Assembly (NCBI GenBank): GCA_002928515.1
Contig: PERI01000002.1
Span: forward strand, 434,001-498,000
Length of the DNA: 64,000 nt
Reading direction: 5' to 3'
From: Hyphomicrobium sp.
GTDB taxonomy: Bacteria; Pseudomonadota; Alphaproteobacteria; Rhizobiales; Hyphomicrobiaceae
Positions 1-64,000 of this stretch are shown here, piece by piece. The position numbers were made by a program, and so were the translations under genes. Position 1 is the stretch's first letter, and each line of letters opens with the position of its first letter. The notes below the pieces were generated by a model. That model ran no database searches, was not told the DNA's origin, and was given only the letters and a program-made list of their open reading frames with translations.

Positions 1-94
1 CTCGAAGCCAACGTGCAATTTATGACCGTGATGGCCACGGCGATGCCGTTCATAGGACGCGGTTAAATGACCTGTGTAGATTGCATAGGAATTT

Positions 95-126
95 CCGACC
101 AGACCTCATGACAGAGATCTGGTCGG
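95..126 (-). terminator. inverted repeat downstream of the fasciclin gene, possible terminator
   Basis: A perfect 9-bp inverted repeat (95-103 and 118-126) encloses a 14-nt loop, about 70 bases past the stop of the leftward fasciclin gene. A second, imperfect inverted repeat spans about 130-177. Neither is followed by a clear T-run on the minus strand, so intrinsic termination is only a guess. Positions 1-94 hold no gene I can support; a 21-codon frame open from the window edge to 66 could be the tail of a rightward gene. Confidence 0.3.
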
Positions 127-194
127 CCCCGCTTTCCGTGCCGATCCAATATGGGGGGACGGTTCGCACCGGCACAGAAAAGCGCTATTTGAGA

Positions 195-779
195 TTAGTT
201 TGGAAGAAGAACCGTATCGACGACGTGGATCACGCCGTTAGACTGGTTGACGTCGGCAATGGTGATCTTGGATTTGTCACCCTTTGCATCGACGACAACC
301 CATGCGCCGTTGTCGCTCATCACTGTGATGGTGCCGCCAGCAACAGTTTTGAGTTCGACCTTTCCGCTGTTGGCTTTTGCCTTGGCTTCGAGATCGGCTG
401 CCGACATTTTGCCGGCGACGACGTGATACGTGAGAATGCCGGACAACTTCTCTTTGTTTTCTGGCTTCAAGAGTGTTGGCACGGTGCCTTCAGGCAACTT
501 TTCAAAGGCTGTGTTTATAGGCGCAAACACTGTGAAAGGACCCTTGCCTGACAACGTGTCAACGAGACCTGCTGCCTTGACGGCTGCAACGAGAGTTGTG
601 TGATCCTTAGAGTTCACAGCATTCTCGATGATATTCTTTGATGGGAACATTTCAGCGCCACCGACGCTGACGGTCTTTTCTTTCATTTCTGCAAATGTTG
701 GCGTTGCGATTGCGCCGAGAGATAAGCTCAATGCGAGAGCTGATGCTCCAAGTAACGAGGCGCGGATGGATTTAGACAT
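195..779 (-). CDS. exported fasciclin (FAS1) domain protein
   Basis: Small secreted FAS1 (fasciclin/beta-Ig-H3) protein, probably periplasmic or surface-bound; these single-domain proteins are linked to adhesion, but the molecular role is unknown. The 194-aa product begins with a signal peptide ending near Ala-Phe-Ala (residues 28-30). One FAS1 domain fills about residues 50-192, with the typical GPFTVFAP motif near 80-87, LTYHVV near 116-121, and a NGVIHVVDTVLLP end. A GGAGA ribosome site lies about 9 bases before the ATG. It is transcribed in the same direction as the downstream-numbered anti-sigma/sigma pair but is separated by 175 bases, so it may be a target of that sigma factor. Confidence in the family is high; function is inferred. 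Confidence 0.9.
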   Translation of the reverse strand: MSKSIRASLLGASALALSLSLGAIATPTFAEMKEKTVSVGGAEMFPSKNIIENAVNSKDHTTLVAAVKAAGLVDTLSGKGPFTVFAPINTAFEKLPEGTVPTLLKPENKEKLSGILTYHVVAGKMSAADLEAKAKANSGKVELKTVAGGTITVMSDNGAWVVVDAKGDKSKITIADVNQSNGVIHVVDTVLLPN

Positions 780-830
780 CGGTATATTCTCCGGGGTTAT
801 TCATGCGCATCAACATAGATGCGCAACGAA

Positions 831-855
831 GTAACGATGCGGAGATCGCTCGGTT
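831..855 (-). promoter_or_regulatory. candidate ECF-sigma promoter for the fasciclin gene
   Basis: On the minus strand, AACCG (855-851), 14 bases, then CGTTAC (836-831). The same AACCG-N14-GGTTG arrangement precedes the ECF sigma gene at 2268-2245. The AAC core and spacing fit promoters read by ECF sigma factors. The match is short and was found by eye, so it is tentative. The rest of 780-954 shows nothing else I can name. Confidence 0.3.
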
Positions 856-954
856 TCACTGAAAGTAGTTTTTAAATTTATGTTATTTTGTGATCCATCG
901 CAGTATCGCCATCATTGCGAACTGAGCATCACACTTATGATCGTCTGGTGACTG

Positions 955-1677
955 TCAGCGCGCATCCGCAGGGATGAGTTTGCCTGCAAATACCACGGGC
1001 CCAGTTGGTGCCCCCGTGGTGGATCCACCCTCAGGTTCAAGGCTAACGGCAAACGTTGCGGCTTCGATCACGTCAGGTTGGTAGGCTGCCAGTGATGGGC
1101 GTTGCATCGCCGTTGGCTCATCAATAACACCCAGCGATTTCGGTGCACCAAGACTGTCGTGCACGAGCCAGAGTTCATAGCTTTTGCCCGCTTCCGGCTT
1201 TGCAGCGACGGGACGTACTGTCATCAATCTGTTGTCAACATCAACAGATACAAGAAACGCGGGAGAGGCTGCGTCTTTCTGTAAAACGGCAACCAAATTT
1301 TTGGACGGTGGTTTAGGTGTCAGCTCGCGCACGCCAATGAAGACGATGAGACTTGCAGCTAGAGCCGACGCAATCGCTGCCGAGTTGCGCCAGAAGCTGA
1401 CGCTTCTCTTGAGTTTCATGACATCGGCGTTCGATTGTGTGCGCAGACCGCTTGCGCTCGACATGCGCATCTGAATTTGCGGATAGATGTGATCGGGTGG
1501 CGTTATCTCAGGGATAGCTTCAAGTAATGGGCTCAGCCGCTGCTCCCATGCAACAATCGCCGTATCGAGCGCGCGTTCGCGCTGACGACGCGCCGCGACG
1601 GCCGTGCGTTCGGTCGCGTCCAACGTGCCAAGCACGTATTCGCCAGCCAGTCCGTCGATGTCGTCTTGATCGGTCAT
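955..1677 (-). CDS. anti-sigma factor, RskA/anti-sigma-K family
   Basis: Membrane anti-sigma factor expected to hold the ECF sigma factor encoded just upstream. The N-terminal 90 residues contain the cytosolic sigma-binding region (GLAGEYVLGTLD near residues 9-20, then an arginine-rich stretch), a single membrane helix sits at about 95-115, and the C-terminal periplasmic part carries the RskA pattern (KSYELWLV). The ATG at 1677 is chosen because it overlaps the sigma stop as ATGA, indicating translational coupling; a longer frame from 1722 would run deeply into the sigma gene. No zinc-finger Cys/His cluster is visible, so this is not a ChrR-type zinc anti-sigma factor. The signal that releases the sigma factor cannot be seen. 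Confidence 0.85.
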   Translation of the reverse strand: MTDQDDIDGLAGEYVLGTLDATERTAVAARRQRERALDTAIVAWEQRLSPLLEAIPEITPPDHIYPQIQMRMSSASGLRTQSNADVMKLKRSVSFWRNSAAIASALAASLIVFIGVRELTPKPPSKNLVAVLQKDAASPAFLVSVDVDNRLMTVRPVAAKPEAGKSYELWLVHDSLGAPKSLGVIDEPTAMQRPSLAAYQPDVIEAATFAVSLEPEGGSTTGAPTGPVVFAGKLIPADAR

Positions 1678-2219
1678 CCGCCGAGGCAGCCTTTGAGTTG
1701 CGTTAAAGAACGACGCAGCCACGTTTTCACAGTATTCACCGGCTGGCCGAATTTTTCAGATAGCTCTTCGCGGCTCAAGCCTTCGCAATAGGCGAGCACG
1801 ACCATGTCGCGGCGCGGCGGTTCGAGGCGAGACAAGCAGTCGGCAAGGCGCTTACCGTCGTCGCCGCGCATGACCCTTGCCAGCGCAGATTCATCGTCTG
1901 ACTCGACGTCGAGCAATTCAGGATGATCTTCAATCGATTCTGGTCGCTTACGGCGCAATTCATCAAGCGCGCGGTTGCGCGCTATAGCCGCCATCCAGGA
2001 AATTGGGGACGCGACGCGTGGATCGAAATCGCCAGCTCTGTCCCAGATTTTCACGTAAACCTCTTGCAACACCTCATCGGCGATATCCCTACGCTGCAAG
2101 ATACGTAAGATGATTCCATAGAGTTTCGCAGACGTTGTCCGATAGACGCTCTCAAAAGCAGCCCGATCTTTGCGAGCCACTTGCGCGAGGAGGTTACTCA
2201 GGGCTTGCGATGGGGTCAT
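1674..2219 (-). CDS. ECF-family RNA polymerase sigma factor (SigK-like)
   Basis: Alternative sigma-70 factor of the extracytoplasmic-function class, 181 aa. Region 2 lies at about residues 20-90, with the typical DEVLQEVYVKIW segment around 47-58 and the ARNRALDELRR helix near 84-94. Region 4 with a helix-turn-helix (LSREELSEKFGQPVNTVKTWLRRSL) occupies the last 40 residues. The stop overlaps the start of the anti-sigma gene (ATGA), so the pair is co-translated. With a fasciclin gene next door this matches the widespread sigma-K/RskA/fasciclin neighbourhood. The gene probably drives its own operon from a motif at 2245-2268. Confidence 0.92.
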   Translation of the reverse strand: MTPSQALSNLLAQVARKDRAAFESVYRTTSAKLYGIILRILQRRDIADEVLQEVYVKIWDRAGDFDPRVASPISWMAAIARNRALDELRRKRPESIEDHPELLDVESDDESALARVMRGDDGKRLADCLSRLEPPRRDMVVLAYCEGLSREELSEKFGQPVNTVKTWLRRSLTQLKGCLGG

Positions 2220-2244
2220 CGGCGCTTTTTGCTTGTTTCCTTGG

Positions 2245-2268
2245 CAACCGACTGAATATTCGGCGGTT
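2245..2268 (-). promoter_or_regulatory. candidate autoregulatory ECF promoter
   Basis: On the minus strand, AACCG (2268-2264), 14 bases, then GGTTG (2249-2245), 25 bases before the sigma ATG. It matches the arrangement ahead of the fasciclin gene at 831-855. The short distance to the start codon and the weak second half keep confidence low. Confidence 0.25.
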
Positions 2269-2325
2269 ACCCTATAGCCTGCTCTGGTTCTCGCGACTAG
2301 TCGTTAACCTCCCGATCATTAGTGG

Positions 2326-2985
2326 CTAATTTTGACGTGTCGTCCATGCCAACCAAAGCGCTACGGCGACGAGGCTGAGCGATAAGGTTTTGTTAATCAG
2401 GATCACTTGTGCCGAATTTGTGAGCGCAGTTCTGGCCTGAGCCGCAAGCAAGACAATGGCTGCGTGTACACAGGTTGCCACGATAACGTAACTGACACTG
2501 AGAGACAGCGTTTGCGCGAGGAGAGGTTTTCCTGCGTCGATGAAGGGTGGCATTACGGCCAGATAGAAAACCGCAGCTTTAGGATTGAGGAGATTTGTAA
2601 TCAAGCCACGTTGAAAATAAGTTGCGAGTGACTTGCTGTTGTTTTTCTGGTCAGCGTTCTTCGCATCATGCTGACGCCAGATATCGTATGCGAGCCACAG
2701 TAAATATACGACGCCGCCCCACCGCATCACTTCATAGAGAAATCTTGATTGCGCAACGATGGCCGCTAAACCGAAGGCTGCCAGTAATCCGACGATCAGC
2801 AATCCCAACGCCACGCCTGCGACCGCTGCTAATCCGGCTTTTTTGCCCTCCGATATGCTGAGAATTGCCAAATAGGTCATGTTTGGACCAGGCGTGAGTT
2901 CGATAATGAAAGCGGTCCAAAGAAATGCGAGTGGCACACCAGCGAGTGAAATGCCTTCAAGCAGCGTTGTCATCGCGGTCGGCAT
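2326..2985 (-). CDS. LysE/RhtB-family amino-acid exporter
   Basis: Inner-membrane efflux protein of the LysE/RhtB superfamily, 219 aa, normal for the family. The diagnostic motif ELTPGPNMTYL is at about residues 29-39, followed by KAGLAAVAGVALG; about six membrane helices are visible. The substrate (amino acid or derivative) cannot be read from sequence. The start at 2985 overlaps the end of the 5'-nucleotidase gene by 29 bases, and an ATG at 2973 also overlaps, so the three minus-strand genes argB, nucleotidase and this one form one tightly packed operon. Confidence 0.88.
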   Translation of the reverse strand: MPTAMTTLLEGISLAGVPLAFLWTAFIIELTPGPNMTYLAILSISEGKKAGLAAVAGVALGLLIVGLLAAFGLAAIVAQSRFLYEVMRWGGVVYLLWLAYDIWRQHDAKNADQKNNSKSLATYFQRGLITNLLNPKAAVFYLAVMPPFIDAGKPLLAQTLSLSVSYVIVATCVHAAIVLLAAQARTALTNSAQVILINKTLSLSLVAVALWLAWTTRQN

Positions 2986-3739
2986 GTGAACTGCGCTCTG
3001 AGATTTCAGTCTGCAAAAAGCCAGTTAAGTCGTGTGTCAGGTAGTGAATATGTTCGGGAAGTTCGCGCCAGTCACGCACTTTCAGTTGCGCAGGGTGGTC
3101 GATGTAGTCGGAGTGCACGAGCACGGTGGTCATGCCGAGGTCGCCTGGCACTTCCAGGTTGTGGGGCATGTCTTCGAACATCGCAGCATTGTGGCTGGTT
3201 ATGCCATGGCGTGAAACCATGCTGTCGAATGCGCGCCGCTCGGGCTTTGGAATAAACTCAAGGGCTGCGATATCACAGATATCTTCAAACAAATGCAGCA
3301 CGCCGATTTTAGCGGCGACGTTTTCGGCATGACGCCTGGAGCCATTTGTAAAAATCAAGCGACGTCCTTGCAGCGCCTCGATTGCGGCAGCGAGTTCGGG
3401 TAATTCAGGTACAACGCTCAAGTCAATGTCGTGAACGTATTCAAGAAATGGTTCAGGGCGCATTTTATGCACCTGCATGAGACCTGAGAGCGTCGTGCCG
3501 AACTGACGGTAGTAAGCTTTTTGTAGATGGCGCGCATGCTCGTAGGGTACGCCGATCGTATTGGCGATAAATTCGCCCATGCGATGATCGACTTGCGCGA
3601 ATAAATTACACGACGCAGGATAAAGCGTGTTGTCGAGATCGAAAATCCAAGTGTCAATGTGATTGAAAGTTGACGCGCTTGGATTGCGCCGGTGAGCGGG
3701 CTGCGCGCCAGGTTTGTGCCCTGGCATTGGCGAGGTCAC
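2957..3739 (-). CDS. pyrimidine 5'-nucleotidase, HAD superfamily (SDT1-like)
   Basis: HAD-superfamily hydrolase of the pyrimidine 5'-nucleotidase subgroup, predicted to dephosphorylate pyrimidine nucleoside monophosphates. HAD motif I reads DLDNTLYP (about residues 34-41), motif II is [11 protein letters not shown], the conserved Lys lies in PKPERRAF, and motif III is FEDMPHNL. The helical cap between motifs I and II suits this group. The GTG start overlaps the argB stop (GTGA), which suggests coupling; an ATG four codons later (3727) is an alternative. The argB-nucleotidase pairing is common in Hyphomicrobiales. Confidence 0.88.
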
Positions 3740-4650
3740 GATTTCGCTTTCTTGCGTTCTGCGCGGCGCACAAGCGTACCGACGCCGTGCTCGGTGAACA
3801 ATTCGAGCAGCACACAGTGGGGAACGCGGCCATCAATGATGACAACGCCCTCGACGCCAGCTTCTACAACTTCAATACAACCTTCTATCTTCGGGATCAT
3901 GCCGCCCGAAATTGTCCCGGCTTTGATCATTTCTCTGGCATCTTCGATGCTCAGTTGCGGTATGATGTTTTTATTCGCATCGAGAACGCCTGCCACATCC
4001 GTCAGCAGCAATAAGCGTTTGGCCTGCATGCGGGCCGCCAGCGCGGACGCAAAGGTATCGGCATTGATGTTGAGTGTTTCGCCGTCACGGCTAATGCCGA
4101 CCGGGGCAATGACTGGGATGAGATCCGATTTCGAGATCACTTCAACGATGTGCGGATTTACCTCCAAAGGATCGCCAACATAGCCAATATCAACGACCTT
4201 CATCAGATTGGATTGGGGGTCGGGCATTTCGGTGATCTTTTTTGCGATCATCAGGTTGGCGTCTTTGCCGGAGATGCCGACCGCCTTGCCGCCTTGCCGG
4301 TTGATGGCCGAAACGATTTCTTTGTTGATCTTGCCCGACAGAACCATTTCGACGACTTCAACTGTCGGCTTGTCTGTGACACGCAAACCGTTGACGAAAT
4401 CAGATGTGATTTCGAGCTTCTTGAGCATGCTGGCAATTTGTGGTCCGCCGCCGTGCACGACGATCGGATTAATGCCGGATTGCTTGAGATAGACGATGTC
4501 TTGCGCAAATGCATTGGCGAGCGCTTCATCGCCCATGGCATGGCCGCCAAATTTCACGACCACGGTTTGCTCGTCATATCGGATCAGGTGCGGGATGGCT
4601 TCCGCGAGAATACGTGCCTGTTGGTGTGCAGTCAGGGCATCATCGGACAT
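3736..4650 (-). CDS. argB: acetylglutamate kinase
   Basis: Second enzyme of arginine synthesis: it phosphorylates N-acetylglutamate with ATP in the cytoplasm. The amino-acid-kinase fold is shown by [11 protein letters not shown] near the N-terminus, the VVHGGGPQI loop about 30 residues later, and TDVAGVLD and GGMIPK nearer the C-terminus. With the ATG at 4650 the product is 304 aa, the family's usual length; the frame can be extended 26 codons to 4728 but that stretch does not look like ArgB. The start codon has only a weak ribosome site. It is the first gene of a leftward operon with the nucleotidase and LysE exporter. Confidence 0.95.
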
Positions 4651-5004
4651 TGCGGGCAATTTCTTTTCTGGCAAATCTTGGGCTGACGTCACGAATTTTC
4701 CCCAGCTGGCTATTTGTCTGGTCGGCATACATGTTGTGGAGCGATAGCACTCTGACCGCTCTTGCGGTCTTATAGCGGCTCGGGGGCAAGCCTCAACGGA
4801 ATTTCCTCACAATCTCACACTAGCAAGGGTGCTCATAACCGGGGCACCCTATGATTTGCATAGCATGCGTCTCATAAAGCGCTGGTGGTGTTAAGAATTG
4901 ACGCATTGCACGGTATTCTGAATGCCTGCACGGTCGATTGCGGGGGCCATGATCGGGTGAATTCGCCAATCTCACAGTTCGATGCACAGTTTGGTCAAAT
5001 ACCA

Positions 5005-7191
5005 ATGTCGCCCATCTTGGCGGCGACATTAACACGCGCCTATGATGTCGCGACCGGCGCTGGAGCCCCCGAAGTTTCGCTAGAGCACGTTTTGCTTGCC
5101 TTGTGCGACGATGTGGAAGCGGTTGCGGTACTGGATGCAAGTCGCGTTGCCATTGATCAGCTTTATTCGGAAGTGGTTGTGTATCTCAATCAAACGCATG
5201 TTCCCAATCAAGCTGCTGGTACTCCCAAAGCCTCCGCCGATGTCAGCCGAATTATTGAAGCAGCCGCGGCCGCAGCGCGCGGTGGACGCCGACGCGATAT
5301 CACCGGTGCGATAGTTCTTGCTGCGATTGTTGGCGATGGGCGCAGCGTGGCTGCGCAGATCTTGCAGACGCTCGGCCTGACGTTTGATGAGGCCATTAAG
5401 GCGCTGCAACGTGCGCTCAATCAGCCTGGGCTTCGCGAGGCGCCCGTTGATTTGCCGCCGGCTGAAGATGTACTTGCTCGGGCGCGCGAACGCGTGCAGT
5501 TGCGTTCTGCCCCGACGTTACGCGAAATCATGAATGAGCCCGCGCACCGTCCAGCACCGCCGCCGATGCGCCAGTTGGCACCGCCGTCGGCCTCAGAGGT
5601 GGTTGCGGTCGATGTGCTTCATGAACCACGTCTAGATGTGCAAGTTCATGACGATGTGAGTGGCCATCAGTCAGATTTATTGGATACGTCCCGCGCTGAA
5701 AGTGCTGACAGCATTTCCGTAGAAAGCCAGCCAGCAGAGTTATCTCCTCGTGAAAATGCTCGGGACAGTTTTGATTCACAAGTAACTGATGTGTCAGAAG
5801 CAGCTTCACCTGTTGCGGCCACTGACAGCGAGCTTCACAATCCGAAATTTATTCATGAACACGACGCTGCAAGGGTCAACGTACAGCCGGAAAGCCACCA
5901 CTTAGGTAAATCTGACCACATCCAAGTTGTGAGCGATCAGAATTTTCAAACGCCTCGCGAAGAGCAAAGTCCGGCATTTTACCGTGACCAGAACGTTGCA
6001 CCGCTCGATTATGGCGAGCATCAGCCGACGTTTCCATTGCCGATGTCGCGTCCTAGTGTAGGTGGGCCGCATCGCGATGCGCGTGGATCGTTCCATCAGG
6101 CAGAAGCAGTTCCTCATCCTGATTTAGCTCCAGATCATAAATCCATTTCGGATGGGCCGTACGGAGCGCGCACCGAGCCGACATTTGATATTCCGCGACC
6201 TGTACCTGTGCAGCCACCACCCCTTCCAGGATCATTAGGCACGGCCCCGACGGGCAATCTGTCTGGGTTGTTCACGCCAGATACGCGCAATGCAATGCCG
6301 CCGCCCAATATTCCGCAACATCCCAGTTTTAACAGCGCACCGATCGCGCCGCCCTATCCTTCGTTGCCTGGTGCATCGACGGGATTGCCGGATCCGTTTC
6401 CGCCGCGACCATCGCATCGCGAATACGCTGGCTCTGGTGCTTTGCCATTTCCGCAATCGCTGCCACCTGGCTTGCGATTTCCAGGCGCCTTTCCGACAGC
6501 GTCACCGGCCGCACCCGAAAGTGGTGGTGGCATCATGCCGTATCCAAATCTCGACGCTCCAATTAGTGTTGACCAGCGTCAACACGCGACGGGAACTGCT
6601 GGTGCTGCCCCAAAACTGAAGAGCGACAAATCTATAAATCGCGCTCAGACCTCTGAGACGGGTCAGCTCGCTGAGAATATTCCGCGCGCTATGCGGATTG
6701 CGAAAACGGAGCGTGTGGAAATTCGCATCGCCAAGGCTGATATTTTAGCCATGACTGGCGGCCTCGATGGTGGTGGCCAAGTTTTTGCGCACGGCATTGC
6801 CGTCACGCCGGCCATGTCGGTGCGATTGCGCGCGCCAGATGGCGGTTTTTTTATCGAGACGGCTTCGCCTGAGACGCAGTGGATCGAAAATAGAAATGGT
6901 TTAGCTGCTGATGATTTCGCCAGTTGGCGTTTTCTGGTTACGCCCAATGAGCGAGGTTGGTCGCAGTTACAAATCGTTGTCTCTGCCCGAACCATGGGTG
7001 CGGACGGTATAGCTGCTGATACCGAACTGCCTGAGCAAATCGTCGATGTCAAAGTGCGGACGAACTTAAAGCAATCGTTCTCGCGGCTGGTTGGTTGGAC
7101 AGTTGCGGCACTCATTGGCGGCGTCTTGGCTCGATTTGGCGAGGCAAGTTTCGATACCGCTCAATTGATCTTTCAGCGCGTATCGAATTGA
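5005..7191 (+). CDS. membrane-anchored Clp N-domain protein without an ATPase
   Basis: From the ATG at 5005, 728 aa. Residues 1-140 form a Clp N-terminal (double Clp-R) domain: LTRAYDVA and SLEHVLLALCDD in the first repeat, SRIIEAAAAAA and IVLAAIVGDG in the second. A long low-complexity, proline-rich region follows (about 190-560), then a folded segment (about 575-680), then a single C-terminal membrane helix (about 690-712) and a short tail. There are no Walker A/B motifs, so this is not a ClpA/ClpB unfoldase. It could recruit substrates or adaptors at the membrane, but that is inference. The frame is open to GTG codons at 4885 and 4957; none of the three starts has a strong ribosome site. 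The gene converges on engB. Confidence 0.7.
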   Translation: MSPILAATLTRAYDVATGAGAPEVSLEHVLLALCDDVEAVAVLDASRVAIDQLYSEVVVYLNQTHVPNQAAGTPKASADVSRIIEAAAAAARGGRRRDITGAIVLAAIVGDGRSVAAQILQTLGLTFDEAIKALQRALNQPGLREAPVDLPPAEDVLARARERVQLRSAPTLREIMNEPAHRPAPPPMRQLAPPSASEVVAVDVLHEPRLDVQVHDDVSGHQSDLLDTSRAESADSISVESQPAELSPRENARDSFDSQVTDVSEAASPVAATDSELHNPKFIHEHDAARVNVQPESHHLGKSDHIQVVSDQNFQTPREEQSPAFYRDQNVAPLDYGEHQPTFPLPMSRPSVGGPHRDARGSFHQAEAVPHPDLAPDHKSISDGPYGARTEPTFDIPRPVPVQPPPLPGSLGTAPTGNLSGLFTPDTRNAMPPPNIPQHPSFNSAPIAPPYPSLPGASTGLPDPFPPRPSHREYAGSGALPFPQSLPPGLRFPGAFPTASPAAPESGGGIMPYPNLDAPISVDQRQHATGTAGAAPKLKSDKSINRAQTSETGQLAENIPRAMRIAKTERVEIRIAKADILAMTGGLDGGGQVFAHGIAVTPAMSVRLRAPDGGFFIETASPETQWIENRNGLAADDFASWRFLVTPNERGWSQLQIVVSARTMGADGIAADTELPEQIVDVKVRTNLKQSFSRLVGWTVAALIGGVLARFGEASFDTAQLIFQRVSN

Positions 7192-7207
7192 CAATTGGCC
7201 TTCAATT

Positions 7208-7861
7208 TTAGGAGTGCGTATCAAGCAAACGCACGATAGAGGCTCGCAATTCTTCGATGCCCATGCCTTTTTCAGCCGAGGTCACGAGAATTTCTGGATA
7301 GGCTGCGGGATGCTTTGAAAGCTCTGCGCGTGTTTCGGCTGTCACTTTTTCTAGCGCGGTTCGGCTGATCTTGTCGCCTTTGGTCAGCACGGCTTGATAG
7401 GAGACGGCCGCTGTATCGAGCAGCTTCAAGATGCCAGCGTCGGCTTCTTTGATGCCATGACGCGCGTCGATCAGAACGAACACACGCAGCAATGTGCGGC
7501 GACCCGATAAGTAGCCACGCAATACCCGGTTCCAGGCTGCGACTTTGCCTTTGGGCGCTTCGGCGTATCCGTAGCCGGGCATATCGACGATAAACAAACG
7601 TTCGTCGGGAAGCGTGAAAAAATTCAGCTCTTGCGTGCGGCCCGGTGTATTCGATGCGCGCGCCAAATGTGTTTGCCCGACCAGAGCATTGATGAGCGTT
7701 GATTTGCCGACATTGGACCTGCCGGCAAAGGCAATTTCAGGCCTATCGTCAGGTGGCAGATGATTGAGGTCAGGCGAGCCGCGCGCAAAAGTCCACGCGA
7801 GCGTAAATAACCTGCGCCCTGCTTCGATCTCTTCGGCCGTCAGCGGTGCGACGCCCGACAT
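7208..7861 (-). CDS. engB: ribosome-biogenesis GTP-binding protein EngB/YihA
   Basis: Small GTPase needed for maturation of the large ribosomal subunit and normal cell division. The G motifs appear in order: G1 GRSNVGKST near residue 48, G2 threonine in [11 protein letters not shown]3 DMPGYG near 93-98, G4 TKGDK, where a glycine replaces the more usual alanine, and G5 SAEKG. Length (217 aa) is normal. The gene follows yidC with 51 bases between them, in the order rpmH-rnpA-yidC-engB, so it is likely part of the same transcript. Confidence 0.93.
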
Positions 7862-7912
7862 AATTTCTAGCCTTTCACTGCTGCCGTATCGTCAAGAAAA
7901 TAAGGTTCGCGA

Positions 7913-9781
7913 TTATCCTTTGGGATCGCTGGTGCCGAAGAGTTTGGTGAGCGGTGCAAACGTTCGTTTGAAATTTTCGATGAGATGGGTTTCAGCACCG
8001 TTCTTCTTATTGATGTGCCACTGCTGCAAAATCGACAGCGTGTTGCTCCAGGCCCAATAGATCACAAGACCCGCTGGGAAGCTTGCCAGCAAGAACGTGA
8101 ATACCAACGGCATCCAGGTGAAAATCTGCTGTTGAATGGGGTCTGGCTGCGGTGGGTTCAACTGCATTTGAATCCACATCGTGATGCCCATGATGATGGG
8201 CCAAATGCCGATGTGCAAAAATTCAGGGACCGCAAACGGCAATAAGCCGAACAAATTAAACAGCGACGTTGGGTCAGGCGCTGAAAGGTCTTTGATCCAT
8301 CCAAAGAATGGCGCGTGACGCATGTCGATGGTGACGAAGAGCACCTTGTAGAGCGCGAAGAATACTGGAATTTGCAGAAGGATTGGCCAGCAGCCGGCTA
8401 AGGGATTGATCTTTTCCTTGCGGTAAAGCTCGAACATTTCTTTTTGCTGACGCTGCGGATCGTCTTTGAAGTTTTCTTTGATGCGCACCATTTCTGGTTG
8501 CAACTTCTTCATCCGCGCCATGCTCTCGTATTGCTTATTGGCGAGGGGATAGAACGCGGCTTTGACGAATACAGTTAGGATCAGAATGGTCACGCCGAAA
8601 TTGTGCACGACGTTGTTGATCTGCTCCATCAGCCAGAACAGTGGCTTGGTGATGAAGTAGAACCATCCCCAATCGACCATGCGATCGAACTGTTGAATGC
8701 CGAGCGCTGCCTCATAACCGTCGATAACGGTGGCTTGTTTGGCACCGGCATAAATATGACCTTCGACGCCTTTGCGCGCGTTTGGCGGGATCACGACTGC
8801 GCCGCGCAGATAATCTGTTTGAAATGTATCGCGCTCGCCCGGTGCCGTACCCTTCACGGCAGAATACATGGCTCGATAAGGCTCTTTCTGATCGGGGATC
8901 AGTGCGGCTGCCCAATACTTGTCTGTGATGCCGAGCCAGCCGCCGGTGGCATTCTCAATTGTTTTTGGAGCACCGCTGGATGCGGCATCGGCATAAGTGA
9001 TTTCTTGAAGACCTTGTACGCCGGACACACCGATCAAGCCTTCGTGTAAGATATAAAAAGCCATCGATTTCGGTTGGCCATAGCGATGCACGCGTGCGTA
9101 AGGAAGCAGCGCGACGTCGGATGACGTTTTATTCTCAACTTCATCGACGACTTTGAACATGTAGTCTTTGTCGACCGACACCGTGCGGCGGAAGACAAGT
9201 CCTTCGCCGTTGTCCCAGGTCAGCGTGACGGGCGTTTCCGGCGTTAGCGCGTCGCCTTTTTCTACGCCCCATAGTGTGTCGCGGTCAGGTACTTTGGTTT
9301 GTGTGCCGCCCTGTGGCACCCAGCCGTGCTCCGCGAAGTAGGGCTCTGGTGCGCCCGATGGTGACAGCAGGGTGACCTTGTTGGAATTTGGATCAACAGT
9401 CTCGCGGTATTTCACAAGTATGAGATCGTCGATGCGACCGCTCTTGAGCGCGATGGAACCTTCGAGAGACGGCGTGCGGATCGGCAATCGGGGCGATGCT
9501 TTCAAAGCATCATCCCGGGACATCACAGCGGTTGGTACTTGTCCGGCGCCGACGGGTGTGGAGGCGGATGGTTGGGCAACAGGTGAAGAAGCAACGCCTG
9601 GAATACCTTGGGCTTCGCCCGCCCGCTGCGCTTCAACGCTCTTTGCGTATTCTTTGCGCGCTTGCTCTTGCAGCACTTGCGGGCGTGCGAAAAAGTACTG
9701 CCAGCCGAGCAGCACCGCCAGCGACAGGACAATCGCGAACAACAAATTGTTTTGGTCTTTAGGATCGTTTTCGGAGTTCAT
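7913..9781 (-). CDS. yidC: membrane protein insertase YidC
   Basis: Inserts and folds inner-membrane proteins, alone or with SecYEG. The 622-aa product has an N-terminal membrane helix (NNLLFAIVLSLAVLLGW), a large periplasmic domain (about 60-370) typical of Gram-negative YidC, and a C-terminal 60KD-insertase core with five helices (FGVTILILTVFVKAAFYPL onward). The conserved arginine of the hydrophilic groove corresponds to the region around KAAFYPLANKQYESMARMK; I have not aligned it. It lies between rnpA and engB in the usual order. Confidence 0.96.
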   Translation of the reverse strand: MNSENDPKDQNNLLFAIVLSLAVLLGWQYFFARPQVLQEQARKEYAKSVEAQRAGEAQGIPGVASSPVAQPSASTPVGAGQVPTAVMSRDDALKASPRLPIRTPSLEGSIALKSGRIDDLILVKYRETVDPNSNKVTLLSPSGAPEPYFAEHGWVPQGGTQTKVPDRDTLWGVEKGDALTPETPVTLTWDNGEGLVFRRTVSVDKDYMFKVVDEVENKTSSDVALLPYARVHRYGQPKSMAFYILHEGLIGVSGVQGLQEITYADAASSGAPKTIENATGGWLGITDKYWAAALIPDQKEPYRAMYSAVKGTAPGERDTFQTDYLRGAVVIPPNARKGVEGHIYAGAKQATVIDGYEAALGIQQFDRMVDWGWFYFITKPLFWLMEQINNVVHNFGVTILILTVFVKAAFYPLANKQYESMARMKKLQPEMVRIKENFKDDPQRQQKEMFELYRKEKINPLAGCWPILLQIPVFFALYKVLFVTIDMRHAPFFGWIKDLSAPDPTSLFNLFGLLPFAVPEFLHIGIWPIIMGITMWIQMQLNPPQPDPIQQQIFTWMPLVFTFLLASFPAGLVIYWAWSNTLSILQQWHINKKNGAETHLIENFKRTFAPLTKLFGTSDPKG

Positions 9782-9873
9782 GCGGTCCTCAGGATGGCCT
9801 TCGCTTTGCTATGGCCTATGCGCGGCCCGCAAGCGATGGCGGAAAGTTGTTGCAAAAGAAAGGGGACACCCGG

Positions 9874-10317
9874 TCACGTCGGGTTTTTTTTATTCGATTC
9901 CGGTAGATTTGCCTGGGCTTTGAACGATTTTGATGTTTGGCGGCCGTGGAGCTTATCGAGTGTTCGTGTGAGGTCCGATACAAGCTCTTGGAAGGGGCGT
10001 GATAAAGCGAGATTGCGGGCGACGATCACGTAATCAAATCCAGGCTCTAGGTGCGCTTTTGCATGTCCTGCTACGACAGCCTTCAAGCGTCGGCGGATAC
10101 GGTTGCGATCAACGGCTTTGCCGAGCTTTTTGGTGACCGTGTAGCCTATGCGGCTGGCATCATTTGCAGGGGCGGATTCCTTGCAGGCTCGTTTTCGGCC
10201 TTCGATCAGAAACGAACCGCAGGACGCCCGTAAACCTCCGCGAACGGCGAGGAACTCGGAGCGAACCTTTAATGTGGCGATAGTTGGAATGGAAGCGTCC
10301 TCCGTAGGACCAGGCAT
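9874..10317 (-). CDS. rnpA: ribonuclease P protein component
   Basis: Protein cofactor of RNase P, which removes 5' leaders from tRNA precursors. The family signature RNRIRRRLKAV sits in the middle of the protein, preceded by GYTVTKKLGKAVDR, and FDYVIVAR follows. The ATG at 10317 gives 147 aa; the open frame reaches back to 10587 but that part lies over rpmH in another frame and is not RnpA-like. Thirty-five bases separate it from rpmH. The C-terminal about 25 residues are a lysine/asparagine-rich tail beyond the normal domain. Confidence 0.92.
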   Translation of the reverse strand: MPGPTEDASIPTIATLKVRSEFLAVRGGLRASCGSFLIEGRKRACKESAPANDASRIGYTVTKKLGKAVDRNRIRRRLKAVVAGHAKAHLEPGFDYVIVARNLALSRPFQELVSDLTRTLDKLHGRQTSKSFKAQANLPESNKKNPT

Positions 10318-10352
10318 CACCAAACGCCCGAGACCAAGGAACGCAGCCGAAA

Positions 10353-10487
10353 CTAGGCTGAAAGGCGCTTGCGGCCCTTGGCGCGACGGCGGGCAAGTAC
10401 GCGTTGACCACCGACGGTCAACATACGCTTGCGAAAGCCGTGGCGGCGTTTGCGCACAAGGCGGCTTGGCTGATATGTGCGTTTCAC
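10353..10487 (-). CDS. rpmH: 50S ribosomal protein L34
   Basis: Short gene read directly from the minus strand: GTG start at 10487, 44 residues, TAG stop at 10353. The translation starts [19 protein letters not shown] and ends [12 protein letters not shown], which is the L34 sequence. A GGAG ribosome site lies about 8 bases before the GTG. It sits at the head of rpmH-rnpA-yidC-engB, with a near-consensus promoter 140 bases upstream. The GTG start and short length make it easy to miss. Confidence 0.96.
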
Positions 10488-10628
10488 GCGACGTCTCCGT
10501 GACCATAAATGCCGCGTCGTTCCAATGAACAATCGGGCAAAATTGATTATTTTTCATAGGCTTAAGCAAAAGCGCCGATTGGCCCAAATGGACCCTGGCA
10601 AGCTCGCTATATGCCCGGAATTGGCTGT

Positions 10629-10657
10629 CTTATAAGGGGCTCGCTAGTTCAAGTCAA
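10629..10657 (-). promoter_or_regulatory. housekeeping promoter of the rpmH operon
   Basis: On the minus strand, a -35 TTGACT (10657-10652) and a -10 TATAAG (10634-10629) are separated by exactly 17 bases. This is a near-perfect sigma-70 promoter and fits strong expression of rpmH-rnpA. The leader from about 10622 to 10487 is about 135 nt. Confidence 0.8.
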
Positions 10658-10873
10658 CGCGGGCAATTTGGCTGTTTTCGAGCTTTTGCGACCTCCCCAT
10701 GACATTCGACCATCACGGCCAAGTGAAGTGGATTTTCGCAGATCTCGAAACATGAGGGCGATGACTGGCGTAATGCCAGTGTCGCGGATTTCGACGACAC
10801 GTCTCACATCGTGAGTGTCTTGAAATTTGTCCATTCTGAAAATTTAAATCCTTAGACTAGAGGACGATCGCTC

Positions 10874-11734
10874 GTGCGCGCTTTCATAAATCGCCAAATC
10901 TTTCCCGTCGCAGCTTGGTTGGCTTCATCGTTCATTGCGTTTGCTGTGCTGACTTCAGAACCCGCAGCAGCGACTGAGCTGTCTGATCGATTTGCCAAAG
11001 CAAAAGCTGGGTCGCAGGCCGTCGTCGATCATGACGCTTGGACAAGACTTTTGAAAACTTATGTCGTCGTGTCGGACGATGGCATCAATCGCGTGACGTA
11101 TGCTGATTTCAAACGTGATGGCCATCAAGCGCTCAAGACATATATAAAGGGTCTTGAAGCGACAGATGTTGCAACTCTTGATCGCGCTGAACTCTTTGCG
11201 TTCTGGGCTAACCTCTACAACGCGAAGACTATTGATGTCGTCCTTGATGCGTATCCGGTCGCCACGATCAAAGACATCAAACTCGGCGGCGGCTTGATCG
11301 CGGCGTTCACAGGCGGGCCTTGGAAGGCGAAAGTTACAAAGGTTTCCGGCGTCGAACTCAGTCTCGACGATATCGAGCATGAAATTTTGCGGCCTGGCTT
11401 TGGTGATCCCCGCGTCCACTATGCTGTCAATTGTGCTTCAATCGGCTGTCCCAATCTGCTGACTGAGGCTTTCACTGGCGCAAAACTTGAGGCTCAACTC
11501 GATGCTGGTGCGCGCGCATATATCAATCATGCGCGGGGCATTTCGGTTCGCAATGGGTCTGTCACAGCTTCGTCCATCTACGATTGGTTTGGCAAAGATT
11601 TTGCCGATGTCCCAGGTGGCGTTCTGGGTCATGCAAAAACCTATGCAGCTCCGGGATTGAAACGAGAGCTAGAAAATATCACGGCGATTTCAAAATACGG
11701 TTATGACTGGTCGCTCAACGATGCCAGCCGATAA
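10874..11734 (+). CDS. exported DUF547 protein
   Basis: Secreted protein of the DUF547 family, molecular function unknown. It starts at GTG and has a signal peptide (hydrophobic about 10-30, cleavage likely after EPAAA). The DUF547 core is clear: ELFAFWANLYNAKTIDVVL near residues 106-124, then HYAVNCASIGCPNL with the conserved cysteines near 180-193. It precedes a TVP38-family membrane gene by 34 bases and a flavoprotein disulfide reductase, a grouping seen repeatedly in bacteria, so the three probably act in one membrane or redox process. That shared role is inference. Confidence 0.85.
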   Translation: MRAFINRQIFPVAAWLASSFIAFAVLTSEPAAATELSDRFAKAKAGSQAVVDHDAWTRLLKTYVVVSDDGINRVTYADFKRDGHQALKTYIKGLEATDVATLDRAELFAFWANLYNAKTIDVVLDAYPVATIKDIKLGGGLIAAFTGGPWKAKVTKVSGVELSLDDIEHEILRPGFGDPRVHYAVNCASIGCPNLLTEAFTGAKLEAQLDAGARAYINHARGISVRNGSVTASSIYDWFGKDFADVPGGVLGHAKTYAAPGLKRELENITAISKYGYDWSLNDASR

Positions 11735-11768
11735 TCGCAATCTATCCAACGTATCGAGGATGCCTGAT

Positions 11769-12572
11769 ATGGCTGTTGATGATACAAATCAAAAAAGTGA
11801 CAAGGCATCAGGTGGCCTCAAGCGATATCTGCCTTTGATCGTCCTCGCGCTGGCGATGGCGGTGGTCTTTGGCATGGGTTGGCATAAATATTTGTCGCTC
11901 AAAACCATTGGCTTGAATTACGAGTCTTTGAAAACTTTTGTCGCGGACAACGCGGTGTTGGCATTGTTGGCCTATGGTGCCGCCTACATTGCCGTTGTCG
12001 CACTGTCGCTGCCCGGTGGTTTGATCATGACGCTCACCGGCGGCTTGCTGTTCGGGTGGTTGTTGGGTGCTGTGGCAACGGTGATCTCAGCGACGCTCGG
12101 TGCGACGTTGCTATTCTTGATCGCGAAAACGTCGTTTGGTGAGACGCTCGCTGCCAAAGCCGGGCCGTGGCTGGCCAAGCTGCGCGACGGCTTTCAAGAA
12201 AATGCTCTGAGTTATCTGTTGTTCTTGCGTTTGGTTCCTGCATTTCCATTTTTTGTCGTCAATTTGGCTCCAGCGTTGCTCGGTGTTCCTCTGCGGACGT
12301 ATGTGCTGGGTACATTTTTCGGCATCATTCCCGGCACGACGGCTTTTAGTGTGGCGGGGGCCGGTCTTGGCAGTGTGATCGAGGCGCAGAATGCCAGTTA
12401 TCAAGCGTGTTTGGCTACAAATCCCGCCAATCCCGATGTGGATTGCCCTTACTCTATCGACACGTCCGCGTTGGTGACAAAAGAGCTGCTCGCAGCATTT
12501 GTCTTGCTCGGCGTCGTATCGTTGATTCCAATCGTTTTGAAAAAGTTGAGAGGCGACCATGGCCAAGGATGA
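11769..12572 (+). CDS. TVP38/TMEM64 (DedA-like) membrane protein
   Basis: Polytopic inner-membrane protein of the TVP38/TMEM64 (SNARE-associated/VTT) family, which is linked to membrane lipid handling. The ATG at 11769 is preferred because GAGGA lies 8 bases upstream; frames from 11703 or 11760 overlap or crowd the DUF547 gene. The motif GGLLFGWLLGAVATVISATLGATLLFLIA is followed by FLRLVPAFPFFVVNLAPALLGVP and FFGIIPGTTAFSVAGAGLG, all hallmarks of the VTT domain. The product is about 267 aa with five or six helices. It overlaps the next gene by 14 bases. Confidence 0.88.
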   Translation: MAVDDTNQKSDKASGGLKRYLPLIVLALAMAVVFGMGWHKYLSLKTIGLNYESLKTFVADNAVLALLAYGAAYIAVVALSLPGGLIMTLTGGLLFGWLLGAVATVISATLGATLLFLIAKTSFGETLAAKAGPWLAKLRDGFQENALSYLLFLRLVPAFPFFVVNLAPALLGVPLRTYVLGTFFGIIPGTTAFSVAGAGLGSVIEAQNASYQACLATNPANPDVDCPYSIDTSALVTKELLAAFVLLGVVSLIPIVLKKLRGDHGQG

Positions 12573-14016
12573 TATGAGCCCTGTGGGCGTGAGCAGCGAG
12601 ACTTTGAACGTCGATTTTTGTATCATCGGTGCGGGGTCAGGTGGTCTGTCTCTTGCTGCTGCCGCCGCTGCCTTCGGCCAACGCGTGGTGCTGATCGAAA
12701 AGCACAAGATGGGCGGCGACTGTTTGAACTACGGCTGCGTGCCATCGAAGGCTTTGCTTGCCGCTGGTAAACGCGCGCAGGCCATGCGCACGGCTGGCAA
12801 ATTTGGCATCTCAGCTCACGAGCCGGAGATCGATTATCGCGCCGTGCATGATCATGTGAAAAGTGTGATTGCAGCGATAGCGCCCAACGATTCCGTCGAA
12901 CGGTTCACCGGTCTTGGCGTGCATGTCATCACTGCGGCTGGTCGCTTCGTCGATGCCGATACGGTCATGGCTGGAGACCATCGCATCAAGGCAAGGTTTT
13001 TTGTGATTGCGACCGGGTCGTCACCTGTAGCGCCGCCTATTCCTGGATTGAAGGATGTCCCGTACTTCACCAACGAAACGATTTTCGACAATGCTGAGAA
13101 GCTGCCTCATCTGATCATCATCGGCGGTGGGCCAATCGGTTTAGAAATGGCGCAAGCGCATCGCCGACTTGGATCGCAGGTCACAGTGCTGGAGGGTGCG
13201 AAGGCGCTGGCCAAAGACGATCCTGAATTAACACCGGTTGTGCTCGATAAATTGCGCGCTGAGGGCGTCGAGATTTTTGAAGGTGCGATGGTTTCAAATG
13301 TATCGGGAAGCAACGGCGCCATTTCCGTTGCTATTTCTCTCGATGGAGTGACGCAGACGATCACGGGAACGCATGTTCTCGTCGCTGCTGGCCGCAAGCC
13401 TAATACTGCCGATCTTGGATTGGAGGCTGCGGGTATCACGCATGATCGCAAAGGCATCACCGTCAACGCCGGGTTGGTAACGAGCAATCGCCGTGTTTAC
13501 GCGATCGGCGACGTGGCCGGTGGTTTTCAGTTCACGCATGTTGCCAACGATCATGCTGGCATCGTGATCCGACGTACGCTGTTCCGTTTGCCGGCCAAAA
13601 CCACTGGACGGCCTGTGCCTTGGGTCACCTACACCGACCCCGAGTTGGCGCACGTCGGACTGACGGAAGCGGAAGCGCGCGCCAAGCACAGCAAAATTAA
13701 TGTTTTACGTTGGCCCTACCACGAGAACGATCGTGCCCAGGCCGAGCGCGAAACAGCCGGCCACGTTAAAGTGGTGACGGATAAGCGCGGGCGCATTTTG
13801 GGTGCTTCCATTGTTGGCGTGCAAGCTGGCGAACTCATTCAAATGTGGTCGTTGGCCCTGTCGCAAGGCATGAAAATTAAGGCCATGACAGAATGGATTT
13901 CGCCCTATCCGACCTTGTCGGAAGTTAATAAGCGGGCGGCATTTCGTTACTTTGCAACGGCTGCGGGTAACCCGTTTGTGCGTAAAGCCATCGCACTTCT
14001 CGCAAAGCTCGGGTAA
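12559..14016 (+). CDS. mercuric-reductase-like FAD pyridine-nucleotide disulfide oxidoreductase
   Basis: Class I flavoprotein disulfide reductase, 485 aa. The FAD-binding Rossmann motif GAGSGGL is at 24-30; the redox-active pair is GGDCLNYGC (Cys55 and Cys60); the NAD(P)H motif GGGPIGLEMAQ follows in the middle; AIGDVAGG marks the second FAD site; and the dimerisation domain ends near HPTLSE-type sequence (YPTLSEVNK). It lacks the extra N-terminal metal-binding domain and the C-terminal vicinal cysteines of true MerA, so mercury reduction is unlikely. Overlap with the TVP38 gene supports one operon. The real substrate is unknown. Confidence 0.88.
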   Translation: MAKDDMSPVGVSSETLNVDFCIIGAGSGGLSLAAAAAAFGQRVVLIEKHKMGGDCLNYGCVPSKALLAAGKRAQAMRTAGKFGISAHEPEIDYRAVHDHVKSVIAAIAPNDSVERFTGLGVHVITAAGRFVDADTVMAGDHRIKARFFVIATGSSPVAPPIPGLKDVPYFTNETIFDNAEKLPHLIIIGGGPIGLEMAQAHRRLGSQVTVLEGAKALAKDDPELTPVVLDKLRAEGVEIFEGAMVSNVSGSNGAISVAISLDGVTQTITGTHVLVAAGRKPNTADLGLEAAGITHDRKGITVNAGLVTSNRRVYAIGDVAGGFQFTHVANDHAGIVIRRTLFRLPAKTTGRPVPWVTYTDPELAHVGLTEAEARAKHSKINVLRWPYHENDRAQAERETAGHVKVVTDKRGRILGASIVGVQAGELIQMWSLALSQGMKIKAMTEWISPYPTLSEVNKRAAFRYFATAAGNPFVRKAIALLAKLG

Positions 14017-14045
14017 TAGTCTCCTAACTTGGAGACCAAACTTTC

Positions 14046-15569
14046 GTGCAGCGCGCGCTTAAAGAACGGCCACCCAACGGTGGAGATGATGGCATCGTCG
14101 GCATAGTGTTGTCGGCTCGCGATGCCATGCGTGATGCACTGTCGCGCATGTGGGAGCGGCGCGGGCTGCCTGCGCGTCTTTTGCTTCTGACGGCTGCGTT
14201 TGTCTTGATTGCCGAAGCGCTGATCTTCCTGCCTTCGATTGCCAACTATCGGGTCAGTTGGTTGCAGGAACGATTGACGGCAGCAAAGCTCGCGGCTCTT
14301 GCGTCCGAAGCTATACCTGGCGGTGAAGTTCCCTCTGCATTGCGTGCTGATTTATTGCGAACCGCTCAGGTGCGGGCGATTGCATCGCGCAGCGAAGGCG
14401 AACGTCGGCTTGTTCTGCAAGCTGACGGTCCTATCACCATTGATACGGTTTATGATTTGCGCGCTGAGCCCGTCACGGCTTGGCAGAGCTTAACCCATAA
14501 GCTCACGCAGATTGGCGATGCCATCGGAACATTTTTTGCGCGCGAAGGACGCACGATCCGCGTCATTGGTAAAAGTGGTAGCGATAGATCCGATCTGATC
14601 GAGATCGTTATTCCGGAAGCGCCTTTGCAATCTGCCATGCTCAATTACGGCCTCAATATTCTATGGCTATCCATCATCATCGCCGCACTGACCGCGACGG
14701 TTGTGTATTTCGCCTTGAGCCGATTGCTTGTGAAACCGCTCACGCGATTGACGAGCAATATGCTGCGCTTTTCGGAAGACCCTGAAGATGCCAGCCGCAT
14801 CATGCCGGTCTCCGGTCGTATGGATGAAATCGGTGTGGCCGAGCGCGAGCTTGCGAGTATGCAAGCGCAACTCGCGTCATTGTTGGCGCAGAAAAACCGC
14901 TTGGCACAATTGGGTCTGGCTGTTTCCAAGATCAATCACGACCTGCGCAACATGCTGGCCAACGCGCAGCTCATATCCGACCGCTTGGTCGATATTCCAG
15001 ATCCGACCGTACAGCGATTTGTGCCGAAACTTATCGCGTCGCTCGATCGTGCGATCAGTTTTTGCAACTCATCGTTACAATTCGGTCGCGCGTCAGAAGC
15101 AGCGCCACGACGCGACTTGATGCTGTTCAAACCCTTGGTCGAAGAAGTGGCCGAAAGCCAAGGTTTGCCGCGCGAAGGTTTCATCCAGTTTTTTGCCGAC
15201 ATGGAGCCGTCGCTTCGCATTGATGCCGACCGCGATCACCTGTTCCGCGTTCTGAACAATCTAGTGCGCAACGCGATCCAGGCGATTGAGAGCGTTGAGG
15301 GCAAGGCCGATGGGGAAATTCATGTCGCGGCCCACCGTGAGGGTCGCAAGGTCATCGTCGATGTCACGGACAATGGTGCGGGTGTGCCAGCGCGAGCGCG
15401 TGACAATCTGTTCAAGGCTTTTCAAGGATCGACCAAGAAAGGCGGCACGGGTCTTGGTCTCGTGATCGCCGCGGAGCTTGTCCAAGCGCATGGCGGCACG
15501 CTGGTTTTTGTCGATGGCGAGGGCGGGGCCCACTTCCGGATCGAGTTGCCAGATCGCTCAGCACATTGA
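14046..15569 (+). CDS. membrane sensor histidine kinase (orphan)
   Basis: Sensor kinase with two membrane helices (about 44-66 and 203-225) around a periplasmic sensor region, then HAMP (about 226-280), the phospho-acceptor His298 in INHDLRNML, and an HATPase domain ending in GGTGLGLVIAAELVQAHGG. The H-box is of the unusual NHDLRN type. It starts 29 bases after the flavoprotein gene; a GTCTCC-N6-GGAGAC hairpin (14019-14036) lies in the gap. No response regulator is adjacent, so its partner is elsewhere. The GTG start is not certain; the ATG at codon 28 (14127) also leaves the first helix intact. Confidence 0.85.
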   Translation: MQRALKERPPNGGDDGIVGIVLSARDAMRDALSRMWERRGLPARLLLLTAAFVLIAEALIFLPSIANYRVSWLQERLTAAKLAALASEAIPGGEVPSALRADLLRTAQVRAIASRSEGERRLVLQADGPITIDTVYDLRAEPVTAWQSLTHKLTQIGDAIGTFFAREGRTIRVIGKSGSDRSDLIEIVIPEAPLQSAMLNYGLNILWLSIIIAALTATVVYFALSRLLVKPLTRLTSNMLRFSEDPEDASRIMPVSGRMDEIGVAERELASMQAQLASLLAQKNRLAQLGLAVSKINHDLRNMLANAQLISDRLVDIPDPTVQRFVPKLIASLDRAISFCNSSLQFGRASEAAPRRDLMLFKPLVEEVAESQGLPREGFIQFFADMEPSLRIDADRDHLFRVLNNLVRNAIQAIESVEGKADGEIHVAAHREGRKVIVDVTDNGAGVPARARDNLFKAFQGSTKKGGTGLGLVIAAELVQAHGGTLVFVDGEGGAHFRIELPDRSAH

Positions 15570-15734
15570 CGCGATGAGGGCTGATGGATGGCATGCGCTG
15601 ACCTGCCTCGCCTGTGGGGTATTTAGCTGCGCGTTAAGGACTTGCGCTGGACGCGGCCACAGACTAGGAAAGTCGCTTCGCCGCCCCGGCTCGTCGCAGT
15701 CGGTGGGCAATAGCCCCTTATGGCGGCGTGGCAT

Positions 15735-15811
15735 GCGCCCGTAGCTCAGCTGGATAGAGCATCAGACTACGAATCTGAGGGTCAGAGGTTCGAATCCTTT
15801 CGGGCGCGCCA
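15735..15811 (+). tRNA. tRNA-Arg (anticodon ACG)
   Basis: Complete cloverleaf of 77 nt: acceptor stem GCGCCCG/CGGGCGC, D-arm with GCTCAGC, anticodon stem TCAGA/TCTGA with loop CTACGAA (anticodon ACG), T-arm with TTCGAAT, discriminator G and encoded CCA. The A34 is expected to be edited to inosine. An 11-bp inverted copy of its T-arm bases (15788-15798) lies just beyond it at 15823-15833. Confidence 0.97.
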
Positions 15812-16000
15812 TTTCACCAAGTAGGATTCGAACACTCCGATACACGGACGACGTTTGAAAACCAGTGACGACTGAGTTGACCCGTGTGAACAGTTGGCGG
15901 GCAAGTCTGCATTCGGAGCGATAGAAGCCCGCGATGAAATTCCGTCGACTTCCGCTTTATACTCAAAGCGGACCTCAAGTCAGCGAGCCTACTAAGCTTC

Positions 16001-16159
16001 ATGCCTCGTTCTGAAAAGGCCTACAGACTCATCGAAGCCTTCGAAGGCGACACGGCAAAGGACTGTCAAAACAAAAAGGCAGCGGAATCTCTAATTGGAA
16101 AAATTCTGGACGCCCTGGACCTACAAACTGGAAAAGGACGACTATGCCTGCGCCGCTAG
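16001..16159 (+). CDS. possible small hypothetical protein
   Basis: An ATG-to-TAG frame of 52 codons between the tRNA-Arg and the exported methyltransferase gene. The product is charged and looks helical (KAYRLIEAFEG, ESLIGKILDALD), but there is no ribosome site and no family I recognise. Codons are richer in A than in neighbouring genes. The rest of 15812-16257 shows no other gene; it may be debris of an element once inserted at the tRNA. Confidence 0.2.
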   Translation: MPRSEKAYRLIEAFEGDTAKDCQNKKAAESLIGKILDALDLQTGKGRLCLRR

Positions 16160-16257
16160 CCGATGTGCGACCGAATTTCAGATTCGACCTGCACACCCGG
16201 ACTTAGCAAGGCCATGTTTGACATGCCCGCAGACATACTCATCCTGCATAAATACTT

Positions 16258-17154
16258 TCACGCCGGCGGCTTGACGAATTTCAACGTCATGCGCGTGGAC
16301 TCGCCGATATCCTTGTAAGCGCGCCACTGCACGGAGTTCTCCTCAACGCCTCTCAAGTTCGGTGGCAGGCGCCAGACAGACTCGCTCGCCGTCGGCCGAT
16401 CCTTCGGGTTGACGTTCAAATCGCTGGCTTCAGCGAATTTGAATCCGGCTGCTTCGAACGCTGCCACCACGCCGGACTGTTTGAGATATCCGTTCGTGCC
16501 GTCGGCCCACGCATCCGGCGCATCCTCCGCCGCTTGATGCTGCACCACGCAGGCGATGCCGCCCGGCTTCAAACTGCGGAACGCCTCGGCGAGCGCTGTT
16601 TTCAGATAGCCCGCTTCACCGTCAAAGCGGTTGAGATTATGCAGCGAGCGAATGAACAGAACCTTGTCGGCGCTGCCGGCCATGCCATCGGGCATCTCCG
16701 TGATCGTGTAGCTGTCGATGGCGCCGCCTTCCGACACCGGATCGGTCGCAACGAGCTTGGGCCAGCCCTTGTCACGCTCGACAACGCTCTGCACCCGCGC
16801 GTCGTCCCAGCCAAACCGCTTGAACATGCCGAGCGGATAATTCGCGCCAGTCAACCTGCCGTTCTTGCCGAGATAGGGATGCAGGATGCGCGAGTACCAG
16901 CCGCCACCAGGCAAGGTTTCGATCACCGCGTCGCCTTCCCTAACCTCGCAGAAGCGCAACGTCTCCGCTGGACGGCGCGCGCCATACCTCGCCTTTGTCG
17001 CCTCAGGTTGGGCGGCAAGAATGTCTGCGAGTCGCTTGTCGGCGACTGTCTCGCTCGCTGACGGTGCCGCCTGTTCTGCCTGCGCAGCTAACGGTGCGGC
17101 AGTCGCGAGAAACATGGTGCCAGCTAACGAAACCGCCCGGTAAAATGAAGCCAT
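16258..17154 (-). CDS. exported class I SAM-dependent methyltransferase-like protein
   Basis: Methyltransferase-fold protein with a signal peptide, 298 aa. The ATG at 17154 is chosen because AGGAGGG lies about 10 bases upstream and it gives a clear signal peptide (hydrophobic about 6-22, likely cleaved after AAQA). The fold is suggested by a degenerate SAM-binding loop (DAVIETLPGGGWYS near residues 74-87) and an LKPGGIACVVQH strand. Families with this layout are annotated as putative periplasmic methyltransferases. SAM is not normally found outside the cytoplasm, so the activity is doubtful. It stands alone in an accessory stretch. Confidence 0.75.
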   Translation of the reverse strand: MASFYRAVSLAGTMFLATAAPLAAQAEQAAPSASETVADKRLADILAAQPEATKARYGARRPAETLRFCEVREGDAVIETLPGGGWYSRILHPYLGKNGRLTGANYPLGMFKRFGWDDARVQSVVERDKGWPKLVATDPVSEGGAIDSYTITEMPDGMAGSADKVLFIRSLHNLNRFDGEAGYLKTALAEAFRSLKPGGIACVVQHQAAEDAPDAWADGTNGYLKQSGVVAAFEAAGFKFAEASDLNVNPKDRPTASESVWRLPPNLRGVEENSVQWRAYKDIGESTRMTLKFVKPPA

Positions 17155-17287
17155 TCCTGATTTCCCTCCTATTGCAACAGGCATGGCAAATCGGTCCGGA
17201 ACTGGACCGTCACGCCTCAGACAGCCCTTACGTGGCGATTCTGCCCTGGCCGAACAACCCACAAGCGCATTTTTCTGTCTTGCCGGG

Positions 17288-17500
17288 TCAAAAACCGCTG
17301 GCCTTCCGAATTTCATCGGAGATCACAAAGCTCGCGTGTACATCGCACGCCACGGGCCCTTTAGCGGAGAACAGCACGCGCACTTTGGCGGACGCGCCGG
17401 GGATTTCGTACTCGTCCGCCGTCTCCAATGAAGTCAGCAGGAAAGCTGGTGGTCCGCTGTCGGCCCGTCGCTGACGAACGGCACCCCGGAATAGCGGCCG
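17288..17500 (-). pseudogene. remnant of an unrecognised coding sequence
   Basis: A minus-strand frame open for 70 codons from a TAG at 17501 to a TGA at 17288, without a good start. Its protein-like tail (LETADEYEIPGASAK, then VRVLFSAKGPVACDV) suggests the end of a real gene. A second copy of the upstream half lies within the repeat at 21016-21227, where the same frame stops soon after LETANEYEI. I do not recognise the family. Confidence 0.3.
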
Positions 17501-17612
17501 CTAGCAAATATGAAGCAGACCTGATCCGACGTTCAGCCAGCCTAGTCGATGCTTAAAGATTAGAGAGGCAAGCACTGCCAAGAAATGGCCAGCCTTTTGT
17601 CTGGCGCGCCAT
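17401..17612. repeat. 212-bp direct repeat, copy A
   Basis: Matches 21016-21227 along its whole length with no gaps and about 90 percent identity by eye. Its right end is a long hairpin (17581-17616): AGAAATGGCCAG pairs with CTGG and GCCATTTCT around a CCTTTTGT loop, with a three-base bulge. The terminal 13 bases GGCGCGCCATTTC are identical to the 3' end and flank of the tRNA-Arg at 15803-15815. The rest of 17502-17764 holds no gene I can support. Confidence 0.85.
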
Positions 17613-17764
17613 TTCTGCCATATCAAAATAGATATAGGAATTTTCCGAGAGCGAGAATCACGGCGATAAACTTCGTCTTAATGGCGATCCGTCTGCGGAC
17701 ACACTCTTAGCTAGGGGTACGTTGGCGTGCTGTTGTGTCAGGACTTATCGGTGCGTGAAAGATT

Positions 17765-19639
17765 TTACGACCCGAGAGATCCGAATGGGGTCTTGGGTCG
17801 AAAGGTGCCCTCCTTAATTGCGCGATTGGCTTGTCCAGCGAGAGATTCTTGACGGAGGTTCGCTAAGAAACTTTCGCCGTCGATAGGCGGACCGAACAAA
17901 AATCCTTGGCCGATTGGACATCCCATTTCTGCCAGCAGTGCCCGCTGATCCTCGGTCTCAACCCCCTCAGCCACGACGGTAAGGCCCAACGCGCGGCCAA
18001 GATCAATGATGGCCTGAACGATGACTATTTTGGAGGGATTGGTGGCCAGTTCAGTGACGAAGCTCTGGTCGAATTTGATTTCGGTGACCGGCAATGCCTC
18101 TAGCAATCGGAGGTTCGAATAGCCTGCCCCAAAGTCGTCTACGGATAGGCCGACGCCGATATCCCGAAGTCGGCGGAATGCTTCTAAAACGCCTGGTGGA
18201 TCATTGAGAAAAACGCTCCCTGTGATTTCCAATGTCAGCCATTCAGGTGCTGCATTGGTCAGAAGAGCGACGCGACACAAAATCTCTGGCATGTCGCGGT
18301 GCAGGAATTCCGTAGCTGACACGTTCACCGAAAAGCGCAGCGGCCGCTCACGACCCCGGTTGACGCGTTTGGCAAAGTCGGCGACGGCGACGAGACCGCG
18401 TTCGCACAGAGCAAGAAGCAAACCGGTCCGTTCCGCATCGTCGATGAAACGGCTCGGCGGCTGAATACCAAAAAGGGGATGTTTGCGACGCATTAGGGCT
18501 TCCGCGCCAACCCACTCGCCTGTCGAGAGATCAATCTGAGGTTGGAATTGATATATGAACTCGTCGTTTGCAAGAGCGACCTTCAACTCGCGGGTCATCC
18601 GAATTCTCCGACGCGCTTCATCTTCATCTGCCCGCTGAAACCGGCGGGGCCCGCTCAGCGGATCTGACTTGGCCGTACGCAGCGCAGCGCAAGCATTTCG
18701 GATCAAGGAGATCGCAGTGATACCATTTTCGCTCAGCGCGTACCCGATGGTGAAACGCAATGAGATTTTCGACCCAGGGATCACATAATCGGGTGCGAGC
18801 GCTGCTGATACGCGCGTCACGCAAGCCTGCGCCATTGCTTCACTGGGTACGTTGAAGGCAAGGCCGAACTCGTCGGCTCCGATACGGGCGACCAAAGACG
18901 CCGCAGTGCCGCGAAGTCGGCGGCTGATCTCCTGCAGCAATGCGTCTCCGACATCAAAATCGTATCCGATATTGATATCGTTGAAGCCGATAATATCGAT
19001 CATAAGGATCAGAGATGGGCCGGATTGCTTCGTGAAAAGCCTTTTAACAGCGCCGATGAAAGACTGGCGGTTGAGACACCCCGTTGCAAAGTCGATGTTT
19101 GCGGCGCGATCTAGGGCGATCTCTGTCTTCCGGATGGCCGACACGTCGCGGAGAATACCGAGGTAGAGCAATTCTCCGGCGACCGTGATCGGTTTAAGGC
19201 TCAGGCTGTTCCAGAAGACAGATCCGTCTTTCCGATAGTTGCGCAGTGTAACGGCGACCGGTTCCGCGGCCTTTATGGCTTCACGGATACGCGCAACCTC
19301 CGGCTGATCGCGTTCGCTTCCCTGAAGGTAACGGCAATCTTTGCCGAGTACTTCGTGGCGTCCATATCCCGTCAGCTCTTCGAAGGCCTTGTTGACGTAT
19401 ATAAGTGGCCCACTGCCCGCAGACATGCGGGCAATCGCGATGCCGTCGGACAGTTGCTCGAACATATTCGGTAAGATTGATGAAAGCACAGTTTCTGAGC
19501 CGATATACGGCTCGTTGCAGACTGGGCCCTTAGGTCGAATAGAGTCTGAAGGCGTGAGATTTTTGAAGTCTTCCATGTCTCGAGCATTGGCGCGGACTGC
19601 GCAGAGGAGCAATCCGTCGCTGCGGTCGATTCGAGACAA
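17765..19639 (-). CDS. LOV-GGDEF-EAL cyclic-di-GMP signalling protein
   Basis: Predicted blue-light-sensing c-di-GMP enzyme, 624 aa, cytoplasmic (no membrane helices). A PAS domain of LOV type spans about 60-170: the flavin-adduct motif reads GKDCRYLQG with Cys102, and RNYRKDGSVFWN matches the later LOV consensus. GGDEF spans about 175-335, with the active loop GADEF (254-258) having Ala for the second Gly. EAL spans about 350-600, with EAL at 380-382, DDFGAGYSN at 501-509 and AEGVET near 557-562; the usual ELTE reads EITG. Phosphodiesterase activity looks more likely than cyclase activity. It begins three bases after the GlxA-type gene stops, so they form an operon. A later ATG (19576) is possible. 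Confidence 0.9.
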   Translation of the reverse strand: MSRIDRSDGLLLCAVRANARDMEDFKNLTPSDSIRPKGPVCNEPYIGSETVLSSILPNMFEQLSDGIAIARMSAGSGPLIYVNKAFEELTGYGRHEVLGKDCRYLQGSERDQPEVARIREAIKAAEPVAVTLRNYRKDGSVFWNSLSLKPITVAGELLYLGILRDVSAIRKTEIALDRAANIDFATGCLNRQSFIGAVKRLFTKQSGPSLILMIDIIGFNDINIGYDFDVGDALLQEISRRLRGTAASLVARIGADEFGLAFNVPSEAMAQACVTRVSAALAPDYVIPGSKISLRFTIGYALSENGITAISLIRNACAALRTAKSDPLSGPRRFQRADEDEARRRIRMTRELKVALANDEFIYQFQPQIDLSTGEWVGAEALMRRKHPLFGIQPPSRFIDDAERTGLLLALCERGLVAVADFAKRVNRGRERPLRFSVNVSATEFLHRDMPEILCRVALLTNAAPEWLTLEITGSVFLNDPPGVLEAFRRLRDIGVGLSVDDFGAGYSNLRLLEALPVTEIKFDQSFVTELATNPSKIVIVQAIIDLGRALGLTVVAEGVETEDQRALLAEMGCPIGQGFLFGPPIDGESFLANLRQESLAGQANRAIKEGTFRPKTPFGSLGS

Positions 19640-19642
19640 ATG

Positions 19643-20629
19643 TCAGCCTATTTCGGACAAACTTGCTTTGGCTCCGTCGCCAGAAGTTTGGAACCGTTCG
19701 CGGTACTCGGAAGGCGTCGAGCCGATATATGTGAGAAAGGCGCGTCGCATCGCCCGCGCGGATCCAAAACCGCTTTTTGCTGCAATCGAGTCGATGGGTA
19801 GCCTGCTGCCTTCTAGGAGGAAGCGCGCGACATCGATCCGTGTCAGGTCCACGTATTCGGACGGAGCGATGCCCACCTCCTGCGTGAAGACCCGCGTAAA
19901 ATTGCGAACGCTCATCGCGGCGATATTCGCTAAGGCATTGACGGACAAATCCTCGGCGGGATGGTTTAGAATGTATTTCAAGACATTGTACAGACGGCTT
20001 CGTTCGACGGCTTGTGCTGCAAGTTGCACGCTGAACTGGGACTGGTCCCCGGGCCTTTTCAGGAACACGACCAGACGCCTGGCGACGTAGAGTGCTACGT
20101 CGCGGCCGAGGTCCTCCTCGACCAGCGATAGACCGAGATCGATCGCCGCACTCGATCCAGCGGACGTGACGAGGGTGCCATCGCGAATAAAAACGCGGTC
20201 ACCGTCGACCTTTGCGTCGGGAAAGCGCTCGGCGAGAAGGGGAGCAAACTGCCAGTGGGTTGCCACCTGGCGGCCGCGAAGGAGCCCGGCGTCGCCGAGC
20301 AGGAAGGCCCCTGTGCAGACTGAGCCGTGGCGACGTGTCTGCGGGGCCAGTTTACTCAGCCAGTCGATGACTTCTCTGCCCGGTGAATTGGGAACGCCGA
20401 CACTGCCGGCGACGAGAAGTGTGTCGGGACCATTCTGACAAGTCAGATAGTCTGAGTCCGGCAGAATTCTCATTCCTGATCCGCAGAGGATCGGTCGATC
20501 TTCCAATGACACAATCTTGACTTCGTAGAACGCTTCGGACAAGCGAGCGTTCGCTTCCGCGAACACGTCCATCAGTCCAGCCAGTTCTAGAGAGTGCACG
20601 TTCGACGGTGCGAAGATGACCACCCTCAT
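19643..20629 (-). CDS. GlxA-family (DJ-1/PfpI + AraC) transcription regulator
   Basis: Two-domain regulator, 328 aa. Residues 1-190 form a DJ-1/PfpI class-I-amidotransferase-like domain with the nucleophile-elbow sequence SVCTGAFLLGDAGLL and a later TSAGSSAAIDLGL; residues 215-315 form an AraC-type DNA-binding domain with two helix-turn-helix units (LANIAAMSVRNFTRVF and IAAKSGFGSARAMRRAF). Such GlxA/FtrA-type proteins often respond to small nitrogen compounds, but the ligand here is unknown. It precedes the LOV-GGDEF-EAL gene by three bases. Confidence 0.9.
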   Translation of the reverse strand: MRVVIFAPSNVHSLELAGLMDVFAEANARLSEAFYEVKIVSLEDRPILCGSGMRILPDSDYLTCQNGPDTLLVAGSVGVPNSPGREVIDWLSKLAPQTRRHGSVCTGAFLLGDAGLLRGRQVATHWQFAPLLAERFPDAKVDGDRVFIRDGTLVTSAGSSAAIDLGLSLVEEDLGRDVALYVARRLVVFLKRPGDQSQFSVQLAAQAVERSRLYNVLKYILNHPAEDLSVNALANIAAMSVRNFTRVFTQEVGIAPSEYVDLTRIDVARFLLEGSRLPIDSIAAKSGFGSARAMRRAFLTYIGSTPSEYRERFQTSGDGAKASLSEIG

Positions 20630-21015
20630 GTTAGACTCCGCGGCTACCCTTGTGACATCGCTGTTTTCTGTGAGGTAGCCTGCCGATGGCTGCCAGTTGG
20701 TGCATGTGAAGGTTCGTTGTTCTGATCAGACACCACGTGATGTCACTTCGCCGGTGATGTTCTGCCAAGCACCATATGCTCAAATGGTTGCTAGGGTCAG
20801 TGCGCGATGACTGCTTTGAAAAACGATATACCCTAAAGCTACAACTTCTTCTCAACCTGCGCCATATGAATGAAGTTGATTTGGATTATTGAATTTGATG
20901 CACCCAGAATTATAACGAGACATCAAGCGCATATTGGCTCATGGTTTCATCGTAAGTGGCGCGATAACATAAAATTTCACGCACGAATTTCATAAACGCA
21001 GCTTGGCCGCGCTGA
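20630..21015. other. intergenic region upstream of the GlxA-type gene
   Basis: About 390 bases with no supported gene. It should contain the promoter of the glxA-LOV operon, but I see no clear -35/-10 pair. Short frames here have no ribosome sites and no recognisable products. The stretch is more AT-rich than the genes on either side. Confidence 0.4.
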
Positions 21016-21227
21016 GGATTTCGTACTCGTTCGCCGTCTCCAATGAAGTCAGCAGGAAAGCCGGTGGTCCGCTGTTGACCCGTCGCTGACGAACGGCGCC
21101 CCGGAATAGCAGCCGCTAGCAAATGTGAAGCAGACCTGATCCGACGTTCAGCCAGCCTAGTCGATGTTTAGAGATTAGACGGGGAAGCACTGCCAAGAAA
21201 TAGCCAGCCTTTTGTCTGGCGCGCCAT
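21016..21227. repeat. 212-bp direct repeat, copy B
   Basis: Collinear with copy A (17401-17612) at a constant offset of 3615 bases. The terminal hairpin is partly decayed (AGAAATAGCCAG, and GCCATATT instead of GCCATTTCT), suggesting copy A is closer to the ancestral form. Together the copies bracket the glxA and LOV-GGDEF-EAL genes in one 3.4-kb segment. Confidence 0.85.
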
Positions 21228-21263
21228 ATTTTTTCGATTTCTGATAGTTTCTTACTGCGTTTT

Positions 21264-22622
21264 TTATACCGAACTGGCTTTCGGCACGCGGAGGGTGGCG
21301 CAAAGGCCGGGATTGGTGTTTCTGAGAGAAAGAGTTCCTTTGTAGGACTCGAGGATATCTTGCACGATTGCGAGACCTAGTCCTGCACCTGAGCCGCGTT
21401 CGTCGAGGCGCCCGCCACGACTCAACGCTTCAGCTTGGCATTCTGCCGGAATTCCTGGACCGTCGTCGCAAACTTCGATGACAACATCACTTCCATCTAA
21501 GCGGCATTTTATAGACAGCACATGGCGCGTGTGTCGCGCTGCGTTTTCAATAACGTTGCCGAGCGCTTCGGAAAGATCGTCACTTTCTATATTGGCATAA
21601 ACTTGTTCGCAGCCTTCTGTCCGCCACTCGATGTTGTGTCCTTGCGGCGTCATTTGGACGACGCGCACGACTTGGTCGATGGCTGTTGGTACATGCGCTC
21701 GTGCCACTCTCGTCGATGTTGCGCGTCGCGCTTTTGAAAGCTCGCGTTCAACGTGTTGCTGCATGGTTTTGGCGAGTGTCGCCAATCTTTGCGCGGCTTC
21801 TGTCTGGCCTTCCCGCGACAGCCGCTCGATTTCGATTTGCAGAACTTGCAGCGGCGTTCGCAGACCATGCGCAAGGTCGCCGGCGCGAGTTTTGGCGCGT
21901 TGTAATTCCTTGTTGCGCATGTCGAGCAACGCGTCGAATTCCACGGCCAGCGGCTGTACCTCAGTTGGAAAGTTCGAACCCAGGCGGTGACCGGCACCCG
22001 TGCGGATCGCCGAAAGTCGTGTTCGCACAGCATCTAGAGGGCTCAATCCAAAATAGACCTGCGCCCATGCGGCTGCGATCAGCAGTACGCCGATCACGAC
22101 AAGTAGAGGTGTCAGATCGCCTGCAAAGGCGCGTACAGATTTTTGAATGTCGGCTGAGTTCCAGGCGACAGCGATGCGAGCTGTGCCACCTCCGATACGG
22201 GCTGGTAATTCGACTCGGCGCTGGAGGACATACAGTTGAGATTTGGACGGCCCACCTATGCGATGGTGATGGATATCGTCATCAACGCTCGGCTCATTGG
22301 GCAAATTCAACTGTTCGTCCCAGAGCGATCTTGAGCGCGTCACTTTCCCCGAAGGTTCTTGGACGACCTGCCAATACAGCCCCGATAGCGGCGTTTCAAA
22401 ACGCTGGTCTGCCAGCGGACGACTGATCCTTAAACTGCCATCGGGTGAAGTTTCGAGATGAGCCGATAGTTGATTGAGGAAGACGCTGAGTTCGGCATCA
22501 ACGCGGCGTTCGACATGGCGTTCGAAAATTAAAGTTAGGCCGTATGCGGCGATCGATAGCGCCAAGATGATCGATAAAATAGCGGCCGTCAGAAGTCTCA
22601 GGCGCAGCGAGTTTAATAACAT
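21264..22622 (-). CDS. sensor histidine kinase of a two-component system
   Basis: Inner-membrane kinase, 452 aa: helices at about 10-32 and 170-190, a periplasmic sensor between them, HAMP-like linker, phospho-acceptor His252 in LAHGLRTPL, N-box ENAARH, and the GSGAGLGLAIVQDI ATP lid. It follows the response regulator by three bases, so both are made together. The layout resembles PhoPQ/QseBC-type pairs. The upstream PepSY gene belongs to the same operon and may shape the periplasmic signal. Confidence 0.92.
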   Translation of the reverse strand: MLLNSLRLRLLTAAILSIILALSIAAYGLTLIFERHVERRVDAELSVFLNQLSAHLETSPDGSLRISRPLADQRFETPLSGLYWQVVQEPSGKVTRSRSLWDEQLNLPNEPSVDDDIHHHRIGGPSKSQLYVLQRRVELPARIGGGTARIAVAWNSADIQKSVRAFAGDLTPLLVVIGVLLIAAAWAQVYFGLSPLDAVRTRLSAIRTGAGHRLGSNFPTEVQPLAVEFDALLDMRNKELQRAKTRAGDLAHGLRTPLQVLQIEIERLSREGQTEAAQRLATLAKTMQQHVERELSKARRATSTRVARAHVPTAIDQVVRVVQMTPQGHNIEWRTEGCEQVYANIESDDLSEALGNVIENAARHTRHVLSIKCRLDGSDVVIEVCDDGPGIPAECQAEALSRGGRLDERGSGAGLGLAIVQDILESYKGTLSLRNTNPGLCATLRVPKASSV

Positions 22623-22625
22623 TGC

Positions 22626-23294
22626 TTAGCCCGCAGATCGACCATCGACGACATAACCAAAGCCGCGCCGCGTTTGAATGACGTCGCTGCCGACTTTGCG
22701 ACGCAGTCTTGTCACCAAGGCTTCAAGCGCGTTGGCGTCGCGCGCATCGTCGTCACCATAAAGGTGTTCGATCAATTCGCTTGGCGATACGACGCGGCCT
22801 TGGTGGAGAATGAGATACGCGACTAAGCGATATTCCAAGGGTGATAACGGTAACGCTGCGCCGTTCACTGTGACGCGCATCTGGCGGGTATCGACAGCAA
22901 CTGGCCCGGCTTCGAGGATGGGTGAACTTTGACCTGCTGCACGACGGACAAGCGCACGAACGCGAGCGATCAATTCTTCGATTTGAAATGGTTTTGCCAG
23001 GTAGTCATCCGCGCCAGCATCTATCCCTTCCACACGTTCCGGCCAAGAACCTCGCGCTGTGAGAATCAGAACCGGCATTTTGCGACCGGCAGATCGCCAC
23101 CGCTTGAGCACGGCGAGCCCATCCATTTTTGGCAGGCCAAGATCCAAAATGACCAAGTCAAAGTCTTCTGTATCGCCGCGAAACCATGCATCCTCTCCGT
23201 CCGATGATACGTCCGTCAGGCAACCAACACTGCTGAGAGCTGTCGCAATGTTTGCTGAAATGACGGGCTCGTCTTCAACGAGAAGGACGCGCAT
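22626..23294 (-). CDS. OmpR/PhoP-family response regulator
   Basis: DNA-binding response regulator, 222 aa. Receiver domain with acidic pair Glu7/Asp8, phospho-acceptor Asp51 in ILDLGLPKMDG, Thr79 and Lys101 (AKPFQ); C-terminal winged helix (about 125-220) with the RRKVGSDVIQTRRGFGYV end. Its ATG shares one base with the TAA of the PepSY gene upstream (TAATG), and the kinase follows. It probably controls its own operon and the divergent PepSY gene at 23773. Confidence 0.94.
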   Translation of the reverse strand: MRVLLVEDEPVISANIATALSSVGCLTDVSSDGEDAWFRGDTEDFDLVILDLGLPKMDGLAVLKRWRSAGRKMPVLILTARGSWPERVEGIDAGADDYLAKPFQIEELIARVRALVRRAAGQSSPILEAGPVAVDTRQMRVTVNGAALPLSPLEYRLVAYLILHQGRVVSPSELIEHLYGDDDARDANALEALVTRLRRKVGSDVIQTRRGFGYVVDGRSAG

Positions 23295-23614
23295 TAGTCG
23301 TCATCCTCTATGCTGAGAATCGCGCCGGTTGCGGCATCCACATCGATTTCCAAAAGTTTTCCTTTGGGCGTCAACACGTCGAATTCGTAAACGAAGCGAC
23401 CTCCATCTTCGCTGTCGAGTTCGATGCCTAGGATTTGTCCAGGCAAACGAGGTTTGACGATTTCAGTGATTTCAGAGAGCGATTTCATGCGGCCTTCTAG
23501 GAGAGCTTTACGTGCGCGTTCATGATCGCGTGCATCATCGTCGTCCGCTGCCGCGCCAGAGACGCCAAATAACAGTGCGATGGCGATCGCACTGATGAAG
23601 GCGGCTCTGTTCAT
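23294..23614 (-). CDS. exported PepSY-domain protein
   Basis: Small periplasmic protein. The ATG at 23614 gives 106 aa with a signal peptide (hydrophobic about 3-20, cleavage near SGAAA); frames from 23638 or 23680 are possible. The PepSY domain reads PGQILGIELDSEDGGRFVYEF, then GKLLEIDVDAATGAILS. PepSY proteins of this size sit beside two-component systems and are thought to bind or inhibit partners in the periplasm. It is the first gene of the regulator-kinase operon, coupled through a TAATG overlap. Confidence 0.85.
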   Translation of the reverse strand: MNRAAFISAIAIALLFGVSGAAADDDDARDHERARKALLEGRMKSLSEITEIVKPRLPGQILGIELDSEDGGRFVYEFDVLTPKGKLLEIDVDAATGAILSIEDDD

Positions 23615-23772
23615 ACTAAAATATCTCAGACTTTTCATAGCCCTCATGGTGTCAGAGTTCGCCTGACATTTGGCTGACAAGTGGCATCAGGCCGTCGTCA
23701 GGGCCCATGCGGCATGGTGTGGGCAAGGTGATCGCAAGGGTCGCCGAGACTTAACTGTTAGGAGATCACACT

Positions 23773-24054
23773 ATGCGCAAGTTTTTTATTCTTCCTTTGA
23801 TGGCTATTTCTGTAGCTTCCGTTGCCCCTGCGTTCGCTGACAATAACTCATATGGCCGCCTGAATGTGCCGCGTGGCGAGTGGTTATCGCCAGATGCGGT
23901 TGGCAAGAAGCTGACGGGTATGGGTTACAAGGTTCATAAGATTGAGATCGACGATGGTGCCTATGAATTCGAAGGCACGAACGCAGATGGCATTTGGATC
24001 GAAGGTCATGCCCATCCAAAAACCGGTGAAATTCTCTTGGGATATGACGATTAA
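23773..24054 (+). CDS. exported PepSY-like small protein
   Basis: A 93-aa periplasmic protein with a signal peptide ending at AFA (about residue 22). The mature part carries a PepSY-like fold (MGYKVHKIEIDDGAYEFEG, then HAHPKTGEILLGYDD). An AGGAG ribosome site lies just before the ATG (TTAGGAGATCACACT). It is divergent from the PepSY-regulator-kinase operon across about 90-160 bases and is likely a target of that regulator. A stem-loop after its stop may end the transcript. Confidence 0.83.
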   Translation: MRKFFILPLMAISVASVAPAFADNNSYGRLNVPRGEWLSPDAVGKKLTGMGYKVHKIEIDDGAYEFEGTNADGIWIEGHAHPKTGEILLGYDD

Positions 24055-24063
24055 CGCGATTGG

Positions 24064-24098
24064 ATACGGCGCGCGTAGCAAGAGTTGCGGCGCCGTAT
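24064..24098 (+). terminator. stem-loop after the divergent PepSY gene
   Basis: A perfect 9-bp stem, ATACGGCGC with GCGCCGTAT, around a 17-nt loop, ten bases after the stop and followed by TCGTTT. The T-run is weak, so it may be an inefficient terminator. The rest of 24099-24298 contains no gene I can support. Confidence 0.5.
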
Positions 24099-24298
24099 TC
24101 GTTTCTAGACCCTCCATTTAGGATGGTCTGCACAAACGCAGCGCGGCCGCGCATCAATTCGAACTTAGACAAGTCCGTGGAGCGCAGCCGCGTAGGGACC
24201 CGGAGACGCAATACCTAATTCCAGGGCCACAGCGATTAAACGCGAAAATGGTTTCTGAAATGAAAACGCGGGGCTCACGGTTTGCTGTTTCCATAGGT

Positions 24299-25180
24299 TC
24301 ACTCCGCATCGCGCTTTAGTAGCCATGCCATGATCGGGACGCTGATCGGATGCGGTAGAATTTTCAAGGCGGCGTGCGAGATTGGACCTAGCCAACCAGG
24401 CGCGACGACGCGCAAGCCAAAATAATATCCTCGATAAGCTGCGCGTGCGACTGCATCCGGCGAGAGCGCAGGAATGATGCGACGGTAGCGCGCTGTGTCT
24501 GCGCCCATCTTAGCGTGAAAGCGCGTTTCAACCGGGCCTGGTGCCAAGACGCAGAAGCGTACGCCGCTGCCGTAGTTTTCTACTGCCATCGCTTCCGTGA
24601 GCGAGACGACGTAAGCTTTGCTTGCGTAGTATGCGGCCTGATGTGGGCCTGGAACATAGGCGCCGAGAGAGGCAACGTTGAGCAGTCCGCCACGGCGTCG
24701 CGCGAGCATGGCGGGTAAGGCGTGCCGACTGAGACTGGTCAGCACGAGGATATTGAGCTCAACGAGTTGCGCGATATCAGTTTCGTCTTGCTCGACAAAT
24801 GGGCCAGCTAGACCAAGGCCTGCGTTATTGACGAGAACATCGAGAAAATATCCGGCTTGTTCGAGGTCCTGTGAGATGATGGCAAAGGCTTTCGGACTGG
24901 TGAGGTCGCAGGTGATAGGCAGCACAGGCTGGCCTGTGTGACGTTCGATTTCGAGTGCGCTGTTTTTTAAGTCATCTTTCGTGCGCGCGACAATTGCCAC
25001 GTGATGACCATGGCTTGCAAAGCGTTGGGCAATCGCCCTGCCTATTCCGCGCGAGCCTCCCGTCACCACGACGGCAGGTTTCAAGTGCGCAACGGCCTGT
25101 CGGGCTGCCGCAGCACTCGCATCATTTTTTCGTGCCCGACCGAGCCATAGGTCCGCGTTCCGGGTCGGGCCACCTGGCAT
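24299..25180 (-). CDS. short-chain dehydrogenase/reductase (SDR)
   Basis: NAD(P)-dependent oxidoreductase of the classical SDR family, 293 aa. The cofactor motif TGGSRGIGRAIA is at about 40-51, NNAGLG follows, and the catalytic YYASK tetrad motif is in the middle. The first about 30 residues are an extension before the Rossmann fold. The C-terminal part resembles SDRs acting on lipophilic substrates, but the substrate cannot be assigned. It appears monocistronic. Confidence 0.85.
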   Translation of the reverse strand: MPGGPTRNADLWLGRARKNDASAAAARQAVAHLKPAVVVTGGSRGIGRAIAQRFASHGHHVAIVARTKDDLKNSALEIERHTGQPVLPITCDLTSPKAFAIISQDLEQAGYFLDVLVNNAGLGLAGPFVEQDETDIAQLVELNILVLTSLSRHALPAMLARRRGGLLNVASLGAYVPGPHQAAYYASKAYVVSLTEAMAVENYGSGVRFCVLAPGPVETRFHAKMGADTARYRRIIPALSPDAVARAAYRGYYFGLRVVAPGWLGPISHAALKILPHPISVPIMAWLLKRDAE

Positions 25181-25211
25181 GCGTATTTAACTCCAAGATG
25201 CCGTGAATGTT

Positions 25212-25577
25212 TTAGACGGCGCGGATCTGACGAGGCGCTGTCAAGTCTTGACTTGGCTCGCTCGATCCACTCGTCGCCGCCTGAGCGTGCCATAAGTCAT
25301 ACTGCAATTGAAGCGCATGCCAAAATCGCGCGCTGATATCGAATGCTGCACCAAGCCTTTGTGCCAAGTCAGCCGTGACGCGAATCCGCTCGTCTAACAG
25401 ATTGTGAACGGTCGCGTCGGCAACGCCGAGTTTTTCGGCGAGGCGTTCCGGTGACAAGCGTACATGCGGGAGAAAGTCTTCGCGCAAGACTTCTCCGGGA
25501 TGCAGCGGCGGTGTGTCGGCATCAAAGTTGAGAATTTTGAAGGGCGTGACGGATGGCGAGGATTGCAAATGTGGCAT
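25212..25577 (-). CDS. HigA/VapI-like XRE-family regulator
   Basis: Helix-turn-helix protein of the HigA antitoxin family. The ATG at 25577 gives 121 aa; a longer frame reaches 25700 without support. The core is LHPGEVLREDFLP followed by LSPERLAEKLGVADATVHNLLDERIRVTADLAQRLGAAFDISARFW, classic for HigA/VapI. No HigB-like toxin is seen on either side, so it may be an orphan antitoxin or an ordinary regulator. It sits at the chromosomal side of the island, about 180 bases from its left edge. Confidence 0.8.
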   Translation of the reverse strand: MPHLQSSPSVTPFKILNFDADTPPLHPGEVLREDFLPHVRLSPERLAEKLGVADATVHNLLDERIRVTADLAQRLGAAFDISARFWHALQLQYDLWHAQAATSGSSEPSQDLTAPRQIRAV

Positions 25578-25761
25578 GGTCTTCTGAGGAGTTGGTGCGC
25601 AGTGAAATTTGGGTCGCCAGCAGATGACGACCACATGCGAACCAAGAGACCGCGCAGACCGATCGATTTCAGGGCGCTCGCGTGATCGAAACGCGGCCAT
25701 TTGCTGAATGCATGTTCAGCTTGGCGCACATGTGGTGCGAGATACTCGCTGTTTTGGAAAA

Positions 25762-25816
25762 TGGTGCCGCTTAGGTGACTCGAACACCTGACCCCGTCAT
25801 TACGAATGACGTGCTC
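25762..25816. repeat. island left attachment site (tRNA-Thr 3' fragment)
   Basis: Identical over 55 bases to 37073-37127. On the minus strand it holds the anticodon arm, T-arm, acceptor 3' strand and CCA of tRNA-Thr(CGT). The match stops abruptly in the D-arm/anticodon-arm boundary (GTGCTC then unrelated bases) and right at the CCA. It is not a functional tRNA, since the 5' acceptor strand and D-arm are missing. Confidence 0.92.
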
Positions 25817-25957
25817 ATCAAAATCATAATGCAACATGATGTAAGATGGATCGTCTTATCTATCTGTTTTTATTTATTTTTCTGGATTTCCATTGGCCGG
25901 GCTTTGGCTTAGGTTCGCACTGAGTTGTTACATAAATGCTCAATACGGATCGCCAAA

Positions 25958-27202
25958 ATGATTTCGCAGACAAGATTTTCATCTCAAGCGGATGTTGAAG
26001 GCATTCAACCAAAAACGATGCTTCAGTTTGATCTCACTGACGGTCGTCAACGTGGACTGTGCCTCAGAGTTTCGTATGGAGGGACCAAAACGTACTTCGT
26101 GGCCTACAGATTTCATGGCCATCAACGGCGCATCACCTTAGGGCATCACCCGCATTTGAAACTCAAGGATGCGAGAAGCGAAGCCAACACTATTCTGGCG
26201 ATGGTTGATAGGGGTGAAGATCCCGCAGCCCAAAAGATAAGAAAAAGACAAACTGAGAAATCAAATACGTTATCTGGCGCTGTCGTTGACTACATCAACA
26301 ATTACGCCAAACCAAACACCAGATCATGGCAAACAACTCAGCGCATACTTGAAGCAAATTTTGTAAGCAGATGGCGTTCAATTTCACTTAGAAGCATAGA
26401 TAAATCTATGGTGCGGGATGCTTTAGAGGATATTGCCAGCAACGGTCATCCAAGCGCGGCCAATAAAGCGCTGGCAATTATCCGCAAGTTTTTTAACTGG
26501 TGTGTTGAAGAAGATAGATGTCCTAGCTCGCCGTGTAATGGTCTGCGCATGCCTGCAAAACTAAAATCTCGCCAGCGCGTGCTATCAGAACAAGAGATTC
26601 GCTCAGTACTGACGTCAGCTAAATCACTGGGCTATCCGTTTGGCCACATGGTGACACTGATGTTCCTTACGGCTCAGAGAAGATCAGAGGTCGCAGGAAT
26701 TACTGAGAGCGAAATCAACTTTCAAAGCGCACTGTGGAAGCTAGCCCCAGAACGCACTAAATCAAATCGCTCACATGTTGTGCCCCTAATGCCGTCAGCA
26801 GCAGCTATTATCGCAGATTGCTGTCGAGTGAGTAGACCACTTTTGTTTCCAGCCCGCGGTCGTTCCAATCGCCCCGTTTCTGGTTTTTCTAAATGGAAAC
26901 AGCAGTTGGATAGAAGTTCAGGAGTGCGTGATTGGTGTTTACATGACATCCGCAGGACAGTTTCCACTGGCCTGGGGGAGCTGGAAGTTTTGCCTCATGT
27001 AATTGACAGAGTGCTCAATCATTCAACTGGAAAGATTGGAGGGTTGGCCAAGACTTACAATTGTTATGAATATGTGAGTGAGTGTCGTGCTGCTCTGAAG
27101 TTATGGGAAAACTACCTTACTAATTTAATCGGATGCGAATTGGTATTCACGGAAAACACAAATACAAATTCGTCTTTAAAATTTTTTGAATATAGCTATT
27201 AG
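25958..27202 (+). CDS. tyrosine-type site-specific integrase of the island
   Basis: P4-like tyrosine recombinase, 414 aa from the ATG at 25958 (the frame extends 11 codons further to a TTG). An N-terminal DUF4102-type arm-binding region (GLCLRVSYGG, ITLGHHPHLKLKDAR) is followed by a SAM-like core-binding domain and the catalytic domain, with Arg in LTAQRRSEVAG, HDIRR, and the nucleophile Tyr most likely in LAKTYNCYEY. The protein continues into an AT-rich tail. It lies 140 bases from the left attachment site and reads into the island. No frameshift is seen, so it may still work. Confidence 0.93.
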   Translation: MISQTRFSSQADVEGIQPKTMLQFDLTDGRQRGLCLRVSYGGTKTYFVAYRFHGHQRRITLGHHPHLKLKDARSEANTILAMVDRGEDPAAQKIRKRQTEKSNTLSGAVVDYINNYAKPNTRSWQTTQRILEANFVSRWRSISLRSIDKSMVRDALEDIASNGHPSAANKALAIIRKFFNWCVEEDRCPSSPCNGLRMPAKLKSRQRVLSEQEIRSVLTSAKSLGYPFGHMVTLMFLTAQRRSEVAGITESEINFQSALWKLAPERTKSNRSHVVPLMPSAAAIIADCCRVSRPLLFPARGRSNRPVSGFSKWKQQLDRSSGVRDWCLHDIRRTVSTGLGELEVLPHVIDRVLNHSTGKIGGLAKTYNCYEYVSECRAALKLWENYLTNLIGCELVFTENTNTNSSLKFFEYSY

Positions 27203-27376
27203 GCAAGCATATATCTTAATTCAGTCGGTTTGGATATTTTTTCAATTCTAATAGTTTTGAAAAATGCAATAAGCAAAATGTCGCACTGGCGATTTCCGAC
27301 TCGACTCTGGAAAGGAAATAGGCGACCTATATGAAGCTTATATAGCCTCATATTTGTCAAAAGAGTAGGATATCCC

Positions 27377-27592
27377 GTGAATAGAATTATATCAATAAAA
27401 GATATTTCCTCAATTGTTGGTTGCTCCTTGAGTCATATAGCTAGGCTTGAAAAAATGGGTGAGTTTCCAGCAAGACGGCAAATTGGATCTGGGCGCGTAG
27501 GTTGGTTAGAGACTGAAATATTGAAATGGATTGATGAAAGACCAAAAGCAATGAATCATAAGGAATCTAGACTAAAAACGAAGTGCGGGTAG
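27377..27592 (+). CDS. AlpA-like excisionase/regulator
   Basis: A 71-aa MerR-like helix-turn-helix protein of the AlpA/phage-regulator type: ISIKDISSIVGCSLSHIARL followed by GEFPARRQIGSGRVGWLETEILKWI is the characteristic pattern. It starts at GTG with AGGA 7 bases upstream. Such proteins usually control integrase expression or promote excision, which fits its place 175 bases after the integrase. The 27203-27376 gap is AT-rich and without genes. Confidence 0.88.
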   Translation: MNRIISIKDISSIVGCSLSHIARLEKMGEFPARRQIGSGRVGWLETEILKWIDERPKAMNHKESRLKTKCG

Positions 27593-27811
27593 TCGCCTCT
27601 TTTTTTGATTGCATCAAACACCTACCGTCACAATGTATTGCTTGATGCCAGTATTCCCAATGTCTATTCTGCCAACAATAATGTCTAGTTTCTGGAGAAT
27701 TGATTTCATCAACGCATTCGCTGTGAATGATTCTTTATATTGCAATTTGAATAAGCTTTATTGCTATAATATTCATATTCAGTAGAAGAAATTGGTTGTA
27801 ATGTTTGCTTG

Positions 27812-27841
27812 CTCGCTACGCGAGTTCTCACTTCGTGAGAA
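27812..27841. repeat. pair of adjacent perfect hairpins
   Basis: Two abutting stem-loops: CTCGC-TAC-GCGAG (27812-27824) and TTCTCAC-TTC-GTGAGAA (27825-27841). They lie in the AT-rich gene-poor part of the island, 39 bases before a small frame at 27880. They could be a regulatory RNA element, a replication/transfer feature or a promoter operator; nothing in the sequence decides between them. The stretch 27593-27811 shows no other feature. Confidence 0.6.
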
Positions 27842-27879
27842 GGTTCACTAATGTAATATAATTTAATGGAATTATTTTA

Positions 27880-28131
27880 ATGAAGCATTCGATTCTATTA
27901 TTGCCAGTGGATGAGGTGGTGAGCTTTTGCCCTTATGGGCAAAAGCAGCAAATTTGCCTACGTGTTTTCAGCGGCGTCCGATTGAGAAACTTTTGCAAGA
28001 AGGGGCGGTTGGGCGATCTCCCTTTACTCTCAGCTTTATACCAACGCAAAATTCAGCAACTATCGGGTCAGCTTGTTGAATTTGTCAGGTTGTCAGTTGA
28101 GACAGAGCCTGTCGTGACGGTGAGGTCTTGA
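27880..28131 (+). CDS. possible small island protein
   Basis: An 83-codon frame with no ribosome site and no recognised family. It begins MKHSILLLPVDEVVSF and contains a perfect hairpin at 27923-27946. Its end overlaps the next small frame by a few bases. Either a real accessory gene or chance open sequence in a structured region. Confidence 0.25.
   Translation: MKHSILLLPVDEVVSFCPYGQKQQICLRVFSGVRLRNFCKKGRLGDLPLLSALYQRKIQQLSGQLVEFVRLSVETEPVVTVRS
27923..27946. repeat. perfect 10-bp hairpin
   Basis: GCTTTTGCCC and GGGCAAAAGC enclose a TTAT loop. There is no T-run after it, so it is unlikely to be a rho-independent terminator. It is the third perfect hairpin within 135 bases of the island's gene-poor zone. 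Confidence 0.6.
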
Positions 28132-28148
28132 ACGGAAATAATAGTACG

Positions 28149-28325
28149 ATGTGTCCAAGCAAGCATGTGAATGCCGTTCGTCTTGCTACTCATTCTCCAA
28201 CAGAGGGTAGTGACACAAAGACGAGGCCTGCCACCTCGATTTCATCACGTACTCTCAGTCCAGAGGGTGACGGGCGCCGACATAAGCCGCGCCAAGCATA
28301 CATGCAGGTATACACTTATTTATAG
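28149..28325 (+). CDS. possible small island protein, basic
   Basis: A 58-codon frame from ATG 28149 to 28325; a longer frame starts at TTG 28128. The product is Arg/Thr/Ser-rich and not recognised. The underlying DNA is more GC-rich than its neighbours, which may reflect a different origin. It lies just ahead of the 276-aa gene. Confidence 0.2.
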   Translation: MCPSKHVNAVRLATHSPTEGSDTKTRPATSISSRTLSPEGDGRRHKPRQAYMQVYTYL

Positions 28326-28361
28326 TTCTTCAATTTAGTCGAATCGTCAGGAGTTGGTCTC

Positions 28362-29192
28362 GTGGATAGTGCTTCGTTCCAGAAAATTTCACCGGTGAAA
28401 CTTGAGCCTGAACGCGACACGGGTCATCGTAATTTGCAGGAAATCGCGGATGAGATCTGGTTGCATTACAAGCAAAGCGTTGCAAATATTCTTACGGTTG
28501 CGGATATATGCTTCGAAGCAGATAGCGGACTAATCATTGGTCAGCGGAAGCAACTTATAGCTAAGCTACCCTTCGACGAAGCTACGTTTTCGAAGTACGT
28601 CAAGATCGGCAAGGAAATTTTAAGATTCAGCAATGATCGCAGAAAACTACTCCCCGCATCATTCTCAACGATTTACGAGATAACTTGCTTAGGTGTGGCG
28701 GATACGGAGAAGGCATTTACGACTGGCGTCATTCATCCGGGCCTAACGAGAGAAGACCTTCAAAGCTGGAAGAGAACTAAGCGTTCTAAGAGTGAGCCGG
28801 AGGACATGGATTGCTACGCTCGCGTTGATGTTACTAGAGACGTCACTGAGGAAGTTAAAACCAAAATTTTTGATGCACTTCGCGCATTTGAAAATGAACC
28901 GGCTGTTGATGTGAAATGGATTCTTGAAGATAAGTTGAATTTTGCGCGACTGCGCACCATGAGGCGTTGCATGCTTATTTCTACCCGACGTGTCGTTGGT
29001 GAAGTGCGCAAACAACATAAGCGGACGCATAAATCGGACTGGCCAAGTCCTAGCGAGCTGCAAATTGATCGCAACTCAACAGACGACGAAATCAAGAACG
29101 TGTTGGCGATTGTCGGGCGGCAAGATGAATTTCAAGACATAGTCGAACTTGCTTGGCGGGGCGAAGTATATGGCGTCTCAAACAGACGATGA
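28362..29192 (+). CDS. unrecognised island protein, 276 aa
   Basis: Well-supported gene (GTG start with AGGAG 9 bases upstream), but I do not recognise the family. It has no signal peptide or membrane helix. The N-terminal 120 residues are helical and could be DNA-binding-like (LPFDEATFSKYVKIGKEI, then LPASFSTIYEITCL), with a loose similarity in style to ParB/DUF3102-type phage and plasmid proteins. The C-terminal half is charged. Its place between integrase genes and cargo suggests a maintenance or regulatory role for the island. Confidence 0.6.
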   Translation: MDSASFQKISPVKLEPERDTGHRNLQEIADEIWLHYKQSVANILTVADICFEADSGLIIGQRKQLIAKLPFDEATFSKYVKIGKEILRFSNDRRKLLPASFSTIYEITCLGVADTEKAFTTGVIHPGLTREDLQSWKRTKRSKSEPEDMDCYARVDVTRDVTEEVKTKIFDALRAFENEPAVDVKWILEDKLNFARLRTMRRCMLISTRRVVGEVRKQHKRTHKSDWPSPSELQIDRNSTDDEIKNVLAIVGRQDEFQDIVELAWRGEVYGVSNRR

Positions 29193-29365
29193 TGGCCTGT
29201 GTCAGGATTGCAACTTAAAATGTTAAAGTGCCAGCGGACGAGTTGTTTGTCTTTATGACTATGCTGTGCCGGGTTTACCTAGCTGATTGATTTTATTTGT
29301 AAGACCGTCTTCGCGGGCAGACTTGGAAGTTTTTTTGTAGCTAGTTATTTTATGGAGTTTTGTAG

Positions 29366-30394
29366 GTGTCAAAACCAGTTGTACTCGTGGTTGGTGGCGC
29401 TGGCTACATCGGAGCTCATACTTGTAAAGCTTTAAGCCATGCTGGCTATGTTCCCATAGTACTAGATAACCTCAGCACAGGTCATAAATCTTTTGTAAAA
29501 TGGGGGCCGTTAATCCATGCGGATATTAGAGATGCTGCGAGTTGTGCTGCTGCAATAAAAGAGCATGCCGTATCTGCCGTTCTTCATTTTGCGGGTAGTG
29601 CGTACGTGGGTGAATCCGTATCTGACCCGGCGAAATATTACGATAACAATGTTTTGGGTTCATTATCGCTGCTTCGTGCAATGCGAGAGGCCGACTGCTC
29701 AAGAATTTGTTTTTCTAGCACGTGTGCAGTGTATGGCGAGCCTGACAGCATGCCAATTCGCGAGGACACTCCGCAGCTGCCTGTCAATCCTTATGGTGCG
29801 TCAAAACTGATGGTAGAACGCATTCTCATGGATTTTGCGAAAGCGTACGATCTAAAGGCGATTGCGCTCCGTTATTTTAATGCTGCCGGTGCTGATCCCG
29901 ATTTGGAACTTGGTGAGCTTCGTGATCCCGAGACCCATATTATTCCCCGCGCCATGATGGCTTTACAAGGCCACCTCGACGATTTTTCTGTCTTTGGCGA
30001 GGACTTTCCAACTCCTGACGGGACGGCAATTCGTGACTACATTCATGTGTCTGATTTAGCGGCGGCCCACGTTACTGCAATTGGGCGTTTGTTAGGTGGC
30101 GGGCAGGGTGGGGTGTTCAATCTTGGTACGGGCCGCGGGTACTCAGTCAAAGAGGTATTAGACACGATTGAACGAGCAACTAGGCAGAAATTGCCAAAAG
30201 TTGATGGTCGAAGGCGTCCTGGCGATCCCGCAGCGCTATTTTCTGATCCGACTCTAGCACGCCAAGAATTGGGTTTTGCGCCCAAGTATTCTGATTTGTC
30301 GTTTATTATTGAAACTGCCTGGGCTTGGCATCAACGAGCTCATCCAAAGAAAAATTCAACTATTGACCGCAATGAAATGTTGCTCGCGGGTTGA
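29366..30394 (+). CDS. galE: UDP-glucose 4-epimerase
   Basis: Interconverts UDP-glucose and UDP-galactose, supplying UDP-Gal for glycan assembly. Extended-SDR fold, 342 aa: the NAD motif GGAGYIGAHT is at about residues 10-19, LDNLSTGH follows, the SSTCAVYG segment precedes the catalytic Tyr-X3-Lys in NPYGASK, and ALRYFNAAGAD is also typical. GTG start with GGAG 8 bases upstream. It opens the cargo cluster, and its product fits the galactosyltransferase-like gene that follows. Confidence 0.92.
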   Translation: MSKPVVLVVGGAGYIGAHTCKALSHAGYVPIVLDNLSTGHKSFVKWGPLIHADIRDAASCAAAIKEHAVSAVLHFAGSAYVGESVSDPAKYYDNNVLGSLSLLRAMREADCSRICFSSTCAVYGEPDSMPIREDTPQLPVNPYGASKLMVERILMDFAKAYDLKAIALRYFNAAGADPDLELGELRDPETHIIPRAMMALQGHLDDFSVFGEDFPTPDGTAIRDYIHVSDLAAAHVTAIGRLLGGGQGGVFNLGTGRGYSVKEVLDTIERATRQKLPKVDGRRRPGDPAALFSDPTLARQELGFAPKYSDLSFIIETAWAWHQRAHPKKNSTIDRNEMLLAG

Positions 30395-30413
30395 TTTGGA
30401 GCCGGTGATCTAA

Positions 30414-31235
30414 ATGAACTCAAATTGGTGCTTGTTCACTTCGTATGATGATAACTTTAAGCGGGTATCCTCGTTTGCTATCCCGGCGATGAAAAAGTAT
30501 GCGGCCAAACATTGTATGGATTTTGATGAACACGTAAACTTTCAATGTGGAAGGCCAGTGTCATGGAGTAAGATTTATCTGGCGCTTGATAAATTTGCAT
30601 TAGGGTACGAATACATTTTTTGGGTTGATGCCGATGCTGTTTTTTGTCGTTTTGATGAAGACATTCGTAGTTTAATTACGTCTGACGCTGACATTTATTA
30701 TGCACTAGAGAATATTGGGCAGGACCGATCAAGGCTAAATGCTGGAGTGTGGGTTATGCGAAACACGCATGACACATTGAAATTTCTCCACCGGATTATC
30801 AGTCTTGATCGTTATACCAATCATAAATGGTGGGAGCAGGCAGCCATTATAGAAGCGCTAGGCCTTCGCTCAATGTTTGACAACGACGACCACGGAATTG
30901 ATGCCCCAACAGAATTTATGAAGAAGGTGGCGTGGTTGCCGAACAGGTGGAACTCCTTCGCAGGAATGGACTACAACCCAACTGCGAATATTCGCCATTT
31001 TATTGCGCTTGATAATAATGGCAAAGAAATTGCTATGCGCATCGATGCACTAATTTCTCGTCTTGAGCCAGAACGATCAAGCATGGCAGAAGAAGAATTT
31101 CTGCAGATTACTAAACTACTTTGGAAATCTTGCATAAGAAAAGTTCATGTCCATCAACGTATGTATGCTCCGCGCACACTCCAAAATATTAGTCGGTTTT
31201 TTCGAGGTAGACCACTTTCTGTTCTAGCAAAGTAA
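30414..31235 (+). CDS. GMA12/MNN10-type (GT34-like) glycosyltransferase
   Basis: Glycosyltransferase similar in pattern to the galactosyltransferase GMA12/MNN10 family, 273 aa. It has a nucleotide-sugar metal motif WVDADAVF near residues 74-81, then LNAGVWVMRN, WWEQAAI and WNSF, which are typical of this fold. It starts 19 bases after galE, so UDP-galactose is a natural guess for the donor, though the acceptor is unknown. There is no signal peptide or membrane helix, so it likely works on the cytoplasmic face. Confidence 0.82.
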   Translation: MNSNWCLFTSYDDNFKRVSSFAIPAMKKYAAKHCMDFDEHVNFQCGRPVSWSKIYLALDKFALGYEYIFWVDADAVFCRFDEDIRSLITSDADIYYALENIGQDRSRLNAGVWVMRNTHDTLKFLHRIISLDRYTNHKWWEQAAIIEALGLRSMFDNDDHGIDAPTEFMKKVAWLPNRWNSFAGMDYNPTANIRHFIALDNNGKEIAMRIDALISRLEPERSSMAEEEFLQITKLLWKSCIRKVHVHQRMYAPRTLQNISRFFRGRPLSVLAK

Positions 31236-31321
31236 CGATTGATTTGTTGTTGCCTCAATACTAGCTAATGTAATCGTATGAAACTTGCATATTTTTATAT
31301 GCGAAAATTGTTCATTGTTTT

Positions 31322-32065
31322 TTACATTCCGCAGACTGAGTAAATATCAAGATGTGAAGGTAATTCCCACTTGATACGAGGATCAGGCACGTGGGTGACC
31401 GGATTTACTTTCCCTCGCCAAGCAACGCCCATAATTTGCATCGTCATATAAACCATTGTCGACCAGCCGCTCACCCGCAAGATATTTAATCCCTCTGCCA
31501 CGTCTGGAGATGACAGATCGTGAAAGAGAATTAGAGCATCATTTGACATGAGTTCGGCAACGGCCCTAGCGTCATTGAATGGTGCTGGCTTTTCATGATT
31601 ACCATCGATGAAAGCAAAACTCCAAGGGGCCCCACGAAGTGCTTTTGCTGTTCTTAACGCTGCTGGGCTAGTATATCCATAAAGTCTGGTCTGGATCTCT
31701 GCATCCAAAGTTTGGACTAAGCACTGAAGTTCGGTGCGAAATTCAGGCTTTGCTAGAACCGGATCAATTATATCAAGTTGAATTCCCGCAGTTATGATGT
31801 GCGCTGAAGACCAGCCTCGCCAACAACCGATCTCCACACCGGCTTGCCCTGCGAAAATCGCTGCGTTGCCGTACAATATCGCTGCCTCATCTGTGGAGAT
31901 AAAACCTACTAATCTATCGCGATCGTCGGTATACCAACGATGAGGTATATTTCGTCTAAGGTGTGGCCATGGATTCGAGTCGGGTGAGGTAAGGACACGT
32001 CTTGGAAACATGTGGTCAACGGTTCTGTGTTGCAGGCCAGGTGACTTATAGTCCCAAAGTTCCAT
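31322..32065 (-). CDS. class I SAM-dependent methyltransferase (CmcI/Methyltransf_24-like)
   Basis: Methyltransferase, 247 aa, the only leftward gene in the cargo. The SAM site is AGVEIGCWRGWSS (about 90-102), acidic IIDPVL follows, and FAFIDGNHEK, with a metal-binding style DG(N)H, is characteristic of the CmcI/TylF-related group. It may methylate a sugar of the island's glycan. Its convergent orientation relative to galE and galactosyltransferase suggests a separate promoter or separate acquisition. Confidence 0.78.
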   Translation of the reverse strand: MELWDYKSPGLQHRTVDHMFPRRVLTSPDSNPWPHLRRNIPHRWYTDDRDRLVGFISTDEAAILYGNAAIFAGQAGVEIGCWRGWSSAHIITAGIQLDIIDPVLAKPEFRTELQCLVQTLDAEIQTRLYGYTSPAALRTAKALRGAPWSFAFIDGNHEKPAPFNDARAVAELMSNDALILFHDLSSPDVAEGLNILRVSGWSTMVYMTMQIMGVAWRGKVNPVTHVPDPRIKWELPSHLDIYSVCGM

Positions 32066-32141
32066 GCGGCAACCCTTGCATATTAGCAGCTTAACTTTTT
32101 GCCTTACTTCAGGCTAAGTTTTCAAATTTGGATAGTTATGC

Positions 32142-33413
32142 ATGCGCTCAGTGAAGAACCTTATTCCTGCATGGCTTAAGGGCCCGGTTTGGTATCGGTT
32201 AGAACGTCGGAATAAAATTACTCTAGGGCCAGATACTAAGATATTTTCTAATGGTAAGTTTGGAACACCAGGACGACGGAAATTAGTTTTAGCTGGACAT
32301 GAAGCTACGCGAACTGGTGCACCGCTGATACTTCTTGAATTGGCTAAAAACTTTTCAAGCAATGAAGATTTGGAGCTTCTATTATTTTTAGAGCGAGGCG
32401 GTCCGCTGGTCAGCGAATACGCAAAATTTTGCACGGTAATAATAAACAATAATTACTTCTATAAAATTGGTCAACCTAGAGTAGCTGATCTTATACATGA
32501 AATTTCAGAGCCAAGACCTGTTTCAGCAATTGTAAACTCGGCGGAAACATGGCGTTTAAGTCAGCAACTTCATGAATCAGGCTTATTCATTATCAGCTTA
32601 ATTCACGAAAATATGGCTCGATATCAAAATGAAGCGCTAGATTCTATTTTGGATAATTCTGCTCGTATTATTTTTCCTGCAGAAGCACTTAAGCAAGTAG
32701 CGATTAATACAAGAACTACGTTTGATCGGTCAGAAGTATTGCCTCAAGGATTGCTTAGGCCAAATTTCGGACAGCGGGACAAATACGCCGCAATATTGGA
32801 AGTAAGAAATCAGCTTAATATAAGTCAGGAAAAGCCAATTGTGCTAGCTTGTGGCACACGTGATCTTCGCAAAGGTTTTGACATTTTCCACCAAGTTGCA
32901 CGCGCAGTTATCGCAGAAAATATAGTTCGGCCTCATTTCTTATGGTTGGGTGGTTCGACCAGCCGCCGTATCATGGATCGCGTAAGCGTAGATTATTGGC
33001 TTTCCTGGGACAAAGAAGTGCTCGATTTAGGCAATGATATATCACACATAGATGAAGTCCCCGACCCTGAATTATTCTTTTTGGCCGCAGACGCGTTTAT
33101 TTTAACGTCGCGAGATGATCCTTTCCCGTGTGTTGTGCATGAGGCGATGAGTGCTAAGCTACCAGTGATAGCATTTGATCGCGCTGGTGGAAGTGCTGAG
33201 GCGCTTGCAGATGGGGCAGGCATTATCGTGCCTTACTTGGATGTAACCGCAATGGCTAACGCTGTAACAACTATTATTTTAGAGCGCGCAAATGCAAATG
33301 AAATGATAGATCGAGCGGAAAAACGTGTGAGGCAAACCTATAACTTTGAAAACTATGCCTCAAAAATAAGGAATATGCTGCATGAGGCAGAAGTTCAACA
33401 TCCAAATCCGTAA
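32142..33413 (+). CDS. GT-B glycosyltransferase, family 4-like
   Basis: Glycosyltransferase of GT-B fold, 423 aa. The C-terminal GT4 domain carries ACGTRDLRKGFDIF, then PDPELFFLAADAFILTSRDDPFPCVVHEAMSAKLPVIAF, GSAEAL and GIIVPY, the usual donor-binding pattern. The N-terminal domain contains LVLAGHEATRTGAPLILLELAK. No membrane segment. It is probably one step of the island glycan. Codon use is AT-rich. Confidence 0.88.
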   Translation: MRSVKNLIPAWLKGPVWYRLERRNKITLGPDTKIFSNGKFGTPGRRKLVLAGHEATRTGAPLILLELAKNFSSNEDLELLLFLERGGPLVSEYAKFCTVIINNNYFYKIGQPRVADLIHEISEPRPVSAIVNSAETWRLSQQLHESGLFIISLIHENMARYQNEALDSILDNSARIIFPAEALKQVAINTRTTFDRSEVLPQGLLRPNFGQRDKYAAILEVRNQLNISQEKPIVLACGTRDLRKGFDIFHQVARAVIAENIVRPHFLWLGGSTSRRIMDRVSVDYWLSWDKEVLDLGNDISHIDEVPDPELFFLAADAFILTSRDDPFPCVVHEAMSAKLPVIAFDRAGGSAEALADGAGIIVPYLDVTAMANAVTTIILERANANEMIDRAEKRVRQTYNFENYASKIRNMLHEAEVQHPNP

Positions 33414-33566
33414 CTACTTATGATGACCGCACTGCATGCGTTTTTACTTTACAACTGAACAATTTCATTTTCTAACTTCGCGTAAGGTTATGAACTCTGC
33501 TAATTTTTTCTGACAATCAAAGTAGCATTTCATATACGGTATATTTTGTGATTGCTGGGTGTCTGA

Positions 33567-35336
33567 ATGGCCAGTCTTCGAAAGAGAATAAAAAAGTACA
33601 TTAAAAAGATCTATCAAAATTATAATCCGCTATTTTACAAATTACTTCATCCTTCTCCAGGCAATAGATCTCCGCATAGCGTTGCAAAACACGGTGAAGT
33701 CGATCAGTACGCGGTAATCAATGCTGCGTTCGATAGAACGTATTATTTAAGACGCTACGTTGATATAGCGATTGCAAAAATTGACCCTGTAAAACATTAC
33801 ATTGAATTTGGTGCTCGTGAGGGTCGAGATCCTTCGCCAGATTTTGTGACCAGCTATTATTTAAAACGCTATCCCGATGTGAAGAAAAGTGGATTAAATC
33901 CATTTTATCACTACCTCAGGTTTGGACAATTTGAAGAACGAGGGACGAATTTTTTTAGCCCTGGCGAGCCGGAATTCGATTTAATGTGTGAAATAAGCGA
34001 TCTGTCGCCAATACAGGTTTCCACTGAAATTTCTAAGAGGCGGCAGAATTTAAGAGAGCGTCTAAATAATGGAATTTTGGGAGAAATGGTATCCAAGGCA
34101 GGTCAATTAGAGCCATTGATTTTGCACTCTTGGTTGTCAGCGTATACCGCGCAAGTGCCTCCATTTCATTCAGAGTGGGCTGTAAATCAGATAACGGCAA
34201 TGTATCGCCTACATCAGGCCGCTAAGTACCGAAGGGCTAAGGCCGTTATTGTTATGCGTTCATGCGGCATAGGGGGCGTTAGTCGGATTGCAGCACATCT
34301 TGCCAATGCATTAGTTGATATATATGGCGAAGATGAAGTCGTTGTTTTATATACGGACTCAAGTGATAAGAAAGCACTTGAGTGGTTCCCTGCAAGTTGT
34401 CGACTTATTGATGTTGCAATAGTCACTCAGAAGCTTGGGAAGGCTGAGCGAGAAAAGCTAATAGTAGAGTTCATCCGCTGTCTTCAACCCACTACTGTCT
34501 TTAATATGAATAGTCCTTTGCTTTGGAGCGCTATGGGAGCTTATGGCAAAGCCCTAGCACATAGTTGTAATTTGTATGCCTATCTATTCTGTAACGACGT
34601 AAATATATTTGGTAATGTAGAAGGGTATCCGGCAAAGCAATTTTATAGATACTTTGACGTATACAAAGCCGTCATAACGGATAGCGAGTTTCTGAAAGAC
34701 GAATTAAGTGAGAAATTCTTAGTGCCTTTGACGCAAATGCACAGGTTAGTGGCAATTGCAACGCCGATTTCCAATCACATGCCAAATATTGCTTCTGCAA
34801 ATCGGCAGTCTGGCCAGCGCCCTAAAGTATTTTGGGCTGGGAGATTCGATCGTCAAAAACGTATCGACATTGTGATTAATATTGCAACACGTCTTCCAAA
34901 CATTGATTTTCATATTTGGGGGGAGTCAGTACTCGACAACGCATTTAAAAAAATGAAGCTACCTAAGAATATATTCAATGAGGGATTATATACTGATTTT
35001 TCTAGTCTACCTCTGCAAAACTGCGATCTTTGGCTTTATACTTCTCAATGGGATGGCGTGCCTAATGTGCTATTCGAAGTTGCTTCCGCCGGTGTTCCCC
35101 TCGTAGGTTCAATAGCGGGGGGGTGCGGTGAAGTCCTGATAGAAGGGTTATGTGAGCGAATTGATAACATTGAGGATGTAGAAGCATTTGAATTAGCTAT
35201 AAGACGAGTTATTGCTCAGCCTCAAGAAGCAAGGGTTCGTGCGAATCTTCTACGAGATCGCATCTTGCAGGCTAGAACACCCCAGAAATACCGAACAGCC
35301 ATTGAATCATTAATTACTCATAGTGAGATATTATGA
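33567..35336 (+). CDS. large glycosyltransferase with N-terminal repeat module
   Basis: A 589-aa protein. Residues about 53-130 hold two copies of a tyrosine-rich repeat (YYLRRYVDIAI then PVKHYIEFGAREGRDPS, and YYLKRYPDVKKSGLNPFYHYL then FGQFEERG), a module common at the front of surface-glycan glycosyltransferases. A GT-B domain follows (VIVMRSCGIGGVSRIAAHLA), and a GT4-like domain fills about 410-585 (VFWAGRFDRQKRIDI, SQWDGVPNVLFEVASAGVPLVG). Its stop overlaps the next gene as ATGA. The gap 33414-33566 is AT-rich and empty. Confidence 0.85.
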   Translation: MASLRKRIKKYIKKIYQNYNPLFYKLLHPSPGNRSPHSVAKHGEVDQYAVINAAFDRTYYLRRYVDIAIAKIDPVKHYIEFGAREGRDPSPDFVTSYYLKRYPDVKKSGLNPFYHYLRFGQFEERGTNFFSPGEPEFDLMCEISDLSPIQVSTEISKRRQNLRERLNNGILGEMVSKAGQLEPLILHSWLSAYTAQVPPFHSEWAVNQITAMYRLHQAAKYRRAKAVIVMRSCGIGGVSRIAAHLANALVDIYGEDEVVVLYTDSSDKKALEWFPASCRLIDVAIVTQKLGKAEREKLIVEFIRCLQPTTVFNMNSPLLWSAMGAYGKALAHSCNLYAYLFCNDVNIFGNVEGYPAKQFYRYFDVYKAVITDSEFLKDELSEKFLVPLTQMHRLVAIATPISNHMPNIASANRQSGQRPKVFWAGRFDRQKRIDIVINIATRLPNIDFHIWGESVLDNAFKKMKLPKNIFNEGLYTDFSSLPLQNCDLWLYTSQWDGVPNVLFEVASAGVPLVGSIAGGCGEVLIEGLCERIDNIEDVEAFELAIRRVIAQPQEARVRANLLRDRILQARTPQKYRTAIESLITHSEIL

Positions 35337-36076
35337 TCAGTGCAGATCTTACTGTTATCGTAACTGCCCAGACCGAGACTGTTGTGGCTGGACCAGCAAT
35401 GCGTAGCGCTGAGATTGCTATAGGCAATGCAGAAGCCGCAGGCTTTGTAATTGAGCGAGTAATAAGTTTAGATAAGGCATCGCATCTATGTCGTGAATAT
35501 TTTCAACAATCTGCATTCGCGGCTTGGAAGAAAGTTGAGTATGATTTTGCAGATCCATATATTACTCGTAATGCATCAGTCGAAAATTCACTTGGTCGCT
35601 GGATTGCATTTCTAGATGCTGATGATTTATTTAGCGAAAATTGGCTTGTTACCTCTGCAAAGCTTCTTGTTGAGTTAGAAGGAAGCGGTGGTAATGTAAT
35701 TGTACATCCTGAAATTAATTGGATATTTGACGGTGCTATATATGTATTTGCAAAGCTGTCACAGGATGACCTATTATTTTATCCAGAATATTTTTATCTA
35801 GACAATCCATATGACATGCTTTGCATGGCCCCACGCAAAGCATACCTCGAAATCCCATACGTAAAACGAGACGTTAATAATGGTTTTGGTTACGGAGATT
35901 GGCAGTGGAATATAGAAACTATGGCGTCTTCATGGAGGCACGTCATTGCCGAGAATACAATTATTTTCAAGCGGCGAAGAGATACGTCTGTATTTTTAGA
36001 AAGTAGCTTGCGAAAGTCTGTTATCCATCAAATTGAGCCTATGGCGATTGACAGACTTAAAAAGTTAGGTCGGTAG
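35333..36076 (+). CDS. GT2-family glycosyltransferase, paralog 1
   Basis: GT-A fold, family 2-like, 247 aa. The donor motif is FLDADDLFSENWL at about residues 92-104, after an N-terminal LTVIVTAQTETVVAGP segment. It overlaps the gene before by four bases (ATGA). Its neighbour at 36097 is clearly related along its full length, indicating a tandem duplication. The acceptor is unknown. Confidence 0.83.
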   Translation: MISADLTVIVTAQTETVVAGPAMRSAEIAIGNAEAAGFVIERVISLDKASHLCREYFQQSAFAAWKKVEYDFADPYITRNASVENSLGRWIAFLDADDLFSENWLVTSAKLLVELEGSGGNVIVHPEINWIFDGAIYVFAKLSQDDLLFYPEYFYLDNPYDMLCMAPRKAYLEIPYVKRDVNNGFGYGDWQWNIETMASSWRHVIAENTIIFKRRRDTSVFLESSLRKSVIHQIEPMAIDRLKKLGR

Positions 36077-36096
36077 CTGAACAGTAAATTATTATA

Positions 36097-36837
36097 ATGA
36101 AAAATATAGATATATCAGTTGTTCTTAACGTGCACTCAGAAACTGTAGTATCGGGTCCTACGATCCGTAGTGCAGAAAGTGCAATTTTGATTGCTGAGGC
36201 TGCAGGGTTTATAGTTGAACGGCTTATTTGCTTTGATAGGCCGTCGAGAGAATGCAGATTGTACTTTACGCAACCGATATTTTCTTTATGGCGTAAATTA
36301 GAATTCGATATCGGCGATCTGGGTATTGTGCGTAACAAAGTATCTACATTGTCTAAGGGGCGATGGATTGCATGGTTGGATGCTGACGATTTATTCAGTG
36401 AAAATTGGCTTGTTTTAGGTGCACAATCGCTAGCATCTAGTCGTAGTAGCGGTGATAAAGTAATAGTCCATCCTGAAATGAATTTAGTATTCGATGGTTA
36501 TGCGAATGCCTACACTAAGTTAAATCAGTCAGATATACTATTTACGCCATACTATTTTTATTTTTTAAATTATTATGATTCTTTATGTATGGCGCCACGA
36601 GAGTTGTTTAGTGATGTACCATATATTTGCAGTGATTTTGAGCTCGGATTTGCGCTCGAAGATTGGCTGTGGAATATTCAAACTATCTACGCGGGCTGGA
36701 AGCATGAAATTGTAAAAGATACTATCATTTTTAAGCGTAGGCGTGATATGTCATTGGTAGTAAAAAGTAGTCAGAGACGAACTATTCTTTGGCCTGTCGA
36801 AGCCCTGGCAATAGATGAAATCGCAAAATTGCGGTGA
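36097..36837 (+). CDS. GT2-family glycosyltransferase, paralog 2
   Basis: GT-A protein of 246 aa, a diverged duplicate of the preceding gene: shared ETVV-GP start, AEAAGF-VER, GRWIA-LDADDLFSENWLV, VIVHPE and TIIFKRRRD. By eye about half of the residues match. No ribosome site is strong. It is the last cargo gene before the right attachment site. Confidence 0.83.
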   Translation: MKNIDISVVLNVHSETVVSGPTIRSAESAILIAEAAGFIVERLICFDRPSRECRLYFTQPIFSLWRKLEFDIGDLGIVRNKVSTLSKGRWIAWLDADDLFSENWLVLGAQSLASSRSSGDKVIVHPEMNLVFDGYANAYTKLNQSDILFTPYYFYFLNYYDSLCMAPRELFSDVPYICSDFELGFALEDWLWNIQTIYAGWKHEIVKDTIIFKRRRDMSLVVKSSQRRTILWPVEALAIDEIAKLR

Positions 36838-37072
36838 TATCGGCTATTATATTTTAGATTTATATCGTAATATTAATAGTAGTTGCTTGAGCAAAGCATG
36901 ACTTGCCAAGTATTTATTCCTAATTACTTCTTCTCAGTATTTTGAGTTATTTTAATAGTTGCTGTTATTTTTAATAACTTTTTCAAATTGAGCCCTTTAT
37001 CCATAAACAATCCATAATTAAATTTTAGATTAGCGAAGATATGTGTAGTTGTTCATATGTTATTGAAAGTAT
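36838..37072. other. AT-rich right end of the island, no gene seen
   Basis: About 235 very AT-rich bases between the last glycosyltransferase and the right attachment site, with only tiny frames. It may hold integrase arm sites or a transcription end, but no clear stem-loop with T-run stands out. Confidence 0.6.
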
Positions 37073-37127
37073 TGGTGCCGCTTAGGTGACTCGAACACCT
37101 GACCCCGTCATTACGAATGACGTGCTC
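37073..37127. repeat. island right attachment site, inside tRNA-Thr
   Basis: The intact copy of the 55-bp repeat, forming the 3' part of the functional tRNA-Thr gene. Exact match to 25762-25816. Confidence 0.92.
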
Positions 37128-37148
37128 TACCGGCTGAGCTAAAGCGGC
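37073..37148 (-). tRNA. tRNA-Thr (anticodon CGT)
   Basis: On the minus strand: acceptor GCCGCTT/AAGCGGC, D-arm with GCTCAGC, anticodon stem CGTCA/TGACG around TTCGTAA (anticodon CGT), T-arm with TTCGAGT, discriminator A and CCA, 76 nt in all. It reads codon ACG. The gene is the attachment target of the island and remains complete on this side. Confidence 0.96.
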
Positions 37149-37247
37149 TTTCCGGACGCGGCGCACAGCGTCGCGAGACGCGTGGGATAGCCTTTGCGGT
37201 CGGCAAAAGCAAGCGTTGGCAGAGTTTGGTGCTCGATGGCATGTGCG

Positions 37248-39026
37248 TCACTTAATGGCGCGAAACGGTCTCTTTGAATATGACGCTGTGGTCTCGTCCT
37301 CTGATGTGTCCGGTCCCGGATCGTCGGGTGCGCGCGGCGCTACGAAGAGTTTAGCATCGCCGCTCTTCGGCTCTTTCTGGCTGTGTGACGTCGGTTGCAC
37401 GGGACTGGTGGGTTTGTTCGCGGTCAAGCGTGACTGAGGGGTTGCAGTGATCGTGGCCTCATCGGAACCATTTCTGACGGGTTTGATTTGTGCCGCCTCG
37501 TCTGCACGTCCGCGGATGGCGCGTTCGGTGACGGGCTGTAGGCGGATCGGCTCCGGCTCGGCTTGAGCTGGATTTGGTGGTTCTGATAGCGTCGATGATA
37601 CTGTACTGGCAGGGACATGTTCCATCGCAGCCGTCAGCGTCAATTCGGCTTCAGCTCGTTGATTCGCCGTGCTTCCAGTGGCGGCATCGATAGCCAGCAA
37701 CTCTTCCAAGCGTGACGTGACAATCTCTGTGCGCGCTTCATCGCGTGATTCAACTGGCACGCGCCATTGGTAAGCGTCAAGCTTGCCGGTGACCGGTGAG
37801 ATCGCTTCCCAATGATCAGAGACGACGCCGTCGGCCATCCATACGGGGTCTCGCGATGCTGTCACCGCGCGTGCAAGCCACTCTCGCACGCGGCCTTTAT
37901 CGCCGCTCTCACCTGCTTCGATGCGAGCCATGAGTGTTGCGACGCGTTGGGTCAGTCGATTGGCGAGCAGTGGTTCGAGCGCGTAGCGCGCCTCGTCAAA
38001 CATGCGCGCTTCAATGGCGGTCGTGGCAATGGCAATTGTGCTTTCGATGGAATGTGGATTGAGCGCTGCGAGTTGGCGTACGCGGTCCAGCCGATCGCGG
38101 GTGCTGTCACCGATGCGCGCGTGTGCATACGCCGTCGCAAGATCTGGATGGGGAGATTTGACCCAAGTTTTTTGCAAAACTTTTGCAGCCTTCGCTGTAT
38201 TGCCGCGTGATGCATAAATGCGACCGGCGACTGCAGCAGCCGGTACGAGGTCTGGGGCAAGGGCATGGGCTTCGAGCGCAAATGTCAACGCTTGATCGGT
38301 CCCATTTTCTTCAGCTTCGATGGCTTTTGCAGTGAGCAGCACGGCTCGTTTGCGATCGGCAACAGCTTTTTCGACATTACCTGTGCGCTTGGCATGGTCC
38401 AATGTTTCCAGTGCGCCAGCCCAATCTTTCTGTTGGCACTGCATGTCGAACAGGGCATCGGCAGACCAGCCCAGTTTTGGGTTTGTTTTGAGTGCGCGCC
38501 CTGCGAGTTGGCGGGCAGCTTCGGCCGAGCCTTCGCGCTCGGCTTCTAGATATAGACCCCGTAACCCGAGCTGCTCTGTTTCTGGAGACGACAACATGGC
38601 TTCATAGATGCGCCGTGCCGTCGCGCGATCGCCTGACAATTGTGCGGCTTGGGCGCGCAATAGCTGTGTCATCGGTTCATGGGGCAGCGCATTGCGGGCC
38701 AATAAAGCGTAACGGTTCGCGAGGATTTTATCCCCGGCGCCAATAGCGATCATGCCACTTGAGAGCGCATCGAGGCCACGTTTTTTGCGTCGATTGAGGA
38801 TTCGTTCGCCGATGATAGCCGGGCTATGCCAGAGCGTGCGAGCGATAGACCAAAGAAACACTGCGCTCGCCATGACAATTGCAAGAATGACGACGGCGCG
38901 GAACACTGTGGTTTCGATGTCGTATCCTTGCCACGTAACTTGCAATGTGCCCGGCCGGTCGGCGAGCCAACCCAAACCGCTTGCAACCACGACGACGGCC
39001 AAGAGATAAACGACGAGACGTAGCAT
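37248..39026 (-). CDS. hemY: HemY-like membrane TPR protein
   Basis: Protein with a HemY N-terminal domain, linked by context to tetrapyrrole synthesis but without enzyme activity of its own; not the protoporphyrinogen oxidase of the same name. Two N-terminal membrane helices (about 4-20 and 43-63, with RPGTLQVTWQGYDIET between them) are followed by TPR-like helices (about 100-400) and a long disordered Pro/Thr/Glu-rich tail (about 460-592). An AAAGG site lies 8 bases before the ATG. It follows the mitofilin-like gene by 21 bases in the standard hemC-hemD-mitofilin-hemY order. Confidence 0.88.
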   Translation of the reverse strand: MLRLVVYLLAVVVVASGLGWLADRPGTLQVTWQGYDIETTVFRAVVILAIVMASAVFLWSIARTLWHSPAIIGERILNRRKKRGLDALSSGMIAIGAGDKILANRYALLARNALPHEPMTQLLRAQAAQLSGDRATARRIYEAMLSSPETEQLGLRGLYLEAEREGSAEAARQLAGRALKTNPKLGWSADALFDMQCQQKDWAGALETLDHAKRTGNVEKAVADRKRAVLLTAKAIEAEENGTDQALTFALEAHALAPDLVPAAAVAGRIYASRGNTAKAAKVLQKTWVKSPHPDLATAYAHARIGDSTRDRLDRVRQLAALNPHSIESTIAIATTAIEARMFDEARYALEPLLANRLTQRVATLMARIEAGESGDKGRVREWLARAVTASRDPVWMADGVVSDHWEAISPVTGKLDAYQWRVPVESRDEARTEIVTSRLEELLAIDAATGSTANQRAEAELTLTAAMEHVPASTVSSTLSEPPNPAQAEPEPIRLQPVTERAIRGRADEAAQIKPVRNGSDEATITATPQSRLTANKPTSPVQPTSHSQKEPKSGDAKLFVAPRAPDDPGPDTSEDETTASYSKRPFRAIK

Positions 39027-39047
39027 GACGCGTACCTTTGACTGTGC

Positions 39048-40706
39048 TTACGGCTGAGTTGACGGCGTTGTTGCCGATGAAGAGCTGAGCGATGATTTGA
39101 GTTGTGCTTCGATGGCAGCGACAGCGGTGTCGATACTGACGCGCGCGGCAATTTTATTGAGAAATGGTTGCAGAGCGTCTTGAGCTTTTGGCGATAAATC
39201 CTGAGCTTGCGTTAATGCATCGCTCAGTTGGCCTTCCTTCAGCGCGTTCTCAATACGTCCAACAATGGCTTCAGTAGTTTTATCATCGGGTGTGTGATTG
39301 ATTTTGCGCACGCGGACGACGGACTTGGCGCCAGCGATCAAGCGGTCTACCACGCTGGCGTCTTCCGGTTCCGTTTCGGAATCGATGGCGGCGTAAGCCG
39401 CTGCGCGGAATTCCTTTGCAAGCTCGTCCGGTGAGGGAACGCCTTGATCTTTGAATTTGGCCAGACTTGAGAGATCAATGTTTGATCCAGCGGCTTTTTG
39501 TACGTCTTCAAATTCAGCGGAATAGCTCTGTCCATTGTTCAAGGCGCGCTTGAGATTTTGCAATTCGAGAGCGAGTACGATGCGTTCGGAATTCTCTTGG
39601 CGTTCGCCTTCGGCTTTGACGATGGCTTGCAGATTTTGCTCTAGGCTAGAGATTTTCTGTGACAACGGTCCTAGTGCAGTGGCAATATCCGATGGTTTGG
39701 CTGTGCTGGATTTCAGTCCATCCAATTCTGATATCAGCGCCGAGCTTTGTTCTTGCGCGAGCTTTGCGGCGGCGGCGGTTCGGTCCGTTTCAGTTTTCAT
39801 CGCCAACAAACGTTCTTCGATGCGCACTGCATCGCTTTTGACACTGGCGACGTCGCGATCAATTCGTTGCGTGCCGGACTTTGCGGCTTCACTGGCTTCG
39901 GTGGCCGATAAAATGCGGCCCTCCACGTCTTCGGCGACACTCTTTCTGAGCGCAGTGAGTTGCGTTGCGAGGCTGGTTTCTAAATCAGCAACTTTGCCGG
40001 TGAGAGCAGCGAGTTGTTCAAGTCGGCCTGCATTCGGGTCATTTGCGCCGGCATCGGCGAGCGCTTTCAATTTGTCCTCGACTGCCGATAGCCGGGTCAA
40101 TTGCTCGGGTTCACCTGCGTCGCTGGCTGCAGAGGCAAGGGCTGCCTTGGTTTCTGCAACGAGGCGCGACTGGCTGTCTTTGATGTCGGCTATCGACGTG
40201 ACGGTTTGCTCAAGCGCTGCGAGACGACTTTCGGTGGCTTTGTTGACATCGGTTGCTACCGGCGTCGCGGTTTTGGATTCTAACAATTTCACGCGGGCAT
40301 CGAGCGCTGTGGCGGTATCTGACAAACGCGATGTGCTGCCCGATAATCCCAACTGAGGAAGTGCCCATTCGGCTGCTGCGAGTGCCAAGATGGCACCGAT
40401 CAAGCTTGCGGCAAGATGCGAGAAGAAGCCGCCGCGTTTTTTTTCTGGCGCATTCATGGTGCGATCACTGTTCGATTGCGATGACGATGCGCTATCTGGT
40501 GATGCCTTTGCAGATTCTGTGTCTGTTGGTTTCTGTTGAGGCTTAGAGTCAGATTTAGTGGTCCCGCTCGACGCATAACTTGATGCTGGAGCCGGATGTG
40601 GCGTTGCGTCGATTTCCGTCGCCTTGAGATCAAGTGTAGAGTGGGGCCGCTTGGGCGTGCCTGAGGATGCGCCAGCTTTTATGGGATCATCGTTTTTGTC
40701 TGCCAT
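39048..40706 (-). CDS. mitofilin-like (Mic60-related, COG4223) membrane protein
   Basis: Alphaproteobacterial homolog of mitochondrial Mic60/mitofilin, 552 aa. The first about 90 residues are disordered and Ser/Lys-rich, one membrane helix lies at about 93-115 (FFSHLAASLIGAILALAAAEW), a long coiled coil follows (about 125-370), and a helical C-terminal mitofilin-type domain ends the protein. A strong AGGAGG precedes the ATG. It is sandwiched between hemD and hemY. Relatives are linked to intracytoplasmic or cristae-like membrane shaping; that role here is inferred. Confidence 0.85.
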   Translation of the reverse strand: MADKNDDPIKAGASSGTPKRPHSTLDLKATEIDATPHPAPASSYASSGTTKSDSKPQQKPTDTESAKASPDSASSSQSNSDRTMNAPEKKRGGFFSHLAASLIGAILALAAAEWALPQLGLSGSTSRLSDTATALDARVKLLESKTATPVATDVNKATESRLAALEQTVTSIADIKDSQSRLVAETKAALASAASDAGEPEQLTRLSAVEDKLKALADAGANDPNAGRLEQLAALTGKVADLETSLATQLTALRKSVAEDVEGRILSATEASEAAKSGTQRIDRDVASVKSDAVRIEERLLAMKTETDRTAAAAKLAQEQSSALISELDGLKSSTAKPSDIATALGPLSQKISSLEQNLQAIVKAEGERQENSERIVLALELQNLKRALNNGQSYSAEFEDVQKAAGSNIDLSSLAKFKDQGVPSPDELAKEFRAAAYAAIDSETEPEDASVVDRLIAGAKSVVRVRKINHTPDDKTTEAIVGRIENALKEGQLSDALTQAQDLSPKAQDALQPFLNKIAARVSIDTAVAAIEAQLKSSLSSSSATTPSTQP

Positions 40707-40877
40707 GGGAGCAAACGCCTCCTACGTTCGTGGTCGCGTTCAGGATCTGAATTCCTGAGTGACATACAAGTACATTTTGCTTTTGGTCTGCGGCCTTGAC
40801 ATGGCTTGGGTGATAATATTGCGGGTTTATCTTAGATAACGACTACGCCCATGTCACAAACCATTTATGGTCGCTTT

Positions 40878-41657
40878 TTATCCGGTCTTTGTATCGCCCG
40901 CTAGGCTTTGAACGACGGCTAGCAAAGAGTTGAGGTCGGGGCTCTGGGCTATCTTAACTTTTGAATTCCGTATTCTGTCTATGTCATATGTGCCATCACC
41001 GCTTTCGTGCAGCGCAGTTGTCAGAGCGTTGGCGACCGCTTCTGAGAGGCAAATATAGGTCAGGCCAGCCGTGTTCACTTGTAAAGCCAGTTTGGTCATG
41101 AGTTCGCACCACGTCTGTGCTGTACGCGGCGACATCAAAACGACGGCATCAATGGCTCCGCATGCGAGATCTTCAATAACTTTCGACGGCAGGCTTGGGG
41201 CCGCAATCGATCGATAAACGGTGATTTGCTGGAGCTGAATATTTTCTTTCGATAGTGCCGACTTCAGATCGAAGGCTAGGTGATCACCGGCGAGGTGAAT
41301 GAGCGCACCGCTCTTCGAACGATTTTGGGCAACGATTTGGGGAACGAGATCGGCGGCTGTGCCTGCACCCGTTATGACGTTTTCAAAGCCTAGTCGATGG
41401 GCTACCTGCGCTGTTGCGTTGCCGACGGCATAGAGCGGTAATTTTTGAGCGCACCCTAAGGCCTCAGAATTTTCCAACGCTGCAAGGGCGTTGCGGCTGG
41501 TGGCAATAATGCCGACTGAGTTGTTGAGTGCATCGGTTGCAATCGGTAGCCACGCAATTTCGATCAACGGCGCAATACTGACCGCACAACCGAGCGCTTC
41601 GATGCGCTGCTTCAAGTCTTGCGCATCGGCTTTCGGTCGCGTGATCAGAACGTGCAT
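40878..41657 (-). CDS. hemD: uroporphyrinogen-III synthase
   Basis: Cyclises hydroxymethylbilane to uroporphyrinogen III in heme synthesis. 259 aa with the weakly conserved HemD fold: LITRPKADAQDLKQRIEALG at the start, IATSRNALAAL, VGNATAQVAHRLGF, VVLMSPRTAQTWCELM and CLSEAVANAL. Its ATG shares one base with the hemC stop (TGATG), so the two are coupled. Confidence 0.92.
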   Translation of the reverse strand: MHVLITRPKADAQDLKQRIEALGCAVSIAPLIEIAWLPIATDALNNSVGIIATSRNALAALENSEALGCAQKLPLYAVGNATAQVAHRLGFENVITGAGTAADLVPQIVAQNRSKSGALIHLAGDHLAFDLKSALSKENIQLQQITVYRSIAAPSLPSKVIEDLACGAIDAVVLMSPRTAQTWCELMTKLALQVNTAGLTYICLSEAVANALTTALHESGDGTYDIDRIRNSKVKIAQSPDLNSLLAVVQSLAGDTKTG

Positions 41658-42589
41658 CAGGCGGATGACCGTACCAGAATACTTGCGTCTGCTTTCGAGA
41701 GCACGTCATCGGCGGCATCGAGGCCGAGGTTCAAAGCGCTTTCCGGAGAGCCTGATCGCGCCACATCGTAGCCCTTCTTGCCGTCCGGCGACAGGATCTG
41801 TCCGCGGAACAACAGTTTGCCGGACTCCAATTGCGCGTATCCTGCAATCGGTGTGCGGCATGAGCCTTCTAGTTTGGCGAGAAATGCGCGTTCGACCGTG
41901 ACTGCGAGCGCCGTGGAGGCGTCGTTGAGCGGGGCGATCATGTGGGAGGTTGCTTCGTCGCCCGCGCGGATTTCCAGCGCGATGGCGCCTTGTGCGACGG
42001 CGGGCAACATTTGGTCGATGGGGACTGGTGCGGTGATGCGATCTTGCAGGCCAAGTCGTTTCAAACCGGCGACGGCGAGAAATGTCGCCTCGGCGACGCC
42101 CTCTTGTAATTTGCGCAAACGGGTTTGCACGTTGCCGCGAAAACCGACGACTTGCAGATCGGGGCGTTTATGCAGCAGCTGCGCTTGGCGGCGCAGCGAC
42201 GACGTTCCTACAACTGTACCTGCGGGAAGGTCGGCGAGGCTTTTATGCGTGAGGGATATAAATGCGTCGCGCACGTCTTCGCGTGGCAGCACCGCACCAA
42301 TCGTCAACCCGTCAGGTAGTGCCGTCTGCATGTCCTTCATCGAATGCACGGCGACATCAATATCGTTGGCGAGCAGCGCGTCTTCGATTTCTTTGGTAAA
42401 CAGGCCCTTGCCGCCGATGTCGGCGAGCGGTCGGTCGAGAATTTGGTCGCCGGTCGTTTTGATGACGGTAATCGTGATAGCGTCATGGCTCAAACCATGG
42501 GCTTTCGCGATACGGTCTTGGACTTCGTGGGCTTGAGCGAGCGCCAAAGGAGAACCTCGGGTACCAATTCTTAGGGTCGTGGCTTGCAA
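41657..42589 (-). CDS. hemC: porphobilinogen deaminase (hydroxymethylbilane synthase)
   Basis: Polymerises four porphobilinogens into hydroxymethylbilane. 310 aa. The cofactor-attachment cysteine is in the typical LEGSCRTPIAGYA, the N-terminal RIGTRGSPLALAQA and ALPDGLTIGAVLPREDVRDAF are canonical. The start is TTG at 42589, supported by GGAGA about 8 bases upstream. It is divergent from tsaD across 94 bases, which should contain both promoters. Confidence 0.96.
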   Translation of the reverse strand: MQATTLRIGTRGSPLALAQAHEVQDRIAKAHGLSHDAITITVIKTTGDQILDRPLADIGGKGLFTKEIEDALLANDIDVAVHSMKDMQTALPDGLTIGAVLPREDVRDAFISLTHKSLADLPAGTVVGTSSLRRQAQLLHKRPDLQVVGFRGNVQTRLRKLQEGVAEATFLAVAGLKRLGLQDRITAPVPIDQMLPAVAQGAIALEIRAGDEATSHMIAPLNDASTALAVTVERAFLAKLEGSCRTPIAGYAQLESGKLLFRGQILSPDGKKGYDVARSGSPESALNLGLDAADDVLSKADASILVRSSA

Positions 42590-42683
42590 GTCGGTTTCTC
42601 CAGATGCTAGGCGGGCGGTGCAGTCGCCATTAATGCTCTAATGACGCGCCAATGCCAACCGGACGTGCGAAAATCCTGAATAG

Positions 42684-43787
42684 ATGACACAAGCCCCCCT
42701 AAAATCCGCTCAAACGCTGCTCGTACTGGGCATCGAGACAAGTTGCGATGAGACGGCTGCTGCCGTCGTCTCGCGCGATAGCGATGGGCGTGGACGTATA
42801 TTATCCAATGTCGTGCGATCGCAGTTCGATGCCCATAAAATCTACGGTGGTGTGGTGCCAGAGATCGCTGCGCGGGCGCATACCGTTTGCTTGGATGAGA
42901 TCGTCGCTGCTGCTTTGCAGGACGCGGGTGTCAGCTTGCACGATGTGGATGGGGTTGCTGCTGCGTGCGGTCCAGGTTTAATCGGCGGTCTGATCGTGGG
43001 GGCAATTTCCGCAAAGGCGTTGGCTCTGGCGGCAGATAAGCCGTTTCTGGCGATCAATCATCTGGAAGCGCACGCGCTGACATGTGGGCTGACCGATGGC
43101 GTTACACCCCCCTATCTGATGCTGCTCGTTTCAGGTGGGCATACGCAACTCTTGCTGGTCGAGGGTGTTGGACGTTACCAGCGTCTGGCGACCACCGTCG
43201 ATGATGCGCTTGGCGAAGCATTCGACAAAACCGCCAAACTCATTGGCCTGCCGATGCCGGGCGGTCCTGCTGTTGAACGCGCGGCACTGAAGGGCGATCC
43301 CAAGCGGTTTAAGTTTCCGCGTCCGATGCTTGGCCGGGACGATCCAAATTTTTCATTCGCTGGATTGAAGACCGCCGTGCGTCATGCGGCGCTTCCGTTG
43401 TCGCCGTTGAGTGCCCAGGATGTTGCCGATTTGAGTGCTTCTTTTCAAGCTGCGGTGTGCGACAGCGTTTGCGATCGCGTCGGACGTGCGATGGCCCGTG
43501 TCATAGAGGGCTTGCCAGTTGCCTCGCCACGAAAGTTTGTTGTTGCAGGCGGCGTTGCCGCTAACAAAGTTTTGCGCACAGCTCTGGTTGGGGTTGCAGA
43601 AGATTATGGGTTCTCCTGTCATGCGCCGCCTTTAGAATTGTGCACAGATAATGGTGCCATGATTGCTTGGGCTGGTGCTGAGCGGATGGCATTGGGTTAC
43701 CGGGATGGTTGGGATGCGCGGGTTCATCCGCGCTGGCCGCTCGATCCGGATGCGGCACCGGCGGTGGGTGCCGGCGTGAAAGCGTGA
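42684..43787 (+). CDS. tsaD: tRNA threonylcarbamoyladenosine transferase TsaD
   Basis: Transfers the threonylcarbamoyl group to A37 of ANN-decoding tRNAs. 367 aa; [14 protein letters not shown] at the N-terminus, metal-binding HLEAH (His126, His130), [13 protein letters not shown] and [18 protein letters not shown] are family hallmarks, with [12 protein letters not shown] in the ATP site. It is followed by gpsA with 62 bases between them, the usual order in this group. Confidence 0.96.
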
Positions 43788-43849
43788 TGGATGCTGCGAT
43801 AATTTTGGCGTGTTAGGGATGTTGGCTCATCGGGGACGGGAAACTCGTT

Positions 43850-44845
43850 TTGAAACTTGAAACGATCAGTGTCATCGGCGGTGGTGCGTGGGGTACGGCG
43901 CTGGCGCAGACCTTTGCGCTGAGTGGCAAGAGCACTGTGTTGTGGGCACGGGAAGGCGATGTCGTCGATGATATCAATACGCGCCAAGTCAACCGCGTGT
44001 TCCTACCTGGCATTGCTTTAGAACCAAGCATTGTTGCAACCAGCGATCTGCAACAGGCGGCGGCCAGCGATATTTGTTTGATGGTCGTGCCAGCGCAGTT
44101 CGTGCGCGCCGTTGCAAATGGCTTAAAGCCGTTTCTCACATCTTCCGTGCCGATTGTGATGTGTTCGAAAGGTATCGAGCAATCGAGTGGCAAGTTGATG
44201 GGCGAGGTCATTTCGGAGATTTTGCCCGATGTGCCGTTTGCCGTGTTGTCGGGTCCGAGCTTTGCAACTGATGTGGCGCGTGGGCTGCCGACAGCGCTGA
44301 CGCTTGCGTCTCGCAACGAACCGATTGGTCGCGCTTTGGCGTCGGCACTATCGTCGCGACAGATGCGACTTTATTGGTCGAGCGATGTGACTGGGGCGGA
44401 ACTGGGTGGTGCGGTCAAAAATGTGTTGGCCATTGCAGCCGGTATTGTCGAGGGCCGTGAATTGGGTGCCAGCGCACATGCTGCACTGGTGTCGCGCGGG
44501 TTTGCCGAGATGCGCCGTTTTAGTGAAGCCATGGGCGCGCGGTCGGATACGCTGCTGGGATTATCAGGTCTTGGCGATCTCGTTTTGACATGCGGCAGCG
44601 CGCAGTCACGTAATATGTCGTTGGGGCGAGCGCTCGGTGAAGGCAAAAAATTGTCTGACATTTTGGGCAGTAGATCGGCGGTGACCGAAGGGGTTTTTAC
44701 CGCTGCCGCTGTGGTTCGTCTGGCACGAGCCAAGGCCATCGAAATGCCAATCGCCGAGGCCGTGCACGCCATCATTGAAGGGCGTATCAGCGTCGATGAT
44801 GCCATTTCGGCTTTGATGCAGCGGCCACTTAAGGCTGAAGATTAG
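43850..44845 (+). CDS. gpsA: glycerol-3-phosphate dehydrogenase [NAD(P)+]
   Basis: Makes sn-glycerol-3-phosphate from dihydroxyacetone phosphate for phospholipid synthesis. 331 aa; VIGGGAWGTALAQ at the N-terminus, MCSKGIE and SGPSFATDVA in the middle, and the catalytic lysine in GGAVKNVLAIAAGI. The start is TTG at 43850 with a GGGA-rich stretch upstream. The stop lies 12 bases from the convergent membrane gene. Confidence 0.94.
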   Translation: MKLETISVIGGGAWGTALAQTFALSGKSTVLWAREGDVVDDINTRQVNRVFLPGIALEPSIVATSDLQQAAASDICLMVVPAQFVRAVANGLKPFLTSSVPIVMCSKGIEQSSGKLMGEVISEILPDVPFAVLSGPSFATDVARGLPTALTLASRNEPIGRALASALSSRQMRLYWSSDVTGAELGGAVKNVLAIAAGIVEGRELGASAHAALVSRGFAEMRRFSEAMGARSDTLLGLSGLGDLVLTCGSAQSRNMSLGRALGEGKKLSDILGSRSAVTEGVFTAAAVVRLARAKAIEMPIAEAVHAIIEGRISVDDAISALMQRPLKAED

Positions 44846-44857
44846 GATCACTCAGGA

Positions 44858-46690
44858 TTAGGATTGATCAGACTTGGGCAGCGTGACGACGCGCCAAACT
44901 TTATACATCGATTGTGCGTTGCCGAGGGGCACGCGGACTAGATAATCCGGCACATCGTTGGCAATGAGGCGCGAACGTAGCGTACCACGGCGCGATTCCT
45001 TATCGGCGGACGGTTCGTCGAGGCCGTCACACAATATGATGTAGTTGACGTGCTCGCGTTGCAGCCAGGCTTTTGCATCCTGGTCATCGCGATTTTCCAA
45101 AATGTGATTGTTGGCGAGGATTGCGTTTGGAATGCGATGGTAGGGCGCCGATAAAACCCGAAGCGGTGTCAATGTTGCAATGTATGCTCCAACGTCGATA
45201 TGCGCAGAGACCAAACCAGGTGGCAGGTCTTGCAAATCTTTCAGTGCTGCCGTGGAGCGACAGGCTTTGGCATTCGCGCGCAACTCCGTTGAAAGTTTTG
45301 GTGCGAGTGCCAAGCGCGTATCGATCATTGCTGAGACGTGAATGATGACGGCTTGGCTGGCTATCGCTGCAGCTGCCAAGCGCACGGTTGGCGCGCTGAC
45401 ATCTCCAATGGGCCCAAGTCTCGCTATGGCGATGGCCAGAGGTGCGACGACGACAAAGCTGGCATACGAAATGTACTTGTACTGCCAGCACGCCAGCGCC
45501 ACCAACGTGGTCAGAATTGCAAGAAACACAAAATCAGCGGCTGATCGCGTGGTTCGTGCAGCTTGATATTGAGCTGCTACACCAAGCGAAAAAAACGTTA
45601 TCAGACCGAGCGATTGTTCCAGATTACCTTTGAAGAAGTCGCGGACAATGCTGCGGCCTTCTGCGACGTAGTTCAGCCAAACTGTTTTGAGCTCACTCGG
45701 CAATTGTCCCATTGGACCAGCGAGACATTGAGGTTCCAATGCGCCAAAAACGGCTAGGGCGATGACGCCTGCGCCAGCAACTGCCGACAGTCGTGCTGAC
45801 AGCGGCCACGAATGGCCATAGCGCATAACGGCGACGAGTCCTGCTCCGCCAATGAGCGATAACGCGACGAGATTGAGCGAGATGGCATCGCATTTGGCAG
45901 CTAGCCACTGTGTCGGTGGTATAGTCAGCACAAAACATGCCGCGAACGTCAGCATGAATGCGAGTATGAGATGTTGCGCTGGTCGTTCCGCTTGTTTGTC
46001 GAGCAGTCCCCACAATCCCGCACCAGCGATGATGGCGACGACAGGTGCCAACGCTTCGTAGCCTACAGCGACGGCTAAAGCGCACAAAGCCCCTGCGATT
46101 TGCCAATAGCGCACCGAGGTCGGATGCGCCCACAGCAAAAGCGTGGCCGAAACGGTGGCCGCAATCATGACGTTGTGGTGATCGATACGACCGATGGAGA
46201 ATTGATACAGTCCTAGCGGGCAGAGAACGGTCAATAGTGCTGCAATCGCTGCACCGTATGGGCCGGATTTTTTTGCAGCCGTCGAAATGACGACCCAAAC
46301 CAACGGCGCACAAACGATGAGCGGCCAAACCATCAAGGTGATGGCTTCAGCGGTCTCAGTCGATACAAAAAGTGAGAACAGACCAATCATAGCTGCCAAC
46401 GGAAGGTCTATGAGGCGCGACCAATGCGAAAGCATGCCGAGGTTGCCGCCCATCGCGTAGGTTTGAGTATCGAACCAAGGTGCCCCCGCCATGAATTCTC
46501 GCACTTGCAGCAAGCGCGCTGCGTCATCGGCATCGCGAAATGTCAAAGTCAGCCCGGCCGTGTTTTTAATCAGCGCCAAGACGCTTAAGACAATCATCGC
46601 TGCAACCCAGAACCATCGATCGGTTGGGGTTTGCTTCATGTAAGCCGTCACGCGGTCGCGTGGCGAAGCGCTGAGTAGTTCGGTGGTCAT
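44858..46690 (-). CDS. polytopic GT-C/STT3-like membrane protein
   Basis: A 610-aa inner-membrane protein with about 11-13 helices and a soluble C-terminal domain (about 470-610). The first loop has FRDADDAARLLQVREFM and MLSHWSRLIDLP, a pattern of STT3/AglB-related GT-C glycosyltransferases in Hyphomicrobiales; the acidic pair DAD would be the metal/catalytic site. No WWDYG motif of true oligosaccharyltransferases is visible. It probably transfers a sugar from a lipid carrier, but donor and acceptor are unknown. Confidence 0.7.
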   Translation of the reverse strand: MTTELLSASPRDRVTAYMKQTPTDRWFWVAAMIVLSVLALIKNTAGLTLTFRDADDAARLLQVREFMAGAPWFDTQTYAMGGNLGMLSHWSRLIDLPLAAMIGLFSLFVSTETAEAITLMVWPLIVCAPLVWVVISTAAKKSGPYGAAIAALLTVLCPLGLYQFSIGRIDHHNVMIAATVSATLLLWAHPTSVRYWQIAGALCALAVAVGYEALAPVVAIIAGAGLWGLLDKQAERPAQHLILAFMLTFAACFVLTIPPTQWLAAKCDAISLNLVALSLIGGAGLVAVMRYGHSWPLSARLSAVAGAGVIALAVFGALEPQCLAGPMGQLPSELKTVWLNYVAEGRSIVRDFFKGNLEQSLGLITFFSLGVAAQYQAARTTRSAADFVFLAILTTLVALACWQYKYISYASFVVVAPLAIAIARLGPIGDVSAPTVRLAAAAIASQAVIIHVSAMIDTRLALAPKLSTELRANAKACRSTAALKDLQDLPPGLVSAHIDVGAYIATLTPLRVLSAPYHRIPNAILANNHILENRDDQDAKAWLQREHVNYIILCDGLDEPSADKESRRGTLRSRLIANDVPDYLVRVPLGNAQSMYKVWRVVTLPKSDQS

Positions 46691-46913
46691 GGTGTCCCCT
46701 TCGACGGTGGCTCACCTTACCGAATGCGTCTTAGTGGATTGTAAACTCTGGTTTTGGCAGGGCGCGCTGCAATTCATTTCAAGCGGGCGCGGAAATGTGC
46801 CGAACCCTCAGCCTTTATTTACCCTTCCTGCTTACCTTTAGCGCCAAGCCGCTCAATGCTGACCGTTGATGCGGGTGTCGTCGTGTTTTGAAATCCAAGC
46901 AAAGGCGTGATTT
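46691..46913. other. divergent intergenic region, no gene
   Basis: A 223-base gap between two divergent genes. It should hold promoters for both, but no convincing -35/-10 pair is visible. The stretch before 46914 lacks a strong ribosome site (CAAAGGCG near 46899). Confidence 0.4.
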
Positions 46914-48434
46914 ATGTCCCATAGTGAGGTTTTTGTGATTGGCGCCGGTCCGTCCGGATTAACAGCGTCTTACCTTCTCACCAAGCAGGGCATTTCGACG
47001 ACGGTGATCGAAGCTGACCCGGTTTATGTCGGCGGCATCTCGCGCACGGCAAATTATAAAGATTTCCTGTTCGATATCGGCGGGCACCGGTTCTTTTCGA
47101 AATCGCGCGAAGTCGTCGATCTTTGGAAGGAAATTCTTCCGCAAGATTTCATCACACGTCCACGCATGAGCCGCATTTTCTATGACGGCAAATATTATTC
47201 GTATCCGCTGAAAGCGTTCGAGGCGCTTGGCAATCTCGGTGTGATCGAAAGCTCGATGTGCGTCTTGTCATTTATGTACAAGCAAGCATTTCCAAACGAG
47301 AAGCCGGAAACATTCCATGAGTGGGTCGCCAATCAGTTCGGCGAACGCTTGTTCTCGATTTTCTTCAAGACCTACACCGAAAAAGTGTGGGGCATGAGTT
47401 GCGATGAAATCTCAGCCGACTGGGCAGCACAGCGCATTAAAGGTCTCGATCTTTGGTCGGCGATGTCGAACGCCCTGCGCAATTCGATGAAGCCGAAGGG
47501 TTACACCGACGGCACTACGGCTAACGACGGAGAAGTCATCAAGACTTTGATCGAAAGCTTCCAGTATCCGCGCAAGGGACCCGGCATGATGTGGGATGCT
47601 GCTGCGCGCAAGACACGCGAGCAAGGCGGTCGCATCGATATGGGCACGCGCCTCGTTTCGTTATCTCAAGATTCCACATCGCAAATCTGGACTATCAAAG
47701 CCGAGACGGTCGATGGTGAGCAGAAAACCTATACGGCAAAGCACGTCATTTCATCGGCCCCGATCCGCGAGTTGGTTCATTCGTTCAACGAAAAGCCAAA
47801 ATGCGTCGAAGCTGCCGATAAACTTCGCTATCGCGATTTTATAACGGTGGCTGTGGTCGTCGATAAGCCGGACTTGTTCCCAGACAACTGGATTTATATT
47901 CACGAGCCAAGCGTCAAAGTCGGTCGCATTCAGAACTTCCGTTCATGGTCGCCAGAGATGGTGCCGAACGAAAAGCTCGCCTGCCTCGGCCTTGAGTATT
48001 TCTGCTTCGAAGGCGATGGCCTATGGGCGTCGAGCGACGAGGATCTGATTGCGCTCGCACGTTCCGAGTTGGCGATCATTGGCCTTGCATCGGAAGAAAA
48101 TTGCATCGACGGCTGTGTTGTGCGCCAGAAGAAGGCTTACCCGGTTTACGACGAAGGCTACAAACAGAACGTCGAAGCGATCCGTTCTGAGTTGGCAGCC
48201 AAGTACCCGACACTCCATCTCGTCGGTCGTAACGGCATGCACAAATACAATAACCAAGACCACGCGATGATGACGTCGATGCTGACGGTCAAAAATATTG
48301 CGGCTGGCGAAATGCTGTACGACATCTGGAATGTCAACGAGGATGCCGAGTATCACGAAGCGGGTGAAACGGGTGCCGAAGAAGCGCTGAAAAGCGTTCG
48401 CATGGTGCCACGCCGTGTCGAGAAAGCCGCCTAA
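46914..48434 (+). CDS. FAD-dependent oxidoreductase, UDP-galactopyranose-mutase/protoporphyrinogen-oxidase-like
   Basis: Flavoprotein of 506 aa. The dinucleotide-binding motif is VIGAGPSGLTASYLL near 7-21, followed by IEADPVYVGGISRT and FDIGGHRFFSKS, a combination seen in UDP-galactopyranose mutase-like and FAD amine-oxidase-like proteins. The adjacent GtrA and methyltransferase genes point to glycan or lipid-linked sugar metabolism rather than heme synthesis. The exact substrate is not readable. Confidence 0.82.
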   Translation: MSHSEVFVIGAGPSGLTASYLLTKQGISTTVIEADPVYVGGISRTANYKDFLFDIGGHRFFSKSREVVDLWKEILPQDFITRPRMSRIFYDGKYYSYPLKAFEALGNLGVIESSMCVLSFMYKQAFPNEKPETFHEWVANQFGERLFSIFFKTYTEKVWGMSCDEISADWAAQRIKGLDLWSAMSNALRNSMKPKGYTDGTTANDGEVIKTLIESFQYPRKGPGMMWDAAARKTREQGGRIDMGTRLVSLSQDSTSQIWTIKAETVDGEQKTYTAKHVISSAPIRELVHSFNEKPKCVEAADKLRYRDFITVAVVVDKPDLFPDNWIYIHEPSVKVGRIQNFRSWSPEMVPNEKLACLGLEYFCFEGDGLWASSDEDLIALARSELAIIGLASEENCIDGCVVRQKKAYPVYDEGYKQNVEAIRSELAAKYPTLHLVGRNGMHKYNNQDHAMMTSMLTVKNIAAGEMLYDIWNVNEDAEYHEAGETGAEEALKSVRMVPRRVEKAA

Positions 48435-48436
48435 TT

Positions 48437-48916
48437 GTGATGGTGCTGCGAACATACGCCAAGCAACATGGCCGTGAGCTTATGCAATTTGCGAGCTATG
48501 GCGCGGTGAGTTTCGGAGCGCTTATCATCGATTTTGCGGTCTATTGGGGTCTTCTGGCTCTGGTCCACTATGCTTTTGTGGCGGCTATCGGCGGATATGT
48601 GTGTGGCGTGCTGTTTCACTACGCCTTGTCGTCGCGCGTGGTGTTTCGCAGCCGATTCCATCAGCGTGGCTTGATCGCTGAAACATCTGCGCTGGCCAAG
48701 TTTTTTGCGGCTGGTTTGTTAGGTTTGCTGGTGACAGCCGTGATCGTCGGCATTTTGGCGGATGGAATGGGCGTCAATGCTTTGCTGGCGAAGCTGATTG
48801 CTGCCGGTTGTTCGTTCATTGTCGTTTTCATCGCTCTGCGTGTGTTTGTATTCAAACATTCTGAGCAGGATCGTTTAACAGAAGCGACGCAGCCGATTGC
48901 TGCATCGGCAGTTTGA
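48437..48916 (+). CDS. GtrA-family membrane protein
   Basis: Small integral membrane protein, 159 aa, four helices. GtrA family members help flip or present lipid-linked sugars. The first helix region FASYGAVSFGALIIDFAVYW and the GYVCGVLFHYALSSRVVF motif are typical. The frame opens at GTG 48437, with an ATG directly after; both lie within 6 bases of the previous stop, indicating an operon. Confidence 0.88.
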   Translation: MMVLRTYAKQHGRELMQFASYGAVSFGALIIDFAVYWGLLALVHYAFVAAIGGYVCGVLFHYALSSRVVFRSRFHQRGLIAETSALAKFFAAGLLGLLVTAVIVGILADGMGVNALLAKLIAAGCSFIVVFIALRVFVFKHSEQDRLTEATQPIAASAV

Positions 48917-48929
48917 GGGGATCGCGGTC

Positions 48930-49628
48930 ATGTTTATCGCAAATTATGGCTTGAAGCATTTGGTGCAGAAGGCGGCGATGGTCGCGCGTTTGCCGATCGC
49001 TTACTCACATGATCACCCCTACACGGGATTGAAAGAGCGCGCGCATCGCGAGACGCTCGATTTTATTCTCGACGCTATGCCAGACGCACTCGCCTTCGAT
49101 ACGCCGCGCGAATTGATGCATCATGCTTTGTCGCGGGTGAGCGTCGATGGGCTCTATGCTGAGTTCGGCGTCAACGAAGGCGGTACGATTTCCTACATTG
49201 CCAAACAGAAACCCCGTGTCACCGTGCATGGTTTCGACAGTTTTGAAGGGTTGCCGGAAGATTGGTCAGGCAACGCCATGGCGGCAGGGTTCTTCAATCG
49301 CAAAGGACAATTGCCGAAGGTTCCGGCCAACGTTCGCTTGCATCCAGGTTGGTTCGATAAAACTGCGCCGCAGTTTGCAGCATCACATTCGGGTCCGCTC
49401 GCGTTTCTGCATGTCGATTGTGATCTGTATTCTTCGACAGCGACCATTTTCGAGGCGCTCGGCGATCGCATCGTTCCAGGTACCGTGATTATGTTCGACG
49501 AATATTTCAATTATCCGAATTGGAAGGCGCACGAGCACAAGGCCTTTACTGAATATCAAGCATCGTCAGGCAAAATGTTCAAATACATCGGCTACTCGAT
49601 CCAGCAAGTCGCGGTCATTACGCTTTAG
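48930..49628 (+). CDS. TylF/MycF-like class I methyltransferase
   Basis: Methyltransferase of 232 aa. The ATG at 48930 is preferred, with AGGGG about 9 bases upstream; a frame from 48897 would overlap gtrA. The SAM motif is LYAEFGVNEGGTIS, then VHGFDSFEGLPEDW, and FLHVDCDLYSST with MFDEYFNY, matching the metal-dependent macrocin O-methyltransferase group. It probably methylates a sugar in the product of this cluster. A strong terminator follows. Confidence 0.87.
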   Translation: MFIANYGLKHLVQKAAMVARLPIAYSHDHPYTGLKERAHRETLDFILDAMPDALAFDTPRELMHHALSRVSVDGLYAEFGVNEGGTISYIAKQKPRVTVHGFDSFEGLPEDWSGNAMAAGFFNRKGQLPKVPANVRLHPGWFDKTAPQFAASHSGPLAFLHVDCDLYSSTATIFEALGDRIVPGTVIMFDEYFNYPNWKAHEHKAFTEYQASSGKMFKYIGYSIQQVAVITL

Positions 49629-49684
49629 GTAATCTGGGCGCTGTAGATCATCTGGTCGATTCAAAAGTTTTAGTGTCGCGTCTC

Positions 49685-49720
49685 AAACCCCGCGCTCATC
49701 AGAGTGCGGGGTTTTTGTTT
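49685..49720 (+). terminator. rho-independent terminator
   Basis: A 13-bp stem with one G-U pair (49685-49697 and 49702-49714) and an ATCA loop, closed at its base by AAACCCC/GGGGTTT and followed by TTGTTT. It lies about 57 bases after the TylF-like methyltransferase stop and before the EVE gene. Confidence 0.9.
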
Positions 49721-49786
49721 GCGCGAATACTCGCGCTTCGACTATCACATTGCAAAGTCTCAACGCATATCTTGAAAGCTGCGCGC

Positions 49787-50227
49787 ATGCCCGGTTATTG
49801 GCTCATGAAATCTGAACCTGATGCGTTCTCTTGGGACATGCTGGTTGCCAAAGGTGCTCAGGGCGAGTCCTGGGATGGCGTTCGAAATTATCAAGCGCGC
49901 AACAATATGCGGGCGATGAAGATCGGAGATCTGGCATTTTTCTATCATTCCAACGAGGGCAAAGAGATCGTTGGCGTTTGCACGATCATCGCGCTGGCCC
50001 ATCCTGAAGCTAAGGATGATAGCGGCACCTGGGAGTGTGTGGACGTTAAAGCGGTGGTGCCAATGCCGCGTCGTGTCTCGTTGAGCGATGTCAAAGCCAA
50101 TCCAAAGTTGGAAAAAATGGCGCTCGTCACTTCTATGCGGCTCTCTGTTCAGCCGGTGAAGCCCGACGAATGGAAAGAGGTGTGCCGCATGGGTGGGCTT
50201 GATCCAAAAAAGCTCACAGCGAAATGA
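49787..50227 (+). CDS. EVE-domain protein
   Basis: PUA-like EVE domain protein, 146 aa from the ATG at 49787 (the frame extends to 49673 across the terminator, which argues against the longer start). YWLMKSEPDAFSWD at the N-terminus, GVRNYQARNNMRAMKIGD and FYHSNEGKEIVGV are the family pattern. EVE proteins bind modified bases in DNA or RNA; the specific role is unknown. Its stop overlaps the next gene (ATGA). Confidence 0.92.
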   Translation: MPGYWLMKSEPDAFSWDMLVAKGAQGESWDGVRNYQARNNMRAMKIGDLAFFYHSNEGKEIVGVCTIIALAHPEAKDDSGTWECVDVKAVVPMPRRVSLSDVKANPKLEKMALVTSMRLSVQPVKPDEWKEVCRMGGLDPKKLTAK

Positions 50228-50895
50228 GTAAAATTAAGCTCGATGCCGGAGACGAAGTCGCGGCGTCAAAGTTTATTGTTGCCAACACCAAACTTATGTC
50301 GCCGCCGCTGGTTCCGGAAATCGTGTTGCATCTGGCTGAAGAGTCCATGCCGATTTGGCAAAAGTCAGAAGACGAGCTTGGCGAAATGAATGTGCCGCCG
50401 CCCTATTGGGCGTTCGCTTGGGCGGGTGGTCAAGCCTTAGCTCGGTATCTGCTCGATCATCCAGACATTTGTCAGAACAAACGCGTGCTCGATCTGGGTG
50501 CCGGATCAGGATTGACGGCGATTGCAGCGTGCCGAACAGGCGCACGCGACGTGCTTGCTGCCGACATCGACGAACTCGCGCTGGCTGCTTGCCGAGCTAA
50601 CGCACGCGCAAACTCCGTGCAATTTTCCACTACGCGCGATGATTTGCTTGCTCGGCCCATCGATAGGTTTGGTGTGCTTCTCGTGGGTGATTTATTTTAC
50701 GAGCGTACACTTGCCGATCAGGTCATCGCCACAATAGATGCAGCAAAGGCACTTGGGGCTGTGGTGCTGATCGGCGATCCGCAGCGCAGTTACTTCCCCC
50801 GTGACCGCTTCACCCGACTTGCCGACTATCAGGTACCCGTGACGCGCGATCTGGAAGATTCCGAGATCAAGCGCACGACAGTTTGGCTCGCATAG
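50224..50895 (+). CDS. EtfB-type protein lysine methyltransferase (METTL20-like)
   Basis: Seven-strand methyltransferase, 223 aa. The pattern PPPYWAFAWAGGQALARYLLDHP, then LDLGAGSGLTAIAACRTGA, ADIDELAL and LLVGDLFYE, matches the ETF-beta lysine methyltransferase group, which modifies electron-transfer flavoprotein beta subunit. It overlaps the EVE gene by four bases and is probably co-translated. Other protein substrates cannot be excluded. Confidence 0.83.
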   Translation: MSKIKLDAGDEVAASKFIVANTKLMSPPLVPEIVLHLAEESMPIWQKSEDELGEMNVPPPYWAFAWAGGQALARYLLDHPDICQNKRVLDLGAGSGLTAIAACRTGARDVLAADIDELALAACRANARANSVQFSTTRDDLLARPIDRFGVLLVGDLFYERTLADQVIATIDAAKALGAVVLIGDPQRSYFPRDRFTRLADYQVPVTRDLEDSEIKRTTVWLA

Positions 50896-51072
50896 CCATA
50901 AAGCATTGAAAATAAATACTATTATATTCTTTGTGCTGTTTCGCCTCGTTAGAATTGGCCGGTGCGTCCAATCGTCAATTTCGACCTTTGCGCATGTTGT
51001 GGCGGCGCATCGGGCCTTCCATAATGGCGTTCAAAGGCCACTGCTCAGATGGCCGACCGGAGGAATAACGAC

Positions 51073-53019
51073 ATGTCCGACAAGACCTATCCCGTGCCCG
51101 CAGAGTGGGCGCAGCGCGCATTTATTAATGCTGCGAGCTATCAAGAAAAATACGATCGGTCCGTTGCCGACCCGGAAGGGTTTTGGAGTGAAGAGGGACG
51201 TCGGCTTGCGTGGATGCGTCCTTACACACGCGCTAAAAATACTTCGTTTGAAGCTGGCAAAGTCGATATCCGCTGGTTTGAAGATGGCACGCTGAACGTT
51301 TCAGAAAACTGTATCGATCGTCATCTGCCGACACGGGCGGAGCAGGTGGCCATCATCTGGGAAGGTGATAATCCGCAAGAGAGTGAGCAGATCACGTATC
51401 GTCAGCTGCACGAACGCGTGCAGCGCTTTGCGAATGTTTTGAAGAAGCACAACGTCAAGAAGGGCGATCGCGTCACCATCTATCTGCCCATGATCCCTGA
51501 AGCTGCTTATGCAATGCTCGCATGTGCGCGAATCGGGGCCATTCATTCGATTGTGTTCGGCGGGTTCTCGCCTGACAGTTTGCAGAACCGCCTCGATGAT
51601 GCAGATTCCAAATTTCTCATCACGGCCGATGAAGGCTTACGTGGCGGTAAGCCCGTAGCTCTCAAAAAGAATGCCGATGCGGCGTTGGCTAAGAGCAAAG
51701 GCGGCGAGAAGGTTTTGGTTGTGCGCCGGACAGGCAATCCGGTGCCGATGACAGAGGGCCGCGATTTCTGGCTGCATGAAGAAATTTTGACCGTTCCGGC
51801 CGAGTGTCCGCCGGTGGAAGTCAATGCCGAAGATCCGCTGTTCATTCTCTACACGTCGGGCTCGACAGGGAAGCCGAAAGGCGTCGTGCATACGACAGGC
51901 GGGTATCTGCTGTACGCGTCGATGACTCATCAATACGTGTTCGATTATCACGACGGCGATATCTACTGGTGCACAGCCGATGTGGGTTGGGTCACCGGTC
52001 ACAGCTATATCGTTTACGGTCCGCTCGCGAACGGCGCGACGACGTTGATGTTCGAAGGCATTCCAACCTATCCATCGACATCACGATTTTGGGATGTCGT
52101 CGATAAGTGGAAGGTCAACATTTTCTATACGGCGCCTACTGCCATTCGTTCTCTGATGGGTGCTGGCGACGATCTCGTCAAGCGTACCAGCCGCGCGTCA
52201 TTGCGTTTGCTCGGATCGGTGGGTGAGCCTATCAATCCGGAAGCATGGGAATGGTATTATCATGTGGTGGGTGATGGGCGTTGCCCGATTGTCGATACCT
52301 GGTGGCAGACGGAAACAGGCGGCATTCTCATAACGCCATTGCCCGGTGCGATTGCGACCAAACCGGGTTCGGCGACTAAGGCATTCTTCGGCGTGCGGCC
52401 TGCACTCGTCGATGACAAAGGTGCGTTCCTTGAAGGTGCGGCACAAGGCAATCTCGTGATTTTGGATAGCTGGCCGGGTCAGTCCCGCACGGTTTATGGC
52501 GATCACGAACGCTTCGAGCAGACGTATTTCTCGACTTATCCCGGTATGTATTTCACCGGCGATGGCTGTCGTCGCGATGAAGACGGCTATTATTGGATTA
52601 CCGGTCGCGTCGATGATGTGATCAACGTATCCGGCCATCGTATGGGCACTGCCGAAGTGGAGAGCGCGCTTGTCTCGCATCCGAAAGTTTCGGAAGCCGC
52701 TGTCGTTGGCTACCCGCACGATCTCAAAGGACAAGGCATCTATTGCTATGTCACGCTGAATGCGGGGCAGAGCGGTGATGACAGCTTACGCAAAGATCTC
52801 GTGGCGCATGTGCGCAAGGAGATCGGCCCGATTGCTTCGCCGGATCTCATTCAGTTTTCGCCGGGGTTGCCGAAAACGCGTTCGGGCAAGATTATGCGGC
52901 GCATTTTGCGCAAGATCGCCGAGGACGATTTCAGCAATCTGGGTGATACCTCGACGTTGGCCGATCCCGGCGTCGTCGATGATTTGATCGGCAATCGTCA
53001 GAATCGAAAGTCGGCCTGA
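51073..53019 (+). CDS. acs: acetyl-CoA synthetase
   Basis: Activates acetate to acetyl-CoA through acetyl-AMP. 648 aa from the ATG at 51073, which has GGAGGA about 9 bases upstream; an in-frame ATG at 51049 is too far. [14 protein letters not shown] is the AMP-binding P-loop, [10 protein letters not shown] the adenylation core and the C-terminal [10 protein letters not shown] contains the lysine that is acetylated in this family. The 50896-51072 gap is presumed to hold the promoter. A clear terminator follows the stop. Confidence 0.96.
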
Positions 53020-53049
53020 GATCAATCAGTCGTTCGATGAAACACATGA

Positions 53050-53083
53050 GAGCGTGGCGCAGGTCACGCTCTTTCCTTTTTTG
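53050..53083 (+). terminator. rho-independent terminator of acs
   Basis: AGAGCGTG (53050-53057) and CACGCTCT (53066-53073) form a perfect 8-bp stem with an 8-nt loop, followed by a T-rich run (TTCCTTTTTTT). It lies 31 bases after the acs stop and just before the stop of the convergent extensin-like gene. Confidence 0.92.
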
Positions 53084-53090
53084 CGGAGTT

Positions 53091-53831
53091 CTAACGGCAG
53101 GATTTCAAGTAACCGCGATCGAAGTGGAAATGGTCGTGATGGGCTGCGTTGTAATCCGGTCCCAGCACGACACGAAAATAGCGACAAGCGCCGCGGTGCA
53201 CGTCGCGCAAAAATTTTGCTTCTGTGGTGTCGCCCTGCCAATCCTTTTTCAAACTGATGCGTCGTCCGTCGGCTAAGGTGAAGGCGCCAATGTCGAGTGC
53301 GTTGGCTGTTGCGTGTTGGCTGCGGAAATCGCCCCAAAACTTGCTGCCGATGATGTTGCGGCAGGAATATCCACCCATGTTGAGAAGGCCTGTGACGCTA
53401 CTCTTAAAATGTAGCTGTGCAGCAGGTTGCACGACGTGCGCGACCCACATGCCAAATGCGGCTGCCATTTCACAAGTCATCGCGTTGACTGGAATTTTTG
53501 CGCTGCTTGCAGACGACATGCGCACGCCGTTGATCCACCCGCATCCATCTTTGTAGGGCTGATCACTAATGGGCGTTGCGATGAGGATCGGCGCTTTCAG
53601 TGTTGCTGCGCATAGAGCCTTGTCATGGCGTAACGACGTCAAGCGAAAATCCAGAAACCAACTGTCTTTGTCACTGAGATCTAGTGGACTGATCGGGCTC
53701 ATGCGCTGCGGGATCGCTCCCGACCAAAATGCCACGAGAATTGCGCCGATTGCGACAAGCACTGAAAACTTGGCGACGAGGCGCTTCAATTGCCGAACGG
53801 TTCTGTCATAGGACGTCGCGCGATCTGTCAT
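53091..53831 (-). CDS. extensin-like (D-Ala peptidase-fold) protein
   Basis: Extensin-family C-terminal domain protein, 246 aa, common in Hyphomicrobiales. A single N-terminal membrane helix (about 20-40) anchors a periplasmic domain. It has two cysteine-bearing motifs (CGWINGVRMSS, MTCEMAAAF), SQHATANALDIGAF, and AAHHDHFHFD near the end, which resembles the zinc site of peptidoglycan peptidases of the LAS type. A cell-wall role is therefore likely but not shown. Confidence 0.87.
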   Translation of the reverse strand: MTDRATSYDRTVRQLKRLVAKFSVLVAIGAILVAFWSGAIPQRMSPISPLDLSDKDSWFLDFRLTSLRHDKALCAATLKAPILIATPISDQPYKDGCGWINGVRMSSASSAKIPVNAMTCEMAAAFGMWVAHVVQPAAQLHFKSSVTGLLNMGGYSCRNIIGSKFWGDFRSQHATANALDIGAFTLADGRRISLKKDWQGDTTEAKFLRDVHRGACRYFRVVLGPDYNAAHHDHFHFDRGYLKSCR

Positions 53832-53946
53832 CCGTCACATGCCCATCTCACTGCCCGCGCGTGTGTGGTCGCGTTCGTGGCCAAATGCCAAATGGCGCCC
53901 TGTTGCCAGAGCGCCATGTAGAGCGTCAGATAGGTATGAATTTGGG

Positions 53947-55212
53947 TTATTTCGAGAGGCGCAACTGCGTCAGCTTGCTGGCAATGTTTTTGAATGCTGC
54001 CGAAAGTTCTGCTTCGTTCTCAGCGTTTGCGAAATAACCATCGCCTGTCGTCGCGCACGATCTCAATGTTTGAATGGCGTTGGGATCGCTGCCCAGGCCA
54101 AAGCCGATCGAAAAGACTTTCACACCTTTGCCTTTCATCGCATCGCATAAGGCGATGGCCTGTTGCGATGATTTTGTACCATGAAATGCGGTGTTGAATT
54201 CACCATCGGTCATGAGGACGACAGCCTTGATGAGTTTGTCCTTTTCGACGAGTTCGTAGGCGTCCGGTGCGCTGCCGCCACTGAACGTAGCCGACCAATC
54301 TTCCGAGATCATATTCCACGCCCATTGCACGCCGAAGTGACCGCCGGTACTGCCCTCTGCCACGTAAGCGTTGACTTTGCTGACGACGGTATCTTTGTCG
54401 TCTGACAATGGCGTGATGCCCGACGGCGGACAGATGAACGCATTGTGCAAGCCGCCTGTGGGATCGACATCCTTCGGGCTATCGGCTTTGACGTGAAACA
54501 GCCCGACGCTATCGCTCGCACCGCCGCCTTGACGTTCGGACACGCAACCATCCGTCGATTTTTTCGTGCCAATGGATGATGCCAGTGCGCCGAGCTTTAC
54601 ACTTGCGGAATAGGGAGCCAGTGCGATACGGACTTTTTGCGGAGAATTTTCCTGCTTCGGATAAAGTTCTTCGGCAAATTCTTTGAACGCGGACTTCAAT
54701 GAGTCGATTTTGCGCTTGCCGCCGATGGAATCTTTCATTGATCCGGTGATATCGAGCGCCATGCCGACCTCGATGTCGCTCTGCTTGAAGATTGCGGCAG
54801 ATGCTACCGGCACGTTCAAACTTTTGTAGCCGCCGATGCGCGCCAGTGTCGTCTCGATGGTCGATTGGACGTTGATGTCGACGGTTCCAGCCTCGCGATT
54901 GATCTGGATGTCTGGCTCGTTAATACTTTCGAGTGGACTGGTCAGGTTCAGGTTGGTCGTGAAGTAGGTTTTGCCAAGATCGATCAATTGCTGATCGGAC
55001 AAGTTTCCGTTCAGCAGTTCGCGGCCGACCGCTAATGACGCACTATCGATCGCATCTGAGACACGGGTTTTGAGGTCAACCGCGCGCGAGAAATCGAGTG
55101 CCACGCCTGCCATAAAGAAGATAACGAGCGCCATAAGCCCGAAAAGCATGGCAACTGCGCCGTTTTCGTCGCGGCGAAAGCGCAGAATGGCAAGTGTCCT
55201 AACGCTGGACAT
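53947..55212 (-). CDS. TadG-like protein with von Willebrand factor A domain
   Basis: Putative Tad-pilus-related or envelope protein, 421 aa. The N-terminal TadE/G-type segment (NGAVAMLFGLMALVIFFMAGVALDFSRAVD) contains one membrane helix and a short lipophilic signal. A VWA domain spans about 140-420, with the metal site VGMALDITGSMKDS and VVLMTDGEFN. No other tad genes are in view, so it may work alone, as similar orphan proteins do in this order. The 55213-55352 gap holds no gene. Confidence 0.85.
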   Translation of the reverse strand: MSSVRTLAILRFRRDENGAVAMLFGLMALVIFFMAGVALDFSRAVDLKTRVSDAIDSASLAVGRELLNGNLSDQQLIDLGKTYFTTNLNLTSPLESINEPDIQINREAGTVDINVQSTIETTLARIGGYKSLNVPVASAAIFKQSDIEVGMALDITGSMKDSIGGKRKIDSLKSAFKEFAEELYPKQENSPQKVRIALAPYSASVKLGALASSIGTKKSTDGCVSERQGGGASDSVGLFHVKADSPKDVDPTGGLHNAFICPPSGITPLSDDKDTVVSKVNAYVAEGSTGGHFGVQWAWNMISEDWSATFSGGSAPDAYELVEKDKLIKAVVLMTDGEFNTAFHGTKSSQQAIALCDAMKGKGVKVFSIGFGLGSDPNAIQTLRSCATTGDGYFANAENEAELSAAFKNIASKLTQLRLSK

Positions 55213-55352
55213 GTGTGTCTCCGTGAAACATCGATCGTTCGATATCGCTGGAGATGCAACACTGGTGCCTGAATGCTCTTTCAGATCAACGATGTGAAAG
55301 GTTTGTGCATGTGTGGTTACAGATTCGTAAATCTAGGATTCGAAACCTGGGT

Positions 55353-55574
55353 TTAAAAGTCAGACGCGATACCGCCGGTTTCCCAATCGCCGAACCGGAT
55401 GGGATCAGGTCCTTCCCGTCCACCGATCTCTTTTGCGGCTTCTGTTTTACGGGCGTCTTGGCGACGCGCTTTGGCCTCGGCCAGCGCACGCTGCGCCTCA
55501 GGCGTGAGTTGCTTTTGCGGCTGGCCGAGCGCTTCACTCGTATCTGGAAGCGGTTCCGTCGCGTCGTTCGTCAT
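55353..55574 (-). CDS. SDHAF4-like (DUF1674) succinate dehydrogenase assembly factor
   Basis: Small soluble protein, 73 aa from the ATG at 55574 (GAAGAGA about 8 bases upstream); the frame extends to 55718 without support. The C-terminus GGREGPDPIRFGDWETGGIASDF is split here as the DUF1674 signature: GPDPIRFGDWE then GIASDF. Its eukaryotic counterpart helps assemble succinate dehydrogenase; the same role is inferred. It is divergent from htpX, the usual arrangement in Hyphomicrobiales. Confidence 0.88.
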   Translation of the reverse strand: MTNDATEPLPDTSEALGQPQKQLTPEAQRALAEAKARRQDARKTEAAKEIGGREGPDPIRFGDWETGGIASDF

Positions 55575-55737
55575 AGTTGTCTCTTCGAAATAGCGCCAAG
55601 TCTGCAAATTGAGGAGCGCATCGCCAGATATTGGGCCAAGCATTTTTGCACTGGCCCTTAACCCAGGCCAGAATACATCATATATACGCCGAGCGTGAAT
55701 GGCTGGATGACGTCCCACGCTGACGAGGAGTTGCCTT

Positions 55738-56721
55738 ATGCCTATGAATTATGCCCGAACTGCTCTTTTGCTTGCGGCATTGACTGCAATTTTTGTCGCA
55801 ATGGGTGCAGCCGTTGGCGGCAAGGGTGGTCTGCTGGTGGCATTTGGCGTCGCGATGGTGATGAATATCGTCAGCCTGTGGAAGTCTGACACGATGGTCT
55901 TGCGCATGTTCAAGGCGCAGGAAGTCAACGAAGCAACCGCGCCTGAATTGTACGGCATCGTGCGCAGTTTGGCGCAGCGTGCGGAACTGCCGATGCCGCG
56001 CGTTTACATCATGAATTCTCCGCAGCCTAACGCATTTGCAACGGGACGTAGTCCGGCGAATTCCGCGGTGTGCGCTTCGACCGGTTTGCTTGAAGCTTTG
56101 ACGAAAGAAGAAGTGGCAGGCGTCATGGCGCACGAACTCGCCCACATCAAAAATCGCGATACCCTGACGATGGCGGTTGCTGCGACAATCGGCGGTGCAG
56201 TTTCGATGTTCGCGCAATACCTTCAGTTGGGCATGTTGTTTGGCAGCGCTCGCAACGATGATCGCGGTGGTCTTGGCATGATCGGAACTTTGGTAGCTGT
56301 TATTATTGCGCCGCTTGCGGCGATGATGGTGCAGATGGCGATCAGCCGCTCGCGCGAATATCAGGCCGACCGCATGGGTGCGCAGATTGCCGGTAATCCT
56401 ATTTGGCTCGCTTCCGCTTTGAAGAAGATCAACGCGATTGCACGGCGTATTCCCAACGAGCAAGCCGAAGCTATTCCTGCAGCAGCGCACGTTTTCATTA
56501 TCAATCCGCTCAACGGGCGCGGGATCGACAATCTGTTTTCGACGCATCCCAATGTCGAAAATCGGCTCGCTGAACTCGAAGCGATGGCGCGGGAGATGGG
56601 TATCAGTGGTAGCGCGCCGTTTGATGACACGGCTGCTACGCCATCGGGCAGTGATGATGCTGGCAGCGTTTGGGTGGCCGGGCGTAACTACACCAACAAA
56701 CCCAAGCGGCCGTGGGGTTAA
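55738..56721 (+). CDS. htpX: membrane zinc metalloprotease HtpX
   Basis: Quality-control protease of the inner membrane, M48 family, 327 aa. Zinc ligands in HELAH (His132, His136; catalytic Glu133), third ligand likely in SREYQAD near residue 206. Helices near 8-45 and 150-200 frame the active site. GAGGAG precedes the ATG; a second ATG two codons later is possible. It starts a rightward block with rsmB, heparinase and purH. Confidence 0.94.
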
Positions 56722-56777
56722 TGTGAGGTCGCTAACGTGGAGCTAAGCTACCAACGGGCCTGTGTGCGCCACCGTGA

Positions 56778-58133
56778 TTGCGCGTGAAAAGCAGTGTGGC
56801 CATCGCCGATGGATTAGCTGCGCGCGATGTTGCCGCCTCAGCGCTGTTTTCGGTGTTCGTCGAAAAGCGTGCGTTCGACGATGTGTTCGCCAAAGTTTCG
56901 GAAGCGCGCTCTTTGGCGCCGCGTGATCGCGGGTTTGCTCGATTGATTGCGGCGACCGTATTGCGCCATCGCGGTTCACTCAACGCAGTGATCCGCAGTT
57001 TTCTCGATAAGCCGTTGCCGGAAAATCAGGGTCGCCTTGAACCGATCCTGCTGGGTGCTGCTGCTCAGTTGCTGTTTCTCAGAACGCCACCACACGCGGC
57101 TATTTCGTTGGCTGTCGATCAATGTCGCGTCGATAGTGCGGCGCGCCGATTCGATAAATTGGCCAACGCTGTTTTGCGTCGGGTCAGTGTCGAGGGCGAT
57201 GCCATTCTGGCTGAACTCGATCCGGTCACATTGAATGTGCCACATTGGCTTTTAGTGCGCTGGCAGAATACTTATGGACATGCGGTTGCGCGCGAGATTG
57301 CGCTGGCTTCGCTGACAGAAGCACCGCTCGATCTGTCCATCCATGGCGATGTGAATGCATGGGCAGAAACTTTAGGCGGCAGCGTGTTACCGACGGGGTC
57401 CGTGCGATTGGCTGCCTCAGGACGCATCGAAGATTTGCCTGGATACGATGACGGGGCTTGGTGGGTGCAGGATGCCGCTGCGGCTTTGCCGGTGAAATTA
57501 TTCGGCGATGTGCGCGGAAAGCATGTCGCTGATTTGTGTGCTGCGCCTGGCGGCAAGACTGCGCAGCTTGCTGCTGGCGGCGCGCGCGTCACGTCCGTCG
57601 ATAAATCGCCAGGTCGGCTGAAGCGGCTGAAAGGCAATTTGGCTCGGCTCGGCTTGGACGCGGAAACGGCTGTGGCTGATGCGTCGGCGTTCGATCCCGG
57701 CTATCAGTATGATGCCGTTTTGATTGATGCACCCTGTACTGCGACAGGCACCATTCGGCGACACCCAGACATTTTGCATTTGAAGCGCGATGACGATGTT
57801 GCAGCACTCGCGGCCGTGCAGGCTCCCATTCTTGCGCGTGCAGCAAATCTGGTGAAACCAGGTGGCACACTCGTCTATTGCACGTGTTCATTGGAGCCCG
57901 AGGAAGGTCGTGATCAAGTCGCAAAATTTCTAGCCATGTATCCGGAATTTTCGCGATCACCTGTTACACCTTTTGATCTCGTAGGCTCTAGCAGCGTCGG
58001 TCACGACAGCGTCAAGTCCTGGATTTCTGACGAGGGCGATCTGCGGACATTGCCGCACCACTTGTCCGACTTGCCGTTCGGACAGACAGGAATGGATGGG
58101 TTTTTCGCAGCTAAGCTGATCCGCGACGCTTAA
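56778..58133 (+). CDS. rsmB: 16S rRNA (cytosine-C5) methyltransferase RsmB-like
   Basis: Methylates a cytosine of 16S rRNA (C967 in E. coli). 451 aa: an NusB-like N-terminal RNA-binding domain (about 10-140), then a Rossmann methyltransferase domain with CAAPGGKTAQLAAGG, DAPCTATGTIRRHPD (motif IV cysteine) and CTCSLEPEEG (catalytic cysteine). The open frame begins at TTG 56778; GTG at 56784 or 56793 is also possible, and no ribosome site settles it. Confidence 0.9.
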   Translation: MRVKSSVAIADGLAARDVAASALFSVFVEKRAFDDVFAKVSEARSLAPRDRGFARLIAATVLRHRGSLNAVIRSFLDKPLPENQGRLEPILLGAAAQLLFLRTPPHAAISLAVDQCRVDSAARRFDKLANAVLRRVSVEGDAILAELDPVTLNVPHWLLVRWQNTYGHAVAREIALASLTEAPLDLSIHGDVNAWAETLGGSVLPTGSVRLAASGRIEDLPGYDDGAWWVQDAAAALPVKLFGDVRGKHVADLCAAPGGKTAQLAAGGARVTSVDKSPGRLKRLKGNLARLGLDAETAVADASAFDPGYQYDAVLIDAPCTATGTIRRHPDILHLKRDDDVAALAAVQAPILARAANLVKPGGTLVYCTCSLEPEEGRDQVAKFLAMYPEFSRSPVTPFDLVGSSSVGHDSVKSWISDEGDLRTLPHHLSDLPFGQTGMDGFFAAKLIRDA

Positions 58134-58265
58134 TGCAGGGGAAATAGGGGCCTGCTCAACAGTCTGGCTCGCGCTGTGCCTTGTTTTGGTGCGCCCGAGC
58201 GGGTAGTTCGAATTGCGGGGTTTCCGCATCGCTCGTAGAAATCCACCAGGCGGCAAGGGCGCAAA

Positions 58266-59972
58266 ATGACGGATTTAAGCCTATCCGAACGGCTGAAAAT
58301 TCGCTCGCTGGCTGCCGAGCAAACTCGGCGGCGGGCGATCACCCGCACGCTGTCGTCGCCGCTCTTGAGGTGGAGTTTTGGCACTGCGGCCGCCGATCAA
58401 ATTTTGATCGTGCCCCAAGAGTTGCGTGCCGACGATCCCAGCTTCTGGTTCGAAGTCGAGAATGGCCAATTCGGTCTTGCGTCCGAGATTGCCGATCTCA
58501 AAGGTGCTTCACCGTTTCGCATCGTGCCGCCCAGCATAGCGTGGGAGCGCGAACTCCACGGGTTCGGTTGGTTACGCCATTTGGCAGCTGCCGAGAACGA
58601 CGATGCAGCATTGGCTGCACGCAACTACGTGTTGGAATGGATTTCGATACAGCGCACACATCGCGGCGTTGCTTTCGAGCCGGCAGTTATCGCGCGTCGG
58701 TTGATGTCGTGGATTGCACAAGCCAACATGCTGCTCGAAGACACCGATGCGCGCACGTATGGCACGATCATGAGCAGCATCGGTCAGCAGATCATCACGC
58801 TCAAGACGACATGGCGTAATGCGCCTGATGGTGTGCCACGGATGGTCTGTTTGATCGCGCTGATGTTGGCCGATCTTGCCGTTGCCGGTCACGATCGACA
58901 GCTCCATGAAGCGCAAAGCGCGTTAGTGTCGGAGTTGAAGTCCCAGGTGCTTGAAGATGGTGGGCATATCAGTCGCAATCCCAGCGTGCTCGCAGAATTG
59001 GTTCTCGATTTGCTTCCGCTCGGGCAATGCTTTCAAGCGCGTGGGCGCCAGGCGCCTGACGAAATTGCGAGCGTCGTCAAAAAGGCGTTGGCTTTTTTGC
59101 GCTTCATGCGGCTTGGCGATGGCATGTTGGCACGCTTCAACGGAGTGAGCACCGGATCGCCCGCGGCGTTAGCTACCGTGCTTGGATACTCCGGGGGCGA
59201 ATTAGACGCGGTTTCGGCTGCCGAAGCGTCAGGGTATGGGCGCCTAGAGCGTGGCGAGACCATCATACTGTCAGATATCGGTTCGCCACCGCCGCTGGAA
59301 ATTTCCACCGAGGCGCAAGCCGGAGCTTTATCGTTTGAAATGACGTCGCGTGCGCGGCTGATCTTCGTCAACTGCGGATTTCCAGGCCCAGCTCACTCCG
59401 ATTGGAATTCCGTTGCGCGCGCGACCGCCAGCCATACGACATTGTGTTTAGCTGAAACGTCATCGTCGCGCCTCGTGCGTCACCCTCAGTTGGAAGCCAT
59501 CGTCGGCGGGCTGCCTATTCGTGGACCGGATATGGTGGCGGCACGCTTAAGCGATGAAGGCGGCATTGCTGTGCTGGCTGCCAATCACGATGGCTATGTG
59601 AAGCGGTTCGGTGTGTTTCACAGTCGTCGCCTGGAGCTGTCGGCCAACGGTCAGCGCCTCGATGGATTGGATCGGCTTGAGCTCGTACCTTCAAAGCACA
59701 GGCTCGACGCCGAGTTGCCGTATGCCATCCATTTTCATGTGCATCCCGATTGCCGGTGTGAGCGCGGGCCGACGCGGGACAGTTGCCGCATCCGCGTCGG
59801 TGATGGGCAGGTATGGCTCTTCAAGGCCGATACGGGCACCGTATCCATCGAAGACAGCTTGTACTTCGTCGATAGCGCGGGTCCGCGGCCTTCTCTGCAA
59901 ATCGTGGTGCGCGGGACGATGCTGGCATCTGTCGAAATTCGCTGGGATATGGCAATCGAAAGCGGACTGTAG
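58266..59972 (+). CDS. heparinase II/III-family protein
   Basis: Polysaccharide-lyase-like protein, 568 aa, lying between rsmB and purH as in other Hyphomicrobiales. An alpha-toroid N-terminal half (about 60-290) and a beta-sandwich heparinase II/III C-terminal half (about 310-560) are visible (FVNCGFPGPAHSDWNSVARATASHTTL is broken here as FVNCGFPG then ASHTTL). There is no signal peptide, unlike classical lyases. The substrate is unknown. Confidence 0.82.
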   Translation: MTDLSLSERLKIRSLAAEQTRRRAITRTLSSPLLRWSFGTAAADQILIVPQELRADDPSFWFEVENGQFGLASEIADLKGASPFRIVPPSIAWERELHGFGWLRHLAAAENDDAALAARNYVLEWISIQRTHRGVAFEPAVIARRLMSWIAQANMLLEDTDARTYGTIMSSIGQQIITLKTTWRNAPDGVPRMVCLIALMLADLAVAGHDRQLHEAQSALVSELKSQVLEDGGHISRNPSVLAELVLDLLPLGQCFQARGRQAPDEIASVVKKALAFLRFMRLGDGMLARFNGVSTGSPAALATVLGYSGGELDAVSAAEASGYGRLERGETIILSDIGSPPPLEISTEAQAGALSFEMTSRARLIFVNCGFPGPAHSDWNSVARATASHTTLCLAETSSSRLVRHPQLEAIVGGLPIRGPDMVAARLSDEGGIAVLAANHDGYVKRFGVFHSRRLELSANGQRLDGLDRLELVPSKHRLDAELPYAIHFHVHPDCRCERGPTRDSCRIRVGDGQVWLFKADTGTVSIEDSLYFVDSAGPRPSLQIVVRGTMLASVEIRWDMAIESGL

Positions 59973-60071
59973 CGCGGCACAACGGCGCGCGGTGTGTGCC
60001 TAATGCGTCGCGGGATTGTTGGTTGCGCGATTGGCATGGTATCGCCCGACATGCTTCAATAGGATTTGGTT

Positions 60072-61655
60072 ATGCCCAGCTTGAAAATTCGCCGCGCTTT
60101 GCTGTCTGTTTCCGACAAGACAGGTTTGGTCGAATTTGCGCGTGCATTGAAAAGTCATGGGGTAGCCCTGGTTTCAACTGGGGGCACTGCTCAGGCGCTG
60201 AAAAGTGCCGGTCTTGCCGTTACGGATGTCGCCGAACTGACCGGCTTTCCCGAAATGATGGATGGACGCGTCAAGACTTTGCACCCGCGCGTGCATGGTG
60301 GGTTGCTCGCCATTCGCGAGAACGCGGAGCATGATGCATCTGCCGCTCAACACGCCATCGAGCCCATCGATTTGCTCGTCGTCAATCTCTATCCCTTCGA
60401 GGAAACGGTAGCGAAGGGTTCTGCTGCGGATGCGTGTATCGAGAATATCGATGTCGGCGGCCCTGCGATGATCAGAGGTGCTGCCAAAAACCACGATAGC
60501 GTAACAGTAATCGTTGAGGCGGAAGACTACGCGCGCGTTCTGGCGGAGATGTCGGAACACGATGGGGCAACGACGCTCGATCTTCGGCGTCAACTTGCGG
60601 CCAAGGCTTACGCACGAACGGCGGCTTACGATGCGGCGATCAGCAATTGGTTTGCGCAAACATACAGCAGCGCGACCCCGACGTGGCGGGCGTTCGGCGG
60701 GCGGCTGGGTCAAGCGCTGCGCTATGGCGAGAACCCGCACCAGTCTGCGGCTTTGTATGTGACGGATTGCTCGCGGTTCGGTGTGGCAACGGCCAAGCAG
60801 GTACAAGGCAAAGAGCTGTCGTACAATAATATCAACGATACCGACGCGGCCTTCGAGTTGGTATCGGAGTTCGATACTTCTATTCCGGCTGTTGCGATCA
60901 TCAAGCATGCCAATCCATGCGGCGTGGCGACCGGTAGCAGTTTGGCGGATGCCTATGTCAAAGCACTCGCGTGCGATTCAACGAGTGCGTTCGGTGGGAT
61001 CATTGCCTTCAATCAAGCCATCGATGCCGCGACGGCCGAAGAAGTCACTAAAATTTTCACCGAAGTGGTGATTGCGCCGGATGCATCACCGGACGCTCAG
61101 GCCATATTTGCAGCCAAGAAGAATTTGCGTCTTGTTTTGACGGGTGGGCTCGCCAATGCCAGCGATGTCGGATTGTCCGTGCGATCGGTGACGGGCGGGC
61201 TACTTGTGCAATCTCGCGATAATGGTCGCGTCGAGGAGCTCAATCTCAAGGTTGTGACCAAGCGGCAGCCGACGCGTCAGGAGCGGGCGGATATGCTGTT
61301 TGCGTTCAAGGTCGCCAAGCACGTGAAGTCCAATGCCATCGTTTATGCAAAGGGCGGGGCGACAGTTGGCATCGGTGCCGGTCAGATGAGCCGGATCGAT
61401 TCCGCGCGCATTGCAGCGTGGAAGGCTCAGGAGGCGGCGAAGGCTCAGGGATTGGCCAAGCCATTGACGATCGGTTCGGTTGTGGCGTCAGACGCATTCT
61501 TTCCGTTTGCCGATGGATTGCTCACGGCGGCCGAGGCAGGCGTTACCGCGGTTATTCAACCGGGCGGGTCCATGCGCGACGATGAGGTGATTGCGGCTGC
61601 CAACGCAAAGGGGCTTGCGATGGTGTTCACCGGCATGCGTCATTTCCGGCATTGA
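60072..61655 (+). CDS. purH: bifunctional AICAR formyltransferase/IMP cyclohydrolase
   Basis: Last two steps of IMP synthesis. 527 aa from the ATG at 60072, which has AGGA 7 bases upstream. The N-terminal MGS-like cyclohydrolase domain starts [17 protein letters not shown] and includes [10 protein letters not shown] and [15 protein letters not shown]; the C-terminal transformylase has [11 protein letters not shown] and the [15 protein letters not shown] segment. Six bases separate its stop from the convergent transporter gene. Confidence 0.96.
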
Positions 61656-61661
61656 GGTGTT

Positions 61662-63104
61662 TCATTTGCTCGGCGTTGTGCGAACGAATGCCATCATGGC
61701 CGCGCCGATGATGAGAAACGCCAGTAGCGATGCCATCCCCAGTCGCTGACTTCCGGTTTGCTGAGTGACCAGCGCCACGATCAGCGGCGCCATGAACGCC
61801 GTTACTTTTCCTGAAAATGCGAACAGTCCAAAATATTGCGTGATTTTGTCAGCGGGTGCGAGGCGTGCCAGCAATGATCGACTGGCGGCTTGGATCGGTG
61901 CTGCCACTAGGCCCACGATGATCGCGAAGGCGAGAAAAGTTTGCTCACCGACGGATGAGAAGGCTTGAGAGTTGGTAATTTTGGCTGCGACTTCTGTCGT
62001 GAAAAGAATGTGCGTCTGATCGACGGAAAGAATCCCGACCGCGCCGATTAGTAATATGGCCAGCGCGGCGATGATGACGGTTTTGGGTCCAAAGCGATCG
62101 TCGAGCCGTCCGCCGATCAGTGCGCCGAATGCGCCGACCAAAGTCAGCACGATGCCGAAGATGCCGAGTTCCAGCGGTCCCCATCCGAACACGGATGCGC
62201 CATAGATGCCGCCGAATGTGAAGATGGCTGTCAGACCATCGGTGTAAATCATGCGGGCGAGAAGAAAGATCAACAAGCTTGGGTGCGAGGGAAGCGACTT
62301 AATCGTGTTCCAAAGTTCTGCACCGGCTGAACGCTCTGCAGCCTGCGATTTCAGAGGTGGTTTGCGATCTGGGACAAACAAAAAGAACGGAATGATAAAG
62401 ATCAAAAACCATACGGCTGCGAACGGTCCCGTCAAACGATCCCCTTCGCGTGCACCGGTATCGAGACTGAGTAGCGGTTGGAAACCAAGCAGCGTCGTTG
62501 ACTCGCCCGGAAGCGGAACCAGAAATCCGGCGACGAGCGCTAAGCTCGCCAAGCCACCGAAATATCCGACTGCCCAGCCGTTGCCAGACAATCTGCCAAG
62601 TTCGTCTTTTGGCACGAGACCGGTCATGATGGCGTTCGAGAATACGCCCATCAATTCAGCAGCGAGCGTTGCGATAACGAAACCTGCAAGGATCAGAAAA
62701 ATTGTGGTCGTGTTGGCGTCAGGGGTTGCTGTCCACAGCGTCGCTAAACCAGCGAGAAACACGAGTGCCAATGCGGCAATCCATGGTTTGCGGCGACCTT
62801 GCCCGTCGGCGACAGCTCCCAAGAATGGGCTGAGGAACGCGATGAGCAATCCGGCGACGGCTGCTGCATAACCCCACAACGCTTGTCCGCAGGCGGCCTT
62901 TTCACTGCCAACGGCGATCATGGAACCGCAAGCTGCGTTTTGGACGACAACGTTAGCGAAGTAGGGGGCAAACAGGAATGTTTGCACGAGCGTGTAATAG
63001 GGCTGCGCGGCCCAATCGAACATCATCCATGACACGCGGGCGCGCAACGGTGCGCGTGCGATAGGTTCGCTTGTTGATGAGTCAGCTGAATATGACGTCG
63101 TCAT
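61662..63104 (-). CDS. MFS transporter, UMF1 family
   Basis: A 480-aa inner-membrane transporter with 12 predicted helices. WMMFDWAAQPYYTLVQTFLFAPYF near the N-terminus, PFLGAVADGQGRRKPW (the MFS loop 2-3 motif) and NGWAVGYFGGLASLALV are typical of the UMF1 (vacuole-effluxer-like) group. The substrate is unknown. It is convergent with purH. Confidence 0.86.
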   Translation of the reverse strand: MTTSYSADSSTSEPIARAPLRARVSWMMFDWAAQPYYTLVQTFLFAPYFANVVVQNAACGSMIAVGSEKAACGQALWGYAAAVAGLLIAFLSPFLGAVADGQGRRKPWIAALALVFLAGLATLWTATPDANTTTIFLILAGFVIATLAAELMGVFSNAIMTGLVPKDELGRLSGNGWAVGYFGGLASLALVAGFLVPLPGESTTLLGFQPLLSLDTGAREGDRLTGPFAAVWFLIFIIPFFLFVPDRKPPLKSQAAERSAGAELWNTIKSLPSHPSLLIFLLARMIYTDGLTAIFTFGGIYGASVFGWGPLELGIFGIVLTLVGAFGALIGGRLDDRFGPKTVIIAALAILLIGAVGILSVDQTHILFTTEVAAKITNSQAFSSVGEQTFLAFAIIVGLVAAPIQAASRSLLARLAPADKITQYFGLFAFSGKVTAFMAPLIVALVTQQTGSQRLGMASLLAFLIIGAAMMAFVRTTPSK

Positions 63105-63168
63105 ATGTCGTCCCCCCGGACCGCGTTACGGCGCTTGGCTCACGCGTTCGTCTATGGCGCGTTCTGCG

Positions 63169-63789
63169 TCAGGTGTCCAATACGATCAGGCGGTCGGGCA
63201 GTTCGTTGGTGTCGATGCTGCCGGGCGGGAAATGTTGAGCCAAATGCTGACCCACTTTTTCGATAGCACGCATGAAGGCTGGAGCGGGGTTGCCTGCGCC
63301 GAGTTCGCGCGTCAGGTCATCGACGATCGTTTGCCAAGTGCCGCCAGGCACGCGCGCGTTGATCTCTTTGTCAGCGAGAATGACGGCGTGGCGCTCTGCG
63401 ACCGATACAAAAATGAGAACGCCCGTTCGGCCAGCTGTGGTGTGGAGGTTGAGCGTGAGGAATTGTTCGGCCGCGCGACGATCGACGTGGGCATTGCGAA
63501 GAGAGCGTGGAACGAGCGCGGTGCGACGCGCACGCGGCCACAGGACAATGAGAAGTGCTAAAAAAACTAAGAGCTGTACGAGATAGATCCACTGTACCGT
63601 GATCCAGGTGAAATGGATGAGTGGCCATGGAATGAGAAGTGCTGCCAGTGCGGCCCAGAGGAACGGCACGTAGTAATAATTTTCACTTGCCTGCGCGACG
63701 ACGGCCATGATTTCACCGGACGTATTGCGTTCTGCTGCGGTGATAGCAGCAGAAATTTGCTGGCGGTCAGAATCGGAAAATAACGTCAT
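63169..63789 (-). CDS. TPM-domain membrane protein
   Basis: TPM (TLP18.3/Psb32/MOLO-1) domain protein, 206 aa from the ATG at 63789; the frame reaches 63945 but that part is low-complexity and overlaps the neighbouring gene. An initial helical segment (ISAAITAAERNTSGEIMAVV) is followed by two membrane helices (about 40-90) and a loop rich in charges. It comes 53 bases after the stop of a second TPM gene, making a tandem pair seen widely in proteobacteria. Function unknown. Confidence 0.82.
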   Translation of the reverse strand: MTLFSDSDRQQISAAITAAERNTSGEIMAVVAQASENYYYVPFLWAALAALLIPWPLIHFTWITVQWIYLVQLLVFLALLIVLWPRARRTALVPRSLRNAHVDRRAAEQFLTLNLHTTAGRTGVLIFVSVAERHAVILADKEINARVPGGTWQTIVDDLTRELGAGNPAPAFMRAIEKVGQHLAQHFPPGSIDTNELPDRLIVLDT

Positions 63790-63842
63790 AGCCGTTTGCT
63801 TTCTCAATTTGATGGCGGCTTGTTCGGCGCGGATGCGCGCCT

Positions 63843-64000
63843 TTACCAATCGCCAGAAGCGCCCCCGCCCCCAAAGCTGCCCCCGCCCCCTGACCATCCG
63901 CCACCTCCACTTCCACCGCCGCCAGACCACCCACCACTTCCCCAATCGCTTGATCCGCCAGGGAAGATTATAAAGTCGTCGTTGCGTCGTCGTCTGCGCC
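63843..64000 (-). CDS. TPM-domain protein YgcG-like, C-terminal end only
   Basis: Partial gene cut by the window edge; it runs leftward and its TAA stop is at 63843-63845. Only the tail is present: Arg-rich cytosolic turn RRRRRNDDFIIFPGG followed by a Gly/Ser/Trp-rich stretch ending GASGDW. This tail is typical of the larger TPM proteins that accompany the smaller one at 63169. Start and TPM domain lie beyond the window. Confidence 0.8.
   Translation of the reverse strand, partial: RRRRRNDDFIIFPGGSSDWGSGGWSGGGGSGGGGWSGGGGSFGGGGASGDW

Follow-up and report, generated by a model that had tools for sequence, protein, structure and literature searches.

The segment at positions 25,762–37,127 of the window (the 64,000-nucleotide stretch of Hyphomicrobium sp. 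DNA analysed here) is, with a probability of about 0.9, a non-autonomous integrative genomic island that was inserted by its integrase at the 3′ end of tRNA-Thr(CGT). This estimate covers the island and its mode of insertion; the alternatives weighed below concern its movement or present mobility, so their likelihoods overlap with it. The original prediction had proposed that an integrase inserted the segment at the 3′ end of the tRNA, and this is borne out by the repeat, the conserved integrase residues, the base composition and empty sites in the same genus. The features of the region are:

24299–25180, minus strand: short-chain dehydrogenase (PF00106), left flank; adjoins the tRNA in empty-site genomes
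25762–25816, minus strand: distal attachment repeat, a remnant of the 3′ 55 nt of tRNA-Thr(CGT), 100% identical to 37073–37127
25925–27202, plus strand: tyrosine integrase with arm-binding and catalytic domains (PF13356, 9e-17; PF00589, 9.1e-15; both above cut-off)
27377–27592, plus strand: AlpA-family regulator and probable excision factor (PF05930, 4.8e-10)
27600–28361, no strand: mostly AT-rich, with short ORFs but no recognisable gene
28362–29192, plus strand: 276-aa protein, weakly DUF3102-like
29366–30394, plus strand: GalE, UDP-glucose 4-epimerase (TIGR01179, 4.8e-125, above cut-off)
30414–31235, plus strand: nucleotide-sugar transferase-like protein (PF03407, 9.8e-7, above cut-off)
31322–32065, minus strand: methyltransferase, Methyltransf_24 (PF13578, 1.2e-9, above cut-off)
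32142–33413, plus strand: GT4-type glycosyltransferase (PF00534, 2.3e-19)
33567–35336, plus strand: 589-aa protein with a GT4-type domain at its C-terminus (PF00534, 9.8e-12)
35333–36076, plus strand: GT2-like glycosyltransferase, copy 1 (PF00535, 1.3e-4, just under cut-off)
36097–36837, plus strand: GT2-like glycosyltransferase, copy 2 (PF00535, 5e-4, under cut-off)
36838–37072, no strand: non-coding, AT-rich right end with a single 10-base direct repeat; may be an arm bound by the integrase
37073–37148, minus strand: intact tRNA-Thr(CGT) (ARAGORN, Rfam); its 3′ 55 nt, 37073–37127, are the tRNA-side repeat
37248–39026, minus strand: HemY-like protein (PF07219), right flank; beyond the same tRNA in relatives

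The claimed repetition of the tRNA 3′ part at both edges is exact: the two copies (25762–25816 and 37073–37127) are identical at 55/55 bases, with a spacing of 11,311 and a chance expectation within the window of ~1e-28. As ARAGORN and Rfam agree in calling the right-end tRNA, on the minus strand, tRNA-Thr(CGT), the right copy corresponds to nucleotides 22–76 of this tRNA, and the left copy is a remnant without the tRNA 5′ end. For integrase arm sites at the right end of the island, just the one short direct repeat was seen. When the island DNA was compared with plasmids, there was one matching record (1% of the query, 96.4% identity), whose 55-base place is taken to be a match to the tRNA. 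The AT-rich composition noted earlier was also recovered, with 42.8% G+C in the island (11.3 kb) vs 55.4% elsewhere in the window, and GC3 was lower as well (0.31–0.47 in the ten island genes vs 0.52–0.58 in three flank genes). The flanks carry core genes as described, the short-chain dehydrogenase on the left and HemY on the right.

We located the tRNA-Thr site in 20 same-genus genomes. An empty site joining the flank genes, the check suggested in the original prediction, was present in 3/20, though these genomes belong to other species: the distance from a left-flank gene to an intact tRNA-Thr is 241 bp (G004), 307 bp (G012) or 155 bp (G005), and HemY lies beyond the tRNA in all three. Empty-site alleles, whose absence everywhere had been named as counter-evidence, therefore do exist. 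Another four genomes (G002, G017, G018, G020) carry other integrase islands at the same tRNA-Thr, and the remaining 13/20 sites fall clearly into neither group (empty or with an integrase island).

The integrase and AlpA-like factor reported inside the left edge were both confirmed by Pfam matches adjoining the left repeat copy. The integrase keeps R252, K279, H340, R343, H366 and Y378, which we take to be the catalytic residues of a tyrosine integrase; each of the six is kept in 37–39 of 39 aligned integrases (the window's own included). The AlpA-family protein also matches phrog_2790 (excisionase and transcriptional regulator, 3.6e-14). In the stretch that follows (27600–28361), the three short ORFs gave no credible Pfam match, and the stretch itself gave no Rfam match. 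Next to it, residues 26–175 of the 276-aa protein matched a plasmid protein annotated DUF3102 (tblastn, 5e-5), and a weak DUF3102 match was seen in 7 plasmid records. This protein had no credible Pfam match and no relative among viral contigs, phage records or PDB sequences, and its gene was found in 0/296 other genomes of the order (E 1e-5). Its single-sequence model (pLDDT 43) was unusable for a fold search. PADLOC found nothing in two window proteins (28362–29189 and 33567–35333); on eight proteins of other islands it gave two marginal matches.

The island would have arisen when the tyrosine integrase recombined a circle carrying the 3′ part of tRNA-Thr(CGT) with the chromosomal tRNA-Thr gene. 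The expected products can be read directly: the right end has the whole tRNA and the left end the 55-nt remnant. The same reaction run backwards would excise the island, probably with the aid of AlpA, considering the role of AlpA in satellites. Among the ten island proteins, we found no match to a replication gene (primase or helicase), to a capsid, scaffold, terminase or packaging gene or, in Pfam, to a relaxase, MobC, coupling protein or other mobilisation gene. With no replication, capsid or relaxase gene recognised, the island cannot be identified as a satellite or a mobilisable element. Nor was a gene for exit from the cell recognised, so that transfer would probably depend on a helper, either a transducing phage or a conjugative element that acts in trans.

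The nearest integrase found elsewhere is 48% identical (G020), and the tree places it as sister to the window integrase (support 100/99) within a 15-member clade. G020 belongs to the same genus, and its 10.4 kb island resembles that of the window in its sister integrase, its tRNA-Thr(CGT) target and a remnant beside the integrase. It differs in its cargo (copper proteins and a TonB-receptor plug domain) and in that its AlpA gene lies near the tRNA end, whereas that of the window island lies beside the integrase; the G020 integrase reads in two overlapping frames. Restriction, CRISPR-Cas, Dnd, copper and mobilisation genes occur among the loci of the 15-member clade. More widely, a tRNA-matching stretch lies antisense to the integrase, ≤800 bp upstream, at 23/34 loci of integrase relatives (E ≤0.01, without a shuffled control).

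These relatives bear on how the island might move. A conjugative helper acting through an unrecognised origin of transfer, which would make it an integrative mobilisable element, is rather doubtful. Within the same integrase clade, relaxase genes occur at L113, from the same genome as the window, together with NikA/MobC-like genes, and at L115 together with coupling-protein genes; at L118 there is a short coupling-protein domain match. In the window island, Pfam gave no match to a relaxase, MobC or a coupling protein. We consider it improbable that the island is a phage satellite (P4-like, PICI/cfPICI or PICMI), or one that has glycan cargo and is without its former replication and packaging genes. 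Its size of 11.3 kb and its int-AlpA module would fit, as would the DUF5906 protein of the island that G017 carries at this tRNA and the company of some distant integrase relatives, which reside on elements that carry capsid, protease, terminase or portal genes (L038, L039, L133) or primase-helicase-type genes (G002, L035, L121, L122, L124, L127, L128, L129, L132). However, 0/10 island proteins tested match a primase, capsid, terminase or scaffold family, and the tree puts satellite integrases outside the 15-member clade; both lower this reading. In addition, 0/15 loci of the clade match ten satellite query proteins, though several loci end at contig ends, where genes may be missed.

The island could also be a relic of a single insertion, now fixed and immobile, with a repeat that is identical by chance, which we regard as unlikely. 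The ~0.76 kb gene-poor stretch after AlpA may be eroded sequence, and identity over 55 sites cannot date an insertion; against this, the integrase and AlpA reading frames are open and conserved, the repeat is exact, and the sister integrase belongs to an island that another species carries at this tRNA.

Recent acquisition, claimed from the undiverged repeats, found weak support, since 0/55 differences bound the divergence only below 5.3% and, in 6/8 islands compared (window's island included), the remnant agrees exactly with its own tRNA across the block that matches. The idea that the segment might still be excisable is likewise weakly supported. Dating by repeat identity was thus rejected as too weak at 55 sites. 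Both repeat copies share a T-stem variant that, among 21 same-genus genomes with the tRNA read, only G000, G004 and G012 have, which suggests a source with the same variant. Naming a donor from this variant was rejected, as G000 does not group with G004 and G012 in the HemY tree.

The original prediction did not name the cargo, a cassette of galE, glycosyltransferase and methyltransferase genes (29.4–36.8 kb) that is of glycan type by domain matches. We consider it likely, from these domains, that the sugar-nucleotide and glycosyltransferase genes alter a surface polysaccharide or glycoprotein, keeping in mind that both GT2-like matches fall below the Pfam cut-off. The two GT2-like copies are tandem duplicates (51% identical). 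Relatives of copy 1 occur in 7/296 other genomes of the order, six of them beside a relative of the 589-aa protein, which itself has relatives in 7/296 and none in viral contigs. The methyltransferase (31322–32065) also matches phrog_2675 (DNA methyltransferase, 7e-5). Among the literature matches listed, the titles and abstract openings contained no glycan island at tRNA-Thr in Hyphomicrobium.

More tentatively, the 15-member integrase clade may represent an unnamed alphaproteobacterial family of tRNA islands with a fixed chassis and freely exchanged cargo, in which the glycan cassette would serve as a defence against phages by altering the receptor. The chassis would comprise the tRNA 3′ remnant, an integrase reading inward from the tRNA-distal end and, usually close to it, AlpA; the cargo would range over restriction, CRISPR-Cas, Dnd, reverse transcriptase, AbiEii, copper and mobilisation genes, with surface glycans in the window island.

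Published islands offer close comparisons. In Sinorhizobium meliloti, integrase islands have tRNA 3′ direct repeats (e.g. 49 bp at tRNA-Lys(CUU)) and certain tRNA genes act as hot spots, so that these islands and the window island are alike in repeat length and hot-spot tRNA use; the example island there is 137.5 kb vs 11.3 kb here, and in the passages compared a tRNA-Thr island is mentioned solely through the title of a reference (PMC11476347). The tmRNA islands I23, I44 and I55 of Pseudomonas fluorescens SBW25 carry intY and alpA, and I55 is transduced by a jumbo phage. They share with the window island a tyrosine integrase, AlpA, direct repeats, variable cargo and no recognised transfer genes, but differ in their tmRNA target, 14-bp repeat, AlpA at the far end and anti-phage cargo (PMC12595487). 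PICMI satellites likewise have int and alpA, the latter shown there to be needed for excision and sufficient for activation; they have by definition a primase, which was not found in the window island, and their prototype is at fis (PMC10803314).

Overall, this is a well-preserved but ordinary mobile genomic island with a textbook anatomy. It shows that unrelated islands have entered repeatedly at one tRNA-Thr gene in the genus. Its glycan cassette is tied to an integrase clade otherwise found beside phage-defence, metal and mobilisation genes, and this pairing offers a testable case of islands of this sort remodelling the cell surface.

The segment between the two tRNA-Thr(CGT) repeat copies is a genuine integrase island; it has clear borders, belongs to a known type and carries a glycan cassette. 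Its borders are set by the following features:

37073-37148, minus strand: tRNA-Thr(CGT), called by ARAGORN, with Rfam also reporting a tRNA at the same place
25762-25816 and 37073-37127: pair of 55-nt repeats, 100% identical and 11,311 bases apart, called by a repeat finder

The repeats are the 3' 55 nt of the tRNA-Thr(CGT), the left copy (the remnant) stopping at tRNA nucleotide 22, and the probability of a 55-nt match arising by chance within the window is ~1e-28. The G+C content is 42.8% over the 11.3 kb between the copies vs 55.4% in the remaining window. As a query with 37040-38240 matched only two locations in the window's own genome (one the remnant, the other the tRNA plus adjacent flank), a second tRNA-Thr(CGT) gene was not seen there. 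Excision of the island is plausibly still possible. Elsewhere, ARAGORN reported a tRNA-Asn(ATT) at window positions 57843-57932, where there is no Rfam match and the stretch appears protein-coding by eye; this call is probably false.

We searched 21 same-genus relatives (G001-G021) and located the site in 20 (G003 gave no match). The empty tRNA-Thr site expected from the original prediction was found in three of them, all other species: a left-flank gene is separated from tRNA-Thr by 241, 307 and 155 bp in G004, G012 and G005, respectively, with HemY beyond. In G002, G017, G018 and G020, a tRNA remnant adjoining an integrase lies 8.5-24 kb from the tRNA. The left-flank dehydrogenase is 2.4-17.5 kb away in ten genomes (G001, G006, G007, G008, G009, G010, G013, G015, G016 and G021), at whose sites no tRNA-Thr 3' remnant was detected, and it was not found in the stretch retrieved around the site in G011, G014 and G019. 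The site locus of G002 (L046) holds two tRNA-Thr remnants in succession (oriented positions 7136 and 8557, 37 and 53 nt exact), which suggests stacked insertions. Weak inverted matches of 19-22 nt to the tRNA-Thr 5' end (E 1e-5 to 6e-4) were also seen inside the site, ~180-220 bp from the tRNA 3' end, in G002, G018 and G007 (L046, L061 and L050). Hot spots at tRNA genes with 49-bp repeats are described in S. meliloti (PMC11476347). By title and abstract start, no glycan island at tRNA-Thr in the same genus appeared among the literature matches listed.

Integrase residues R252, K279, H340, R343, H366 and Y378, which we take to be catalytic from the integrase family, are each present in 37-39 of 39 aligned sequences (the window's own included, G033b excluded). 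Relatives at E <=1e-40 occur in 46 of 297 genomes of the order, counting the window's own; the best outside it in this order-wide search is 46% identical, and the G020 integrase is 48% identical over its longer piece. Named contigs bearing integrase relatives are from Alphaproteobacteria, including Hyphomicrobium and Hyphomicrobiaceae MAGs. A tRNA-matching stretch lies antisense, <=800 bp upstream of the integrase, at 23 of 34 related loci, a count made without a shuffled control that includes two weak matches (E 0.002 and 0.006), one whole tRNA gene and some short matches. The integrase thus lies at the tRNA-distal end, reading inward, in the window and in all seven relatives for which the two ends could be located (loci L035, L038 and L039, and G002, G017, G018 and G020). 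The G020 integrase (L063, oriented 6462-7654) is in two overlapping reading frames, which may mean a stuck island or an assembly error.

In a tree of 40 integrases, those of the window and G020 are joined (100/99) within a 15-member clade (99/95). AlpA matches were found at 10 of the 14 other clade loci, away from the integrase in G020 and L033. Cargo was scanned in some proteins of 12 of these 14 loci (L031 and L119 left out), yielding type I restriction genes (L114, L120), Cas3-like, Cas5 and Csd1 genes (L032), DndB (L130), a reverse transcriptase with an AcrB-type pump farther out (L131), AbiEii (L033), copper proteins (the G020 island) and relaxase genes (L113, L115). L118 gave a short coupling-protein match and nothing else, L116 a sub-threshold ATPase match alone, and the scanned proteins of L117 no match. 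Because both ends are defined just for the window and G020, some of these genes may sit outside islands. L113 (1684-6660, contig C3 of the window's genome, G000) holds a second integrase, 43% identical, with a short tRNA-like match upstream, relaxase and NikA/MobC-like genes nearby and the contig end close; it is likely a mobilisable element.

The island resembles satellites in its size and integrase-AlpA module and differs from them in replication and packaging, for which no gene was matched. P4-like satellites have a median of 10 kb (PMC8628076), and AlpA is the excision trigger in PICMIs (PMC10803314). Among farther integrase relatives, those of L038, L039 and L133 reside on elements that encode capsid, protease, terminase or portal proteins, primase-helicase-type genes occur on the elements of G002, L035, L121, L122, L124, L127, L128, L129 and L132, and the G017 island encodes a protein of DUF5906, the family used for the PICMI primase (PMC10803314). 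No island protein matched any of these capsid/packaging, primase-helicase or DUF5906 families, and ten satellite query proteins were matched by 0 of the 15 integrase clade members. Integrase-AlpA islands without recognised transfer genes are described, one of them carried by a jumbo phage (PMC12595487). L038 (9610-20231) and L039 (9814-20828) hold ~11-kb elements between tRNA repeats, and L133 is not bounded; all three have phage capsid and prohead protease genes, with terminase and portal also in L039 and L133, and are likely capsid-forming satellites in Alphaproteobacteria. At the primase-bearing loci L122, L124, L128 and L129, an intact tRNA-Met(CAT) lies 9-11 kb past the integrase, upstream of which a tRNA remnant was not detected.

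With 0 differences over 55 sites, neutral divergence is bounded only at <5.3%. For the best block, counting from the 3' end, the remnant is identical to its own tRNA in 6 of 8 islands compared (window, G002, G018, L035, L038 and L039), and matches at 45/46 in G020 and 44/46 in G017; the outer second remnant of G002 matches at 37/37. Both window copies share a T-stem variant confined to G000, G004 and G012 among 21 same-genus genomes. The element should have delivered one of these two T-stems, so its source may have carried the same variant. The G017 remnant (L060, oriented position 6617) has both halves of the T-stem pair of G006, G011, G014 and G016, and the intact tRNA of G017 shares its variant with the sister genome G007; the element may have brought in the T-stem of the remnant.

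Ten island genes are credible. Besides the integrase and AlpA, they encode GalE, a nucleotide-sugar transferase-like protein, a methyltransferase, a protein of 276 aa, two GT4-type glycosyltransferases and two tandem GT2-like ones, the latter 51% identical to each other. GalE exceeds its curated cut-off, and both GT2-like copies have Pfam matches below cut-off. The methyltransferase additionally shows marginal similarity to a phage family of DNA methyltransferases. The 276-aa protein is weakly similar to plasmid proteins annotated DUF3102; a Pfam search gave no credible match and structure prediction no usable model. Of the 296 other genomes in the order, 7 contain relatives of the 589-aa glycosyltransferase (E 1e-30) and 7 contain relatives of the GT2-like protein (E 1e-10); the two adjoin in six (G131, G094, G047, G302, G104 and G243). 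In G302, the four proteins scanned around the pair include a sensor kinase, a protein with a beta-lactamase fold and a relaxase of the MobA/MobL type; in G131, the six scanned include a further glycosyltransferase, together with an ORF that has both a sulfotransferase and an aminotransferase domain. The G302 setting is silent on surface-glycan synthesis and the G131 setting fits it, and we infer a glycan-type role for the cassette.
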